From positions 372,001-436,000 of the forward strand of contig VLTN01000011.1 in NCBI GenBank assembly GCA_008330645.1: a stretch of 64,000 nucleotides of DNA, written 5' to 3'. The DNA comes from Cafeteria roenbergensis. Its lineage: Eukaryota; Sar; Bigyra; Bicosoecida; Cafeteriaceae. The position numbers were made by a program, and so were the translations under genes. This document shows positions 1 through 64,000 of this stretch, piece by piece (position 1 is the stretch's first letter; each line of letters starts with the position of its first letter). The notes beneath the pieces were generated by a model. It had not been told where the DNA came from, made no database searches, and saw nothing but the letters and a program-made list of their open reading frames with translations.

Positions 1-2397
1 GGGCGTGCTGCCCGGCCCGAGCGGACCGAACCCGCCGCTGCCGCTGGGCAAGCCGTCCCCGCCGGCGGCCGCACGAGCCGCAGTGGGGTCTGCGCCGGGA
101 GCGGTCGGCGGCAGCGCCGGCACGGCCACGCCGGCAGCAGCCCCCGGCGACCGCCCGGCGACTCGCGGCTCCTCGAACGACGGGCTGCCCTGGCCCGAAC
201 CCCTGGAAGCCGGCGACGACAGAGGCCCGTGCGATAGCCCCCGCCCCCCGCTGCCGCGCCGCGCCCCAAAGGCCGACCTGCCGGCCGCCAGCGCCGCTTC
301 CCTCGCATCGTCGGCCTCCTGCCTGGCTCTGGCGGCCTCGGCCCGGGCCTCGTCCAGCTGCAGCGTCAGGCGGCGGCACCGCTTGTCAAGCTCTGCCACT
401 TCGTGGCGGAGCCTCTCGCTCTCTGCCGCGGCTGCCACCCCTGTCGTGCTGCCCGGGGCACTCTCACGCGCCTGCTTGAGGGCGGCCTCGCGCCGCTCCA
501 TGCGCATGCGCTTAATCTCCGCCTCCGCGCCCTCCAGCTGGCCCCGCGTCTCCGCCAGGGCCGCCTCCGCCTCCTCGGCCCGCGTCACCGCCGCCTCCTC
601 CGCCTCCACAGCCCCCACCATGGCCTCCTGCTTGCGCCGCAGCGCGGCTTGGCTCGTTTCAAGGCGTCTGGCCAGCGCCTGCTTGGCCTTGTCAGCTGCG
701 TCGGCAGCCAGCTGCGCCTCCTCAATCCTGCCGGACGCCTCAGCCAGCTGCTGCCGCAGCGACGCCGCCGTTGCCTCCGCCCTGTCGCGGCTCCGCTCCG
801 CCTCCTCGCAGCGTTGCTCCGCCTCTGAGAGCGCTGACTCGAGCTCCGAGTGTCCCGCCGCCCCCGCCGCACCGTCGCCGTGGCCGCTGCCACCCGCGTC
901 TGCGCTCCCGCCGCCGCTGCTCCCGCCGCCGCCGCCGCCGCCGCCGCGGGCAGCGTCCGACGCCGCGCTGGCGGCCTCCCTCGCCGCTGCAAGCTCCCGT
1001 CGCAGCGAGTCGGCCTCCTCCTCCGCCTCCGCCAGCCTAGCCTTGACTCGCGTTTCAGCCGCCTCGGCCTCTTCCGCCCGCTGGCGCAGGCGTGCCGACC
1101 CTGCACGGAGTCGCTCGACCTCCTCCGTGACAAGCCTGGCGCGTCGCTCAGACACGTCCACTCTGGTGAGGGCGGCGGCGGCCGCGGCCTTGGCCTCCGC
1201 CAGCGCCTCCTCCGCCGCCGGGTCTGGCCGCCCGCTCCGGGCCTCCTCCGCCTCCTCCGCCCTGGCCTCCGCCTCCTCCGCCTTGGCCTCCGCCTCCTCC
1301 GCCCTGGCCTCCGCCTCCTCCGCCCTGGCCTCCGCCTCCTCCGCCCTGGCCTCCGCCTCCGCGGCGGCATCCTCCGCCTCTCGCAGCTTGGTAGCAGCAG
1401 CGGCGGCGGACGCCGCGGCGTCCGCCGCCGCCTCCTCCCTCGCCGCAGCCACGGCCTCCGCGGCGGCCCGCCCCCCCTCCTCCTCCGCCTGTCGCAGCGC
1501 CGAGGTCAGCCGCTGCCGCTCAGCCTCAAGCTCCTCCGCACGCGCCGTCGCTGCCGCCGCCGCAGCCGCCGATGTCGCGGCTGCCGCTCTCGCTGCCGCG
1601 GCCTCAGTCTCCGCCGCGCGGCGCTGAAGCTCTGCCTCCTCAAGCCGCCCCCTGGCGTCTCGGTGGGCCTCCTCCACCTCCTCGAGCCGCCCCTCAACAC
1701 CCGCAAGCCTGGCCGCGTCCGCCGCTGCCGCCTGCGCCTCAGCTGCCCTCTCCCTCCAATGGTCCCGGTCCGCCTCGGCGATCTCCAGCTGGGAGCGCGA
1801 CACGAGGCGCCCGTCAGCCGATTCGCCGCCGGGGGACCGAGCGCCAGCGCCGGACATCCCCCCGGCTGCGCCGCGTTGCGCGCCGCGCCGACGGCTCGCC
1901 GCCCCGCCTCCGGGCTCACCGTCAGAGCCCTCCTCGTCGGTGTCTGCAAACTGCTCCATTACGCGGCGTGTCTCGGCCAGCGCTGCATCGGCGCGCTCGT
2001 TTGCAGCCGCGGCAGCCTCCCTGAGCCGCCGCATTGCGTCCGCGCTGGCGCTCTCTGCCGCGCGCCTAGCTTCGCGTGCTGCCTTCTCCTTGGCCTCCGC
2101 GATGCGCTGTCCGAAGCGGCTCTCTAGCTCCTCGCGCTGGCGCGCAAGGGCTTCCTCCAGCTGCTCCTGGCGCAGCGGCGAATCGGAGCTCGCGCGCGTC
2201 TCCAGTTCGGCTTCGCGCTCCGCCTCCCGGCGAATCGCTTCGTTGGCCATGTCGGCCAGCCGGCCAGGGGCAGTGGCGGCAGTGAGGTCAGCAAAGAGGC
2301 CGTCCAGCCTCGCCACGCAGTCGTTCAGGATGGCCCTGTCGTCGGTGCCGAGCAGCAACCCCGAGCCATCCGACCCCGGCTCGCCCAATGCATCCAT
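1..2397 (-). CDS. Giant coiled-coil protein, 5' part (3' end beyond window)
   Basis: An open frame runs on the minus strand from an ATG at 2397 to the window edge without a stop, giving at least 799 residues; the C-terminus lies outside. The protein starts MDALGEPGSDG. After about 60 residues it becomes almost pure Ala/Glu/Arg heptad sequence, broken by an acidic and Gly-rich patch (DTDEEGSDGEPGG) near residue 150. Around positions 1262-1363 the coil consists of near-perfect AEEAEAR heptads encoded by a 21-bp tandem repeat. I do not recognise a family. Composition suggests a long rod such as a cytoskeletal, basal-body or cortical scaffold protein, which is inference. It resembles the coiled-coil genes at 5899-9774 and 10058-20788. 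Its start faces the nucleotidyltransferase gene at 2809, so the two probably share an upstream region. Long open frames on the opposite strand here reflect composition. Confidence 0.7.
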   Translation of the reverse strand, partial: MDALGEPGSDGSGLLLGTDDRAILNDCVARLDGLFADLTAATAPGRLADMANEAIRREAEREAELETRASSDSPLRQEQLEEALARQREELESRFGQRIAEAKEKAAREARRAAESASADAMRRLREAAAAANERADAALAETRRVMEQFADTDEEGSDGEPGGGAASRRRGAQRGAAGGMSGAGARSPGGESADGRLVSRSQLEIAEADRDHWRERAAEAQAAAADAARLAGVEGRLEEVEEAHRDARGRLEEAELQRRAAETEAAAARAAAATSAAAAAAATARAEELEAERQRLTSALRQAEEEGGRAAAEAVAAAREEAAADAAASAAAAATKLREAEDAAAEAEARAEEAEARAEEAEARAEEAEAKAEEAEARAEEAEEARSGRPDPAAEEALAEAKAAAAAALTRVDVSERRARLVTEEVERLRAGSARLRQRAEEAEAAETRVKARLAEAEEEADSLRRELAAAREAASAASDAARGGGGGGGGSSGGGSADAGGSGHGDGAAGAAGHSELESALSEAEQRCEEAERSRDRAEATAASLRQQLAEASGRIEEAQLAADAADKAKQALARRLETSQAALRRKQEAMVGAVEAEEAAVTRAEEAEAALAETRGQLEGAEAEIKRMRMERREAALKQARESAPGSTTGVAAAAESERLRHEVAELDKRCRRLTLQLDEARAEAARARQEADDAREAALAAGRSAFGARRGSGGRGLSHGPLSSPASRGSGQGSPSFEEPRVAGRSPGAAAGVAVPALPPTAPGADPTAARAAAGGDGLPSGSGGFGPLGPGSTP
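1262..1363 (-). repeat. 21-bp tandem repeat coding coiled-coil heptads
   Basis: About 4.5 copies of a 21-bp unit, on the plus strand ctggcctccgcctcctccgc plus one c, lie in direct tandem; one copy starts with t instead of c. The unit encodes seven residues of the minus-strand protein (AEEAEAR or AEEAEAK), exactly one coiled-coil heptad, so the rod can lengthen by whole heptads through slippage. Confidence 0.85.
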
Positions 2398-2808
2398 TCC
2401 GGTAGCCACCACGCACCTGGGAAGACAAAGGCAGCGCCTCTCGCCCGGCGCAGGCGGGCAGCGCAAGGCCGAGAGCGTCCGGCGCGCCGCGGCAAGCCGG
2501 GTGCGCAAGCTGCCGCTCGGCCGGAGCAACGGCCGCAAGTCGGCTCTGTCGCCGCAAACTTGGGCTTGGCTGAGGGCGCCAGCTCGGAAGCCAGCGGCGG
2601 TCGATTCAAGGCCGCGCGTGGCGGTACCGCTGTGCTCGAGGCGAGAAGACTCGTGGTGCATCGCCTCTCCACGGGTGGAGGCCAAGCTCGCGCCCGGCTG
2701 GACCGACCCAGGGACGAAAAAAATCAGATTCCCGCGCAACAAAACCAATTCACTCTCTGCCGGGGCGTCGGTGCTGCTGCCCTGCACTCAGAACCTTGCA
2801 GCTCAGGC
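2398..2808. other. Divergent intergenic region (shared upstream region)
   Basis: This 411-bp stretch lies between the start of the minus-strand coiled-coil gene and the start of the plus-strand nucleotidyltransferase gene. It should hold both 5' UTRs and a bidirectional promoter. It is GC-rich except for an A-rich block at about 2717-2750 that includes a CCAAT pentamer. The nucleotidyltransferase frame stays open back to 2560, but that extension shows no conserved features, so I treat it as non-coding. Confidence 0.5.
2745..2749 (+). promoter_or_regulatory. CCAAT-box-like motif
   Basis: A CCAAT pentamer sits in the only A-rich patch of the divergent region, 60 bp before the nucleotidyltransferase ATG. 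It matches the CCAAT box bound by NF-Y in many eukaryotes. A five-base match can easily be chance. Confidence 0.2.
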
Positions 2809-5250
2809 ATGGCAGACGCATCCAGCGGCCACGAGGAAGCCCCTCCCGACGAGGACTCCGTCGGCCCGCCCGACTTCGCCGGACTGACCGAGGCCATGCG
2901 CCAACTGGGCTCGGTCAAGGACGAGGCAAGTGGCCTGGCCTGCTTGTCCCGCCTGCGCGAGTGCTTGGCCAGCGTAACAGCGATTTCAGACGAGGCTCTT
3001 TGGGAAGCAGCCTTTGATGGGCTCGTAGCGGGGAGTATCGCGGCTGTCCCGTCCGAGGCGGCCCCGTTGTATGCAGCGCTGAAGAAGCTCACCATAAAGC
3101 TGCATGCCAACAAGCTGAAGAAGACTGTCCGGGATGTCGGTTCGCCCGAATTTACCAAGGGTGTTGTTGGCATCATCCGCCAGCTGGAGAGGAGCCCCGC
3201 CGGGCGCTGCAAATGGGTCAAGCCCAAGCTGACCCGCGCGAACCAGTATTTCCGATCCCAGGCCCGAAGGCTTCTGCCCGACGACGACTCCGACTCCCCG
3301 TCGCCACCCCCAAGTGGTCCGGCAGAACGGCGTCGGGCCAAGGCGCGCGGGGCGCGGGCCAGTGCCGCGACTGCCGAGCACGCGGCCGTGGAGGGAGCTC
3401 CGGCCTGGCCCGTCGCTGGTTGGGAGACCTCTCCCCACAGCGCAGCCGCCCCAGCTGCCACTCGCGACGCGCGGCACGGCATGTCCGAGGGTGCAGATGC
3501 GTCTCTGACCAAGGCAGCCATGGACATCGCAAGGATGGCCTTGGCAACCCCCGAGCGCGTGGATGAGTATCTTGCGATTGCCGCGGAGCTGCAAGCAGTT
3601 GCACGCCGCCTCTGTCGCGGCTCTGGGCACCGCGTGGCCCTCTACGGCAGTGTTGCCACCGGCCTTGCATCCGCCACGTCCGACCTGGACTGCGTGTTCG
3701 TGGGGTCTGGCGCGCGCGCCTCCATGACCGCAGACGACGTTCGCGACGAGGCGCGAGAGCGCGGCGGCAAGTCCCGCCGCCGAGGGGTCTTCGCGGCACC
3801 CCCTGTGAGCCCGCCTCGCTCGCCGGGAAGGAGTTGCGCCCCTGAGCCCCCGGCTGCCTCGCACACGCGCGGGCCTTCACCTCGGCTCTCAGCGCGAGCA
3901 CGGCGTGGGCTCGCTCCCGTCCGTCCATGGCCACCTTGTGCGCCCCCGCCCCTGCCCTCTGGTGCGACGCGACCCCGCAGCCGATGAGGAACCTCGAGCG
4001 AGAGCTCACCAAGGGCTCACCCACGGCGTTCCGCGTGGTCGAGGCCATTGGGTTTGCTCGAATCCCCATCCTCCGGCTCGTGCACACGCCCACCAAGACG
4101 GACATTGATTTGTCCTTCAACTCCGTCGTCGGTGAGACACAGCCCGCGGCATGCCAGTCGCTCTTGCTTGCATGATGCAGCCGAGCGAGCCATCGCGATC
4201 GCCGGAGCGCGTGCCGGCGCCATCGCCGGAGCGCGTGCCGGCGCCGTTACCGATGCTGGCGCGGCCTCCTACTGACTCGCCATCCCACCGCCCACGCTGC
4301 CTCCGCCCGCCGCAGGCGTGCACAACTCCCGGCTGCTTCACTCGTACGTGTGCTTCGACATGCTCAATCGAGTGGCGCCGCTCGTCACGCTTGTGAAGCG
4401 CTGGGCCAAGGCCCGCAGAATCAACGACTCCTCCCGGGACACGCTTAGCTCCTTCGCGTACACGCTCATGGTCGTGTTCTTCCTGCAGCAGCGCGGCGTG
4501 CTGCCCAACCTGCAGGCGCCGGGGCTGCTGCGGGCCTACGAGCGCTGGCGCGGTGCGCCCATGCCCGCAGTCACAGTACACGGCTTCAAGCTGCGGTACT
4601 GCGCGGACGAAGAATTCTTGGGAAAGCTCGCAGAGGTGAGGGGGCGCGATGCCAGCCGCACCGGGGCGCGCGCGGGGGGGGGGCGCGGGGGGGGGGCGGG
4701 GATCGGGGCAGCGGCTGCTCGGATGTTGGTTCGGGCTTAGGTTTGCGGAGGTGGCCGGCCAGCCCGGCGCGCTGGTTGGCCGCGAGGTCACAGGGAAGGC
4801 GGGAAGCCTGTGCGTTGTGGGGCCGGCTACTAGCGCGTCCCATTGCTAGTGCACGCTACCCGCCGCGTCCGCCCCTTCGCGCTCGAGCTTCGGCCGCAGT
4901 TCCGTCTGGAGAGCAGAAGGTTCTCGACTGAGAGCATCGGCTCGCTGCTGCTCGGCTTCTTCACCTACTACGCCAGCGTTTTCGACTGGGAGCAGCACGC
5001 AGTGTCTGTGCGCCTTGGGCGCCCGCGCCCTCGCAAGGGCTGGGAGGCGGGCGTGCGCGGTCGCATGGGCATTGAAGACCCCTTCGAGAACGAGCGCGAC
5101 CTGTGCGCCACGCTTGGCAAGAACGGCCGCCTCCGGGGGCAAGAGCGCATCTTTAGCGAGCTAGGCCGTGCGCGCGACATTCTTATGCGTGGCATGTCAG
5201 GTGGCGCTGGCGAGCTCGGCGCGGTGTTGGAGGAGCTGCTTGGCAAGTGA
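2809..5250 (+). CDS. Non-canonical poly(A) polymerase / terminal nucleotidyltransferase (TRF4/TUTase type)
   Basis: Predicted exons are 2809-3804, 3981-4131, 4316-4635 and 4900-5250, giving 605 residues; all phases close and all introns are GTGAG...CAG. The enzyme would add A or U residues to RNA 3' ends. Exon 1 carries the polymerase-beta-type signature YGSVATGLASATSDLD, with metal-binding Asp at about 292 and 294. Exon 2 holds the third acidic strand TDIDLSFN (Asp about 375) after RIPILRL, matching TRF4/PAPD5 and Cid1 families. Exons 3 and 4 form the central and PAP-associated domains (VKRWAKARRIND, SIGSLLLGFFTYY, IEDPFE). About 230 residues precede the catalytic part: an alpha-helical segment and a Ser/Pro-rich basic linker that I do not recognise. 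RNA choice and location (nucleus or cytosol) cannot be read from sequence. Exon 1 might end slightly differently, because the region before 3805 is poorly conserved. Confidence 0.85.
4198..4245 (+). repeat. Two exact 24-bp copies inside an intron
   Basis: The 24-bp unit beginning atcgccggagcgcgtgcc occurs twice without a mismatch in the second intron of the nucleotidyltransferase gene. It looks like a simple local duplication. Confidence 0.85.
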
Positions 5251-5898
5251 GCCAGGCGACAGGTTGTCGGGGCGACTGCGCGCGCTTCGGCCTCGCCCTG
5301 GCTTGTTGGCTGAATCCTTTTACGCATGCTCTGGATGCACGGCCCGTGGTGCGGGAACCACGCGCTTCCCTCATCGGCAGCGTCGCGAACAACGGCAAAT
5401 CGCAACAACGCATTCATTTCCAGTCAAGTTGGGGGCGTGCACCGCCCACACGGACCCAAGCGAGCGCGCAGCAGACGGCACGCTGCATTCCAGCCGGCAG
5501 CCCTCGGCCTGTGCCCAGTGGGCGCGCTGAGAGTGCCCGCACGTTTGGGGAGAGTCGCAAGGGCAGAGCAGCCGTTGAGCTGCATCCGGCTCGCTGGCTG
5601 CAATCGGCCGGAGCCCGCGCACCTGGCGCCCGCAGGCAGGGAAGCGCCGCCCCGGGGGGCGAAGGGTCGTCCCGCGCACTTGGGCCTGGCTGGGATGCGC
5701 GGGCAGGGCAGCGGCTTCGAGGCCCCGAGGGCGGGGCCAACGGGGTATGCGTCCGCGCCCGTGTCCGCGCGGCGCTCGTTCAGGGCCGCAGGACTGTCCC
5801 AGCCCGCGACGATCAGCCCCCCCGGCACCCCGAGTGGTGGTGGCTCGGCTGGCGCGCCGGCTGTCGCTGCAGGCTTGCCGCAGTCGCCTGGCAACGGC
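5251..5898. other. Intergenic region, possible 5' leader of the next gene
   Basis: These 648 bp separate two plus-strand genes. The frame of the downstream coiled-coil gene stays open back to about 5326, so a longer N-terminus cannot be excluded. The translated stretch, however, is Pro/Gly/Arg-rich and lacks the coiled-coil pattern that begins at 5899. I see no RNA gene or clear promoter motif. Confidence 0.4.
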
Positions 5899-8800
5899 AT
5901 GGCCGCCTTTTCTGACCAGATCAACCGCACCTGGCACATGATCCAGCAGAAGACGGAGGAGCTCGAGGCCGCCAAGGCGGAGAGCAAGCGCGTGGCCGCT
6001 TTGCTGGAAGCGGCCAATGCCGAGCTGGCCCGCGTCAAGAGCGCCGAGCGCGAGGCGAAGAGCTCGTTGCGGCAAATGGCCGAGAGCTCGGCGCAGCAGG
6101 AGGCCGAGCTGAGGGCCGCCAACCGCTTCCGGGCGGACCTGGAGCGCCGCATGGCCGAGGCCGAGGCGGATGCCCAGCGCGCCAGGGAGGCCACGCGCGA
6201 GGCCTCGAACCACCGCGATTTCGCCAGGAGGGAGCTCGAGGAGCGCCTGAGGCGGGCGGAGGCCGCCGAGGAGGAGGCCCGCGCTGAGGCCGAGCGGGCG
6301 CGGGCAGACGCTGCGGATGCCGTGGCCATGGCGGACGAGGCGGGGGGCGAGACGGCGGAGGCGGAGGAGCGGGTCAAGGCCGCGGAGGCGGCGAAACAAA
6401 GGGCCGAGGCTGCGGCCGCGGAGGCCGAGGAGCAGGAGGCTGCCGCCACGCGGCGCGTGCGCGCCCTGGAGGAGGCCGTGGCGACGGCACGCGCTGACAA
6501 GGCGAGCGTGGGGCGGGAGCTGGCCGAGTGCCAGTCTGAGGCCCGCCGGCTCCTGAGCGCGCTGAGAGACGAGGCGGCGCTCCGCCAGCGGGCAGAGGCG
6601 GCGGCCGGTCACGGGGAGGCCAGGGCGAGGGAAGCGGAGGCCGCCTCAGCAAAGGCGGAGGCGGCGGCCCAGGCCTCGAGACAGCAGCTCGCCGAGCTGC
6701 GGAGCGAGGTGGGCTCGCTTCGAGCCGAGACGGACGGCGCGAGGCGGGCTGCGGCGGACCGCGTTCGCGAGCTCAGCGAGGAGGCCGAGAAGCTGAGGGC
6801 GGACGTTGCCGCTGCCAAGGCGGAGGCGGAGGCCAAGGCCGCGGCTGCCAAAACTGCCGCCGAGGCCAAGGCGGCCGAGGCGGTGCGGGCGGCCGAGGAG
6901 CGCGCTAGCGCCAGCGGGGAGGAGCTTGCCGCCGCGCGGTCGGCCATGGAGTCCGCCAACGCGGAGCTGGAACGAGTCCGCGACCAGCTGACGGCGCGGG
7001 AGGCGCGCCAGCGCGAGCTGGTGCGGGCCATGGAAGAGCAGCTGGAGGCGCAGCGCGGCCAGGTGGAGGGCGCCAGGCGGGCGTCGTCGGACGCGGTGCG
7101 GCAGGCGGAGCAGGCCAAGGCGGAGCAGCGGGCGGCCGAGGAGGAGGCCGAGGAGGCGCGGGAGGAGGTGGAGCGCCTCAAGGACTCCCTGCAGGATAAG
7201 ATTCGGGAGGCTGCAGAGCGGAGCGAGGCGCAGCGTGCAGAGCTGCAGGTCGCGGCGAGGGCGCGCGAGACCGCCGAGGCGGCGCTGCGCGAGGCCAAGG
7301 ACGCGGCAGGGCGCGAGCACGCGGGGATGGCGGAGGCGGCGCAGCGAGAGATCGAGGGGCTGCGCAAGGACCTGGCTGGGCTGGTGGAGGAGCTGGGCGA
7401 GGCCGAGGAGGGGCGGGAGAGAGCGCTGCGGCAGGCGGAGGAGGCTGCCAGGGCGGCCGAGGAGGCGGAGGCGCGGAGCGCGCGGTTCGAGGCGGACCTG
7501 GGGGCGGCTAGGCAGGAGGCCGCTCGGCGGGAGGAGGCCGCCAGGGGGGAGCTGGAGGCGGCGAGAGAGGAGGCCAAGGCCGCGGCGGCGGGAAGGGAGG
7601 CTGCCCGTGAGGAGGCGGCCGCGCTGCGGGGCCGGCTCGAGGCAGCGGAGGCGCGGCTTGAGGACGCGGCCAATCGCATTCGAGAGACGCAGGAGGCGGC
7701 GAGCGGCGCGGTGGCGCGCGGGGGGGAGGCCGAGGCCGCGGCCCGGGCCGCGGCCGAGGACGCAGAGGCGCGGGCTGAGGCGCTGGCGGCGCGGCTGGAG
7801 GCGGTGCGGGGGGAGATGGAGGCGGCGCACGAAGAGGCCGCAGCGATGCAGGAGGCGGCGGAGCGGCAGAGGAGGGAGGCGTCCCGGGCCAAGGGGGAGG
7901 CCGAGGACGCGTGGCGCGAGATTCGGCGCTTAGAGGGCGAGGTGGAGGCCGTGAGGGCGGCGGAGGCGGCAGCGCGGCGGGACGCGGACGCCATTCGCCG
8001 ATCGACCGAGGCACACTCCAGCCACGCCACCGCGGAGGCCCAGCGGGTGCAGGCCGGCGCGCGCGCGGCCGCCGAGGAGTCGGAGCGGTGGCGGCGGCGG
8101 GCCGCGGAGCTGGAGGACGAGTGCGAGAGCATGCGCGCGCAGCTCGGCCACGCGAACAGGCGCGCCGCCCGCATGCAGCGGGAGGCCGAAGCGCTGCGGC
8201 GCGTGGAGCAGCAGCTCACGTCCAGAGGCAGGCGCGCCGGCGGGGCCGGCGGCGGGGCAGTGGGCGGCAGGGGCGGCCCCGGCGGGCTTGCCACGGCTGC
8301 GTCAACAAGGTCCGATTGGACCACGGGGGGGCTCCTCTCAGCCGCGGGGGGCGCGAGCAGGGGCGGGCGGGACGGCGCCGCGCACACACCCGCGCGCAGG
8401 GACGGCGGCGGCGGCAGCGTGGTGAGTAGCGAGGGCGGGTTCGGCGAGCCGCCGCACTCCCCCCTCGACCACCAGGCAAGCTCGCCCGGGGGCTGGGGGG
8501 CCGCCCACGCCTGGGCGCACGGGCCGACCAGCGGGGGGGGCAGCGCCAGTGCCGGGGGAGGAGGGGGCGCGGCGATGGCAACCCGGGGCGGCAGCGGCGT
8601 GGCCGCCAGGTCGGCTGCCCGCACGGCAGTGTCGGCAGAGGACTCCCGGGACGCGCGGGTGGGCCGGGCGGAGGGAGCCTTGGCGCGGACGGGGAGCGGA
8701 CGGCTGCCTGCGATGGGGAGCGCGGCGGACGGGGCGCCGGGCGGCGGCGGCGGCGGCGGCGGCGGTCGCCAGGACCTGGCAGCGACGCTGCCGCCGCGCC

Positions 8801-9774
8801 TGCACAGCCGGTCCGACGCGGGCAGCGACGCGGGCCGCTCGGATGACGTCACGGCTGGGCTGCGGGTGGGCGTCCCAGGGTCCTCCTTCCCAGGCAGCCG
8901 CGGCTCAGGGAGGGGGGGCCTCCCGCCGCTGCCCGACGGCGTGACGCCGCCGGCGACGGTGCCCGAGGGGGCAGGGATGATGATGACAGGTGGGGCGAGT
9001 GCGTGGCAGCAGCACCAGCACCTGGGGCGAGAGGGGGGCAGGGGGGGCGGCGGCGATGGCGGAGGGTATGGCGGCGGCGGAGATGGCGGAGGGTATGGCG
9101 GCGGCGGCGATGGCGGAGGGTATGGCGGCGGCGGCTCTGCCTCCGCGCAGCGCGCCATTGACAGGGCCGCAGCCTTGCTTGCGGCGCGAGGTGGCCTGGG
9201 AGACGGCGGGTCCAGCCGCGGCAGCGATGCTGCCCCACGCGACGGGCAGACGCCGCCCGCCGGCGCGCCGCACAGCGCTGCTGACCGCGGGGGCGGTGCC
9301 TGGCACTCGCAGCGAGCGGCGGAGGGCGGCAACGAGCGCGGCCCCAGGGCTGGCCGGCTCCCGGCCCCTGGTGCCGGCGTCCAGTCAGCTGACTGGGGGC
9401 TCGCGGGGTCCGCTGCGGCCGCGGGGAGCATTCGGCCGAGCCCGGCGCGGTCCGCTGCGCCCCCCCAGCGCGGCATATCCGGAGCAGGAAAGCCCACGCT
9501 CTCGTCGACAGCCCGCGGCGGCAGTGCGGCTGGCCAGGGAACTGCTGCTGGCGGTGGCGGTGGCACTGGCCGGGGCAATGGCGACGGCGATGATGATGAT
9601 GACGAGGAGGAGGAGGAGGATGCAGCCACGCTGGCTGCGAGGAGCGCTTGGCACACAGAGCAGCGGCGGCTGCAGCAGCTCGCGGCGGCACGGCAGAAGC
9701 AGGCGGAGGAGGCCGCGGCGCACCGAGCCGAGGCGCAAGCGATGCAGCTGCTGCGCAGCAACAAGCGACAGTGA
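5899..9774 (+). CDS. Large coiled-coil protein with Gly-rich C-terminal part
   Basis: A single exon of 1,291 residues from MAAFSDQINRTWHMIQQKTE. I chose this ATG because heptad sequence starts at once; in-frame ATGs upstream (for example near 5695) precede low-complexity sequence. Residues about 15-780 form one long Ala/Glu/Arg coiled coil with few breaks. Residues about 780-1200 are Gly/Ser/Arg/Pro-rich and probably disordered, including three tandem copies of GDGGGYGGG (9049-9131). An acidic run (DDDDDEEEEE) near 9590 is followed by a short basic helical tail ending NKRQ. I do not recognise a family; a filamentous scaffold role is inference from composition. It is convergent with the giant coiled-coil gene at 10058-20788, with 283 bp between the two stops. 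Confidence 0.65.
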   Translation: MAAFSDQINRTWHMIQQKTEELEAAKAESKRVAALLEAANAELARVKSAEREAKSSLRQMAESSAQQEAELRAANRFRADLERRMAEAEADAQRAREATREASNHRDFARRELEERLRRAEAAEEEARAEAERARADAADAVAMADEAGGETAEAEERVKAAEAAKQRAEAAAAEAEEQEAAATRRVRALEEAVATARADKASVGRELAECQSEARRLLSALRDEAALRQRAEAAAGHGEARAREAEAASAKAEAAAQASRQQLAELRSEVGSLRAETDGARRAAADRVRELSEEAEKLRADVAAAKAEAEAKAAAAKTAAEAKAAEAVRAAEERASASGEELAAARSAMESANAELERVRDQLTAREARQRELVRAMEEQLEAQRGQVEGARRASSDAVRQAEQAKAEQRAAEEEAEEAREEVERLKDSLQDKIREAAERSEAQRAELQVAARARETAEAALREAKDAAGREHAGMAEAAQREIEGLRKDLAGLVEELGEAEEGRERALRQAEEAARAAEEAEARSARFEADLGAARQEAARREEAARGELEAAREEAKAAAAGREAAREEAAALRGRLEAAEARLEDAANRIRETQEAASGAVARGGEAEAAARAAAEDAEARAEALAARLEAVRGEMEAAHEEAAAMQEAAERQRREASRAKGEAEDAWREIRRLEGEVEAVRAAEAAARRDADAIRRSTEAHSSHATAEAQRVQAGARAAAEESERWRRRAAELEDECESMRAQLGHANRRAARMQREAEALRRVEQQLTSRGRRAGGAGGGAVGGRGGPGGLATAASTRSDWTTGGLLSAAGGASRGGRDGAAHTPARRDGGGGSVVSSEGGFGEPPHSPLDHQASSPGGWGAAHAWAHGPTSGGGSASAGGGGGAAMATRGGSGVAARSAARTAVSAEDSRDARVGRAEGALARTGSGRLPAMGSAADGAPGGGGGGGGGRQDLAATLPPRLHSRSDAGSDAGRSDDVTAGLRVGVPGSSFPGSRGSGRGGLPPLPDGVTPPATVPEGAGMMMTGGASAWQQHQHLGREGGRGGGGDGGGYGGGGDGGGYGGGGDGGGYGGGGSASAQRAIDRAAALLAARGGLGDGGSSRGSDAAPRDGQTPPAGAPHSAADRGGGAWHSQRAAEGGNERGPRAGRLPAPGAGVQSADWGLAGSAAAAGSIRPSPARSAAPPQRGISGAGKPTLSSTARGGSAAGQGTAAGGGGGTGRGNGDGDDDDDEEEEEDAATLAARSAWHTEQRRLQQLAAARQKQAEEAAAHRAEAQAMQLLRSNKRQ
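9049..9131 (+). repeat. 27-bp tandem repeat coding Gly/Tyr-rich nonapeptides
   Basis: Three copies of a 27-bp unit containing gatggcggagggtatggcgg lie in tandem and encode GDGGGYGGG repeats in the disordered tail of the coiled-coil protein. Third-position changes distinguish the copies. Confidence 0.8.
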
Positions 9775-10057
9775 CCCCGCCAGTGACCCCGCTCGGCCTG
9801 GCGTTGGGGCCCAGGCTGAGCCGGCAAGGCCCCGCCCGTTGCGTGTGATTCGCGTGCGTGGATTCCTGCTTCACACGTTGCATGTCTCGAATCGGGGGGG
9901 CGGCATCGCGGCGCTGCGACAGAGCGTTTGATCCATGTGTGCGCGCTTCCACAGTCGCGGGCGACCACCTGGGGGGCTGGAGCTCTCCCGTAGCGAGGCA
10001 GCCATGGACTATGTTGCTCCCACGCACAATGACACGCACCGCGCAATGCAGCAATGA

Positions 10058-13000
10058 TCACGCAAAGTCGCTCTCCTGGTCGAATGAGTCATCCACTCCC
10101 TGCTCAACCTCTGCGCTGGGTGCCGCCGCGGCGTCGCGCCTGCGCAGCGAGCCTTCCAGCCAGTCTGCCGCCCCTGCAAAGCGCGACACAACAGGAGCGC
10201 CGCCGCGGCCGGCCCGTCCGTCCTCGGGCGAGGCGGTCACTGGCGTCGGGTCCGAGGGCCGCTGCGCAGCGAGCGTCGTGCCCTCCTCGTCCCCTGGCCT
10301 CCGAGCCAGCACCACGCGGCGGACGCCCTCGGGGCCAGCCTTGGGCTTGAGCGGGGCACGGCCCGACTGCGCCCCTGCGCCGCGCTCAGGCGGGAGGGCT
10401 GCGCGCTGCTGGCTGGCGGAGGGACCGGCCTCGCGCTGGCTGGCGCGGCGGGCCAGCCCGGCCGTCTGCTTGGCCCAGCGGTCAGCGTGATCGGCGTCAG
10501 CCCGGCCCCCCAAGCGCGCGCCCGCAGCTGCTCCCTGCCTGTGCGCACCCCCATCCTCCTCCTCCTCCTCCTCGTCCGCAATACCGATCTGGGTGGCGGC
10601 GCCACCCTGCCGCTCCTCCTCCTCCTCCTCCTCCTGCAGCTCGCCCTCGAGGCCTCGCGAGCGCAGCACCACCTGCGACACCTCGCGCAGCGCCACCACC
10701 GCCCTCCGCAGCCCGCGCTCCCACTCCCCGTGGCGCTCCTGCTCGTCCCGCAGCCGGCACAGCAACCCTTCCATCGGCGGCATCAGCAGGTCCCGCATCC
10801 GCCCCGGGGCGTCCCCTCGCTGCGCCGCCTCCGCCCACTGTGCGTGCAGCCGCACCAAGTCGGCCTTGAGCGCATGCGCGGCCTCCTCCGCCCGCTGCAG
10901 CGCCGCGGTAAGCTCCCGCACCTCCAGCCCGACGCTCCGCGCCTGTGCCGCCACGTGGCCGCCCTCCTCGTCGGCACGGGGGATGATGTGCCCGAGAGTC
11001 GCCCGCAGCTGCCGCAGCCGCCGCATCGAAGCCGTCTGGCCCGCGCCCAGACCCCGAAGAATGTTCGAGGCCGCATTCCCGGCCGACTCAACGGACAAGG
11101 AGTCGCCGCTGGAACCGGCCAATGCCTCGCCGGCCGGCTGTGACGTCGCCGCTGCTCGAGCCTGCGCCGTGGAAGCCGGCTCCGAACCCGCCGTTCGGCC
11201 GCTTGACGGCGGCCTCGGCAACGTTGTCCCCGCTTTGGCCCCTTGGCCAGACGGCGGCAGCCGCCCTGGTTCCGAACCCTGTCCGGCCTGGCCCGCGCTT
11301 GGCCGCGCAGTGACCGTCACCCCGTGCGCAGCAGAGCTTCCTGCCGGCAGAGCCGTCGCGAGGCGCGTCGGAGACGAACGGGCAGGACCGGCGACGCCCG
11401 CAGCTCGCTCGGCCGCTGAGCCGGCGACGCCCGCAGCTCGCTCGGCCGCTGTGCCGGCGACGGCTCCGCCCTCGGCAGAGCCTGACGAGCAGGCCCCGGC
11501 AGAGCCCTGCCCTTCCGACGCCGCCTCCCCGTCGCTCGAGCCCGCGGCCGCCCCCAGCGGGGCCGAGGCAGCCTCTTCGGCGCCAGCGTCGGCCGCTCCG
11601 CCCCCGGCCCGCGACCCGCCCACCAGCGTCGCTGCCTCCGCCCGCAGCCGCTGCGCCCGCGCTTCGAGCTCCGCCTCCTTGTCCGCCAGCTCTGCCCGGA
11701 GGGTATCCAGCGCCTCGCGCTGGCTCTGCAGGGCGGCCTCCCTCGCCTCCACGGCGGCCTCGCGCGCCCGCGGGGCGGCGTCCGCAGCGGACGCGGACCG
11801 TTCGAGCTCGGTGGCGCGCGCCGCGACCTGCTTGGCTTGCGCTTGGAGCACGGCCTGCATGCGGCCGACGTGCCTGAGAGCGTCCTCGGCTCTGCCGGCC
11901 TTGGCATCGGCAGCCTCGTTCGCCCTGCGGGCGGCAGCGGCCGCCGCGTCGAGCACGGCCGCTGCCCGAACAAGCAGCTCTGCCAGCCGGGGCACGTCTG
12001 CTGGCTTGTCCGTGGCGCGCACGGGCGCGTCGGGGCGCTCCGCGCCGCCGGAAACCTCCGCCGTTGCCTGGCCGGCGCGACGCAGGATGGCGACCGCCGC
12101 CTCCTCGGCCCGGGATATGGCCTTGGCAGCGAGGGCTGCCTCCGCCCGCGCAGCCTTGGCCTCCTCCAGCGCCGCTCGCAGAGAAGACTCTGCCCTCGCC
12201 TGCGCGGTGGCCGCCGCCGCCGCAGCGGCCTCCAGCTGTGCCACGCGCGGCCGCCAGCTGGCGAGCTGCTGCTCCGCCTCCTCCAGCGCCTCGGCCGCCC
12301 GCGCCTCGGCCTCCTGCGCTCGCATGTCCGCCGCGTCCGCCTCGGCCTCCGCTACCGCTGCCCTGGCCTCAGCCTCGTCGCGAGCCGCCGCGAGCTCTGC
12401 CTCTCGCGCCTCGGCCGCGTCCGCTCGCTTGGAAAGCTCTGCCACTTCGTAGCGCGCTCGGATCAGCTGGCGACCGTCGGACTCGGTCACGTGGTCGTGC
12501 TCGTCGTCGTCACGGCCGGCAGAGGCGGCGCCGCCATCCAACACCGCCACGACGCCGGCGCCGGCGCCGCCGTCGGAGCGCCTCTGCGCCCGTCTCGCGT
12601 CCTTGGCCTCCGCGGCGCGCTCGGCGATGGCGTGGGCGGCGGCGCGCAGTCGCTCCTCCGCCTCCGCCGCCACCAGCCGCAGCCGCTCCGGGCCGCTCAG
12701 GGCGCCGGCCGCGCCGTCAGGGGCCGCTCCCCACTGTCCGGCGTTGCGGCCCCTCAGGGGCTCCTCGCCCTTCCCGGGAGCGGGGGAGTCTGCTGCAAAG
12801 ACGGCCGCGACAGTGTCAGCAGCGCGTCGGGCGCCCTCCGCCGCCCTCTCTACCACGCCGGCCAGATCAGCCTCCCTGCGGCGACTGGCAGCCACCTCCG
12901 CGGCCGCGGCCGCCTCCCGCCGCGCGGCCGCATCCGCTGCCGCGGCGGCTCTGCCCTCCGCGTCTCTCACCGCCCCCCGCAGCCGCTCGGCCTCCCTCCG

Positions 13001-16000
13001 GGCCCGCTCCGCCTCCCGAGCACTGCGCTTCGCCTCGCCGCGGCACCGCCGCAGCTCCTCCCTGCGGGAGGCGCGCTCCGCCTGGAGGGATTCGCGCTCT
13101 GCCGCGAGCTCCGCCTCGCGCGCCCGCAGGGCGGCGGCGGCGCGTCGCGATGCTGCGCTTCCAGCCGCGGCATCGCCCTTGCTCCGGGGCGAGGCGGCGC
13201 CTTTGGATGCGTGGAGGTCGCGGACCGACAGCTCCGCCGCCCCGCTGGCCCTCTCGGCCTCGGCCCTGCGAAGGCCATCGGCCGCCCGCGCCTCTGCCCG
13301 CCTCAGCGCGTCGGCCACCGCGGCCTGGCGCGCCCGGGCGGCCTCCAGCTCTGCCCGCTCCTGCTCAACGGCCGCGCGGGCCGCCTCCAGACCGCGCCGC
13401 TCAGCCTCGGCCGCCCTGGCGTGAGCTGCCGCCCGCGCCCGCAGCGCCTCCGCCTCGCCCACGCCGGCGTCGGCCGCCCGCCTCGCTCGCTCCTGCTGCT
13501 GCGACAGCGCGGTTTCGGCGATGCGGGCCCGCTGGGCGGCCGCCTCCACCTCCGCCTGCCGCACCTGCACCGACTCCCCCGCCCGCGCGACCGCCTCCGA
13601 CGCCGCCGCCACCTCCGCCTCGCGAAGCCTCACCTCCTCCGCCAGCTGTCTGGCCGCCGCCTCCCTGCGGCCGACCTCCGCCCCCGTCGCCTCCAGCGCG
13701 GCCGCCTCCGCCGCCACCGCCCGCCTGGCCGCTTCTGTGCGCCTAGCCTTGTCCTCGGCCGCGCGCTGCGCCGCCGCCGCCTCCTCCACCTTGGCCTCGG
13801 CCTCTGCCCGCGCCGCATCGGCCGCGCGCCTCTCGGCCTCTGCCCGATCCTCGGCCCGCCTGGCAGCCGCCTCGGCAGCCCGCGCCGTCGTTTCCGCCTC
13901 CTCCTTGGCCGCTGCCGCGGCTGCGCACCGTGCCTCGGCCTCCTCCTCCGCCTGCCGCCGCTGCCGCTTCGCCGCCTCGGCCGCCGCCTCTGCCGCCTCC
14001 ACGCGCACCCGCTGCCGGCTCAGCGACTCCTCTGCGTCGGCCTCCCGCCGCGCTGCAGCGGCCTCCCGCCGCGCCGCCGCCGCGCTCGCCTCTGTCGCCG
14101 CTTCGCTCGCCAGCGCCGCCTCCCGCCGCGCCGCGTCCGCCTTGGCCTCCGCCGCCTCGGCTCTGCCGCGCGCCGCTTCCGCGAGCTCTCCCGCGTCCTT
14201 TGCAGCCTCCTCGCGCGCTGTGGCGGCGCGAAGCGCATCGGCGGCAGCTCGCTGCGCCGCCGCCAGCGCCTCCTCCTTCGCCGCCAGCTCCGCCTCCCTC
14301 GCCCCCGCCGCCGCCAGCCGGCCTTCCAGCTCCGCCGCCGCCCGTCGCCGCCGGCCCTCGGCCGCCTCGGCCTCCTTCACAGCCAGGCCGGCTCGCGCCT
14401 CGGCCTCCTCGGCAGCGGACCGCGCCGCCTTGGCCGCCGCCTCCTCCTGCTCCGCGGCCCGCAGCCGCCTCGCCGCCGCCGCCTCGGCCGCCTTGGCCGC
14501 CTCCTCCGCGGCCCGCAGCCGCTCGGAGGCCTCCGCCCCGCTCTGCTCCGCCTCCTTCTTGGCCCTCTCAGCGGCCCGCTGAGCCCTCTCTGCGGCAGCC
14601 GTGGCCGCGAGCGACTCCCTCCGAGCGCTGTCCGCCGCCTCCTCGCGCGCCGCCGCGGCCTCCTCCGCCTCCCTCGCCGCCTCCTCGCGCGCCCTTGCCT
14701 GGGAGTCGGCCTTCTTGGCGGCTGTGACGGCGCGCTGCGTAGCGTCCGCCGCCTCCTCCGCGCGCCGCCTCGCCTCCTCCGCCACGCGCTCCGCCGCCGC
14801 CTCGGCCTCCCCTGCTCGTCGCTCCGCCCCCTCCACCGCCTCCTCCGCGCGCCGCCGCACCGCCTCCGCCTCGGCGGCCGCCTCCTCGGCGGCCCTTCGT
14901 TGCCGCTGCGCCGCCGCCTCCTCGGCCCGCGCAGCAGCCGCCGCCGCCTCGGCGCGTCGCTCCGCGTCAAGCGCCGCCTTGGCCCGCTGCATCGCCGCCG
15001 CCTCGGCCTCCTTGGCCGCCCTCTCGGCGCGAATCGCACCGGCGGCTCGCCCTCGGGCGCGGTCGGACGCCACCGACACCTCCGCCTCTCGCCTGGAGAG
15101 CTCCGCCGCAGCCTCCTCCAGCCTGGCCTCCGCGTCCGCCAGCGCCGCCTCCCGCGCCCCCACGGCCTCGCTCTGGCCCTCCTGCCGCCGCTGCAGCGCC
15201 CCCAGCGCAGCCCTGGCCTTCTCCCTGGCCTCGCGCCGCCGCGCCCTCAGCGCCTCTGCCGCGCCCTCCAGCTCCTCCTGCCGCCGATCCAGCTCTGCTG
15301 AGCGATCGACGAGCTCGCGAGCGCGGGCAGCGGCCTGCTGCTGCAGCTCTGCCGCCGCCTGCTCCAGCTCCGCCCGAACGGAGTCGGCCCTGTCCTCCGC
15401 CTCTCTGGCTGCCTGCACCCTCGCGGCCGCCTCCTCCGCCTCGGCCGTGAGGGCGGCAACGCGGTGCTCCGCCGCCGTCGCCGCCGACGTCGCCTCCGCC
15501 GCCCTGTGCGCGGCGGCCTCCGCCTCGTCCTCCGCCTCCTTCACACGGGCTCGGCTCTGTGCCAGGGCCTCGTCGGCTGCGCCACGCAGCCGCTCAGCCT
15601 CCGCCGCCGCCTCCGTCCTGATTCGCGCGGCGTCGGCCTCCGCCGCGTTCACAATGGCCGCCGCCTCCGCCCCGGCCGCCTTGGCCTCGGCCTCGGCCCG
15701 CTCCGCCTCCCTCACCCTCTCCTCTGCCGCGGCGTACCGGGCCTGGGTGGACTCTGCCGCCGCCCCTGCGTCGAGCGCCGCCGCCCGCATCCGCCTCGCC
15801 TCCGCCGCCGCCTCCTCTGCCTCGGCCGCCTGCTTGGCCGCCGAGGCAGCCTTGGCCTGAGCCACGGCCTCGGCCTCCTCCGCCGCCGCCTCCCTCCGCC
15901 GGGCCGCGCTTTGCGCCGCGCGGTGCTCCCTCTCGGCCTCCCTGCCGGCGCGCTCCGCGGCTCTGCCGGCCTCCTCCCGCTCTCTGGCACGCGCCTCCGC

Positions 16001-19000
16001 CTGCTCCGCCGAGGCCTTGGCGGCCTCCGCCTGCGCGTGCATGCGCGCCGCCGCCTGGGACGCGGCCTCCGCCTCGGCCTCTCTGCGCGCCACCGCCACC
16101 TCACGCGCCCGCACCGCCTCTGCCGCCGCCTCGGCCTCCTCCGCCGCCTTCGCGGCCGCCGCCCTCGCGGCGGCTGCCTCCTCGCTCTGCCGCTCAACCG
16201 CCGACGTCGCCTCCGCCACCGCCGCTTCGGCGGCTGATCGTTCCGCCGACGCGCGTCGCTCGGCCTCCTCCGCCGCCTTGAGCCGGCCCTCGGCCTCCAC
16301 CCGCATCCGCTCGGCCTCGGCGCCCGCCGCCGCCGCCCGCCCCTGCGCCTCTTCGGCAGCCGCCTCGCGGCCAGCGGCCGCCGCCTCCGCGCGCCGCGCC
16401 GCCGCCTCCTTCGCCTCCGCCTCTGCGGCTCTGCCGGCGGCGGCCTCCTCCCGCCGGCCCAGCGCCTCCGCCGCCCGCTGCGACGCCTCGGCCAGCCTCG
16501 CTTCGCGCCGCTCCAGCCCCTGCTGCCGCCGGGTCAGCTCCTCCTCGGCCTCGGCCGCCCGCCGCTCCGCTGCCTCGGTCTCGGCTCGCAGCGCCGCGGC
16601 CACGCCCTCCACCTTGTCCTCGGCCTCGGCGGCGCTCCGCTCCTGCTCCTTCGCCGCGGTTTCGCGCTCCGTGACGGCGGTTTCGCGGGCTTCCACCTCG
16701 GCCAGTCGCGCCTCGGCGGCGGTTTCGCGCCGCTTGGCCGCTGCCTCGGCCTCGTTGGCGCGGTGGAGGGCGGCAGCGGCGCTGGCGGCCTCGGCCTCGG
16801 CGCGCGCCGCTGCGGCCCTCGCGGCGTCTCGGTCCGTCGCCGCCTCGGCCCGCTCCGCCTCTGCGGCGGCGAGGGCTTGGGCGGCCGCGCGCCTGTCAGC
16901 ATCGGCCGCTCGCGCGGCCTCCGCCGCCTCCGCCCGCTCCGCCTCTAGCTTGCTCTGCGCCGCCTCTAGCTCGGATCTGGCCTGTTCAACCGCCGCCTGC
17001 GCCGCCTCGGCGCGTCGCTCCGCTGCCGCTGCCTCGCCCGCCCGCTCAAGCGCCGCCGCCTCGGCCTTCTCGGCCGCCGCCCGCGCCGCCAGCGCCTGGG
17101 ACGCCTCCTCCTCCCGCCGCGCGCGCAGCCGCTCCGCCTCCTCCTCGGCCTCGGCCCTGGCCCTGGCCAGGCACCGCTGCGCCTCCGCCGCCTCCGCCGC
17201 CCGCGCCGCCGCCTCCTCCTCGGCGGCCACGGCCGCCCGCCTGCGCCTCTCAAGCTGCGCCTCCTGCTCTGCCGCCGCCGCAATCACGGCTCTGCCGCCC
17301 TCCGCGTCGCGGCTGAGTCGCTCCGCGTCGCTCCGAGCGGCATCAGCCAGCCGCCTCGCCGCCGCCGCCTCCGCCTCAGCCTCCCGCGCCGCAGCCCGCG
17401 CTGCCTCGGCGGCCGCCTCGGCCTTCTCGGCCGCCGCCTCCCTCGCCGCGGCCGCCCCCGCCTCCCGCCGCGCTGCGCGCTCCGCCTCTGCGGCGGCCCC
17501 GGTCCTGGCCTCCGCGTCAGCCGCGGCCGCCTTGGCCGCCCGCGTCGCCGCCTCCGCCCTGGACTCTGCCGCCGCTGCCGCCGCCTCCCTCGCAGCCGCG
17601 GCTTCCGACGCTGCCTCCGCGGCAGCGCGCCGGCGGGCAGCGTCCGCCTTGGCCTCTGCCGCCGCCTCCGCCTCCGACGCCGCCGCCGCCTGCGCCCGGC
17701 GCGCCGCCGCCTCCGCGCGATCGGCCTCCTCCGCCCGCACCGTAGACCGCCCCTCCTCGGCGCGAGCCGCTTCCGCCCGCCGCGCCGCCTCCGCCTTGGC
17801 CGCGGAGGCCGCCTCCGCCGCCGCCCGCGCCTCCGCCTCCGCCCTCCGCGCTGCCGCCTCCTGCTCCCGGGCCGCGCGCATAGTCTCGGCGGCCTCCGCG
17901 CCGCCGGCCGCCGCCGCCGCCCTGGCCAGCTCGGCAGCGCGTCGCTCCGCCGCAGCGGCGGCCAGCTCCGCCTCCGCCTCCGCCGCCCGCTCCGCGGCCG
18001 CCCGCGCGGCCTCACGCGCCTCCGCCGCCATGCGCTTGGCATCCGCTCGGTCGGATCGAAGAGCGCTCTCCAGCTCGGCAGCTCGGCGCCGCGACGCCTC
18101 CGCCTCCGCCGCGTGCTTCCGCGCCGCGGCCTCCGCCGCCGCGGCCTCCTCCTCCCGCGCCGCCACCGCCGCCGCTCGTGCCTCCAGCCGCTCGGACAGT
18201 CGCTCGGCCGCTGCCTCCGCGTCGCTCCTCCGCTGCTCTGCCGCTGCTGCGGCCGCCTCGGCGTCGGCCACCCTCCTCGCTGCAGAGCTGTCGGCTCTGC
18301 CGGTGACGTCGGCCGCGGCATGGGCTGCGCCGTCGCGGAGCCGTTCCGCCTCCGCTTCTGCCTCGGCTCTCAGCCGTGTCGCGTGGTGCTCCGCGTCCGC
18401 GCGCGTGCGCTCGGCGAGCGACTCCGCGTCTCTCAGCACCTCCGCTGCCGCCGCCTGCGCCCGCTGCACCGCCGCCGCCGCGTCCGCCTCCGCCCTGCGC
18501 AGTCGGCCCGACGCCTCCTCCACAGCCGCCTGTGCGGACTGCCGCAGCCGCCGCGCCTCCGCCCCCGCCGCCCGAACAGCCCCTCTCGCAGCAGCCACCG
18601 CCCCCTCCAGGGCAGTGCACGCGCGCGCCGCCAGGGCGTCGTCGCCGCCGTCGCCGTCGCCGTTGACATCATCCTCGTCCGAGTCGGTTTCGTCCGAGTC
18701 GGCGTCGCCGTCGCCGTCGCGGTCGTGAGCGGCGTCGCCGTCGTCACCGCTCACCCAGCCCGCGCCCCCCGCCGCGCGGCCTGCCCTGCCGCCTCGGCGA
18801 CCCCCCGTCAGCGCCAACGCGTCCTCGAGGCTGTCGTCCAGGCCAGGCGCCCGGCTGCTGCCGAGCCCCCCAGAGCGGCCGCTGCGGCCAGCGTCCCCCC
18901 CACCGCTGGCGCCAAAGCGGCTCGGCAGCAGGTCTCCCCCCGACGAGCTCCCCGCAGCTCTGCCGGTAGCTCTGCCGGTGGCTCTGCCGGGGCGAGTGGC

Positions 19001-20788
19001 CCCCAGGTCGGCTGCGGTTGCGTCCGCCGACCGCTTCAGCTGTTTGGCGGCCCTGGCTGCTCGCTTGACCGCCGCCCGAAGCTGCCGGCGAGCCGTTGAC
19101 AGGCGCGCCGCCCTGCCCTCTGTGGCGGCCGCCGCTGCCTCGGCCGCCTCCGCCGCGTCCCTCCCGAGCTTGGCTGCGCGCTGCTGCTCGGTGCGGGCGG
19201 TTTCGCGCTGCCTCCTGGCGGTTTCAGCCTCCCGCTGCGCTTTTGCCTGGAGCTGCTCTGCCGCCAGCGTCCTCTCCGCGGCAGCGTCAGCGGCGCGCTG
19301 CGCCTCCGCCTCGGCCGCCCGCGCCGCCGCCGTGGCCTCCTCGGCGCGTCGCTCCGCCGCCTCGGCCGCCGCAATCCGCCGCCTGCCGTCGGCGCCAGCC
19401 ACCTCCGCCTCGGCCTTTGCAGCTCGGGAGGCTGCCTCGGCGGCCTCGGCCTCCGCCCGTCGCCGCTCCGCCTCCGCTCCGGCTGCCGCGGAGGCGCGTC
19501 GCTCCGCCGCCGCCGCCGCCTCCTGCTCCTCCGCCGCCCTCCGCCGCCTCTCCGCCTCTGCCACCGCCCCCTCCGCCCGCTCTGCCTCCAGCTCCGCCTG
19601 GCGCGCAGCTTCGATGGCCGCTGCCGCTGCGGCCTCCTGCTCTGCCGCCGCGGCGGAGCGTCGCCTCGCCTCGGCATCCAGCTCTGCCGCACGGGCTTCG
19701 CGGGCGTCCAGCTCTGCCGACCGGCTCTTCAGTCTCTGTTCCCAGGCCGAGAAGAGCGAGCGCAGCTCTGCACGCGACGCGTGCTGGGCTCTGCCGATTG
19801 CTCGGCTCTGCTCAAGGGCCGTTGACGGGGACGAGACGGGGACGTCGAGCAGAGCTGCGGAGCTGAGCGACGAGGCGGCAGCCTGGAGAGACGCGAAACG
19901 GAGCGACGAGGAGGCAGAGGCGGAGTCAGCCGCTGCGGCGCGCGGCGGCGATGCTTGGCCCGGGGAGGCGGCCGCAAGCCCAGCGCGGGGGGCAGCGCTG
20001 CGGCCGAGGCCGGCCGCTGAGGAGGATGAGGCGCCGGCTCGCTGGGCGCGGGGCGCGCCCACGGACACGCCAAGCGCGAGCGACGCCCGCGGCGACGCAG
20101 GGGCAGGGGCAGGGGCGGCGGACCGCAGTGCAGCCGACACGTCTGGGCCGGCCGAGCCGTGCCGCGGCGGCGGCGAGCCCACGTCCGAATGGCGGCGCGT
20201 GCGCCGCGCCGCGGGCGACGCCTGCTGCAAGTGCCGGTCCTTGTTCTGGCGCCCGAACAGAGCCTCGGCCATGGTGTCGAGGCGCGAGCCCGCCTGGGGC
20301 TGTGGGAGCATCTCCTCCTTCTCGTCGGCCACTGAGCCGCGTCGCGAGCGAACGTGCGGCGCAGGAATGGGCCCGGGCGACTGCCACTGACGCGGCTGCG
20401 CCCTGCTGGCCTTCGCGAGCCTGCCTCCCGGCAGCTCCGGCTGCTCAGCCGCCGCGCGCAGCCTGTCAGAAATCCCGGGACGAGGCACCGGCGGGGGCGT
20501 CGAGACCCAGGCGCGCGGGGGCGCCGCTGCCGCGGCGGGAGAGGCAACAGAGCCCGCGCCGTTGCCCCCCTCGCTGCGATGCGGCCTTGTCGTGCGCCTG
20601 GCCGCATCGGCCATCGAGGGCCGCGCCTTGGCTGTGCGGCCTCGGGACGCGCCGAAGAGCGCCCGGCTGCCTGATTGCCTGCGGCAGCTACAGTGGCGAG
20701 CCTGCAGCCCGCGGGAGGGCCAACGGGCGATTTCGGAGTTTGCTCTGCAGTTCGGCGCAGAGTCAGACCTCGCAGTTGAAGCCTCCAA
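10058..20788 (-). CDS. Giant coiled-coil protein, about 3,576 residues in one exon
   Basis: One uninterrupted minus-strand frame of 10.7 kb ends at a TGA at 10058-10060 (protein end QESDFA). The first ATG is at 20788; a second at 20614 (MADAARRTTRPHRS) would leave more room for a 5' leader. The first 300 or so residues are Ser/Pro/Arg/Ala-rich and look disordered. From about 340 to 3000 the protein is nearly continuous Ala/Glu/Arg heptad coil, broken near residues 680-750 by an acidic Asp/Gly patch (18640-18760). The C-terminal 500 residues hold a disordered Gly/Ser/Ala section, then a less repetitive helical domain (10700-11050) with MRRLRQLRATLGHIIP and MPPMEGLLCRLRDEQERH, which may be its specific functional part, and an acidic run (EEEEEEE). 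No known family is recognised. Length and composition suit a fibrous linker or cortical or flagellar-root component, by inference only. Confidence 0.7.
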   Translation of the reverse strand: MEASTARSDSAPNCRANSEIARWPSRGLQARHCSCRRQSGSRALFGASRGRTAKARPSMADAARRTTRPHRSEGGNGAGSVASPAAAAAPPRAWVSTPPPVPRPGISDRLRAAAEQPELPGGRLAKASRAQPRQWQSPGPIPAPHVRSRRGSVADEKEEMLPQPQAGSRLDTMAEALFGRQNKDRHLQQASPAARRTRRHSDVGSPPPRHGSAGPDVSAALRSAAPAPAPASPRASLALGVSVGAPRAQRAGASSSSAAGLGRSAAPRAGLAAASPGQASPPRAAAADSASASSSLRFASLQAAASSLSSAALLDVPVSSPSTALEQSRAIGRAQHASRAELRSLFSAWEQRLKSRSAELDAREARAAELDAEARRRSAAAAEQEAAAAAAIEAARQAELEAERAEGAVAEAERRRRAAEEQEAAAAAERRASAAAGAEAERRRAEAEAAEAASRAAKAEAEVAGADGRRRIAAAEAAERRAEEATAAARAAEAEAQRAADAAAERTLAAEQLQAKAQREAETARRQRETARTEQQRAAKLGRDAAEAAEAAAAATEGRAARLSTARRQLRAAVKRAARAAKQLKRSADATAADLGATRPGRATGRATGRAAGSSSGGDLLPSRFGASGGGDAGRSGRSGGLGSSRAPGLDDSLEDALALTGGRRGGRAGRAAGGAGWVSGDDGDAAHDRDGDGDADSDETDSDEDDVNGDGDGGDDALAARACTALEGAVAAARGAVRAAGAEARRLRQSAQAAVEEASGRLRRAEADAAAAVQRAQAAAAEVLRDAESLAERTRADAEHHATRLRAEAEAEAERLRDGAAHAAADVTGRADSSAARRVADAEAAAAAAEQRRSDAEAAAERLSERLEARAAAVAAREEEAAAAEAAARKHAAEAEASRRRAAELESALRSDRADAKRMAAEAREAARAAAERAAEAEAELAAAAAERRAAELARAAAAAGGAEAAETMRAAREQEAAARRAEAEARAAAEAASAAKAEAARRAEAARAEEGRSTVRAEEADRAEAAARRAQAAAASEAEAAAEAKADAARRRAAAEAASEAAAAREAAAAAAESRAEAATRAAKAAAADAEARTGAAAEAERAARREAGAAAAREAAAEKAEAAAEAARAAAREAEAEAAAARRLADAARSDAERLSRDAEGGRAVIAAAAEQEAQLERRRRAAVAAEEEAAARAAEAAEAQRCLARARAEAEEEAERLRARREEEASQALAARAAAEKAEAAALERAGEAAAAERRAEAAQAAVEQARSELEAAQSKLEAERAEAAEAARAADADRRAAAQALAAAEAERAEAATDRDAARAAAARAEAEAASAAAALHRANEAEAAAKRRETAAEARLAEVEARETAVTERETAAKEQERSAAEAEDKVEGVAAALRAETEAAERRAAEAEEELTRRQQGLERREARLAEASQRAAEALGRREEAAAGRAAEAEAKEAAARRAEAAAAGREAAAEEAQGRAAAAGAEAERMRVEAEGRLKAAEEAERRASAERSAAEAAVAEATSAVERQSEEAAAARAAAAKAAEEAEAAAEAVRAREVAVARREAEAEAASQAAARMHAQAEAAKASAEQAEARAREREEAGRAAERAGREAEREHRAAQSAARRREAAAEEAEAVAQAKAASAAKQAAEAEEAAAEARRMRAAALDAGAAAESTQARYAAAEERVREAERAEAEAKAAGAEAAAIVNAAEADAARIRTEAAAEAERLRGAADEALAQSRARVKEAEDEAEAAAHRAAEATSAATAAEHRVAALTAEAEEAAARVQAAREAEDRADSVRAELEQAAAELQQQAAARARELVDRSAELDRRQEELEGAAEALRARRREAREKARAALGALQRRQEGQSEAVGAREAALADAEARLEEAAAELSRREAEVSVASDRARGRAAGAIRAERAAKEAEAAAMQRAKAALDAERRAEAAAAAARAEEAAAQRQRRAAEEAAAEAEAVRRRAEEAVEGAERRAGEAEAAAERVAEEARRRAEEAADATQRAVTAAKKADSQARAREEAAREAEEAAAAREEAADSARRESLAATAAAERAQRAAERAKKEAEQSGAEASERLRAAEEAAKAAEAAAARRLRAAEQEEAAAKAARSAAEEAEARAGLAVKEAEAAEGRRRRAAAELEGRLAAAGAREAELAAKEEALAAAQRAAADALRAATAREEAAKDAGELAEAARGRAEAAEAKADAARREAALASEAATEASAAAARREAAAARREADAEESLSRQRVRVEAAEAAAEAAKRQRRQAEEEAEARCAAAAAAKEEAETTARAAEAAARRAEDRAEAERRAADAARAEAEAKVEEAAAAQRAAEDKARRTEAARRAVAAEAAALEATGAEVGRREAAARQLAEEVRLREAEVAAASEAVARAGESVQVRQAEVEAAAQRARIAETALSQQQERARRAADAGVGEAEALRARAAAHARAAEAERRGLEAARAAVEQERAELEAARARQAAVADALRRAEARAADGLRRAEAERASGAAELSVRDLHASKGAASPRSKGDAAAGSAASRRAAAALRAREAELAAERESLQAERASRREELRRCRGEAKRSAREAERARREAERLRGAVRDAEGRAAAAADAAARREAAAAAEVAASRRREADLAGVVERAAEGARRAADTVAAVFAADSPAPGKGEEPLRGRNAGQWGAAPDGAAGALSGPERLRLVAAEAEERLRAAAHAIAERAAEAKDARRAQRRSDGGAGAGVVAVLDGGAASAGRDDDEHDHVTESDGRQLIRARYEVAELSKRADAAEAREAELAAARDEAEARAAVAEAEADAADMRAQEAEARAAEALEEAEQQLASWRPRVAQLEAAAAAAATAQARAESSLRAALEEAKAARAEAALAAKAISRAEEAAVAILRRAGQATAEVSGGAERPDAPVRATDKPADVPRLAELLVRAAAVLDAAAAAARRANEAADAKAGRAEDALRHVGRMQAVLQAQAKQVAARATELERSASAADAAPRAREAAVEAREAALQSQREALDTLRAELADKEAELEARAQRLRAEAATLVGGSRAGGGAADAGAEEAASAPLGAAAGSSDGEAASEGQGSAGACSSGSAEGGAVAGTAAERAAGVAGSAAERAAGVAGPARSSPTRLATALPAGSSAAHGVTVTARPSAGQAGQGSEPGRLPPSGQGAKAGTTLPRPPSSGRTAGSEPASTAQARAAATSQPAGEALAGSSGDSLSVESAGNAASNILRGLGAGQTASMRRLRQLRATLGHIIPRADEEGGHVAAQARSVGLEVRELTAALQRAEEAAHALKADLVRLHAQWAEAAQRGDAPGRMRDLLMPPMEGLLCRLRDEQERHGEWERGLRRAVVALREVSQVVLRSRGLEGELQEEEEEEERQGGAATQIGIADEEEEEEDGGAHRQGAAAGARLGGRADADHADRWAKQTAGLARRASQREAGPSASQQRAALPPERGAGAQSGRAPLKPKAGPEGVRRVVLARRPGDEEGTTLAAQRPSDPTPVTASPEDGRAGRGGAPVVSRFAGAADWLEGSLRRRDAAAAPSAEVEQGVDDSFDQESDFA
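11388..11453 (-). repeat. Two tandem 33-bp coding copies
   Basis: A 33-bp unit beginning ccggcgacgcccgcagctcg is directly repeated once. It encodes an eleven-residue unit containing AAERAAGVAG in the disordered C-terminal section of the giant coiled-coil protein. Confidence 0.75.
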
Positions 20789-20832
20789 CGCAAGAACTCA
20801 CCTGAGCAGCAGGCCACCGCTGGGCGAGGGGC

Positions 20833-21507
20833 ATGCGGGCCGCGCGGGGCGCCGCCGCGGGCTTTGCGAGAGCTGCGCTCTCGCGCCGCGGCCTGGCGAC
20901 TGCGGCGACCAACCTGGCCGAGGCGCACGACCTGCGAAAGACGGCCACGCGGCTGCTGCTCAGCGCCAGCGAGGACCTGCTGTGCCGCAACCTGATGTGC
21001 GAGAAGCTTGGCAAGGTGCGTGTCTTGCGGCAGCGCGTGGCAGCCGGGTGCTGCGGGCCGGGAAAGGCGCCGGGTCGGCGACGGTCCGAGCGGCTTGCGC
21101 GCTGCGCCCGTCCCCTGTCGCAGGCTTGCGTGTGCCGTCTGGCCCTCGCCACACAGCGCATGCGCGCCCTGGAAGAGGTGGACGTGTCACACAACACGAT
21201 CGACGCGATCCCTCCCGGCTTGGTGAGTGGGCGGCGGCTGCGCGTCGTGGACGCGTCGCACAACGACATCGGTCCTGGTGGAATTCCCTACGAGGCCCTC
21301 GCTGAATCTGCAGTCGAGGACTTGTGGCTGCACGGCAACCCGCGGGTCAGCGCGGACGCCCTGGACGCAGCGGCGCTGGCGGCCATGCCGGCCCTGCGAC
21401 GGCTCAGCGCTGACGGCGACGCCGCCTCGCTCGCTCGTCGCGTGGCCGCTGCTCGGCCCAGCGGCGCGCCTGTTGTGGCGGTGAGCAATGAGCGGCCGGC
21501 CGAATGA
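20833..21507 (+). CDS. Small leucine-rich-repeat protein with mitochondrial-type N-terminus
   Basis: Two exons are predicted, 20833-21015 and 21124-21507, giving 188 residues. The 108-nt intron (AAG|GTGCGT ... CTGTCGCAG|GCT) has no stop and a length divisible by three, so an unspliced 224-residue product is also possible; the spliced form reads better. The N-terminus (MRAARGAAAGFARAALSRRG) is rich in Arg/Ala, without acidic residues, and followed by LATAA, which is typical of a cleaved mitochondrial presequence. Residues about 75-150 contain leucine-rich repeats (ALEEVDVSHNTIDAIP, LRVVDASHNDIGPGGIP, VEDLWLHGNP). The first 60 residues also hold a helical segment (DLLCRNLMCEKLGK). No specific orthologue is recognised. 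Its ATG lies only 44 bp from the first ATG of the divergent giant coiled-coil gene. Confidence 0.65.
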   Translation: MRAARGAAAGFARAALSRRGLATAATNLAEAHDLRKTATRLLLSASEDLLCRNLMCEKLGKVRVLRQRVAAGCCGPGKAPGRRRSERLARCARPLSQACVCRLALATQRMRALEEVDVSHNTIDAIPPGLVSGRRLRVVDASHNDIGPGGIPYEALAESAVEDLWLHGNPRVSADALDAAALAAMPALRRLSADGDAASLARRVAAARPSGAPVVAVSNERPAE

Positions 21508-21820
21508 CGGCTGCCGGGGCCCGTGCGTGTGCGTCGCTGAATGCATAAATTTCGAGAGATCTCTCTCTCAATGCCGACTGCGGCGGCGCGCATGGTGGTT
21601 GCGCTGCGTGCGCTGCCCCGGGCGCGGAGCGGCGAACGAACACGCGGCAGAGCGAGCGTGTGCGTGTGCATGAGCGTGTGCGTGTGCGTGGGAAGGCAGG
21701 GGGGGGGGGAAGGTTGACGAAGGGAGCGCCGTTCAGCGGGCGCAGCGGCGGGAACAGCACGGCTGCCCCGTCACGCAATGGCGCGCGGGCACATAGCCAG
21801 GCATCTGCTGGGCGAGTCGC
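21508..21820. other. Convergent 3' region with GT-rich microsatellite
   Basis: These 313 bp separate the stop of the LRR gene from the stop of lysyl-tRNA synthetase. They contain a GTGTGC-rich microsatellite at about 21657-21694, a short G run just after it, and a small AT-richer patch (ataaatttcgagagatctct) near 21545. No gene is seen. Confidence 0.6.
21657..21694. repeat. GTGTGC-type microsatellite
   Basis: Imperfect gtgtgc/gtgcgt repeats, interrupted by one catgagc, lie between two convergent genes and outside coding sequence. Confidence 0.75.
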
Positions 21821-24620
21821 CTAGGCGCTGCCAGCGGAGGAGGCAGCGGCAGCGGCGGCGCCGGCGCCGGCGGGGGCAGAGCCCCACGCGGCGCGCACGT
21901 CGGCCGTGAAGAGGCCAACGAGGGCGAACCAGCGCTTGACCCAGGGGGCGGCCGCGATGGCGTCGGCGGGGGCGCCGCGGAGGGCCTCGAAGGTGCGCGC
22001 GTCCGCGGCGGAGGGGGTGTCGCCGGCGATGAAGACGGTGCCGGTGCCGGACATGCGCTTCTCGAGAGCGGCGACGCCCTCGGCGGTGGCGAGGTCGGCG
22101 GCGCCGGTGGAGGTGTCGGGCTTCATGGCGGGGAAGAGGAGGACCTCCTTGATGTTGGAGTTGTCCGAGAGGAACATGGCCATGCGGTCGATGCCCATGC
22201 CCCAGCCGCCCGTGGGGGGCAGGCCGTACTCGAGGGCCGTGCAGAAGCCCTCGTCGTGGCTCTGGGCCTCGTCGTCGCCCCCGGCCTTGGCGCCCATCTG
22301 CTCGACGAAGCGCTCGCGCTGCACCATGGGGTTGTTCAGCTCCGTGTACGCGTTGCAGATCTCCTTGCCCGCGATGAAGAGCTCGAAGCGCTCCGTCAGG
22401 CCCTTCTCTGCGCGGTGGTACTTGGCGAGCGGGGACATGAGCTCGGGGTGGTCGCAGATGAAGGTGGGCTTGGTGGTGATGTTGTCCTCGATGAAGTGGC
22501 CCACGAGCTTGTCGAGCAGGCGGGCGGTGGAGCGGGGCTCGGGCACGTCGAGCTGCGGGGGGCGAAGGCGGAGGCGGAGGCAAAGGAGTGGGCTTAGTTG
22601 GGCCTGATTGAGCGGCGGCGGCGCTGCAGGTACAGCGAGGCGAGGCGGACACGGCTGCGGGCGGCAGCACTGCGACACACGCGCGCAGGCGCGGCGGGCC
22701 TCACGTCGAGCTCAGCGCACTTGGCGTCGAGGAAGGCGCGGCACTCCTCGCCCTCGAGGGGGCGGGGGATGGAGAAGCCGCCGGCGTCCTCCACGCCCTT
22801 GACCATGGGGACGCGCTTGAAGGGGGGCGTGAAGTCGATCTCGATCTCGGGCTTGCCCTCGCCGTGGCCTGAGGGAAGGGGGAAGGGGCGGGGGGAGGGG
22901 CGGGGAGGGGCGGGGGGAGGGGGGTGGCGGCAGCGGCAGCCAGAGTCTGGGAGGGGCAGTGCGCGCGGGACGGCGTGGCGGCTGTGGGCCCCGGGCGCGG
23001 TGCAGCCTGTGAAGCAGCCGAGAGAACCCGTGCCGACCGTGCGTCGAGCAGAGCTGGCAGGAGACTCACCCTCGGGGTGGTACTTGATCTTGTGAGTACC
23101 GTGGATGGCCAGGACCATGGTGCTGATGAGCTGCTCGGTCATCTCGATGAGGTCGTGGTAGTCGGCGTAGGCCATGTAGAACTCGCAGGTGGTGAACTCG
23201 GGGTTGTGGGTGAGGTCGATCTGCTCGTTGCGGAACTGGCGGCCGATCTCGTACACGCGGTCGAGCCCGCCGACGACGAGCATCTTCAGGTAGAGCTCTG
23301 CGAAGCGGCAAGAGGGCGAGGCGGCGGGTCAGGTCGACGGCACAGGCAGGGAGGGCGCGGGGCAGACGGTTCGGGGGTGCTGATGGCGGGCCGAGCGAGC
23401 ATAGCACTGGGGGCGCGCGCGCATGCAGCTGCGGCCGGTGGTCGGATCGGCGGAGCTTGTCAGCGGCGGGGCGGTGCCGGGGCGGGGCGGTGCCGGGGCG
23501 GGGCGGCGCTCACCGGGCGCAATGCGCATGAAGAGGTCCATGTGCAGAGCGTTGTGGTGGGTGATGAAGGGCTTGGCGGTGGCGCCCCCGGCGATCATGT
23601 TCATCATGGGGGTCTCCACCTCGAGGAAGCCGGAGCTGTCGAGGAAGCGGCGAACGTGGTTCACCACCTGGGAGCGGATGATGAAGTTGCGGCGGGTGGA
23701 CGGCGTCACCATGAGGTCCAGGTAGCGCTGGCGGAAGCGGGTCTCGCTGTCCTTGAGGGTGCCCATGGCTGGGATGTTGTGCAGGCACGGGGACAGGATC
23801 TGGGCGCCGGTGGGGGCGATGGAGAGCTCGCCGGCGGTGGTGCGCACGGCCACGCCAGTGAGGCCCACGATGTCTCCGCGGCGAACGTTCTCGCTGAAGA
23901 ACTTGAACTGCGACCCAACGGGACACGAGAGACGGTGTGCTCGGGGCGGGTGGCTGGGACGAGGGGCGCGCGCCGCGACAAACCGCGGATTGCAGACCGA
24001 GTGACCGCGGCAAGAAACTGCTCGCCGGCCGGGCGATCGCTTCACCTGGGGGTCAAAGCGATGCCTGCTGGCCCCGCAACGCAGCAAGGCTTCACCGAAA
24101 ACGCTGCCTGTGCCGCCAGCGCGGGCCTGCGCGCCGCCGGGCGCGCGGAAGTCGAGGCAGCGCTCACCTGATCGGCGTCAGCGAAGTTGCGGAAGTTGCA
24201 CATGGACTGGAGCTTGAACCCCTCCGAGTACACATCGTAGAAGTTCAGCTTCTTGCTCGACGCGCGGATGTTCATCACGCGCCCGGCAATGGAGACGACC
24301 TCGTCGGAGGACTCGCCGGCCTTGAGCGCGCCGTACTTGGCAGCGAACTTGGTGAAGCTGATGGTCACCTCGAACTTGTGGGGGTACGGGTTCACGCCGG
24401 CCTTCTCCCACTCTGCGAGCATGCCGAGGCGGAATGCCTTGTACTCGTGCGCCGAGAGGGTGGTCTCGTCGACCTTGGCGGCCGCGGGGCCGCTCGACGA
24501 GTTGCCGCCGGCGGCAGCCTTCTTGGCAGCCTTGGCGTGCAGCTTCATGCGGCGCTTGAGCTCGTTCTTGCTCAGTCCGGGCTCATCGAGGGGGGGGAGC
24601 TCGGCGGTAGCGTCGGCCAT
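21821..24620 (-). CDS. KARS: Lysyl-tRNA synthetase (class II) with C-terminal GST-C-like tail
   Basis: Predicted exons on the minus strand are 24620-24168, 23907-23514, 23297-23070, 22868-22705 and 22552-21821, giving 656 residues with matching phases at every junction. The enzyme charges tRNA-Lys with lysine using ATP. Order: a Lys-rich N-terminal helix ([20 protein letters not shown]); an OB-fold anticodon-binding domain (about 60-200; [26 protein letters not shown]); motif 1 ([16 protein letters not shown]); motif 2 ([20 protein letters not shown]); motif 3 ([16 protein letters not shown], then [13 protein letters not shown]). Ordinary eukaryotic KARS ends near MKP. Here about 100 residues follow, including [19 protein letters not shown] and [13 protein letters not shown], which resemble the GST-C-like N-domain of eEF1B subunits. 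The cytosolic start is [10 protein letters not shown] at 24620; the frame stays open to an ATG at 24893, allowing a longer, possibly organelle-targeted form. Confidence 0.95.
23470..23501. repeat. Two tandem 16-bp copies in a KARS intron
   Basis: The unit ggcggtgccggggcgg is repeated exactly twice, followed by a partial third copy, inside the second intron of lysyl-tRNA synthetase. It is simple GC-rich repeat DNA. Confidence 0.7.
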
Positions 24621-24926
24621 GGCTGCGAGGGGGGCGCCCAAAGTGCTGGACAGCGCGCCGTCGCCACTGGCTCTGCCAGGGCCGGAATTGTTTGCGCGGG
24701 CCGATCGCCTCCCGAACACTCGCAGCCCAAGAGGCCAACCCCCCCGTGGCTGGTCGGGGCAGATGCGACATAGTGTGGCACAGCTGTTTGGGCCAGACCC
24801 GCAGGGCTGAGTTGCGTCTTTTACGGCCGGTGGTGGGAGTGCTGCTGGCTGTGGCGCCGAATCTGCGTGGCAGTGCGACCTGAGCGCAACCACAGCAATA
24901 TTTCCGGCGCACGTGCCCGAGCGCAG
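24621..24926. other. KARS upstream region
   Basis: These 306 bp lie between the downstream start of lysyl-tRNA synthetase and the stop of the deaminase gene on the same strand. They should hold the KARS promoter and leader. The KARS frame stays open to an ATG at 24893, adding 91 residues rich in Ala, Ser, Gly and Arg (FGRRSARANNSGPGRASG). They may be the coding part of a longer, organelle-targeted isoform or simply an untranslated leader. Confidence 0.5.
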
Positions 24927-27032
24927 TCATGCCTTTGCTGAGCGGCCCCGGAGCCACCCCTCGAAGCCCGAGCGCGGCACGGCCAAGGCTTGCGCCGCAG
25001 GCGTGGCAGCGGTGGTCACGTCCCACGCAAGGCGAGCCATCATGCTGTCCTTGGGCGTGCTTGCGAGGCGGGCCAAGGAGCAGGCGTGCTCCACCAGCAC
25101 CGAGAGCCTCCTGGGTGCGACGGCGGGCGCCAGGTCGTCAGGGGGCGCGCTTGGCTTGCGTCCTTGCAGTGTTCCGCCTGCGCTGATGATTTCGCCTCGT
25201 CCAGTCGACGCGATCCCGCGCCCTTGCATCCACTTGGGCAGCGGCAGCGCCACCGCCTCAAGCTCGGCGTGCGCGCCAGAGGGCCGCTTCTTCGCCAACA
25301 GGTCCCGTAGCGACCACCGCAGCCGCGGGGCGCGAGCGTCGGTCGCGGCCTCCGCAGCGGCGACCGTCGCCTCAGCGAGCAGCGCAGGCCAGCGCCCGAG
25401 ACACATCTCCGCAGCGCCCGACCCCCAGGACCGCATCGGTGTCGCCCCAGCCGGCAGCGCCGCGTCACGGCCCCGCTTCCCGGCGCGGCAGCTCGCGTGA
25501 GCCGACCCCGTCGCCCCCTCCCCCTCCGCCTCCGCCTCCGCCTCCGCCTCCGCCTCCGCCTCCGCCTCCGCCTCCGCCTCCGCCTCCGCCTCCGCCTCCG
25601 CCTCCGCCTCCGCCTCCGCCTCCGCCTCCGCCTCCGCCTCCGCCTCCGCCTCCGCAGAGGCGGAGCCCCCCTCGGGCTGCTCGCGAGTGCCCGTGGGCTG
25701 CCAGCCAGTCATGGCGACGCCCCCGACCGCGTCACAATAGGCCTCAACGGCGGCACTGCCAGCGCTGTCGTGACGCACCCAGCCGCGGCCCTCCCTGCCC
25801 CCGGACTCCGAGTCGCCACCCGAGCCGGCCTCGTCGGTATCAAGGGCCCATCGCGCCGCAGCCGCCAGCGACGGCTGGACCCCATCCGCGGGCCCGTCGC
25901 CCGCCGCCACAGCTGCAGAACTCGGCACCGCTGCGCCCCGCGCGGCCGAGCGCAGACAGGCGCTCGCAGCGTCCACCCTGCCGCTCAGTGCGCGGGACAG
26001 TGCCGAACGCGCCGCCGCCCGCCCGCCCGGAACACTCACCACCACCCCGCAGAGCGGGATCCGGCCGACCACGGCACCGAGCGCCGCTCCCTGCAGCCCC
26101 ACCAGCCGCCACCGGCACACCTTGTCTGAGCAGCTCAGGCTGCGACACCGCCGCCCCGCCGGCAAGTCGCTGCGGCCGGCCTTAGTCCGCACCAGCCCGC
26201 CCTGCTGCCGCAGCCTGCCCTCGCCGCACATCGGGTCGCTCGGTAGACCGGCGAAACCGCAGGCAGCGCTGCGACGCGAAACCGCGGCTCTCGCCGAGGC
26301 GGCCTCTGTCGGAGACGCGAGCTCCACAGCCGGCTTTGCGCCGCTCCAGCCCGCGCGAGGGGCGGCGGCCCGCGGGGACAGCGTCGCCTCAGCAGTCGCC
26401 CCCATCTCAGCAGCCGCCCCCGCCTCAGCCGCTCCTCTCTCAGCGGCCGCCCCCGCTTCAGCAGCCGGCCCCGCATCGTCAGTCGCGCCTTCCGTCTGCC
26501 TGTGTCGTTTGGCGGCAGGGTTGGCTCCCTCCGCTGCACGGCATGGGCCGTCTGCGCCGTCTGGGGCCGCGACGGCAGCGTCCCCGCACGGGGCTTTGCT
26601 GACCCACAAAACGGCGCGCGCTCCAGCGCGCAATTGCAGCGGCGCTGCGGCTCCAACGGGAGCCGGCTCCAGAACAACTCCCCGGCGCCCGCCACCGACC
26701 CCTTTGGCGCCAAGCAGCCACGCTGCTTCCAGGGCCAGTAGCCTCACGAAGGCCCGCCGGGCCAAAACCTCAGCGTGGCAGTCCGCCACCGCGGCGCCGT
26801 CTCCGCTGCGGCACTGGTCCGGCCCAAGACAACGAGTGCCCAGCCCAACGGCGACTGGGGCTGCGGAACCGTCGGGGTATGCGATGGCAATGCACGCTGC
26901 CACGGTGTACTCCCCCGGCCCAACCTTGGCAGCGGCCATCGCTGGCGGCACTCCTTGTTTCGCAGCCGCCACTGCGGCGCAAGCCAGCTCCGGCCACCTG
27001 CCCGAGCGCGGGGGTGTGCCCGGGGCTAGCAT
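24927..27032 (-). CDS. tRNA-specific adenosine deaminase, ADAT1 type, with (Ala-Glu)22 tract
   Basis: A single exon of 701 residues starts MLAPGTPPRSGRWPEL. ADAT1 deaminates adenosine 37 of eukaryotic tRNA-Ala to inosine. The zinc and catalytic set is complete: H86-A-E88 in ADCHAEVLARRAF, C149 in KAPCGDAA, and C301 in SCSDKVCRWRLVGLQG, the hallmark of the ADAT1/ADAR deaminase fold. RTKAGRSDLP, just before the last Cys, fits the family. The length exceeds human ADAT1 (about 500) because of two insertions: roughly 90 low-complexity Ala/Glu/Gly residues between C149 and C301, and residues about 420-520, which include a perfect run of 22 Ala-Glu dipeptides. The usual C-terminal region follows (WSLRDLLAKKRPSG). 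The frame is open upstream to 29096, but that overlaps the membrane-protein gene on the other strand and shows no conservation. The gene is divergent from the gene at 27339. Confidence 0.88.
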   Translation of the reverse strand: MLAPGTPPRSGRWPELACAAVAAAKQGVPPAMAAAKVGPGEYTVAACIAIAYPDGSAAPVAVGLGTRCLGPDQCRSGDGAAVADCHAEVLARRAFVRLLALEAAWLLGAKGVGGGRRGVVLEPAPVGAAAPLQLRAGARAVLWVSKAPCGDAAVAAPDGADGPCRAAEGANPAAKRHRQTEGATDDAGPAAEAGAAAERGAAEAGAAAEMGATAEATLSPRAAAPRAGWSGAKPAVELASPTEAASARAAVSRRSAACGFAGLPSDPMCGEGRLRQQGGLVRTKAGRSDLPAGRRCRSLSCSDKVCRWRLVGLQGAALGAVVGRIPLCGVVVSVPGGRAAARSALSRALSGRVDAASACLRSAARGAAVPSSAAVAAGDGPADGVQPSLAAAARWALDTDEAGSGGDSESGGREGRGWVRHDSAGSAAVEAYCDAVGGVAMTGWQPTGTREQPEGGSASAEAEAEAEAEAEAEAEAEAEAEAEAEAEAEAEAEAEAEAEAEAEGEGATGSAHASCRAGKRGRDAALPAGATPMRSWGSGAAEMCLGRWPALLAEATVAAAEAATDARAPRLRWSLRDLLAKKRPSGAHAELEAVALPLPKWMQGRGIASTGRGEIISAGGTLQGRKPSAPPDDLAPAVAPRRLSVLVEHACSLARLASTPKDSMMARLAWDVTTAATPAAQALAVPRSGFEGWLRGRSAKA
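25524..25655 (-). repeat. Perfect hexamer repeat, 22 copies, coding (Ala-Glu)22
   Basis: The hexamer ctccgc (plus strand) is repeated 22 times without interruption over 132 bp inside the ADAT1-type gene, giving alternating Ala and Glu on the minus strand. Lack of any synonymous change suggests recent expansion and likely length variation between strains. Confidence 0.95.
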
Positions 27033-27338
27033 GGCGCGAGTCGAGCGCGCCCCCCGCCCCGGCCAGACTCCAACACTGGCCCGGGGAAGTGCGGAGCGAC
27101 GGGCCGCGCAGACGGTGCGGCGGCCTCGCTCTGCTGCTGTTGCACCCCCGAGGCACACTCGCCAGCTCCGGCGCTCACTGCCCCAGCCTGCCCTCCCCCC
27201 AGGCGCGCCCCCCGCACCAGGGCGCTGTGCGCCGAGCGGCTTGATCGCGAGTGGGCGAGCTGCGGAAGCCGGACTTGGGGTGCTCTCGCCTCGCGGTTGG
27301 CGAGCCGGGCTGGGTCGGTCGCTGCAAGTTGCGGCGCA
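27033..27338. other. Divergent intergenic region
   Basis: These 306 bp lie between the starts of the ADAT1-type gene (minus) and the membrane-protein gene (plus). They probably act as a shared promoter. The membrane-protein frame is open back to an ATG at 27297. No convincing motif is seen. Confidence 0.5.
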
Positions 27339-30300
27339 ATGCACTACTCCCGCCTGCCGTCCGGGGCAGACTCGCCCATGGAAACCAGCCACTTGCCGTC
27401 TGCGAGCCCTTTGCCCAGCGGAGAGACGAGCAAGCCGGCAATCGTGACGCTCTCCCGCGAGAACCGGCGCGCCCTGAGTGTGTTCATGTGGTCGGCGCTG
27501 CTCGTCGTGGGCTCCACCGTGCTTCTGGTCATCCTTCAGGCCTATGATGTGGGAGAGATCACGTACCCGGTCCTGAGCTACTATGCCGGGTACCTCCAGT
27601 CGGGCGGGGGCGAGCGCAAGGCGTTCTTCGGGCAGGCGACGGGGCCTGTTCCAGTTCCGGGCCTCGAAGCCCAGTGCGGCAGCAGCAGCGGCATCGGGCC
27701 AGGCTCGGAATCCTACCCCGCCCCTCCCGCCGGTTTGCTGCGCCGCGCTGCCGCCAGCCGCGTCATTTCGGGGCTGGCGGTGGACGACGGCGACAGCGTC
27801 TACTCGGTGACAGCAACCAGCCTGACGCTGCTGCCGGGTGGGGAGAGCGCCGCGGCAGACAGCCTGGGGACCGAGCTGTTCCTCACGCGTCACGGCGACG
27901 AGGAGGAGTCGTCTCTGCTCGCCCAGGTGCAGCTGGTTCGCGCACGGCCCGCCGACGACAGCGCCGCAGCGGACCTGCGGCAGACCGGCAGAGCTGGCAG
28001 AGCTGGGATGCCCTTCGCCGACTCGAGCAGGGGCGAGGCAGCGGCGGCCTCCCGCGAGCCCTTCCTCGCGCTCGCGCAGCTGGGCATGGAGGCGTCGTCC
28101 AAGGCGCCTCTGGTCGCGATTCGGGGGTCGGTGCTGAGCGCCCCAACGGGGGGGGCCGCCAGCAGCGCGGCGCCGCCGTCCGAGGCGGTCAGTATGCTCG
28201 CCCTGCTCTCCGCTGACCACGACACTGGGGCGCTGCGCTGCGTGGACAGCATCGACTTCGTGGCGGCGCAGCGGTCCGCCTCCAAGGCCGTGCCCGCCGC
28301 GGAGTGCGTGGGGCCCAGCTCGGAGGATCCGGGACCGATGAACGACGTAGCGGACCCGGAGGACCCCACCTGGTTCCGCCCCGTCGCCATGGCCGTGGGG
28401 GGCTGCGTGCACCCAGGGAGCGCGCTCAACACGACCTGCCCGGCGGCAGAGCCAATCTCCCGCCGCGCCTCCGACCTGTGCGCGGGGCAGGCGGCGGCGC
28501 GGGACCAGAGCCTGCCCTTCAGCTGGGTGGACGCGTACGTGGGGGGGCCGCGCGACAACCAAATGGAAATCGTCCGGGTGCGGATCGTGGTGCGCCGCTC
28601 CAGCTGCGACGCCCGCTGGACTGCCGTGAGACTGCTGCAGGACTGGGTGGTCCCGCACGCCGCCCCGGCCGTGCCGCTCTTCTGGCCGCTGCCTGTCGCG
28701 GCCGCCTCCACCGTGGCGCTGTTCGCCAACGCCTCGATGCTCTTCGCCTCCTACCCGCTCCTCGACCCCATCGGGACGGACGGCGCGGCGGCGCCCGCCG
28801 TCCACGGCCACCGCCCTGTCCCCATGCAAATCATCGGTCTCAACACGACCGGCCGCTTGGCGTGGCAGCTCACAACGACGCTGCCCAATGTAACGGGGCT
28901 GGCTAGCAACTTGGCTGTGGACGAGGGCGGCTCGCTCTGGGTCGTGGCAACTTCGACTGTTCACGGCAGCGCCAACGCCACAGGCCGCGACCGCCTCGGC
29001 ACGGGGACCAGCCACTGGCCCGCCCTGCATCCGCCGCCCCGCCGCCCCCCACCAGCTTGCAACAGCAGCAGCTCCGGCGCCGCCTGCAGAGCGCACTTAG
29101 CCGAGGCTGAGGCCGGAGGCAGCCGGGGCGGCCTGCCATATGAGACTCTGTACTCGCTGGTGAGCATCAGCCCGGCGGACGGCACGCTTCGGCGCATGGA
29201 CAGCGTGCGCCAGCTCCAGGCCAAGCGGCGCACGCCCACGCTGATGGGCCCGCTGATGCAGCTGGCGGTGAGCGCCAACTTTGTGACGTTTTGCGAGCAG
29301 CTGTGGGTAGGCTTTGCGAACATGACGGAGGTTCATGGCATGTGGGAGCAGTCGCAGCGGCTGCCCCTCACCGCGGGCATCGGGTGGGGGGCGTTCTCGC
29401 TCGACGACGGAAGCGGGATTGGCAGCGAGGGCAAGGCTGGCTCTGGCCGGCAGCTCGCGTGCGTGGGAGACATGATCGCGACTGACAAGGCGATCTTCGC
29501 CACCGTGGCAGAGTCGGCCGAGGGCCCCTGGCTGGCGGATGATGCACAGCGGGGGGGGGCGGTTCAGCTGGACGCCGGGTGGTCCCTGCCCTCCGTCGAG
29601 GCGGAGCGGCCTGCCGGCAGCAGCCCCGGCCCCGCCGGCGTCCAGGGCGCTGTGCTCAACCTGTTCGCCATGGCCTCCGTCACCGCGCGGGGCCGTGTGG
29701 TCTGGAGCTCCAAGTCGGCAGCCAGCACGGACCTGCTGCCGGCTGAGCTGGGAACCCTACAATTTCCCGGGCCGTGGGAGCCCCGCGCCGACGGCTCCAC
29801 CATGTCCTCGCCTGCGCCGCTGGGCCCGGGAGACGAGACGTGGGCGTTCTTCGGGACCTCGGCCAGGGTATCCTCCGCCCTGGGAACGGGCCGGCGGCTG
29901 GTGTCGCAGCGCGACAGCCCCATGTTCGTGCACACACCCGCGGTGCCGTGGACAAACGAGTCCGTGGACACGGCTGAGACGGTGCAGCGGTGCAGCTCCC
30001 TGCTGCCGCCCAGCCTCGTCGAGGGCTACACGTTCCTCACTGTGGGCATGCTGCTCTCCATGATGGCGCGCTGCCTGCGGGGCTGGTGCTGGGCCACCGT
30101 CTTCCGCGTGCACGCGCAGGGAGCAGGGGGCGCGCTGCCGGACGACACCTCCCTGCGCCTGGTCAAGTTCGCGCCGCACAAGTGCATGTGCCTCGACTGC
30201 CGCCTGGGCCAGCTCGAGAAGCACTGCCGCGTCCGGTGCTGCGCCGTGCGCTGCCGGCAGCCCTGCGGGCTTGACCCGTTCGTGATGCACCCCCACGACC

Positions 30301-33002
30301 TGGCACGCCACTTTGACGTCCTCAACATCCGCACCGAAAACCTGCCCCCGGGCAGCCTCCGCTACCGCCAAGGCCTGGCCATCGTGGAGCCGTCGCTCTT
30401 CAAGGGGCACCTCGTCACTCGCTCCGGCGCCAAGGTCCACGTCCGCCCCCGGCCCACCTGCCGCGCCAGCTGCACGCCCAGAGAGGTGCTTGCGGTGCAG
30501 GCGGGGTCCGGGGAGCTCTTCCGCGCGGTGCGCACGGCCGGGTTCAACGCGTGCTGCATCGACTGCCGCTTCGCGCTCGACCGCTCGGCCATGACCCCGA
30601 GCCGCGGCCCCCGGACTGACGCCACGCAGTGGCAGCTCATCACCATGTTCCACGCCACGCTTGTGGCAGTCATCCTCGTCTGGACCACGTCCCAGGCCGC
30701 TGCCGGCACGGCGGCCTTCCAGGCCGAGCTGGCCTCCCCCGCAACCTTCTTCTTCGAGTACCTTGTCAACGCGCCCGCCAACCCGTCGGCCGGGTGCCAG
30801 AATGCGCTCGAGGCGGCCTGTTTCTGCTCCACGACCCACAGCTTGATGCGAGCCGAGGCTCCCTCGCCGCACGGCGGCTCCGGCCAGCTCAACACGGCGG
30901 GGTTCCCCATGCACCCGTACGAAGCCATGGCGCGGCTCGGGGCCGTGCGCGGGCGCTGCCCTTGCGCGTCGTCCAACGCCTGCACCAAGGCTTGCGACGT
31001 GATGCTGGCAGACACGGGGAACTGCGCCGCGCAGGCGTTTCCCTACGTCTGCCAGTGCGCGTCGGCGCCTGGGAAGGACGCGCCGACGGACTGCAGCGCG
31101 ACGGGAATGGAGGTGATGACGACCAACCAGCTGCCGAGCGACGCGCCCCTGCAGCGAGGGCTCGTGGCCTGCTCGAACTGGTACTCGGGCACGTCGGCTC
31201 TGCTCGTGGCCGCCAGCGCCACGGTGTGCCTCGTCGTGGTGGGGCTGCTGGCCGCGCAGCTGGACACGACAATGAACGGGCCGGCAGGCAAGCGCGCCGC
31301 CCACTCCGAGGGCAAGCTGGTTGAGCCGGAGAGCGACCGCTCAGAGGGCGCGGGGCGGGACGCGGCCGGCAGGCCGGCGCACTCCACCTCCGGCTCCTTC
31401 GGGGGGCTCTCTGGCGAGGAGGCGCACTCTTCGGGACGGCCCGGGCGGAAGTTCCGCCCGCGGGTGCGCTCCAGCTCCTCGGACAGCCTGGGGCTGAGGG
31501 GCGGCCACCGACCGTCCAACTCAGGGGCAAAGTGGGGCGGCGTCCGGGACGAGGTGATTGTTCACGGGGGTCGGCGCGGAGCCTCGCCCGCGGAGCAGGA
31601 GGTCTGGGACAGGACGGCTGGCGTGGTGGAGCTGGGCACGAGGGCGCCCGCGGACGAGGAGGACGAGCGGGAGGTGGCGAGAGCTGGGAGCAGTGCCCCC
31701 GCGGCCAGCGTCGGGGTCGCCGGCGAGCGGCGCCGCCACGGGTCGCACTCGTCTGACAGCCGTCGAGCAGCGGCCGCGGCTGCAAGCCAGACCGTGCGGG
31801 CCGAGCAGACCGGTTGGAGCCACAAGTGGGACACCTCGGTGCACGGCACGGTGCAGTCCTCCGACCGGAGCAGCGGCGAGAGCTCGGACGCGGGGGTGGC
31901 TAGGGAGCTGGCGGAGGCTCGGCGGCTGGAGGGCCGCGAGCCGGCCTTCGTGGCAGCGCGGCGGCTGGAGCTTCAGTCCAGCCTGCTGCTCAACTTGCCG
32001 CAGATCACCCTCAAGACGAGGCTGGCGAGGCTTGCCCAACGCCAGCAGTCCTCCACCACAATCGACGTGTTTGACCACCGGGACGTGGAGGCGCTGGAGC
32101 AGCACGACACGGACGATGCCGAGGCGGGCGGAACCGCCGCCACGGCCAAGATGGAGGGGTCCACGCTGGCGGGGATCACGCTCAGGGACGAGGAGGACGC
32201 CATGGTCAAGGCCGTCGCCCGCGACGAGGGCTCCTTCACGCGGTTCGCGGTGGCCACGGTCGTCCTTCTGTCGGGCTCGAGCCTGCTCGCCGCCGCGGCG
32301 GTGCAGCTCTACCAGGCGCTGGCCGTGGGGCGGCACTGCACGCAAGAGGGCAACCTGGCGGACACCCCGGTGGCCACGAGCGTGGAGGCCTCCCAGTCGG
32401 CCCTGCTCAAGTTCATCCCGGCTTGCTCGTTTTCGTCCGAGTGGCGGGACCGCGACCCCGAGGGCCGGGTCACGAGGCTGGGCACCGTAGGCTTCTACGC
32501 CGTGGCCATTGCGCTCATCGTGCTGCTGCTGGATCCGCTGACCATGGTGCTCCAGCTGTGCTGCCGCCTCCGCAACGCGTGGCTCCTGCACCCTCGGCGG
32601 CTGGCCGTGCTCCTTTCGAGGCGGGAGCCGATGGGGGAGTGTGCCTTTTGCCTCCGTGTTCTCGGCCTGCCCGTCTCGCTCCTTGGATCCGCAGTGCGGC
32701 TGCTGCTCCTGCCGGTCACGCTCCTGTGCTGCCCCGGATCGCGAAGCACGGTCGGGGCCAGCGGGCTGCCCAAGGCCATGTGGGGCGGTGACGTGGTTCT
32801 GTGCTGCTCGCCGCAGTGGGCGTGCGCGGCGTGGTGCTACGTGCCGCAGCACCCCTGCATCTGCGGCTGCGGCTGCTGTACCGCCATCTGCTGCTTCGAG
32901 CCTGGAAAGAGGCTGCGAAACCGCAAGATGCCCGCAGAGGCGCGCCGCCGGCTCGTCGCGAGAAAGCTGGCCAAGCAGCTGGCCACCTCCACTGTGGTGT
33001 GA
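27339..33002 (+). CDS. Very large Cys-rich multi-pass membrane protein, unknown family
   Basis: A single exon of 1,887 residues from MHYSRLPSGADSP; an ATG at 27297 would add 14. A signal-anchor helix at about residues 46-68 (SALLVVGSTVLLVILQAYDV) precedes a domain of roughly 820 residues with beta-rich, sugar-attachment-type (N-x-S/T) sequence, probably lumenal or extracellular. Further hydrophobic segments lie near 893-914, 1098-1121, 1285-1308, 1637-1658, 1717-1740 and perhaps 1774-1799. Between them are a Cys-rich block (CMCLDCRLGQ, CCAVRCRQPC, ACCIDCRF; about 940-1090), a second Cys-rich loop (1140-1270), and a Ser/Gly/acidic region without membrane segments (1310-1635), likely cytosolic. 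The tail has an extreme Cys cluster (CICGCGCCTAICCF, 32855-32900), then a basic end. I do not recognise the family. A surface receptor or structural membrane protein is possible; the clustered Cys beside membrane segments might be lipid-modified. Confidence 0.8.
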   Translation: MHYSRLPSGADSPMETSHLPSASPLPSGETSKPAIVTLSRENRRALSVFMWSALLVVGSTVLLVILQAYDVGEITYPVLSYYAGYLQSGGGERKAFFGQATGPVPVPGLEAQCGSSSGIGPGSESYPAPPAGLLRRAAASRVISGLAVDDGDSVYSVTATSLTLLPGGESAAADSLGTELFLTRHGDEEESSLLAQVQLVRARPADDSAAADLRQTGRAGRAGMPFADSSRGEAAAASREPFLALAQLGMEASSKAPLVAIRGSVLSAPTGGAASSAAPPSEAVSMLALLSADHDTGALRCVDSIDFVAAQRSASKAVPAAECVGPSSEDPGPMNDVADPEDPTWFRPVAMAVGGCVHPGSALNTTCPAAEPISRRASDLCAGQAAARDQSLPFSWVDAYVGGPRDNQMEIVRVRIVVRRSSCDARWTAVRLLQDWVVPHAAPAVPLFWPLPVAAASTVALFANASMLFASYPLLDPIGTDGAAAPAVHGHRPVPMQIIGLNTTGRLAWQLTTTLPNVTGLASNLAVDEGGSLWVVATSTVHGSANATGRDRLGTGTSHWPALHPPPRRPPPACNSSSSGAACRAHLAEAEAGGSRGGLPYETLYSLVSISPADGTLRRMDSVRQLQAKRRTPTLMGPLMQLAVSANFVTFCEQLWVGFANMTEVHGMWEQSQRLPLTAGIGWGAFSLDDGSGIGSEGKAGSGRQLACVGDMIATDKAIFATVAESAEGPWLADDAQRGGAVQLDAGWSLPSVEAERPAGSSPGPAGVQGAVLNLFAMASVTARGRVVWSSKSAASTDLLPAELGTLQFPGPWEPRADGSTMSSPAPLGPGDETWAFFGTSARVSSALGTGRRLVSQRDSPMFVHTPAVPWTNESVDTAETVQRCSSLLPPSLVEGYTFLTVGMLLSMMARCLRGWCWATVFRVHAQGAGGALPDDTSLRLVKFAPHKCMCLDCRLGQLEKHCRVRCCAVRCRQPCGLDPFVMHPHDLARHFDVLNIRTENLPPGSLRYRQGLAIVEPSLFKGHLVTRSGAKVHVRPRPTCRASCTPREVLAVQAGSGELFRAVRTAGFNACCIDCRFALDRSAMTPSRGPRTDATQWQLITMFHATLVAVILVWTTSQAAAGTAAFQAELASPATFFFEYLVNAPANPSAGCQNALEAACFCSTTHSLMRAEAPSPHGGSGQLNTAGFPMHPYEAMARLGAVRGRCPCASSNACTKACDVMLADTGNCAAQAFPYVCQCASAPGKDAPTDCSATGMEVMTTNQLPSDAPLQRGLVACSNWYSGTSALLVAASATVCLVVVGLLAAQLDTTMNGPAGKRAAHSEGKLVEPESDRSEGAGRDAAGRPAHSTSGSFGGLSGEEAHSSGRPGRKFRPRVRSSSSDSLGLRGGHRPSNSGAKWGGVRDEVIVHGGRRGASPAEQEVWDRTAGVVELGTRAPADEEDEREVARAGSSAPAASVGVAGERRRHGSHSSDSRRAAAAAASQTVRAEQTGWSHKWDTSVHGTVQSSDRSSGESSDAGVARELAEARRLEGREPAFVAARRLELQSSLLLNLPQITLKTRLARLAQRQQSSTTIDVFDHRDVEALEQHDTDDAEAGGTAATAKMEGSTLAGITLRDEEDAMVKAVARDEGSFTRFAVATVVLLSGSSLLAAAAVQLYQALAVGRHCTQEGNLADTPVATSVEASQSALLKFIPACSFSSEWRDRDPEGRVTRLGTVGFYAVAIALIVLLLDPLTMVLQLCCRLRNAWLLHPRRLAVLLSRREPMGECAFCLRVLGLPVSLLGSAVRLLLLPVTLLCCPGSRSTVGASGLPKAMWGGDVVLCCSPQWACAAWCYVPQHPCICGCGCCTAICCFEPGKRLRNRKMPAEARRRLVARKLAKQLATSTVV

Positions 33003-33273
33003 GTGATTCTGAGCGCGCGCGCGGGGGTGGGACTTTGAGCACTGCTGGGAGCACAAGCGACTGACGGCCGGGCCGACTGCATCGATTGCACACTGTGAAA
33101 CGGATTGGAAGGCCGCGCTCCCCTGGCCGTGGCGGCACGGGCCACGGCTGGTCGGGGCGGGCGGGCCCGCGCGTCTATGCACTCAATCTCAAGCTCGCTC
33201 CCTGTTCCAGCGCGCGCACGTGGCGACTGCGTTGCCCATGCGGTTGCACGTCCGCTGCTCCTCGCCGGGCGCA

Positions 33274-36200
33274 TCAATGAGAGAACTGGCGGGAGTCGGA
33301 GCTGTCGCGCTTCCCGTAGGGGTTGGAGGCGCTGAAGTCCTGGCCGGTGCGCTGGCGCCGGTGAGCCTCCTTGACCTGCTCCGACTTGGACTTGTCGCCG
33401 AAGCCTCCGCCGCCTCCGCGGCGCCGCACCTTGGCCCCCGTGGTCTTGATAGAGAGGTTGACGCGCGGAGGGACGGTGAATCCGAAGCCCTTGGCAACGC
33501 CAGCCAGGTCGAGGCTGTGGACGTCGAAGATGTGCTTGAGGCTGTGGGACGAGTAGGACTGGAGGTAGGCGCGGTAGGCGTCCTTTGCGCTCTTGTTGAG
33601 GTAGTAGTTCTTGCCCACGAGCTCCTCCAGGCTCTTCTGCACGCGAGCGATCTTCTTCTGCTAGGCGGGGCGCAGGTCCAGGCGGGGCAGAGACAAGGCG
33701 GAGCGGGGAGAGTGGAGGCAGCGCAGCGCAGCGCAGCGCAGCGCAGCGCAGCGCAGCGCGGCTTGGAGGCGAGCCCGAAGGTTCGGAGCCAGGTCTGGGC
33801 GCTCGGAACGGCTGGGGCGGCGGCGGGCGGCAGACTCACGTCCGGGAACTCGTACTCGTTCAGGGCGACCTTGGCGGCCCGAAGGTACTTGAGGAAGCCG
33901 AGCTCCTCCGGGAGGAGGAAGAGGAGGGCCTTGCCGTTGCCAGTGGCGCCGCGAGCGGTACGGCCAACGCGGTGGATGTACTCCTTCGGATCTGCAACGA
34001 AACGGAGCAAGCGCGCAACACGAGGCGGGGTGCGTGGAGGAGGAAAACGAGGAGGGCGGGGGCGGCGGCGGGGGCGGGGCACGGCAGGAGCCGCGCCTGC
34101 GGCGGCGGATGGCCGGATTTGCTCACCATCAGGGGGGTCGTACTGGATGATCCAGTCGACGTAGGGGATGTCGAGGCCTCGCGCCGCCACGTCCGTGCAG
34201 AGCAGCACGCCGGACTCGCGCTTGCTGAAGTCGAAGAAGGTGGTGGTGCGGCGCGCCTGCTTCATCTTGCCGTGGATGTCCATGCAAGGGACGTCGACGT
34301 AGTTGAGCAGCTCCGAGTGGAAGGTGACGGAGTTGCAGGAGGAGAAGAAGACCATGATCTTCTTCTTCTTGCTCATGCGGCGGAGGAAGGAGAAGAGCAG
34401 CAGGAAGCGCTTCTCGCTGGGGCACACGACGTACCCCTGCTCCAGGCCGGACACCGTGGCGTCGGTGCTCTCGTCGTCCACGCCCACGTAGACGGGAGTG
34501 TTCCGGACCGCGACGCGGGCGAGGTCGGCCACGTTCTTGGTCTGGGTCGCGGAAAACAGCATCGTCTGGCGCTCTTTGGGGAGGATGTTGACGATGGCGT
34601 GCATCTCCTCTTCGAAGCCGGCCTCCAGAATGCGGTCGGCCTCGTCGATGACCAGCATCTGCATGCCGCCGAAGTGGAAGCCCTCAGTGGAGCGCAAGTG
34701 GTCGAGCAGTCGGCCGGGCGTGGCCACAAGGATGTTCACGCCGCGCACGAGCTTCTCGGCCTCGGTGCGCCTGTTGGCGCCGCCCATGATGAGGCCGTGC
34801 GTCTGACGGTGCTCGCCCATGAGCTCGGCAACGTTGTGGTAGATCTGGATGGCCAGCTCGCGGGTGGGTGTGATGATGATGGCGCCCGTGCCGTTGCGCG
34901 GCTTGAACTTGGCCCGCGCAAGGATCTCGATGACGGGCACGAGGAAGGCCAGGGTCTTGCCAGAGCCGGTCTTGGCGGCGCCCAGCACATCCTTTCCCTC
35001 CAGGAGGGGGGGGATGGCGCGAGCTTGGACGTGCGTCATTGTGGTGACGCCCATCTCCTTCAGTCCGGCCTTGGTGGCGTCCAGCAGCGGCAAGTCGGCG
35101 AACTTGGTCCCGCTGAAGAACCCGTCCCGGCCGGCAGGCGCCGCATCCGAGGCTGCGGCTGCGGCCGCAGACGACGACGCCGCGCTTGCCCCCTCCTTCG
35201 CCTCCGCCTCGTCGCCGTCCTCGTCTTCGTCGTCATCGTCTTCGTCATCGTCATCACCAGCCTCCTCGGCGGCGTCGCCCTCAGCGCCATCCTCGTCGTC
35301 GTCGTCCGACTCCTCCTCCTCGCCGCTCTCAGCAGCCGCCGCAGCCGCGGCAGCCGCCGCAGCCTCGGCCTCGGCCTCGGCCTCGGCGCGAGCCGCCTCC
35401 TCGCGCGCCGCGCGCTTTGCCGCACGCCGCGCCTCCTTGGCCTCCAGAAGGGCCTGCGCCTTCTCCTTCTTGCTGGCCGTCGCAGCCACTGCTGCGCGGA
35501 TGGCCTCCTTGGCCGCCTCGTCGGGGGATGCCTCTTCGGCTTCCACAGCGTCTCGGGAGCGCTTCGTCGAGGCCTTGGCCTTCTCAACACTTGCCGGGGC
35601 TGGCGCGGGAGCGGCCTCGGCCCGCTTGGGCTCGATAATGCCGCAGTCCGCAATGACGACAGCGCGCTTGGTGGCGCCGCTGTGAGTGCCCATGCGCTCG
35701 ATTGCCTTCACGACGGCCATGCCCGTCGTCACGCGGCCGAACACCACGTGCTTGCCGTCGAGGTGGGGCGTCTTCACAGTAGTGATGAAAAACTGGCTCC
35801 CGTTGGTGTGGCGCCCAGCGTTGGCCATCGACAGCAGCCCGGGGCGGGTGTGCCGGAGGGTGAAGTTCTCGTCCTTGAACGTTCTGCCGTAAATGCTCTC
35901 GCCGCCGGTCCCATTGCCTGCCGTAAAGTCACCTCCCTGCAAAGGACGGCCGGAAAGAAACACAAGCGCGGTGGAACCCGGGTCGCGCATCTTCCCTGGG
36001 CACCGCCAAAGCAGCCAACGCGGCCGTCCGCGGCCGTGCAGAGCCGCAACGCGTGGCAAACTTCCAGCCGCGCGCTCGTCCCCCTCACCTGCAGCATGAA
36101 GCCCGGGATGACGCGGTGGAACTTGCTCCCCTTGTACGTCAGCTTCTTGCCGAACTTGCCGCGGCCCTTCTCGCCAGTGCACAGGGCGCGGAAGTTCGCC

Positions 36201-36361
36201 GCCGTGCGAGGCACCACGCGGTCCGCGAGCTGGAACTCGATGCGACCGGCAGGCGTGCCGCCCACAGTCACATCGAAGAAGCAGCGCGTGCCGTCGAAGG
36301 CGTCCGCGGGCTCCGCGGCGGCTGCCCCGCCGCCCCCGGTGGAACGCTTTCTACGGCCCAT
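33274..36361 (-). CDS. Cyclophilin fused to Has1/DDX18-type DEAD-box RNA helicase
   Basis: Predicted exons are 36361-36089, 35936-34127, 33991-33840 and 33660-33274, giving 873 residues. Residues about 20-195 are a cyclophilin peptidyl-prolyl isomerase ([20 protein letters not shown]; Arg83 and Gln91 match CypA Arg55 and Gln63; NGSQFFIT). The Trp that contacts cyclosporin in CypA is His here ([11 protein letters not shown]). A Lys/Ala/Glu-rich linker with an Asp/Glu tract follows. From about 365 on comes a complete Has1/DDX18 helicase: AKTGSGKT (411-418), TPTRELA, DEAD (522-525), [12 protein letters not shown]. The C-terminus has [18 protein letters not shown], an RGGGGG patch and the SSDSRQFSH ending diagnostic of Has1/DDX18. 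Has1 is a nucleolar helicase of large-subunit ribosome assembly. The second exon spans both cyclophilin and helicase without a stop, so the fusion is not a splice artefact of my model. A second in-frame ATG lies at 36388. Confidence 0.92.
33721..33755. repeat. Pentamer repeat in the last intron of the cyclophilin-helicase gene
   Basis: Seven copies of gcgca in tandem lie in the third intron, between the helicase core and its C-terminal exon. Confidence 0.85.
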
Positions 36362-36746
36362 GGCTTGCGAGTCGCTGAGTGGCGCCACGGCTGACTCTGG
36401 GACGCGCGCATTTAACTATGCTCTGCCAGGCGCGCGGGGCTCGCCGGCGCGCCTGTTCGCTTTGCGTTCGGCATGTGGACAGGCTCGGTTTTCTGAACGC
36501 CGAGGGACTCTGGCTGCACGGGTGCAAATCGGAGAGGCTGCACTTGCCGCGGCATGCCCAAGGGCGAGCGCTGCACCGCGCGCATTCGAACGAACCATTC
36601 AACCAACAACCACGCAAAGGCGCGGCCAGCAGCCACGCAGCCGGGCAGAGCAAGCAGCGGATAGCGCGCCCGCGGACGACCGGCCGGCCAGGCGGGCCAG
36701 CTCGCGGTCGGCGTCCGGGGCTCAAGCGGCCGGGGCCACGGGCGGC
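36362..36746. other. Upstream region of the cyclophilin-helicase gene
   Basis: These 385 bp lie between the start of the cyclophilin-helicase gene and the stop of the Kelch-BTB gene, both minus-strand. They should contain the fusion gene's promoter and the other gene's 3' end. AT-richer patches occur at about 36405-36420 and 36580-36620. No further gene is seen. Confidence 0.5.
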
Positions 36747-38834
36747 TCAGGACTGGCCGCCGCGCCGGGCCAGTGACGCGCGCGTGATCTCCATGAGGAG
36801 CATCGGCTCCTGCGCCAAGTCGTCCAGGTTCACCTCGGCAGAGCCCAGGATGAAGTCGAGGCAATGGCGCTTGAGGTCCGTCGCGGAGCAGCGGTGCGCG
36901 ACCACGAGGAGCGTGCACGCGTTGGCGGCGTCCACGTGCTGGATCAGCTGCGAGTCGCACAGCGCCTTGAGGTCGTCCAGCGCGTAGTGGTCGGCCAAGG
37001 ACATGAGCTCGAGCGTGACCATGGGGGCGGTCGAGGGCGCGCTGCCGCTGTAGAGGTACTCGAGCATGGCCACGAAGGCGGCCTTGGTCCAGTCGGCCAC
37101 GCGGATCTCGGCAGCGCTCGACTCCTCCATTCCGGAGCTGAGCATGGCCCGGAAGTGCTCCGACCGCGCCCACAGAATGCCGCGGTGGGCAACCACGCGG
37201 TCGTCGCCCAGCACAAAGGTCACGTCCGGGAAGCTATCCGGGTTGTTCACGAGCGAGGAGAGGTCGCTTCGAAGCGACGTGAGCGTGGCGGACGTGATGG
37301 CGCTCTGCTCAAGCCGGCCGACGTCCAGCACGTGGCAGTCGTCCAGCCAGCGGAAGCCGTCAAAGCCGCCAAACACCACGAGGCGGTGCGGGCCGATCGC
37401 GACGGTGGTGTGTCGCTGGCGCCCGGCGGGTGTGCCCTCCGCCACGGGCGGGTGGTCCCAGGCGAAGGTTGTGGTGTCGAGAGTGAACAGCTCGTTGGAC
37501 CGGCTGCGGCCGTCGTAGCCCGCGAACAGGACGAGCTTCTCTCCCACCAGGCTGGCCGTGTGGCCGCGCAGGCCGGGCGGGCGGGCCCCCTTGGTCTCGG
37601 GCTTGGACCAGCGGAGCGTCGCCAAGTCCAGCACGCGCAGGTCTGGGAGGTGCTTCGCGCCGGAGTGGCCTCCGAACAGGAACAGCTGGTCGTGCACCAC
37701 GGTGAGCGACGCGGCGTTGCGCGCCTGCGGGTCGTCCCCTGTGACAGCCGCCCGCGTCCACGTGAGCGTGTCCAGGTCGAGAACGTCGAGATCGTTGAAG
37801 CAGCGGCTGCCGTCGTAGCCGCCGAAGCAGTAGGCCTTGCGCTTGTGCACCACAATGCAGTGGCAGGCGCGAGCGGAGGGCGGCGCGCCGCTCACCGACG
37901 GCCGCGTCCAGCGCCACTCGCCGCGAGCCCCGGCCGCTGCGGGGGCCGCCTCCAGAACGTACATGTCACTCAACCAGTGGCTTCCGTCGTGGCCGCCGTG
38001 CACGAACAGCTTGTTTCCGACGACGAACGTTGCATGGTTGTTGCGCGGCGAGGGCGCGTCGCCGACGATGCGCGGGCAAAACCACTCCATGCGCGCCAGA
38101 GAGAGCACGTGCACGTCCGCAAGCCCCTCTTTGCCGTTCCAGCCGCCGAAGACAACCATCTGCGACAAAGCAAGACCGCGCCAGGCGGCTCCCGTTCGCA
38201 CGACCCCTCGCAACAGTGGCCCGCGCCGCGCCTGCACGCCGACTGGCGCGCCAAGCCGAGAAGCGAGAGCGCGCGAGGGCTCACCATCCCATCCACAATG
38301 TTGCACGAATGCGCCGCGCGCGCTCCTGCGTCCCGCGTGGGCCAATAACGCTCGGCAACGGGGTTCGGGGGAACTGCGAGCTGCCGGCCTGCCAGCGATG
38401 GCGGCAGCCTGCTGCACGCCTTCCCCGGCCTGGCGCCAACCCAGGAGCTCGGCGCCCGACTATGCCATCGCATGGCGGAATTGCTTGCCCTGGGGCGAAG
38501 CGCGACAGCCGGAACCCTTACCTGGCGGCGTGCCTGGCCGTGCGAACACCTCCCAATGCCCGTCAATTGGCGGGGGCAGCTCGTCTCCGGCAGCCGAGCC
38601 CGTGGCTGCCGCAACGCCGGACCTCCATGGCGCTGCCGCGCCTGCTGCGCTCGATGCACCGGCCCCAGCGGCCATGCCACGCGGCCTGCGGCGCGGGTCG
38701 GGTGGGCCCGCCGCAGCCTCGGCCATGGGTGTTCCACGAGGCGAAGCAGAGCTGACCGCAACTTGGCCAGCTGGCGAGGCGCTCGCACCGCCGCAGGCTC
38801 GGGCCCGGACCGCGTTGGCAGACCCCTGCGCCAC
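36747..38834 (-). CDS. Kelch-repeat protein with C-terminal BTB domain
   Basis: Predicted exons are 38834-38522, 38325-38285 (only 41 nt) and 38159-36747, giving 588 residues; an internal ATG at 38726 would remove 36. The small exon is supported by phase and content: its junctions rebuild a Kelch start, TPPGARAAHSCNIVDGM followed by MVVFGGWNGKEGL. About six Kelch repeats follow with the usual GG pairs (LFVHGGHDGSHW, AYCFGGYDGSRCF, LFLFGGHSGAKHL, LVLFAGYDGRSRS, LVVFGGFDGFRWL), forming a propeller. A BTB domain starts near residue 425 (FPDVTFVLGDDRVVAHRGIL, SEHFRAMLSSGM, AMLEYLYSG). BTB proteins often link substrates to CUL3 ubiquitin ligases, with the propeller as substrate arm; that role is family inference. 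Propeller before BTB resembles LZTR1 or plant/protist proteins rather than animal KLHL. The Ala/Gly-rich first 85 residues are unrecognised. Confidence 0.85.
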
Positions 38835-39613
38835 GCCGGGTTGAGTCTTGCGCGCCGCTTCTTGGGCGGCGGGCGGCGTCCCCGTTGAGCTTGGCTCAGG
38901 AACGCGCTGTCAGGCCGCCGCAAACCCCCTGAAGGCCCCAGCCCGCGCACAAGCAATCAGGCTTCTGCCACCAAACGTGCGCGCGATCTCGTGGTCCACT
39001 ACCGTAGCAACGGAAACGTACAAGCTGCATTGCGTTGGGGCGCTCCACTCGGCAGCGGTATCGGCAGCAACTCCAGCGTGCAGCGCTTCGAGTGCCTGTC
39101 TGAGACACCCTCGCCGTGTCGAACGCGCAGCTTCGGTAGCTCCGGCGTCTCGAATCGCCAAGCTGCGGGCGGCGCTTGCAGCAGCCGCCCGTCTCCCAAA
39201 GGGCGCTCGTATCTCGCTCCGAGCGTGGTGGCAGAGCCCCCATATCACACACACACAAAAAATCCAGATTTTGGTTGCCGACATCCATGCCGCTGAGCAC
39301 TGAGCACTTGCGACCGGAGCCCACCAAGGCTTCGCCGCCTCGTTCGCGCGCGATCCAAGGGCGCTCGGAGTGAGCCTGCCCCCGTTGGCTGCGCTTGCGC
39401 CGGCCTGGCGAGCTCTCCGGCGCCGTGCCGGGAAAAGTCGGTTCGGATCCTCGATTTTGCTCGAAAACGATTGCAGCGCGGCCCCGTTGGCGTCTACGAC
39501 GGCATGCCCCTGCCTTCTTCTCGCACTTTCGTGTCCCGCAGGCCGTACGCTCGTTACCGCGGGCGGTCGTCTCTGGCGAGCAGCCTCCCTGCGCACTAGT
39601 TCCCCAAAGCAGC
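38835..39613. other. Divergent intergenic region
   Basis: This 779-bp stretch separates the starts of the Kelch-BTB gene (minus) and the Upf1-like helicase gene (plus). It is the least GC-rich gap in this part and contains a CA run and A run (cacacacacacaaaaaatcc) at about 39246-39266, a possible promoter element. Frames through it lack conserved features, and I see no RNA gene. Confidence 0.55.
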
Positions 39614-42388
39614 ATGGCAGCAGCTGCAGCAGCCTCGTCTGGGGCCGGCGCGCGTGCACCGCACGCTGGCGACGCCGAACGCTGGCCTCTTGGGGGGCTG
39701 GCGGGTGACAAGCCCCTCAGACTTGGGCGCCCCAGTCGAGCCAGCGACCTGCTGCCAGCAGCGTCTGCTCTGGTGCGCTCCCTTGGTACCGGTCTCAGGG
39801 CTCTCGAGGCCCTCACTGAAGCGGTCACGTCGACGGGCGCCTGGGCCTCAGACTGCGCCAGCTGGCGCACCACTGACCCGGGCCAGGATCTGACTGAAGA
39901 CGGCCTTACGCTCGTCGTGAAAGCAGCGCCCGTGCTGGTCTGCACACCAGTTCTTTCCGTGACGGGTGGCAACACCACAAGCTTTGTCCAAGAGATGATG
40001 AGACAGGCGCTGCTCGTCCGAATCGAAAACTCGGAGAGTATTCGCCGGACCAAGGACGCTGTCGCCACGGGAGTCGACTGCACAAGCGATGGCCACAAGG
40101 TGGATCTGACTGCGCGCGACTTCGCCGCCCTGCGGCAGCTGCGCACCTGGTGCTTCGGCGGCAAGCTGGATGAAGGTCGCGAAATCGACGTATCCTGGCA
40201 GGAGGGGAGGCGCACCCTGAGGGCAAGCGTGGAGGTCGTGCGCATCGAGTCGTTGGGCACCGAGTTTAAAATCGTCGGCAAGCCATCCGACCGCAATCGC
40301 CGCGGACCACGGGTCCCACATCTGCAAACCGTCACTGTCTCTCGCGGACACTTTGACACGGATTTGCCAACCGTGCTGGACACCATGCTGAGCTTGACAG
40401 CTCGGCCTTCGCTGATGAAGGCCATCGCCCAAACCGTCTTCCCGAAGCGACCGGACTCGCCCTGTGGTGCGTCTGATGCCGACCCGGCGCCCGGCCCCAG
40501 CGAGGCTACGTTCACCTGGGTGAACACTTGCCTGAACGATATGCAGAAGGCTGCAGTGCGCACCATCCTGGCCAAGACGCAGCTCCACGTAGTCCAGGGC
40601 CCCCCGGGCACTGGCAAGTCCACGACGCTCTGCGAGCTGGTGCACCAACAGCTCGCCAGGAACCCGAGAAGCCAGATCCTCGTGATGTCGCACTCCAACG
40701 TGGCGGTTGACCTGCTGACTGCCGCTTTGCTGGACGGCAGCACCGGCCGAAGGGTTGCCAAGGAGCGGCTCGTCCGATGGCGGTCGAGAGGCCGTCGGAC
40801 TGCGCACATCATCAACGACCTGGGCCCCGACAAGGCCAGGCTCGTCGAGTCGGTCACCTCGGGCATCGGGCACCCGGAGAACCCGTCGCAGTTCCAGCTG
40901 GACACAGCCCAGGTTCTCGCGATGACCCTGTCCATGGCAAGCAAGCTCGGCCGCCTGCCTAGCCCCCCCGATTTCGACTTGATCATCTGCGACGAAATGT
41001 CACAGGCGACCGACGCGGACCTGATCCCAGCCCTGCAGGGCCCGTTCCGCGCAAGGCTGGCGTTCAAGCCGGACGCCACACCCCCGACACTGGTGCTGGC
41101 CGGCGATCCAGACCAGCTTGGGCCGGTGGTCCACTCCCGCCTCGCGCGCCTGCTTGGCCGCTCCATTTCTTGCCTCGAGCGCCTGACAACTGCAGGCGGC
41201 CTTGCGAGCCAGACGCGGCCGGCTTCAAGGGCGGCGTGGGCTCGAGCCATGGGGTGTGCCCTGCATCGGTCGTTCGACAACGCCACGAGTGAGGCACAAA
41301 AGGAAGATCTCAAGACGTTGGTCAGTAAACGCGTCGACAAGCTGTTGGGGACCCTCGGGTTCGAAGCGGAGAACACGGACGCTGCGAGGAGCGGGCCGCC
41401 GGACTGCACTCGTGTGCTGCGGCTTGACGACTCCTACCGCTGCCACCCCGACATCGCCCGCCTGTGGTCCGGCCTGACATACACAGGCAAGGTCAAGGCA
41501 GCAAGAGGCAGTCTTGACCGCGAAGGCTTCGAGAGGGGCGACAAGGCATCTCGCGCTGTGATTGAAGCGCTAGATGCTAAATTCGGCGGCAAGGTTGTCG
41601 CAGGGCCCCACAAGGACGCAGTTGTGGAAGGACTCAAGCGGAAGCACGAGTCTCTGCACGAACCCCTTGCCGATGTGCTCCGTGGTCGGCCCGCTGGCGA
41701 CTCGTCTGCGCCGCGGGTAATTGTTGTCCTGACGGACGGCGACGCTTGCGAAGCAAAGGATGGCACCTCATTGAGCAACGAGCCCGAGGCCAACATCGTG
41801 GTGGGCGGCATCGCCGCTGCGCTTGAAGCTGGCATTTCCCCCAAGGACATTGCTTCGGTGTCCCCCTATGCGCACCAGGCGTTTATGGTGTTTGAAAAGA
41901 TCCAAAGTGAGCACCCCGAGACGGCTTCGGACCTGCGAGGCGGAACGATTGAAAAGTTCCAAGGCCAGGAGGTATCCATCGAGTTTCTGAGCCTGGCAAT
42001 GACCTCTGGCCATGTCGTCGACGCCAGTTATCCAGAGCTCACTGCTCGCTTTGCATCCGAACGCAAGCGCATCAACGTTGCGATCAGCCGTGCGCGGGAC
42101 TTGCTTGTGCTGGTCGGCCACCCGGAGTTCATGGAGTCCGCGCCGAACCTTGCGACCATCATCGCATATGCAGCGACGATTGGAGGCCTTGTGGATGCCA
42201 CGGAAGCTCAAGAGTGGGCTGAAGGGTACCACTTTGAAGACGGCGACGAAGCGCAGCCTGCTGCGTCTGGAACTGCTGTGCACGACGGCGAAGCGCAGCC
42301 TGCCGGTGCTGCAGCTGCCACAGCAGCTGCTGAGGAGCCCGGCGACGAAGCGAGCGAAGACCCCAGTGCCGCGGTCGCTGCCACGTAG
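39614..42388 (+). CDS. Upf1-like superfamily 1 helicase
   Basis: A single exon of 924 residues; the ATG at 39614 is the first real ATG of the frame, and the open sequence before it is unconserved. All SF1B motifs are present: Walker A GPPGTGKS (329-336); motif Ia SHSNVAVD; motif II CDEMSQ (459-464), where Upf1 and Sen1 usually have DEAxQ; motif III GDPDQLGP (497-504); YRCHPDI (608-614); QGQE (783-786); and NVAISRARD (821-829). The family includes UPF1, SEN1/senataxin, IGHMBP2, SDE3/MOV10 and DNA2, which unwind RNA or DNA with ATP in mRNA decay, transcription termination or silencing. I cannot assign a subfamily: the first 300 residues lack an evident zinc module. The C-terminus is an Ala/Glu-rich tail with a repeated acidic piece. 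It faces the multi-C2 gene, with 175 bp between the stops. Confidence 0.88.
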   Translation: MAAAAAASSGAGARAPHAGDAERWPLGGLAGDKPLRLGRPSRASDLLPAASALVRSLGTGLRALEALTEAVTSTGAWASDCASWRTTDPGQDLTEDGLTLVVKAAPVLVCTPVLSVTGGNTTSFVQEMMRQALLVRIENSESIRRTKDAVATGVDCTSDGHKVDLTARDFAALRQLRTWCFGGKLDEGREIDVSWQEGRRTLRASVEVVRIESLGTEFKIVGKPSDRNRRGPRVPHLQTVTVSRGHFDTDLPTVLDTMLSLTARPSLMKAIAQTVFPKRPDSPCGASDADPAPGPSEATFTWVNTCLNDMQKAAVRTILAKTQLHVVQGPPGTGKSTTLCELVHQQLARNPRSQILVMSHSNVAVDLLTAALLDGSTGRRVAKERLVRWRSRGRRTAHIINDLGPDKARLVESVTSGIGHPENPSQFQLDTAQVLAMTLSMASKLGRLPSPPDFDLIICDEMSQATDADLIPALQGPFRARLAFKPDATPPTLVLAGDPDQLGPVVHSRLARLLGRSISCLERLTTAGGLASQTRPASRAAWARAMGCALHRSFDNATSEAQKEDLKTLVSKRVDKLLGTLGFEAENTDAARSGPPDCTRVLRLDDSYRCHPDIARLWSGLTYTGKVKAARGSLDREGFERGDKASRAVIEALDAKFGGKVVAGPHKDAVVEGLKRKHESLHEPLADVLRGRPAGDSSAPRVIVVLTDGDACEAKDGTSLSNEPEANIVVGGIAAALEAGISPKDIASVSPYAHQAFMVFEKIQSEHPETASDLRGGTIEKFQGQEVSIEFLSLAMTSGHVVDASYPELTARFASERKRINVAISRARDLLVLVGHPEFMESAPNLATIIAYAATIGGLVDATEAQEWAEGYHFEDGDEAQPAASGTAVHDGEAQPAGAAAATAAAEEPGDEASEDPSAAVAAT

Positions 42389-42563
42389 GCCGGCGGGCCC
42401 ACTTGACGCCCTGCTTCTGGCGCTGCATCGAGAGCATGCCTGCCCCGAGTGAAAGCGTGGCTGGTCGGGAGGGCAATTTCGATGGCTTGACGGCTTGCGA
42501 CCGGCATATGGGACGGGAAGAATGGGCGCCAGCATGCAAGCACACGCACGCACAGCATTCGCA

Positions 42564-45500
42564 TCAAGCAGGAGTCATTTGCAGCGAAACCCTGAGCTTG
42601 CTCAACGCGCCCTTGTTCCCCTTGAGCGTGTCGCCCTCGGGCTTGCCATCGCGGCGGTCTTGCAAGTCTAGCACGAGCGCCTTGGGCTCACCGGCCTTCA
42701 GGGTCGCCAGCATGTCGTCGTCCAGGGCGATCACCGCCCGCCCGATGGGGTCCGCCGCGGACATGCTGTCCTTGTCCATCAGCTCCACCACCACACCAGT
42801 CTCCACCTCGCCCGGCCGCGCCGTGTACAGCTCGAACGTCTCACCCCACTCGGGGTCGTTGCTCCCGCTCACCACCTTGGTCTGCACCCGCTGCGACAGC
42901 GTGGGGCAGTCCCCGCTGCCCGCCAGCGACACCACGGCGAAGGCGTCCTGCTTGCCCCCCATGAACCCGCCCTCCGACGGCAGGTCCGACGCGCCCTCCA
43001 CCACCACGCGCAGGGCGCTGAGCTCCCTGCCCGGAGAGCCGTCCCGGCCGAGCTCGGGCTCCTCCGGGGCCTCCTCCCCCTTCCGGCAAAACGCCACAGC
43101 GAAGCGGACGCGGGCAGCCATGGCCTTGGCGCCTTTGCCCACGACGACCGGTCGGCCGTTGAGCCGTAGCGCAGACTCATACCAGAACCACTTCCCGCGG
43201 CACTCGCTGCTAGCCATATCGTCAAACAGAGGCACACAGGCGCTGCCAACGGGCTTGTCCTTGGTAAAGCGGTTTTTGTCGAGCACCTCGACCCAAACCT
43301 GGCGAGCAGCCCCCTCGACTCCGGCCGCGACCGCAGCATCCCCCAGCCCCTTGAGCTTCAGCTTGCCAACGCCGGCCCAGCGCACGGTCGACGCATCTGC
43401 AGCAGCACCGGTCTTGGCCGTTGCAGAGCCGGCCGTGAGACACACGTACGGGTCGGCGGCGCCACCAAACCAGCCCTCCTTGGGGATACCGTCAACCTGA
43501 AGCCCCGACACGAACAGCGTGCCCTTGAACGCCTTGGACGGCGCGGCAGCGGCTACGGCCTCCTCAGGGGCCCGCTCGACGGGCACGGCCGCGGACGCAG
43601 CAGCTGATGCGGCGGGCGAGTCTGTCTTGACAGACGCTGCTGCGGCAGCCTGAGCAGGGGCAGCCTTCTTCGTCTTGCCAGCCACCGTGCTCAGTGAGGT
43701 GCCCGTGGAGTCGGCCTGCACCAGCGCCACCCGCACTCGCACGGTGCTGGACGCGCCCTTGTCGCCCTTCAACGGCTGGCCCTCCTTCCCCGCCGCCGTG
43801 TTCACCAGCGACGCCGTCAGCACCTCCCCCTCCCCCTCCCCCGCACGTGCGCGAGCCAGCATGTCGTCGTCCAGGGCGATCACCGCCCGCCCGATGGGGT
43901 CCGCCGCGGACATGCTGTCCTTGTCCATCAGCTCCACCACCACACCAGTCTCCACCTCGCCCGGCCGCGCCGTGCACAGCTCGAACGTCTCACCCCACTC
44001 GGGGTCGTTGCTCCCGCTCACCACCTTGGTCTGCACCCGCTGCGACAGCGTGGGGCAGTCCCCGCTGCCCGCCAGCGACACCACGGCGAAGGCGTCCTGC
44101 TTGCCCCCCATGAACCCGCCCTCCGACGGCAGGTCCGACGCGCCCTCCACCACCACGCGCAGCACCTGCGCCGGCGTGCTCACCTGGCCGTCCCGGCCGA
44201 ACTCGGGCTCCTCCGGCGCGTCCTCGCCCTCCAGCGTGAAGCACACCGCGCCCACCAGCTGCGCAGACGACCCCGCATCGCCGGCCACGCCTTGACCCTT
44301 GGACCGAAGGGCCACCGTGTGCCAGTGCCACTGGCCCCGCCCCTCGTCGGACAGCACGTCGTCCGTCAGCGGCAGCGCTGCCACGCCGATGGCGCGGTCC
44401 GCCGTCAACACGTTGCTGTCCTTCGCTTCCACCCACACGCAGTGCGCCGGAGACTCGACCCCGTCGGCCACGGCCCGCGGGCCCGCCCCGGACACGCGGA
44501 GCTGAGCAACGCCTGCCCAACGGACGCTCGTCTTGCCGCTCGCACCCCCCGTGCGGGACGAGCTTTGGCCCGCCTTGAGGATGAGGTACGGGTCCGCCTT
44601 GCCTCCGAGCCAGCCCTCCTTAGGCACGTTCACAAGCCGCAGCCCGGACACGTGCACCGTGCCCGCGTGCGACGCCGCCTTCGGGTCCTCTGCAGCCGGA
44701 GCAGCCTCCGCCTTGGCGTCGCGAGGCGGCGGGCCCTTCGCGTCTGCCTCAGCCTCCAGACGCGCCCGAGCGTCCGCCGCACTCGCGTCCGGCCCCGCAA
44801 AACCGCCACCGCCGCCGCCAGCCCCAGAGCTCGCCGCCGCCCCGCCCCCCGACGCCGGCGAGCCGAACTCCGCGCTCAGGTCCTCCGCCGCACCGGCGCC
44901 GTACGGCGCGTCCCGCACGTACGCCACCCGCACCACAACCTTCCCGCCAGTGTCCGACCCGTCCGCCGCCTTCACCGCCACCTCGCTCTCGCTCCACTCG
45001 CCGTGGTGCTCGCTCCGCAGGTCCCGACGCAGCGGCAGCACCGCGCTCCCCAGAGCGTCGTCGCGGCTGAAGCGGTCGTAGTCCGTCACCGTCAGCACCA
45101 GCGACGTCTCGTCGCCCTCCTCCGCCCCAACCTGCTCCAGCGGCAGCGTCAGCACCTCGTCCCACACCGGGTCCGCGCTGTTGTCCACGCGCACGCTCGT
45201 GGCCTTGGCCTGCCCGCACTGCGCCACCACGTACGCGTCGGCCGCGCCCGTGGTGTCGCCCGAGGGGAGAGACTTGGCGCGCACGAGGTGCACAAGCAGG
45301 GTGCCCTTCCCGGCGAGCTGCTCCGCGGCCTCCGCGCTGGCCTTGCGGCGCGCCGCCTCCTCCTCGGCAGCGCGCTCGGCAGCGGACTTGCCGGCGTCGG
45401 CGATGCGCTGCGCCTCTGCGGCCTCCTCCTCCGCACGGCGCTGCGCCTCGGCGGCCTCGCGCGCCTGCTTGGAGAGATCACTCCCGGCCACGTCGGCCTG

Positions 45501-48500
45501 CACCAGCGCCACCCGCACTCGCACGGTGCTGGACGCGCCCTTGTCGCCCTTCAACGGCTGGCCCTCCTTCCCCGCCGCCGTGTTCACAAGCGACGCCGTC
45601 AGCACCTCGCCCTCCCCCTCCCCCGCACGTGCGCGAGCCAGCATGTCGTCGTCCAGGGCGATCACCGCCCGCCCGATGGGGTCCGCCGCGGACATGCTGT
45701 CCTTGTCCATCAGCTCCACCACCACACCAGTCTCCACCTCGCCCGGCCGCGCCGTGCACAGCTCGAACGTCTCACCCCACTCGGGGTCGTTGCTCCCGCT
45801 CACCACCTTGGTCTGCACCCTCTGCGATAGCGTGGGGCAGTCCCCGCTGCCCGCCAGCGACACCACGGCGAAAGCGTCCTGCTTGCCCCCCATGAACCCG
45901 CCCTCCGACGGCAGGTCCGACGCGCCCTCCACCACCACGCGCAGCACCTGCGCCGGCGTGCTCACCTGGCCGTCCCGGCCGAACTCGGGCTCCTCCGGCG
46001 CGTCCTCGCCCTCAAGCGTGAAGCACACCGCGCCCACCAGCTGCGCAGACGACCCCGCATCGCCGGTCACGCCTTGACCATCCGACCGAAGCGCCACCGT
46101 GTGCCAGTGCCACTGGCCCCGCCCCTCGTCGGACAGCACGTCGTCCGTCAGCGGCAGCGCTGCCACGCCGATGGCGCGGTCCGCCGTCAACACGTTGCTG
46201 TCCTTCGCCTCCACCCACACACAGTGCGCCGGAGACTCGACCCCGTCGGCCACGGCCCGCGGGCCCGCCCCGGACACTGGCAACTGGGTCACGCCCGGCC
46301 AAGCCATGCCAGCCGCGACGTCGGTCTGCTTGGACGCGGACGCCGCCTTGAGGATGAGGTACGGGTCCGCCTTGCCTCCGAGCCAGCCCTCCTTAGGCAC
46401 GTTCACAAGCCGAAGCCCGGACACGTGCACCGTGCCCGCGTGCGACGCCGCCTTCGGGTCCTCTGCAGCCGGAGCAGCCTCCGCCTTGGCGTCGCGGGGC
46501 GGCGGGCCCTTCGCGTCTGCCTCAGCCTCCAGACGCGCCCGAGCGTCCGCCGCACTCGCGTCCGGCCCCGCAAAACCGCCACCGCCGCCGCCAGCCCCAG
46601 AGCTCGCCGCCGCCCCGCCCCCCGACGCCGGCGAGCCGAACTCCGCGCTCAGGTCCTCCGCCGCACCGGCGCCGTACGGCGCGTCCCGCACGTACGCCAC
46701 CCGCACCACAACCTTCCCGCCAGTGTCCGACCCGTCCGCCGCCTTCACCGCCACCTCGCTCTCGCTCCACTCGCCGTGGTGCTCGCTCCGCAGGTCCCGA
46801 CGCAGCGGCAGCACCGCGCTCCCCAGAGCGTCATCGCGGCTGAAGCGGTCGTAGTCCGTCACCGTCAGCACCAGCGACGTCTCGTCGCCCTCCTCCGCCC
46901 CAACCTGCTCCAGCGGCAGCGACAGCACCTCGTCCCACACCGGGTCCGCGCTGTTGTCCACGCGCACGCTCGTGGCCTTGGCCTGCCCGCACTGCGCCAC
47001 CACGTACGCGTCGGCCGCGCCCGTGGTGTCGCCCGAGGGGAGAGACTTGGCGCGCACGAGGTGCACAAGCAGGGTGCCCTTCCCGGCGAGCTGCTCCGCG
47101 GCCTCCGCGCTGGCCTTGCGGCGCGCCGCCTCCTCCTCGGCAGCGCGCTCGGCAGCGGACTTGCCGGCGTCGGCGATGCGCTGCGCCTCTGCGGCCTCCT
47201 CCTCCGCACGGCGCTGCGCCTCGGCGGCCTCGCGCGCCTGCTTGGAGAGATCACTCCCGGCCACGTCGGCCTGCACCAGCGCCACCCGCACTCGCACGGT
47301 GCTGGGCTTGCCTTCGGCTCCAGCGAGAGGCTGGCCCTCCTTCCCCGCCGCCGTGTTCACCAGCGACGCCGTCAGCACCTCGCCCTCCCCCTCCCCCGCA
47401 CGTGCGCGAGCCAGCATGTCGTCGTCCAGGGCGATCACCGCCCGCCCGATGGGGTCCGCCGCGGACATGCTGTCCTTGTCCATCAGCTCCACCACCACAC
47501 CAGTCTCCACCTCGCCCGGCCGCGCCGTGCACAGCTCGAACGTCTCACCCCACTCGGGGTCGTTGCTCCCGCTCACCACCTTGGTCTGCACCCTCTGCGA
47601 CAGCGTGGGGCAGTCCCCGCTGCCCGCCAGCGACACCACGGCGAAGGCGTCCTGCTTGCCCCCCATGAACCCGCCCTCCGACGGCAGGTCCGACGCGCCC
47701 TCCACCACCACGCGCAGCACCTGCGCCGGCGTGCTCACCTGGCCGTCCCGGCCGAACTCGGGCTCCTCCGGCGCGTCCTCGCCCTCAAGCGTGAAGCACA
47801 CCGCGCCCACCAGCTGCGCAGACGACCCCGCATCGCCGGTCACGCCTTGACCATCCGACCGAAGCGCCACCGTGTGCCAGTGCCACTGGCCCCGCCCCTC
47901 GTCGGACAGCACGTCGTCCGTCAGCGGCAGCGCTGCCACGCCGATGGCGCGGTCCGCCGTCAACACGTTGCTGTCCTTCGCCTCCACCCACACACAGTGC
48001 GCCGGAGACTCGACCCCGTCGGCCACGGCCCGCGGGCCCGCCCCGGACACTGGCAACTGGGTCACGCCCGGCCAAGCCATGCCAGCCGCGACGTCGGTCT
48101 GCTTGGACGCGGACGCCGCCTTGAGGATGAGGTACGGGTCCGCCTTGCCTCCGAGCCAGCCCTCCTTAGGCACGTTCACCAGCCGCAGCCCGGACACGTG
48201 CACCGTGCCCGCGTGCGACGCCGCCTTCGGGTCTTCAAAGTCGTCCGCGTACTCGTCTCCGGTCTTGGCGTCGCGAGGCGGCGGGCCCTTCGCGTCTGCC
48301 TCAGCCTCCAGACGCGCCCGAGCGTCCGCCGCACTCGCGTCCGGCCCCGCAACACCGCCGCCGCCGCCGCCAGCTCCAGAGCTCGCCGCCGCCCCGCCCC
48401 CCGACGCCGGCGAGCCGAACTCCGCGCTCAGGTCCTCCGCCGCACCGGCGCCGTACGGCGCGTCCCGCACGTACGCCACCCGCACCACAACCTTCCCGCC

Positions 48501-50592
48501 AGTGTCCGACCCGTCCGCCGCCTTCACCGCCACCTCGCTCTCGCTCCACTCGCCGTGGTGCTCGCTCCGCAGGTCCCGACGCAGCGGCAGCACCGCGCTC
48601 CCCAGAGCGTCGTCGCGGCTGAAGCGGTCGTAGTCCGTCACCGTCAGCACCAGCGACGTCTCGTCGCCCTCCTCCGCCCCAACCTGCTCCAGCGGCAGCG
48701 ACAGCACCTCGTCCCACACCGGGTCCGCGCTGTTGTCCACGCGCACGCTCGTGGCCTTGGCCTGCCCGCACTGCGCCACCACGTACGCGTCGGCCGCGCC
48801 CGTGGTGTCGCCCGAGGGGAGAGACTTGGCGCGCACGAGGTGCACAAGCAGGGTGCCCTTCCCGGCGAGCTGCTCCGCGGCCTCCGCGCTGGCCTTGCGG
48901 CGCGCCGCCTCCTCCTCGGCAGCGCGCCTGGCTTCCTCGGCCGCTCGCTCTGCCTCCTCCGCCGCGCGCGCGGCCTCCTCCTCTGCTCGGCGACGGGCGT
49001 CTCTCTCTGCCCGGGCAGCCTGCTCCTCAATACGGCGTTGGCGCGCCTCCTCCTGCGCCCTGAGCTGCGCCTGGTGCTCCGCCTCCGCCTGCTCCCTGGC
49101 TGCCTGCTGCTCCTGAGCGCGGCGCCGCTCGGCGTCCTCAAATGCCCGGCGCCGGGCCTCCTCCTCTGCAGCAGCGCGAGCGCGTGCGGCCTCGACCTCC
49201 GCAGACGCCGCTGCAGCCCTGTCGATCGGGGGCAGCTCGTCTCCGTCACCACGCCACATCGCCCCTCCGTCGGTCCCGACGCCGCTGCTGCTGGGCCGGT
49301 CGCCGCGCTCGTCGTCGACCAGTCGACGGTGCCTGCCGCCAGCGGACGTGCTCGGCCTGCCGGTGCCACGCGGGCGCCTGGGCCTGGCAGCCGCCCCTCG
49401 GCGCCCGGGGGAGCGCGGCCGGATTCCGTCGCCGGGCGGCGCTCTTGTCGTGCGCGCAAGGTTCTCCGCGTACACTCGCTGCTGCTTCGCCTCTCTGTCC
49501 ATTTCCTCGGCTGACAGCACCGAGCGCGTGTGCACGATCCGGTCCAGCAGGCGGAGGTTTTCCCTCGCAATGCGCTGCGCCTCCTTGCGGCGCACCGAGT
49601 AGTTCATGGACGCCTTGGGCACCGCCGCTCCCCGGGCAGTCGTGCCAGCCGCGACAAAATTGTCCAGCATCGGGGTCTGAGCGGCGTCGAGCCGCACCCC
49701 GGCCGAGTACTCCCTGGAGGCGGCCGCACTCTTGCCGCGGTCAGCAATCCGTGCCATCCGCATCAGCAGCAGCCTGTTTTCGCGCTCGACTTCCATCATC
49801 CGCTCTGCGGGCGTATGCACACGGTTCAAAGGTGCAGGGGAAGCCTGTGGGCGCGCGCGCCCCTGGCGCGCGTCGCGGTCTGCAGCGGTCAGGAGGCGGC
49901 CGGGTGCGGAGCCGACGCGAAAACGCTCTCCCCCACCCCCGACCCCTTGGGCTGCCCATCGCCTCGCGCGCGCAGTTTCGGCGGCTCCCGCAAGGTCGTT
50001 GTCTCGCACATCCCGGAGGCTGCGCGAGGTAGAGGCCCGCCGGGTCGCGGGGAAGGCCTGCAGGCTCTCGCGGACAATTGCTCACCGCGCTGCGCCATGC
50101 GGCGCTTGGCATTCGTGACCACGTGCGGGTACATCGCGGGCGTCTCGTTGTCGATCCCGAGGTTGCGCACATGCTGCGGCGGCCGGGCCGAGGCGGGGCC
50201 TCGAGGCGGGGGAGGGGGGGGGGGCGAGCTCTCTGGGCGGTCAGCGAAGGCACGGTTCCCCTCCACCACCATTGGCGTCTGACCATGCCGGGCGACGATC
50301 TGCTGGCGGCTCCGGCAGCCTCAACAACCGCGGCGCGCGGGTGCGGCCTCGCCGCCTTCCGCAGTTGCGATGCGGTTGCCTTGCGCGGCTCGGCCGCGCC
50401 CCTTGGCCCGCGCCGCGGCCGCTGCCTGGCCCTCGCGGGCCGGCCGCTGGCTCGCACCCAACCGCTTTCGCCTCGCTGCGCGCCCTCCCCACGCTGCAAC
50501 CTCACGTCTCGCTTCGCTCTGTGGATGTCCCGGCGCCGCTCGATCTCGCGCTCCTCCAGAAGCCGGCTGACGAAGGGCTTGCCGCGGTTCAT
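42564..50592 (-). CDS. CFAP97-like head followed by about eleven C2 domains
   Basis: Predicted exons are 50592-50506, 50299-50086 and 49804-42564, giving 2,513 residues. Exon 1 starts MNRGKPFVSRLLEEREIERR. Residues about 75-210 resemble the CFAP97/Hemingway (KIAA1430) domain of ciliary proteins: PHVVTNAKRRMAQ, then VERENRLLLMRMARI and NYSVRRKEAQRIARENLRLL. A Glu/Ala/Arg coiled coil follows. The rest is three nearly identical units, each with three C2 domains (types a, b, c), plus a terminal b-c pair, so about eleven in all. Type a starts GTLLVHLVRAKSLPSG and keeps acidic loops (DPVWDE, TDYDRFSRDD) fit for calcium. Type b starts GTVHVSGLRLVNVPKEGW; type c starts LRVVVEGASDLPSEGG and has MDKDSMSAADPIG. 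Multi-C2 proteins such as ferlins bind membranes in response to calcium, but no C-terminal membrane anchor is seen. A role tethering membrane at the cilium or flagellar base is inference. Confidence 0.82.
43711..48926 (-). repeat. Three tandem 1.77-kb near-identical coding units
   Basis: The C2 gene contains three direct tandem units at about 43711-45492, 45493-47265 and 47266-48926. Spacings are 1,773 bp between most matching points and 1,779 or 1,782 where small in-frame indels occur. Long stretches are identical at the DNA level, third codon positions included. A further shorter block matching part of the unit (type c C2) lies at about 42690-43010. The repeats arose by recent duplication or are kept alike by gene conversion; assembly collapse or expansion should also be considered. 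Confidence 0.9.
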
Positions 50593-51110
50593 CGTCCCGC
50601 CTCGGTGCTGCTCGCGCGGCGCCGAGTGTGCAGGCCGGCCCGCGCCAAGCCGGCAGAGCGACTCCGAGTCCTGGCCGGCTTGCGGAGAGGCGCAGGCGAG
50701 ACGCACTGCACCTGCGCGCAAGCGCGGTGCTCGCTCGTCCCGCTCCGGGAAGAGGCCCGCGCATACTGCCCTCGTCGCGCGATTGAAACACGGCGCGCGG
50801 CGCCCCAACACGTGCAGCCGCGATGGCAACGACAGCTCGCAAGCATTCCCAGTGCGGAAACGCCAGGCCCGACCGAAAGCAGAACCTGCCGCCCCACACG
50901 GGCCGACGCTTTGCGTGTGGCTGCGTCGGCAGCACACACCCCAAAGGAGAGGAAAGAAAGCAGGCGTGGGGGAGGGGGGGCGGGATGGGATACTGCGCGC
51001 CTCCGTTGCGATGCGCGCCGGGCTGCAGCCGCCACACACTTGCTGTTTGCCGACGGCAGAACCCGATGCGCTGCGTCGCGACCAGCTTGCCGGCGCTGCA
51101 CGCCGCGGGA
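50593..51110. other. Divergent intergenic region
   Basis: These 518 bp lie between the start of the CFAP97-C2 gene (minus) and the start of the WD-repeat gene (plus), and probably contain both promoters. The WD gene frame remains open back to 50823, but the extension is basic, Cys/Arg/Gly-rich and unlike a conserved domain. A purine-rich patch lies at about 50945-50990. No RNA gene is seen. Confidence 0.5.
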
Positions 51111-53408
51111 ATGGCAGCTGGGGATGGCGATTGGCCCGCCGTATGGGCCGTGCCGGCAGCGTCGCAATTCGCCCCGGGGGTTCGAGCGCTTGGCGCAAGG
51201 GAGATCGGGCGTAGGGCGGGGAGGGTGCGGCTCGCCGAGTCTCTGAGCCCGACGGCAATGCTCAGGCTGCGGTGTGTGGCCAGGCTGCCTGGGCACCGCG
51301 GGTGCGTCAACGTTGCTCGATTTGCGCCATCTGGCATGCTGCTCGGGACGGGATCCGACGACTGCACGGTCGGTCTCTGGGTTCGCGCCGGCGCCACCAC
51401 TCCCCGGATTTCGGCCCTCGACACGGCCCGCGACGACTGCATTTGTGGGGAATGGCACGGCGACGGAGACGCACTACCGGTGGACGACGCTGGCCACCTC
51501 GGCAGCACGTCGAAGGGGCTGGCGCCCCTGCGCCTGGCCTCGCGCTTGCGCACGGGTCACGCTGGCAACATTTTCAGCCTCGGCTTCTTCCCAGGTCGGG
51601 AAGACGCGCTCGCCACTGCAGCCGCCGACGGGGAAGTGCGGTTCTTCGACCTCAACAGCAGCACCTCCGCGTCCGCGCTCACGGGGATGAACGGAGACGC
51701 CACGGGTATGGCCCAGAGGGTGTGCTGCATCGGCCCGTTCGTGGCCCTGAGCGCCGCAACGGACGGGTGTGCTCGCATCCACGACGTGCGCGCGCCGGAG
51801 CTGTGCGGTCAGGCCGCGGTGGTGTGCAGGTGGCCGGAGGGCCGGCTTCGGGCGCTCGACGCGCACCCCCTGGAGCCGAACGTGTTTGCGGCTGCGGGCG
51901 ACGGCGCGCTCGCGCGCCTGTTCGACTTGCGCTCGTCTGCTGCCAAATCAAAGCACGCCGCCATCGCCGCCATTGCTGCCCGGTTCAGCCTGGCAGGCGC
52001 CTTCTGCGAGCTGCAGGCCTGCTCGCCTGAGCAGCCCTCTCCGAGGGTGTCCGGCCTGCGCTGGAGCCCCGACGGGCATCGCATCGTGGCCAGTTGCATC
52101 GGGGGAGGCGTCCGCGTGTTCGGCGCGGGGCCTGTGTGGGAGCGCCTGGCGACGCTCCCGTCAGCCTCCGCCTCTGCAGAGGCGCGGCGGGGGGCTCGAA
52201 GCAGGGCCGCGGAAGCCTCCCTTGTTCGCGGACGTGCAGGCGCTCCCGCGTCTGCGTCGCACGTGCCGCGCCGTCCCGAGCAAGAGCGATTCCAGGACGG
52301 CTTTCCTCGGCACGTGGAGGCGGAGCGCGAAAAGCGAGGCCTGCTTAGCTGGACCATGACCTGGGCCTCGATGCAGGCGGAGCTGCTCAGCGAAGAGGCG
52401 CCCTGGAATGAGCTTGCAGTGCCCCTGCACTCGGGGGGCGCGGCGCCCGCCGATGCCGTCGGGCTCTCCCGGCGGCTGGTCCGCGCTCTGCACATGTGGA
52501 GCCGCGGAGGCTCGGCCGCGGGCAGCGCCCGCTCGTCGGCGCCAACTGCAGACTGGCGGCGCGCGGTCCTGGCCGAGGCGGGCGGCCTGGTTTCGCTACC
52601 GTCAGTGAAGCCGTCGTGCGAACAGCTGGAGGGGGCCCGGAACGTCCGAACGGTCAAGGAGGCTGTGTTCCTCGGGCCGGAGAGCAACGTTGTTGTGGCG
52701 GGATCGGACTGCGGGAGCTTGTTTGCGTGGTCCATCGGAGGAAGCAGGTCCGGCCAGGTGCAGCCGCAGCTGCTTCGGGCGTGGCGCGCCGATGGCCGCA
52801 TCGCAAACGTCGCCGAGCCCGTGCCTGCGACGCGGTCCGCTCCAGGCAGCTGCGCCGCCCTGAGCGGGGGCTGGTCCCTCATTTCCGCGGGCATCGACTA
52901 CGACATCAAGGCGTGGGACCTGATCGGGCCAGCTGCGGGAGCGGGCAGGGAGGCGGAGGCCTGCGACGAGCGCCCGCTCCCGCGCGACCCGGAGTGGGCT
53001 GTGAGAGCGGCAACGGCCGCCCTGCGCGACGGCGACGGGGACCGCGGCGGCAGCGCAGACGCGTCTTCGGCGGTGAGGCAAGCGTTCGCGGATCTGGACT
53101 CGCACCGCTTCGCGTCCAGCGCGCACGGACCGTGCGCAACATTCGGTGAAACGTGGCCTCTGTTCCCGCGTGACTTGCTGCCGGAGGGCTGCCCGCCCGG
53201 CCCAGCAGGAGTCTTTTGCGCTGCGGCAGCCCAGGGCGCAAGCCTTGCTGCAACGGACTCGTCGACGACCGATGCCAGCATGCGCGCGGAGACGCTGGCT
53301 GCCTACAGGGCTGCGCCGATTGGCTGGGCGGCCACGCCCAGCCAGCTTCGAGCGCTGGTTGAAGCCAACGTGTGTGCGCTGTTGCAGGCAAGCGCGGCGA
53401 GGCGCTAG
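51111..53408 (+). CDS. WD-repeat protein of the DCAF6/DCAF8/WDTC1 type
   Basis: A single exon of 765 residues from MAAGDGDWPAVW; a second candidate start at 51258 (MLRLRCVARLPGH) lies just before the first WD repeat, and the frame is open to 50823. The N-terminal propeller repeats match the family: LPGHRGCVNVARFAPSG with GSDDCTVGLWV, then TGHAGNIFSLGFFPG with AAADGEVRFFDL. The C-terminal repeats have FLGPESNVVVAGSDCGSLFAW and SAGIDYDIKAWDL, close to the GSDCG and SSGIDYDIKLW strings of DCAF6, DCAF8 and WDTC1. These proteins are substrate receptors of DDB1-CUL4 ubiquitin ligases, mostly nuclear. Between the two halves lie about 200 less conserved residues, where the relatives carry linkers or TPRs. 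I did not find an unambiguous DDB1-binding WDxR motif, so ligase function is family inference. It is convergent with the CFAP57-like gene, 123 bp apart. Confidence 0.78.
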   Translation: MAAGDGDWPAVWAVPAASQFAPGVRALGAREIGRRAGRVRLAESLSPTAMLRLRCVARLPGHRGCVNVARFAPSGMLLGTGSDDCTVGLWVRAGATTPRISALDTARDDCICGEWHGDGDALPVDDAGHLGSTSKGLAPLRLASRLRTGHAGNIFSLGFFPGREDALATAAADGEVRFFDLNSSTSASALTGMNGDATGMAQRVCCIGPFVALSAATDGCARIHDVRAPELCGQAAVVCRWPEGRLRALDAHPLEPNVFAAAGDGALARLFDLRSSAAKSKHAAIAAIAARFSLAGAFCELQACSPEQPSPRVSGLRWSPDGHRIVASCIGGGVRVFGAGPVWERLATLPSASASAEARRGARSRAAEASLVRGRAGAPASASHVPRRPEQERFQDGFPRHVEAEREKRGLLSWTMTWASMQAELLSEEAPWNELAVPLHSGGAAPADAVGLSRRLVRALHMWSRGGSAAGSARSSAPTADWRRAVLAEAGGLVSLPSVKPSCEQLEGARNVRTVKEAVFLGPESNVVVAGSDCGSLFAWSIGGSRSGQVQPQLLRAWRADGRIANVAEPVPATRSAPGSCAALSGGWSLISAGIDYDIKAWDLIGPAAGAGREAEACDERPLPRDPEWAVRAATAALRDGDGDRGGSADASSAVRQAFADLDSHRFASSAHGPCATFGETWPLFPRDLLPEGCPPGPAGVFCAAAAQGASLAATDSSTTDASMRAETLAAYRAAPIGWAATPSQLRALVEANVCALLQASAARR

Positions 53409-53531
53409 GACTCTCGCTTGAATTCATCGCGCGGCGGACGCAGCAAACCTGGGGCGGCTGCTGGAAGCAAGCGAGCGACGGGTTCGCGCAAGCCTCAAGT
53501 GGAAGGGGAGGGTGCGCCGCTCGGCGGAACC

Positions 53532-56500
53532 TCACCCCCGCTTGCCGAGGGTGCGGGTGCGCAGCGGGCTGCTTTGCGCCATCGCGGCGAGGCGCTGCAC
53601 AGCCCGTGACGACGCGTCGCCCTCCCGCGTGGGAACGAGCTGGAGGGCGGCAGCATCGGCAGCGCTGGCCGTGGCCGCGCCGCCACTTGCCCCGGGAGGC
53701 GACGGACTGCGAGGGCGGTTGGTGGGGCTCCCTCGCCCCGCTCCGCGGCTCGGCGAACGGCTGCCCGAGCGGCTCCTCGGGGTAGCGGCTTGCACCGCAG
53801 AGTCCAACGTGCGGAAGCCGAGGTCTCCCGATGCCAGGCGCCGCAGCTCCCGCATCGCGTTGCCCTCGCCGCCCGAGCCCCGCCTGTTGCGGTGGCGGCC
53901 CCTGGGCTGAGATACGGACGACGAGGCGGAGCCTGGCCGGCGGGAGTCGCTGGAAGCCGGCCGGGGGACGGCGCTCCCGGCGTCGCTCGGCTCGGCCACC
54001 GGAAGCTTGGCCGTCGCCCGCTCGGCGGCCCTGCGCGCGGCGTCGGCCTCCCTCCTCTCGCGGTTGAGCGCCTCGATCACAGCCGTGTTCTCTTCGCGAA
54101 GGCGCCTCTCCACGCGCTTGAGCTCGGCCTCTGCGCGCTCCCGGGCTCGCCGCATGGACTCGCCGTGACCCACCAGCGCCCGCCGCTGCCGCTCGAAGTC
54201 TTGCGTGCGGAGGCTCGGCGCCGAGCCCGTGATGGGCACGGCGGCGGACAGCGTCGCACTCGCCCACTTGCGCCCGTCGCCCACCGCGCGCCGCTGGGCG
54301 TGCGGCGCCGCGAGCGATGCCGAGCCGTGCGCCGTGGCCGCCATGCTCTCCTGCGTCGACCGCAGCGCGGGGCCCCTCCGCTCGCTGCCCACCGGGGTCC
54401 TCGTCCGAGCCGTGCCGTCAGCCGGCGTGCTGCCGCGGTCGCTCAGCGCACCCCCCCGCCCCACTGCCGGCAGCGCGACCGGCGGCCGGGACGCGCGCCG
54501 CTGCCCGCGCTGGCCAGAGCGCCGCGCCTTGGGCGGGTCAGCGAGAAGCGAAGCCGTCGCAAGCGCGGCCCTGGCGCGGGCCGTCTCGTCCTCGTCGCTG
54601 TCCACGTCCTCGGGGTTCTGCTCCTTCGCCCCGGACTCGTCGCCCAGCACCAGCATGCGGTACAGGCGCGTGCCAAGCGAGCGCCACGCCCTCGACCCGT
54701 CGTCCGCCCCCGACGCGCCCAGCGCCTCCTTGGCCAGCCCCTCCACCAGCGCGGCCGCTCGCCTGAGCGTGGACTCGGCGGCCGTGGCGTCGCGCCGCGC
54801 GCGCTTGGCCTCGGCCAGCTGGGCCTTGTACGCGGCCGAGGCTTGCGAGAGCGCCGTGCGGGTGCGCTTGGCCGCGGCCTGCGCCTTGGTCACCTCCTCG
54901 GCCATTCCGTCGGCCTCCTTTCGCAGCCGCACTATGAGGGCCTCGCGGGGCTGCACGCTGCCCTTGTGGGCCTCAAGCTCGCCGAGCGCCATCTTCCGCG
55001 TCGCGTCCACGGCCTGCGTGCGCTCCCGCGAGTCGGCAAGCATCTGCATCAGGTCGCTCGCCGACGCCTTGGCGCGTCGCTCGGCCTCCTTGGACGCCGC
55101 CATCTTGGCAGCGTGCTCCGACGCCTTGAGCTCGGCGGCGTCCGCGCGCCGGCGCTGCGCCTCCACGGCCTCCTCGGCCCGGGCCAGCGCTGCCTCCATG
55201 GCTGCGAGCGCGGCGTCCTTGGCCTTGAGGGCGACCCGCCCCTCCACCGCCGACTTGCGCGCCTCCGCCTGCGCCCGCTTGGCCTCCTCCCGCGACTGCG
55301 TGACTGCCTGGTCCGCGGCGTCTGCCTGCTGGCTCAGCTCCTGCTCAAGCAGCACCCTGACGTCGTCCACCCTCGTCAGCGCCTCCTCCCGCTCCTTCCG
55401 AGCCGCCACCACAGCGTCCTCGAACCTCGACGCAATGTGCGTCTCCGACGCCTGCCGCGCCGCCATCTGCGCGCTCACCTCTCGCAACGAGCGCAGGCGC
55501 TCCTCCTCCGCCTCTGTCTGCGCCTCGGTCACGGCGTTGCGAGCCTGCTCTTCGGCCTCGGCGCGCCGCCGCTCGAGGTCCATCAGACTGCGCAGCCGCC
55601 GCGTCTCTGCAGCCTTCGCCTCGGCCCGCAACCGGTTGTCCCTGGACTCAAAGTCCTCCCTGTCGGCCGCCCTGCCGCGCGTCTCCAGCTCCAGCGCTGC
55701 CTTGAGACTCTTGGCCTCCGCCTGCAGCCGGGCGCGCTCCGCCGCTACGGCGTCCTGCAGCTCGTAGTGATGCGCCCGCACCTGGTCCTGAATCTCGCCC
55801 TCCAGCTGCTGCCGCCGCGATCGCTCCCGCTCCCACCTGGCCGCCGCTACGGCCACCACGGCAGCGCCGGGAGTGCCAAAGTGCACGGCCGCCTCCGCGG
55901 CCGCCCCAGCCAGGCCCCCGCTCGCCCCCGACCCGCGAAGCCCGTCGCCACCGCCGCCGGCGCCAGCGAACGCGTCGTCGCCGGCACCCGCGCCGCTGTC
56001 GTCGTCGCCGTCGTCGCCGTCGCCGCCGCCTCCCCCGCCTCCCTCGCCCATGGCGGAGGCGATGACTGCCGCGGCTCCGCCGGAGCCTAGGCTCGCCACG
56101 CCCCCGGCAAGCAGCGCGGAGAGACCGCTCTGCCGTGCCTCCCACAGCGTCAGAGCTGGCGCTGGCCACATGGCCTCCTCCAGCTCCACCTCGGCCTCGT
56201 CGCTGCCGCTGTCGGCGTCCCCGTGCGCGGCGCCAGAGCGCGCGACGGAGGCGGTCAGCGCTGCTCGCGCTCCCGCCCCGCGGCGGGGCCGCGCGTCCAT
56301 GCCCAGGGCCACCGCGGCCCCTGCCCTCACCGCCGTGTCGGGCAGGAGGGGCAGCTGGAGCGCGGAGCCAGTGGCCGCCAGCGTGGCGCCCTCCACCAGC
56401 AGCACCGCCACAACGCCGTCCACCGCCCCCGCGCTCACGATGCAGCACCCGTCCGCCGCCGCCCTGACGGCGCGCACGGGGCCCGCGTGCGGCCGCGCCC

Positions 56501-59500
56501 AGCGCGCCCCGGCCACCAGAGTGCGGTCCGGCGGCAGGACGCGCGAGTGCGTGGGCGCCTCGACCTTGTCCACCGCCTTGCCCTGGCCCCCGGGCGCGTG
56601 CATGGCGAGGTCGTCGGCGCTGCTGTCGCCCCCAGGCGCGTGCACCGCCCGGGACACCCCCAGCGGCCCGACCGCGCCGTCCTCCGTTGCGCCCCACACC
56701 ACCACCCCGCCTCGAAGCAGGTGCTCCGACTCGGCCGCGGACGCCCCCGCAGCTCGGTCCAGCGCCTCCAGAGCGAGGTCTGGCCGCCGGAGAGGCGGCA
56801 GGCGGCACACGTGCGTGGCCGTGAGGGGCGTGGCAAGCACCACAGACTTGAGACCGGGGTCCAGGCCCGTTGCGCCAACGTCAGCGGACTGCCACAAGAC
56901 AAGCTCCCGGGGCGCGTGCCGGGGCGGCGGCGCCGCCGCCGCCGATTCTGCCCGCCGCCGCTGGGCGGGGCGAGGCAGCGCCTCCTTGGTCTGGAACGGC
57001 GTCCGGCCGCCCTCCGATGCCCCCTGGTCCAGCGGGCCGCTCGCCTCGCCGTCGGCGGCGCCAGCCTCCCACGGAAGCGGCGGGGGCGACGCCATGGAGT
57101 CTCTGCGGCCGCGTGCCTGCCTCCGTGCCTGCACCGCGTCCAGCGCCCGCATCGCGAGCAAGAACCCGCCAATGTCCCACCAGCCCTGCTCTGCCGCAGC
57201 CCGGCGTGAAACCAGCTCGTGGCCCCCCGGCGCGCCCCCCACGATGCTGCCTCGGCGGCCCCTCGCCCGCGCTGCCCCAAGCTGCGTCCGCCGTTGCGTC
57301 TCCCTCTCACGCCGCTGCGCCACCGTCTCCTCGCTGGGCACCCACGCCATCTGCACGACGTGAGACGCCCCTCTCAGCAGGGGCGCCTCTGCGGTGCGCA
57401 CCACTGCCAGCGGCCTCGTGACCAGGAAGCCGCCTGCCCCCTTGGCGCCCGGCGTCGTGGAGCTGGCAGCAGCCTCGAGCTGGCGTCTGGTGATGGGCGC
57501 AGCCGACGTCGCCGGCTCCCCAAAGTCCGCTGCCGAGAACAGGAACACCGACCCGTCGTCCCCCGCCGTCGCAATGGCGCCCCCGCCGCGCACAAACTCG
57601 GCGGCCACCACGGGCCCGGTGTGGCCGATGAGGACGGCCAGAGCGGCACTGGCGCCGCCGCGAGCGCCCCCCACGGAGTATACGACAGCGGCGCGAGTGG
57701 ACCCCACCACGGACATGCCTGCGGCCGCTCCGCTTCCGTACTTGGCGCAGTAGGCGGGCGCGCCGTTGATGAGCGGGCCCTGCGGCACCAGGCTGGCCCC
57801 GGCCGCCACCACAAGCTCCTCCGCCCCGGCCGCAGCCCCGGCCACCACCACGATGATCCGTCCGCCGGTTTGGTGGCAGGCTACCGCCACCGGGTCCGAC
57901 CCGGGGCCGTAGCAGCGTAGCGCCAGCGGGCGCCGCAGCGCAAGCTCCCAAACCACGACGGTGCCGTCGCGCCTGCCAGCGGTGACGACTGTGGAGCCTG
58001 CGGCGGCGACGTCCACGGCTGCCACGCCCCGCGCATGGCACCCGGCAACCTGGATCTCCGGGGTGACGGGCGTGGGCGGGCCCAGGCGCCCCCACCGCAG
58101 CGCCGCCGCGGCGGCCTCCGCCACGGTGGCGCCACCCAGCGGCTTGCCTGCCGCCTTGCGCTCCCGGTGCTCCGCCTCCTCCGCCCGCGCTGCGATCTCG
58201 CGGCGCACGTCGCCGCCCCGCCCGCCTCCCGCCGCACCGGCCGGCAGCCCAGCAGGCCCGCTTGGGCCTCCGGCCCCCCCGTCCGTCGCCGCCGCGCTGC
58301 TCGCCGCCATGGCCGACGACGACGTGGAAAGCAGGCCGACGGCGCCCAGCGAGGCCGGGCCCCTGCTCCTCCGCCCCGCTGCCGCCTCCCTGAGAATGTG
58401 CTCGGCCCCGCGGCGCCACTTGGCCGTGCTCTGCGCCTCGGCTCGGCCGCTCGCGGCCGCGGGCTCCTCGCTTGCGCCCGCTCGCTTGCCGGTGGCCACG
58501 GCCGCCACGAGGTCGGCCTCCGCCCTCCCCGCGTCGCTTGCAAAGTCCCCGGCCACCACGCTCATCCTGCGGCCGCCCTGCCGTCTCCGAACCCGTCTGC
58601 CGGAGCCCCCTGCCGCCTCCGCACCCGCGCCCGCCGCGGCACCGGCCGCCAGCTCGCCGCCGACAGCACTGCTGCTGCCGCCGCCGCCGCTGCTGCCTGA
58701 CCACCAGTCAACGACCATGGCGCGCCTCGAGCCGCAGCCCCCGATCGCATCGGCCGCCGGTCCGAACGGCAGCACCGCCGCCGCCGCTGAGCCCGACGCG
58801 CCAGCCGCCTCCAGCGCATCGGCAGGAGTCACTCGCCTGCCTGGCTGGGACCGAGAGACGCCCCCCGCCCCGCCCAGCACAAGCCCTCGGGCGATGGCGA
58901 GGGGGTCTCTGCTCCCGGGCCCCGCCGCCCCCGTCCTCCCGCCCTGAGAAGGCCCCAGGCCCAGCAACGACCGCCTGTTGGGCCCCTGCTGCCGCATCGC
59001 CACCGCGGCAGCCGCCACCAGGCGCGCAAGGCGACGGCGGTCGCGAGTGGCAGCCCCGCCGTCGAACGAGGACCACAGCCCGGGCCCCAGCGCCACTGCC
59101 GCGTCCGCCCCGGCAGGCGCCGCGCTCACGCAAGCCACTGTGGCCGGCGTTCGCGACAGAGGGGCCGTCAGCCGCATCCGCCTCGAGGGCGCGAACCGCA
59201 CCCCCACTGCAGCGAGGGCTCCCCTCCCGGCCAACGCGCCGGCCTTGCCGGGCCGCCGCATGGCCTCCATCGCGGCCTCCGCCTCCGCGTCAGCCAGTGC
59301 GGCGGCGTTGGCTCCCGGCGCCTCCAGCGTGCCCCCCGAGCGCCGCTGCCGCTTCGCCGCGGCGCCGTGGCCCCTGCTCTCCCGCTCTGCAACGTCGTCT
59401 GCAACATACACGCAGAGGATGCCGTCCTCGCCTCCCACCGCGAAACCGCGCGGCCAGGACCCCACGCACAGCAGCCGAGGGGGCGGCACGGCCGGGCGCT

Positions 59501-61096
59501 CACCGGCGCCTTCAGGCGCCCCAGGCAGCGTCGACCAGTGCGGCAGCCGATACCCTGGCGCCACCTCGCACGCCAGCGGGTGCCCCACGGGTCCCAGAAC
59601 CGAGTCCTCCACCGCAGCCGCCGCAGCAGGCCCCAGCGGGCACACCTCCTGCGCCAGCGCGCCGTCGGCCACGACCAGCACTCGAGCGAACGCGCTCAGC
59701 AGCACCAGGCGGGAGCCCTCACCGTCCCAGCAAAAGTCGGTCAGCGGCAGAGCCGGGGGCATGCCCTGCAGAGCCGGGTAGCTCTCCAGCGCTGCCTTGC
59801 TGGCCTCCGAAGCCGGGAGGCCAGCGGCAGCCGCTGACTCTGACAGGGTGGGCGCCTTGGCGTCCAGGTCGGGCAGCCCCGCCGCCTCGCCAGCCGCCTC
59901 CGCTGCGTCGAAGGCGGCCTGAACGGTGCGCCGCGCCGCCGTGGAGGCGCCTGGCAGAGGCTTGGGCAGCCGGAAGAGCCGCACGCTGCCCAGCGGCACC
60001 TCCTCCCGCAGGCTCTGCCGGAGCTCGGCGGGGGAGTCGTCGTCGCCGCCGATGGCCCCTTCCGCCTGCGCTGCTCGGCGAGGTGGGCTAGCGATCCTGG
60101 CTCCGGCCCCGAAGCTCGCTTGGCGCTGCAGGCGCGGGCGAGCAGAAGCGGCAGGCGACTCGGCAGCCGGCTTGGATGGGGAATCTTCGCGTTCAGATGG
60201 CGGGGGAGGCTTGACGATGAGCGCTGCGAGCTGCGTGACGTCGTTGGGGTTGAACAGGAGCTTGCGGCCGATGCTGGCGGGCTGCAGGCCGCAGGTGGAG
60301 AGCGGGCGGCCGGTGGCGCACTCCCAAATCGTAATGCGCGCGTCCGGGTGCCCTGTCATCACGGCCAAGAGCGGCGACCCCGCCCTTCTGCCGCCTCGGC
60401 CCGGCCCGGTACCGCCCGCCTGAAGCGCCTTGGCGCTGACTGCCACGCAGTGCACGGGCGCGTGCGACGAAACAGGCTGCGAGGATAAGAACGTGAGCGC
60501 AGAACAAGACGAACCACTCACTGGGCGGCTGGACGCGGAGACGCGGCGGAGGCCAAGCGCGGGACGTTCGCGTCACGCGCGCAGTGCAATTCAGCAACAG
60601 CATGCCGCGGGCTCACGAATCGGGCCACGAGGGGAAACTGCCACTGGCCCCCGGCCTCGGGGATGAGGTAGGTGGACGCAACGGCCCGTCCTCGTGGCAG
60701 CAAGCTCCCGATTGCGCAAGGCGCGTCCGCGTCGGGAACCGCCGCAACGGCAGCATCAGACGCAACGGTCGGCTCCGGGCCTGCAGCGCCAGCTCCCGCG
60801 CGGCCAAGCACCTCCACAGCAGTCACTGTTCGGCAGTGGAAGCACGCGTCGAAGCCGGCTAGCGCCACCGCCTGAGGGTGCTGCGGCAAGAGTCGCTGGG
60901 ACGGGAGCGGCGCTGCGACGCTCGCGGCCGCGTCCACAGCGGCCGCATCAGGCGGAACCAGCACGACTCTCGACCCCGACGCAAAGATGATGCCACCATC
61001 GTTGTCACAGCGCACCACTGCGCTCTGGAGGCCAAGCTCGAGCCCCAACGTGAGGCTGAGACTTGGCTGCAGCGGCGACAAGGACGCTGCAGCCAT
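53532..61096 (-). CDS. CFAP57-like WD-repeat and coiled-coil ciliary protein
   Basis: Two predicted exons, 61096-60617 and 60476-53532, give 2,474 residues. The junction WQFPLVARF|PVSSHAPVHC is in phase and uses GTGAGC and CTCGCAG. The N-terminal 1,500 residues contain WD strands that follow the CFAP57 order: VMTGHPDARITIWE with NPNDVTQLAAL; VAGCHARGVAAVD with RRDGTVVVWEL; LIGHTGPVVAAEF with TAGDDGSVFLFS; then RPHAGPVRAVRAAADGC. Long Gly/Ala-rich inserts separate them. Residues about 1700-2110 form a coiled coil; within it, GSVQPREALIVRLRKEADGM parallels the IEPRE segment of the CFAP57 coil. A second short coil and a Ser/Arg/Pro-rich tail end the protein. CFAP57 is an axonemal protein involved in assembly of inner dynein arms. 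The protein is about twice the size of human CFAP57, mainly through low-complexity inserts. CFAP43/44-type relatives remain possible. Confidence 0.75.
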
Positions 61097-61598
61097 GGTC
61101 CGCCGCGAGCCCGTCTAGCTCGGCTGTTGCGTTCACAGCGAGAAAAGACGACGCGGCGGCTCGCCAAAGACAGGGGTGCACGTTTGGAGCGTCGGGGGCT
61201 GCGGTGCCCGCCTGACCGACCGCAGCAAGGCAGAGCAAGCGCGGGCCCGCGAAGGACAGGAGCACCGCACCCCTAGTGCGTCGCGAGAGAGAAAGGCAAC
61301 GCCCCGGCCGCTGACTGTGGTGTCCTGGGTGATCGGGGGGCAGTGCCTTTCGGGCGCGACGAGACGTTGAGGCCCTTTTGCATCATTGCTGGACCCTTGC
61401 GCCATTCCCAAGGCAATTCGTCCGTTTCGCCCCGCAAGCAGATTTGGGCGCACTCTCGTGCAGGCGATTCTCAGCGCACTTGGCTGTCCGCGACGCTGCG
61501 CCCGGGGGCACCAGTCCAGCACGAGAGGCTGCAGCACCGCTCCAAAGTTCGGACCGGACGACTCCTCGCCGAGACCGCAGCCCTCGCCTGAAACGACC

Positions 61599-61741
61599 GT
61601 GCTCGTGGAACCGGTGCTGCGAGCGCACACGAACGGGACAACAGGCGCTCACCTAGCGTCTGAAAAGACTTGCTCGGTCAGCCGTGCCCCTGCAGGAGCC
61701 TTCGCCAGCCACTAAATGGCTGCGCTCCTGCGCAAGCTTCT
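61599..61741 (-). pseudogene. Decayed duplicate of the vWA-E2 gene's 3' end
   Basis: About 145 bp match 62219-62360 in the same orientation: shared blocks include cgtgctcgt, ctcggtcagccgt, cccctgcagg and gctgcg-tcctg. Read on the minus strand, the copy starts KLAQERS, as the intact gene's KFAQERS, and then loses the frame of the original C-terminus; the downstream non-coding part is also shared. No E2 core or vWA part accompanies it. It is either the end of a lost tandem paralogue or a small segmental copy. Divergence is too great for a very recent event. Confidence 0.65.
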
Positions 61742-61940
61742 GGAACCAAGCGAAAACTGCGTGTGAGCGCGTGCTGCAAGAGGCAGCAGCCGGTTGAGAA
61801 ACTCGGCTTCGCGCGTTTGACAGAGCCGCGCCGCAGCTTGCAGGATTGGTTGTTTGTGCTGCGACTGCCGGGCTTGCGGGGCTTTGGATTCGCCGACGGG
61901 AGGCAAGTCAGCAGACCGGCAGCAAAATCGGCGGGGAGCG

Positions 61941-61997
61941 GCCAGAGCGCATTCCAGCACCCAGAGCCCATTCAAGCAGCCAGAGCGCATTCCATCA
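61941..61997. repeat. Three imperfect 19-bp tandem copies
   Basis: The units gccagagcgcattccagca, cccagagcccattcaagca and gccagagcgcattccatca follow each other directly in non-coding DNA. They differ at a few positions. Confidence 0.85.
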
Positions 61998-62295
61998 CAC
62001 CAAGCAGTCGAACCAAAGCCTCATCACCTCCACCACCCAGAGACACACAGAATGCCAGCAGCTCCTTCTCCGCAGCGACTCAGAATGCGTGATCCAGTCC
62101 TGCCAGTTCCGTTCCGCCGTCCCAATGCCGGACTAGCACCACGAGTCGAGGAGAAGCCGACACGAAGCCACCCCTGCACAGCCAACCACGCCAACTGCTG
62201 CTACAGGCTGGACTGGTGCCCCGTGCTCGTCGAAGGCGTGCGCTGCAAGCTCACACGACCGGGCGTTCACCAGATGATCGTCAAAGCCTGCTCGG

Positions 62296-64000
62296 TCAGC
62301 CGTCCCCCTGCAGGTGTTTGCGCCAGTCCCCAAGGCTGCGTTCCTGAGCAAACTTCACAGTGTGGTCGTACACGAGGGCAGTGAAGCCAACGCGATCGCG
62401 ATTGTACTGGGTCGCGAGCACCGTGTCCACCGGAGTGTCCATCTCCGGCGTGAGCAGCATCCCGTACACCGCGTCCAGGAGAGTGCGCAGCGGGATGTCG
62501 GCCGACCACCCTGACGCAAGGACCGAGTGACACACTCTGCCCGCAGGCGAGACGTTCATGTGCTTGATCGGGGTCTTAAACGTCACGGCAGGTGGTCTGC
62601 GCGGGAAATCGTCAGGCATGACGAAGTACGCGAGCCAGGTTCCCGAGGCGTACGGGCTGCCCTCGGGCCCGCGAACAAGGAGCTTCCAAAACCCCGGGTC
62701 GGTGGCACTCGGGAACACCTCGACAAAGGGGTGCGGGCGCTGCTTGATCTTCTTGAGGTCCGCTTGCAGGCGGCGAAGTCGCTGCATTGCCCGAGCTCCT
62801 GCGCATGCCTGCGTGGCCACTGCGCGAATGGCCGCCTTGCGGCGATCTCCGCCGGACTTGTCTTTGAATGCCGTGAACGAGGCTTCGGCTACAGCGGCCA
62901 TGGCGGCGTCGAGCACGAGCTGGCTGGCCTTGCCTTGCATGACGTCCATGGTGGCTGCGACGGTCTCCGCGGCAGCCTCTGCGGCGGCGGTGAGCTCCAC
63001 TGCTGCATCGACGCCAGTGGACGCCTCCGACAGCAGCGGGTGGTGTCGCATCGCGGGCAGGCGCCCCTCCAGTGCGGAGTCACGCTCGTACGCATGCCCG
63101 GGTTTGAACTGCTCCAATGATGCCCGGGTGGTGACTCGAGGCGGCGTGGGCGGCGATTCACGTGGAATTGTGGTCAGGAACACTTCCAGCTCCACGAGTC
63201 GCTGGCTCTCCTCCAGCGACTCGGGGTGGAAGAACAAGCCCCCCGAGCACTTGCAAAGCGCGAACAAGTCGTCGTTGGACTCTGTCCCAATGGCTACCGC
63301 GTCAAGGGTCACCTTCTCCTTTTGCAAGGCCTTGGCCACATCCAAAGCTGTGCTTCGCTTCGAGCAAGTGTCACGGCCGTCCGAAAGCACGAGAATGCGC
63401 AAATTGGGCTTGGCCTCAGCGTGCTTGTCGTTGCGTCGGGCAACCAGACGCGTGATGGACTCGCTGATTCCATCCAACAGCGCGGTGTCGCCGTCCGAGG
63501 CCACCTCATCGACCTTGCTCCGAAACTCCTCGAAGAGCGGCGTGAAGGCGCAAGTCTCCTCGACGCTCGTCCCAAAGGCCGTGAGCGACAGCTCGATGGG
63601 TGAATCATACGCAACGAGGCGGTTCGTGAAGGCGTGAAAGAGCTCCTTGACCGTGAGGAGGCGAGGAATTCGGTCAGGCGCGTCATGCGGAGTGTAGTGC
63701 TCACGTGGGACCAGCACCCCGTGGGGACCCTGGCTGCGCCCGTGCTCCGACCCCCAGTTGCAACCGGGCTCATCAAGCTCTGCAAATGATCCTGCTGGCT
63801 GAAGGTGTGCTGCGACCGAGCTCATCGCTCTCAGGACTGTCCAGGAGGGCGACGCGAGAGTTCCTCGAAGCCAGCCATCTCCAATGCCAGACATGTCATA
63901 CCACATTGACGATCGTGACGGCATCTTGTCGCCTGCGAAGCCAGTTTGAGTCCAGTGCAGAAGTGTGGCCGCAAAAACCGACGTTGAGTTGGGCACCCAC
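62296..64000 (-). CDS. von Willebrand A domain fused to ubiquitin-conjugating (E2) domain, 5' end open
   Basis: The minus-strand frame runs from the window edge to a stop at 62296, about 568 codons; the true start and possibly earlier exons lie outside, although in-frame ATGs occur at 63925 and later. A vWA domain spans about 63700-63230: LLTVKELFHAFTNRLVAYDS, then GDTALLDGI (second metal-site motif) and LVLSDGRDT (third). The first DxSxS motif is not visible and may be in a missing exon. A helical linker follows, then a UBC fold at about 62775-62330: FWKLLVRGPEGSPYASGTW, FPRRPPAVTFKTPIKHMN and a Cys in GRVCHSVLASGW at about 62533, where E2 enzymes form the ubiquitin thioester. The usual HPN is HMN here, keeping the Asn that supports catalysis. 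An active E2 that recruits partners through the vWA domain is inference from the motifs. Confidence 0.85.
   Translation of the reverse strand, partial: WVPNSTSVFAATLLHWTQTGFAGDKMPSRSSMWYDMSGIGDGWLRGTLASPSWTVLRAMSSVAAHLQPAGSFAELDEPGCNWGSEHGRSQGPHGVLVPREHYTPHDAPDRIPRLLTVKELFHAFTNRLVAYDSPIELSLTAFGTSVEETCAFTPLFEEFRSKVDEVASDGDTALLDGISESITRLVARRNDKHAEAKPNLRILVLSDGRDTCSKRSTALDVAKALQKEKVTLDAVAIGTESNDDLFALCKCSGGLFFHPESLEESQRLVELEVFLTTIPRESPPTPPRVTTRASLEQFKPGHAYERDSALEGRLPAMRHHPLLSEASTGVDAAVELTAAAEAAAETVAATMDVMQGKASQLVLDAAMAAVAEASFTAFKDKSGGDRRKAAIRAVATQACAGARAMQRLRRLQADLKKIKQRPHPFVEVFPSATDPGFWKLLVRGPEGSPYASGTWLAYFVMPDDFPRRPPAVTFKTPIKHMNVSPAGRVCHSVLASGWSADIPLRTLLDAVYGMLLTPEMDTPVDTVLATQYNRDRVGFTALVYDHTVKFAQERSLGDWRKHLQGDG

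Follow-up and report, generated by a model that had tools for sequence, protein, structure and literature searches.

The analyzed window, a DNA stretch of 64,000 nucleotides, carries on its minus strand a gene in which four exons join into one reading frame of 2619 bases. After splicing and translation this frame gives a protein of 872 residues with a mass of 93.9 kDa, close to the value near 95 kDa predicted in the first-pass annotation. The ATG lies at position 36361 and the stop codon ends at position 33274. All three introns show the GT-AG consensus and have lengths of 152, 135, and 182 bases. The exons and the parts of the encoded protein are the following:

36089..36361, minus strand: exon 1, with the start codon and the beginning of the cyclophilin domain, residues 1-91
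34127..35936, minus strand: exon 2, remaining cyclophilin, linker, and helicase core as far as IIQYDPPD
33840..33991, minus strand: exon 3, [14 protein letters not shown] to NEYEFPD
33274..33657, minus strand: exon 4, SPB4-type C-terminal extension, SSDSRQFSH, and stop codon
35640..36277, minus strand: cyclophilin domain, residues 29-190, split by intron 1 (ends computed from residue numbers)
35094..35618, minus strand: linker, in the cut chosen here, residues 198-372, a mixed-charge part of Ala, Lys, Arg, and Glu followed by an Asp/Glu-rich part
33274..35093, minus strand: Has1/DDX18 helicase unit, residues 373-872, split by introns 2 and 3

The first residues encoded by exon 2 are GGDFT, midway through the cyclophilin domain (from residue 92), and the exon stops short of [14 protein letters not shown]. 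A complete cyclophilin and a complete Has1/DDX18 helicase had been described as sharing the exon at 34127-35936. One frame does join both, but neither domain is whole in exon 2. The cyclophilin begins in exon 1. SSDSRQFSH and the rest of the helicase end, which had been placed in exon 2 too, belong to exons 3-4. The acceptor chosen for intron 3 recovers a stretch aligning with HAS1 (NEYEFP..KIA.VQ); another acceptor was rejected, as exon 4 is out of frame with it. Intron 2 is open and its length is a multiple of three, so its retention would leave the frame unbroken.

On the same strand, the upstream neighbor is a Kelch-repeat protein with a C-terminal BTB domain (36747-38459), the frame of which ends at 36747, near the gene described above. 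On the other side, a plus-strand frame without a Pfam match ends close by at 33002. Also on the minus strand, seven C2 stretches and a CFAP97 (Hemingway) domain are encoded by a 2505-codon frame (42564-50081), which was defined from stop to stop and may merge more than one gene; an adenosine-deaminase (editase, A_deamin) domain lies on this strand within a frame of 1389 codons (24927-29096). A stop-free run of 3579 codons without a Pfam match (10058-20797, minus strand) lies in very GC-rich and repeat-rich DNA, the region from 12 to 20 kb having 80% GC and a strong strand skew. The plus strand contains an 873-codon WD40-repeat frame (50787-53408) and an AAA_11/AAA_12 frame (39374-42388), overlapped by a long antisense frame without a Pfam match; such domains occur in UPF1-like helicases. 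No tRNA was found in the scanned sequence and no Rfam model matched at its gathering score. The GC content of the window is 65-80% in 4-kb steps. For Cafeteria, a GC content of about 70% and 1.67-1.89 introns per gene are given in the available text of a published source (PMC6972860). At the level of a guess from these few traits, the high GC content, the introns, and the CFAP97 domain of the window would agree with a high-GC flagellate such as Cafeteria, other GC-rich protists being possible sources as well.

The N-terminal part of the protein is a cyclophilin, as had been proposed, both by its Pfam match and by its closeness to cyclophilin chains of solved structure. In the Pfam scan of the spliced protein, PF00160 was found at residues 29-190 (E 1.2e-47) and covered over its whole length (profile positions 2-158 of 159). 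In the alignment with chain 4jjm, 120 of the 167 aligned residues are identical. The residue numbers of PPIA were assigned to the motifs of this cyclophilin on our assumption that they correspond, 4jjm and not PPIA being the aligned chain. Of the nine active-site residues named in the available text of PMC2911226, eight are kept: R83, F88, M89, Q91, A129, F141, L150, and H154. The ninth, at the Trp121 position of PPIA, is a histidine (H149).

The same source, in the part available, lists PPID, PPIG, PPIL3, RANBP2, and NKTR as likewise having His at the Trp121 position and describes this residue as permissive for cyclosporin binding (PMC2911226). There, turnover of at least one tetrapeptide was detected for PPID, PPIG, and NKTR, and replacement of His by Trp in PPID raises the affinity for cyclosporin. 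With eight of the nine residues kept and a permissive His, the prolyl isomerase of the fusion is likely to be active, and its affinity for cyclosporin is probably weaker than that of PPIA, as judged from sequence.

The C-terminal part belongs to the Has1/DDX18 family, in agreement with the first-pass annotation. In the same protein, the Pfam scan found PF00270 (DEAD) at 392-562 (E 3.5e-48), PF00271 (Helicase_C) at 607-708 (E 1.3e-26), and PF13959 (SPB4-type C-terminal extension) at 762-811 (E 6.8e-18); a fifth match, ResIII, overlaps the DEAD domain. The DEAD-box core motifs are present as AKTGSGKT (412), PTRELA (448), DEADRIL (522), SAT (553), and HRVGRTAR (701). Compared with the DDX18 chain 8fkp, the helicase unit scored 679.9 bits and aligned to the very end, including SSDSRQFSH. 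HAS1 scored 677.7 bits, far above the next named family, SPB4 (226.5 bits), and a DDX10 fragment (213.7 bits), among the best 60 of 170 rows for solved structures. Identity to stretches of three Has1/DDX18 chains was 61-65%. The DDX18 and HAS1 chains used in these comparisons are presumably the human and the yeast ones. An NCBIfam scan of exon 2 matched 31 families, and the 25 among the matches listed are all helicase-related or repair models below their cut-offs.

Both families are very probably united in one protein, since a continuous spliced frame carries all four of these Pfam domains, as the first-pass annotation had held for the cyclophilin and the helicase. Between them lies a linker of 175 residues. 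Ala, Lys, Arg, and Glu are abundant in residues 198-297, and the net charge is -29 over residues 298-347 (two 25-residue blocks summed). Has1 proteins generally carry a charged extension at the N-terminus. The DDX18 alignment starts near residue 356, so the final residues of the linker belong to the helicase.

The sequence could instead hold two adjacent genes, each with its own message owing to two promoters or poly(A) sites; the linker would then be a UTR or intergenic sequence that is open by chance. A run of 175 open codons is not rare in this DNA: under a Markov model, the chance of finding it in a given frame is 0.12 with the composition of the window and 0.08-0.22 with four local compositions. 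The chance of 175 codons both stop-free and ATG-free is 0.04 (window composition). Counted over six frames, stop-free stretches of 175 codons or more occur 178 times in the window, compared with 175-213 times in ten simulated windows. Stretches that reach 1053 codons, the length of the open run considered here, occur 11 times in the window, some of them mutually antisense, and 0 times in each of the ten simulated windows, where the longest run has 748 codons. In DNA that is GC-rich and full of long open runs, many of them antisense, openness alone is thus modest evidence for translation. The synonymous-codon test is neutral on this point: with 0.003 per codon for the linker frame versus 0.297 for one antisense frame, the linker frame is not favored.

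The case for the fusion rests more on what the linker lacks. No in-frame stop ends the cyclophilin alone, its frame being open through exon 2 and intron 2. In the spliced frame, the next Met after M173 of the cyclophilin is M386, which already lies in the helicase. The region 35081-35660 contains five ATGs, all in another frame, and an acceptor-like site at 35602; the scan for GTRAG donors found none there by which one of these ATGs could be spliced in. Translation of a separate helicase could therefore begin only within the N-terminal motif region of the helicase itself; initiation at M386 would cut off residues that align with DDX18 from about residue 356. Two separate genes are accordingly quite improbable, and we infer a single mRNA for all of the fusion.

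The linker contains short tandem repeats at 35212-35246 and 35332-35387, where an assembly or base-calling error might have deleted a stop codon or joined two loci. The listed periods of 6, 9, 15, and 18 bases are, however, all multiples of three, and intact domains lie in the same frame on both sides, which makes such an error highly improbable. The longer runs of Asp/Glu and of Ala are encoded by a mixture of synonymous codons, except for one run of four Glu, all GAG; such mixing is more in keeping with translation than with a simple repeat at the DNA level.

The AlphaFold model of exon 2, made for this exon alone without relatives, had a mean pLDDT of 46.2 and a pTM of 0.36. In the numbering of the full protein, it places helices at residues 209-243 and 247-291 with low to middling confidence. 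The linker is probably helical and then acidic; because the model is poor, the helices and the arrangement of the domains are not established by it.

We estimate a probability of roughly 0.6 for the explanation as a whole, that is, a fused Has1 helicase which carries a tethered prolyl isomerase to pre-ribosomes. One gene would give one protein, with a cyclophilin at the N-terminus joined by a long linker to a complete Has1/DDX18 helicase. Most likely, this protein would do the ordinary work of Has1, including pre-60S docking, help for the formation of domain I, and release of the U14 snoRNA. In the available text of the respective sources, one early pre-60S structure shows Has1, its ATP pocket empty, beside Cic1 on helix 16 of 25S rRNA (PMC6340896), and crosslinks of Has1 were mapped to H21-22 of 25S rRNA and to the U14 snoRNA (PMC6300602). 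From such a binding site, a long-armed cyclophilin would reach early pre-ribosomes. The linker would thereby give the prolyl isomerase a high local concentration on these pre-60S particles, where it may isomerise or hold proline-containing tails of ribosomal proteins or assembly factors.

A functional coupling to large-subunit assembly is plausible. For other cyclophilins, the available text of a review describes an effect of RNA: CYP33 becomes more active and AtCYP59 less active (PMC7641896); by analogy, RNA-dependent tuning of the fusion is conceivable. A more specific proposal, tentative and on balance doubtful, is that ATP-driven docking and release of Has1 gate the place and time of action of the tethered isomerase in at least one eukaryotic lineage. 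If so, one protein would couple rRNA remodelling with proline switching in ribosomal proteins or assembly factors.

The two halves may also be fused with the cyclophilin being only a passenger or a passive binding module, or with the linker being cleaved after translation. The length and low complexity of the linker are in keeping with this explanation, as is the residue at the Trp121 position, where His is less favorable than Trp. PPIL2 given this His is described in the main text of the source as binding cyclosporin without activity, although a supplementary legend states that activity is conferred (PMC2911226, in the part available). Against a mere passenger, the conservation of the active-site residues suggests selection for a working site. 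This explanation is possible, though we consider it unlikely, and the tethered isomerase is preferred.

Both halves belong to known families. No cyclophilin-helicase fusion was found among the listed matches in the open-licence literature, as covered by titles and the openings of abstracts, and a search aimed directly at such a fusion matched 0 papers. The word "helicase" occurs 0 times in the available main text of a review on plant cyclophilins, in which a table lists many partner domains (PMC7641896), and 0 times in that of a paper on an apicomplexan cyclophilin repertoire. In viral contigs, single-protein scans for close relatives confirmed no relative with the helicase, nor one with cyclophilin, linker, and helicase start; the helicase alignment scan gave one locus, with 21% identity (L006). 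In prokaryote genomes, one scan with only the helicase half gave five bacterial loci with 31-33% identity, which are of no use for the fusion. A protist relative would not be expected in either collection, so these results tell little about the spread of the fusion. The joined architecture is new as far as checked in these collections and this literature, rather than database-wide, and its novelty is neither contradicted nor established.

Compared with Has1/DDX18 proteins, the helicase unit, the SPB4-type extension, and the SSDSRQFSH end are all as in the DDX18 chain 8fkp. The DDX18 chain, 670 residues long, aligns from position 165 onward and bears no cyclophilin name, whereas a cyclophilin is N-terminal here; this DDX18 chain is absent from the best 60 of 162 chains matching the cyclophilin query. 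Among these 60, the top scores belong to single-domain cyclophilins, chains of 171-207 residues with 259.8 bits at best, and cyclophilin 40 (215.7 bits) and NKTR (213.3 bits) score below them. Single-domain and His-type cyclophilins share with the fusion a common PF00160 domain and a conserved active site; the partner domain here is a helicase. RNA-linked multidomain cyclophilins of the RRM type (CYP33/PPIE, AtCYP59, CRIPs) likewise combine a cyclophilin and an RNA-acting domain in one chain. In contrast to these, the RNA-acting part here is a ribosome-assembly ATPase, and no RRM domain was found in the fusion with Pfam at E 0.001.

Ribosome-linked prolyl isomerases are also known from other families, and to our knowledge no such FKBP or parvulin is fused to a helicase. 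The fusion is a single gene in which the role of an isomerase on pre-ribosomes could be addressed. In the available text of PMC4496705, FKBP25 is reported to associate with the immature large subunit, where it is said to be present without a precise task, and Par14 is reported from complexes of pre-rRNA. Yeast FPR3 is nucleolar according to titles in the reference list of PMC2447506. FKBP25, Par14, and FPR3 are thus ribosome-linked like the proposed fusion, but belong to the FKBP or parvulin families and not to the cyclophilins (PMC4496705, in the part available); beside them, a natural fusion to a helicase whose binding site is mapped would indicate where such an isomerase could act.
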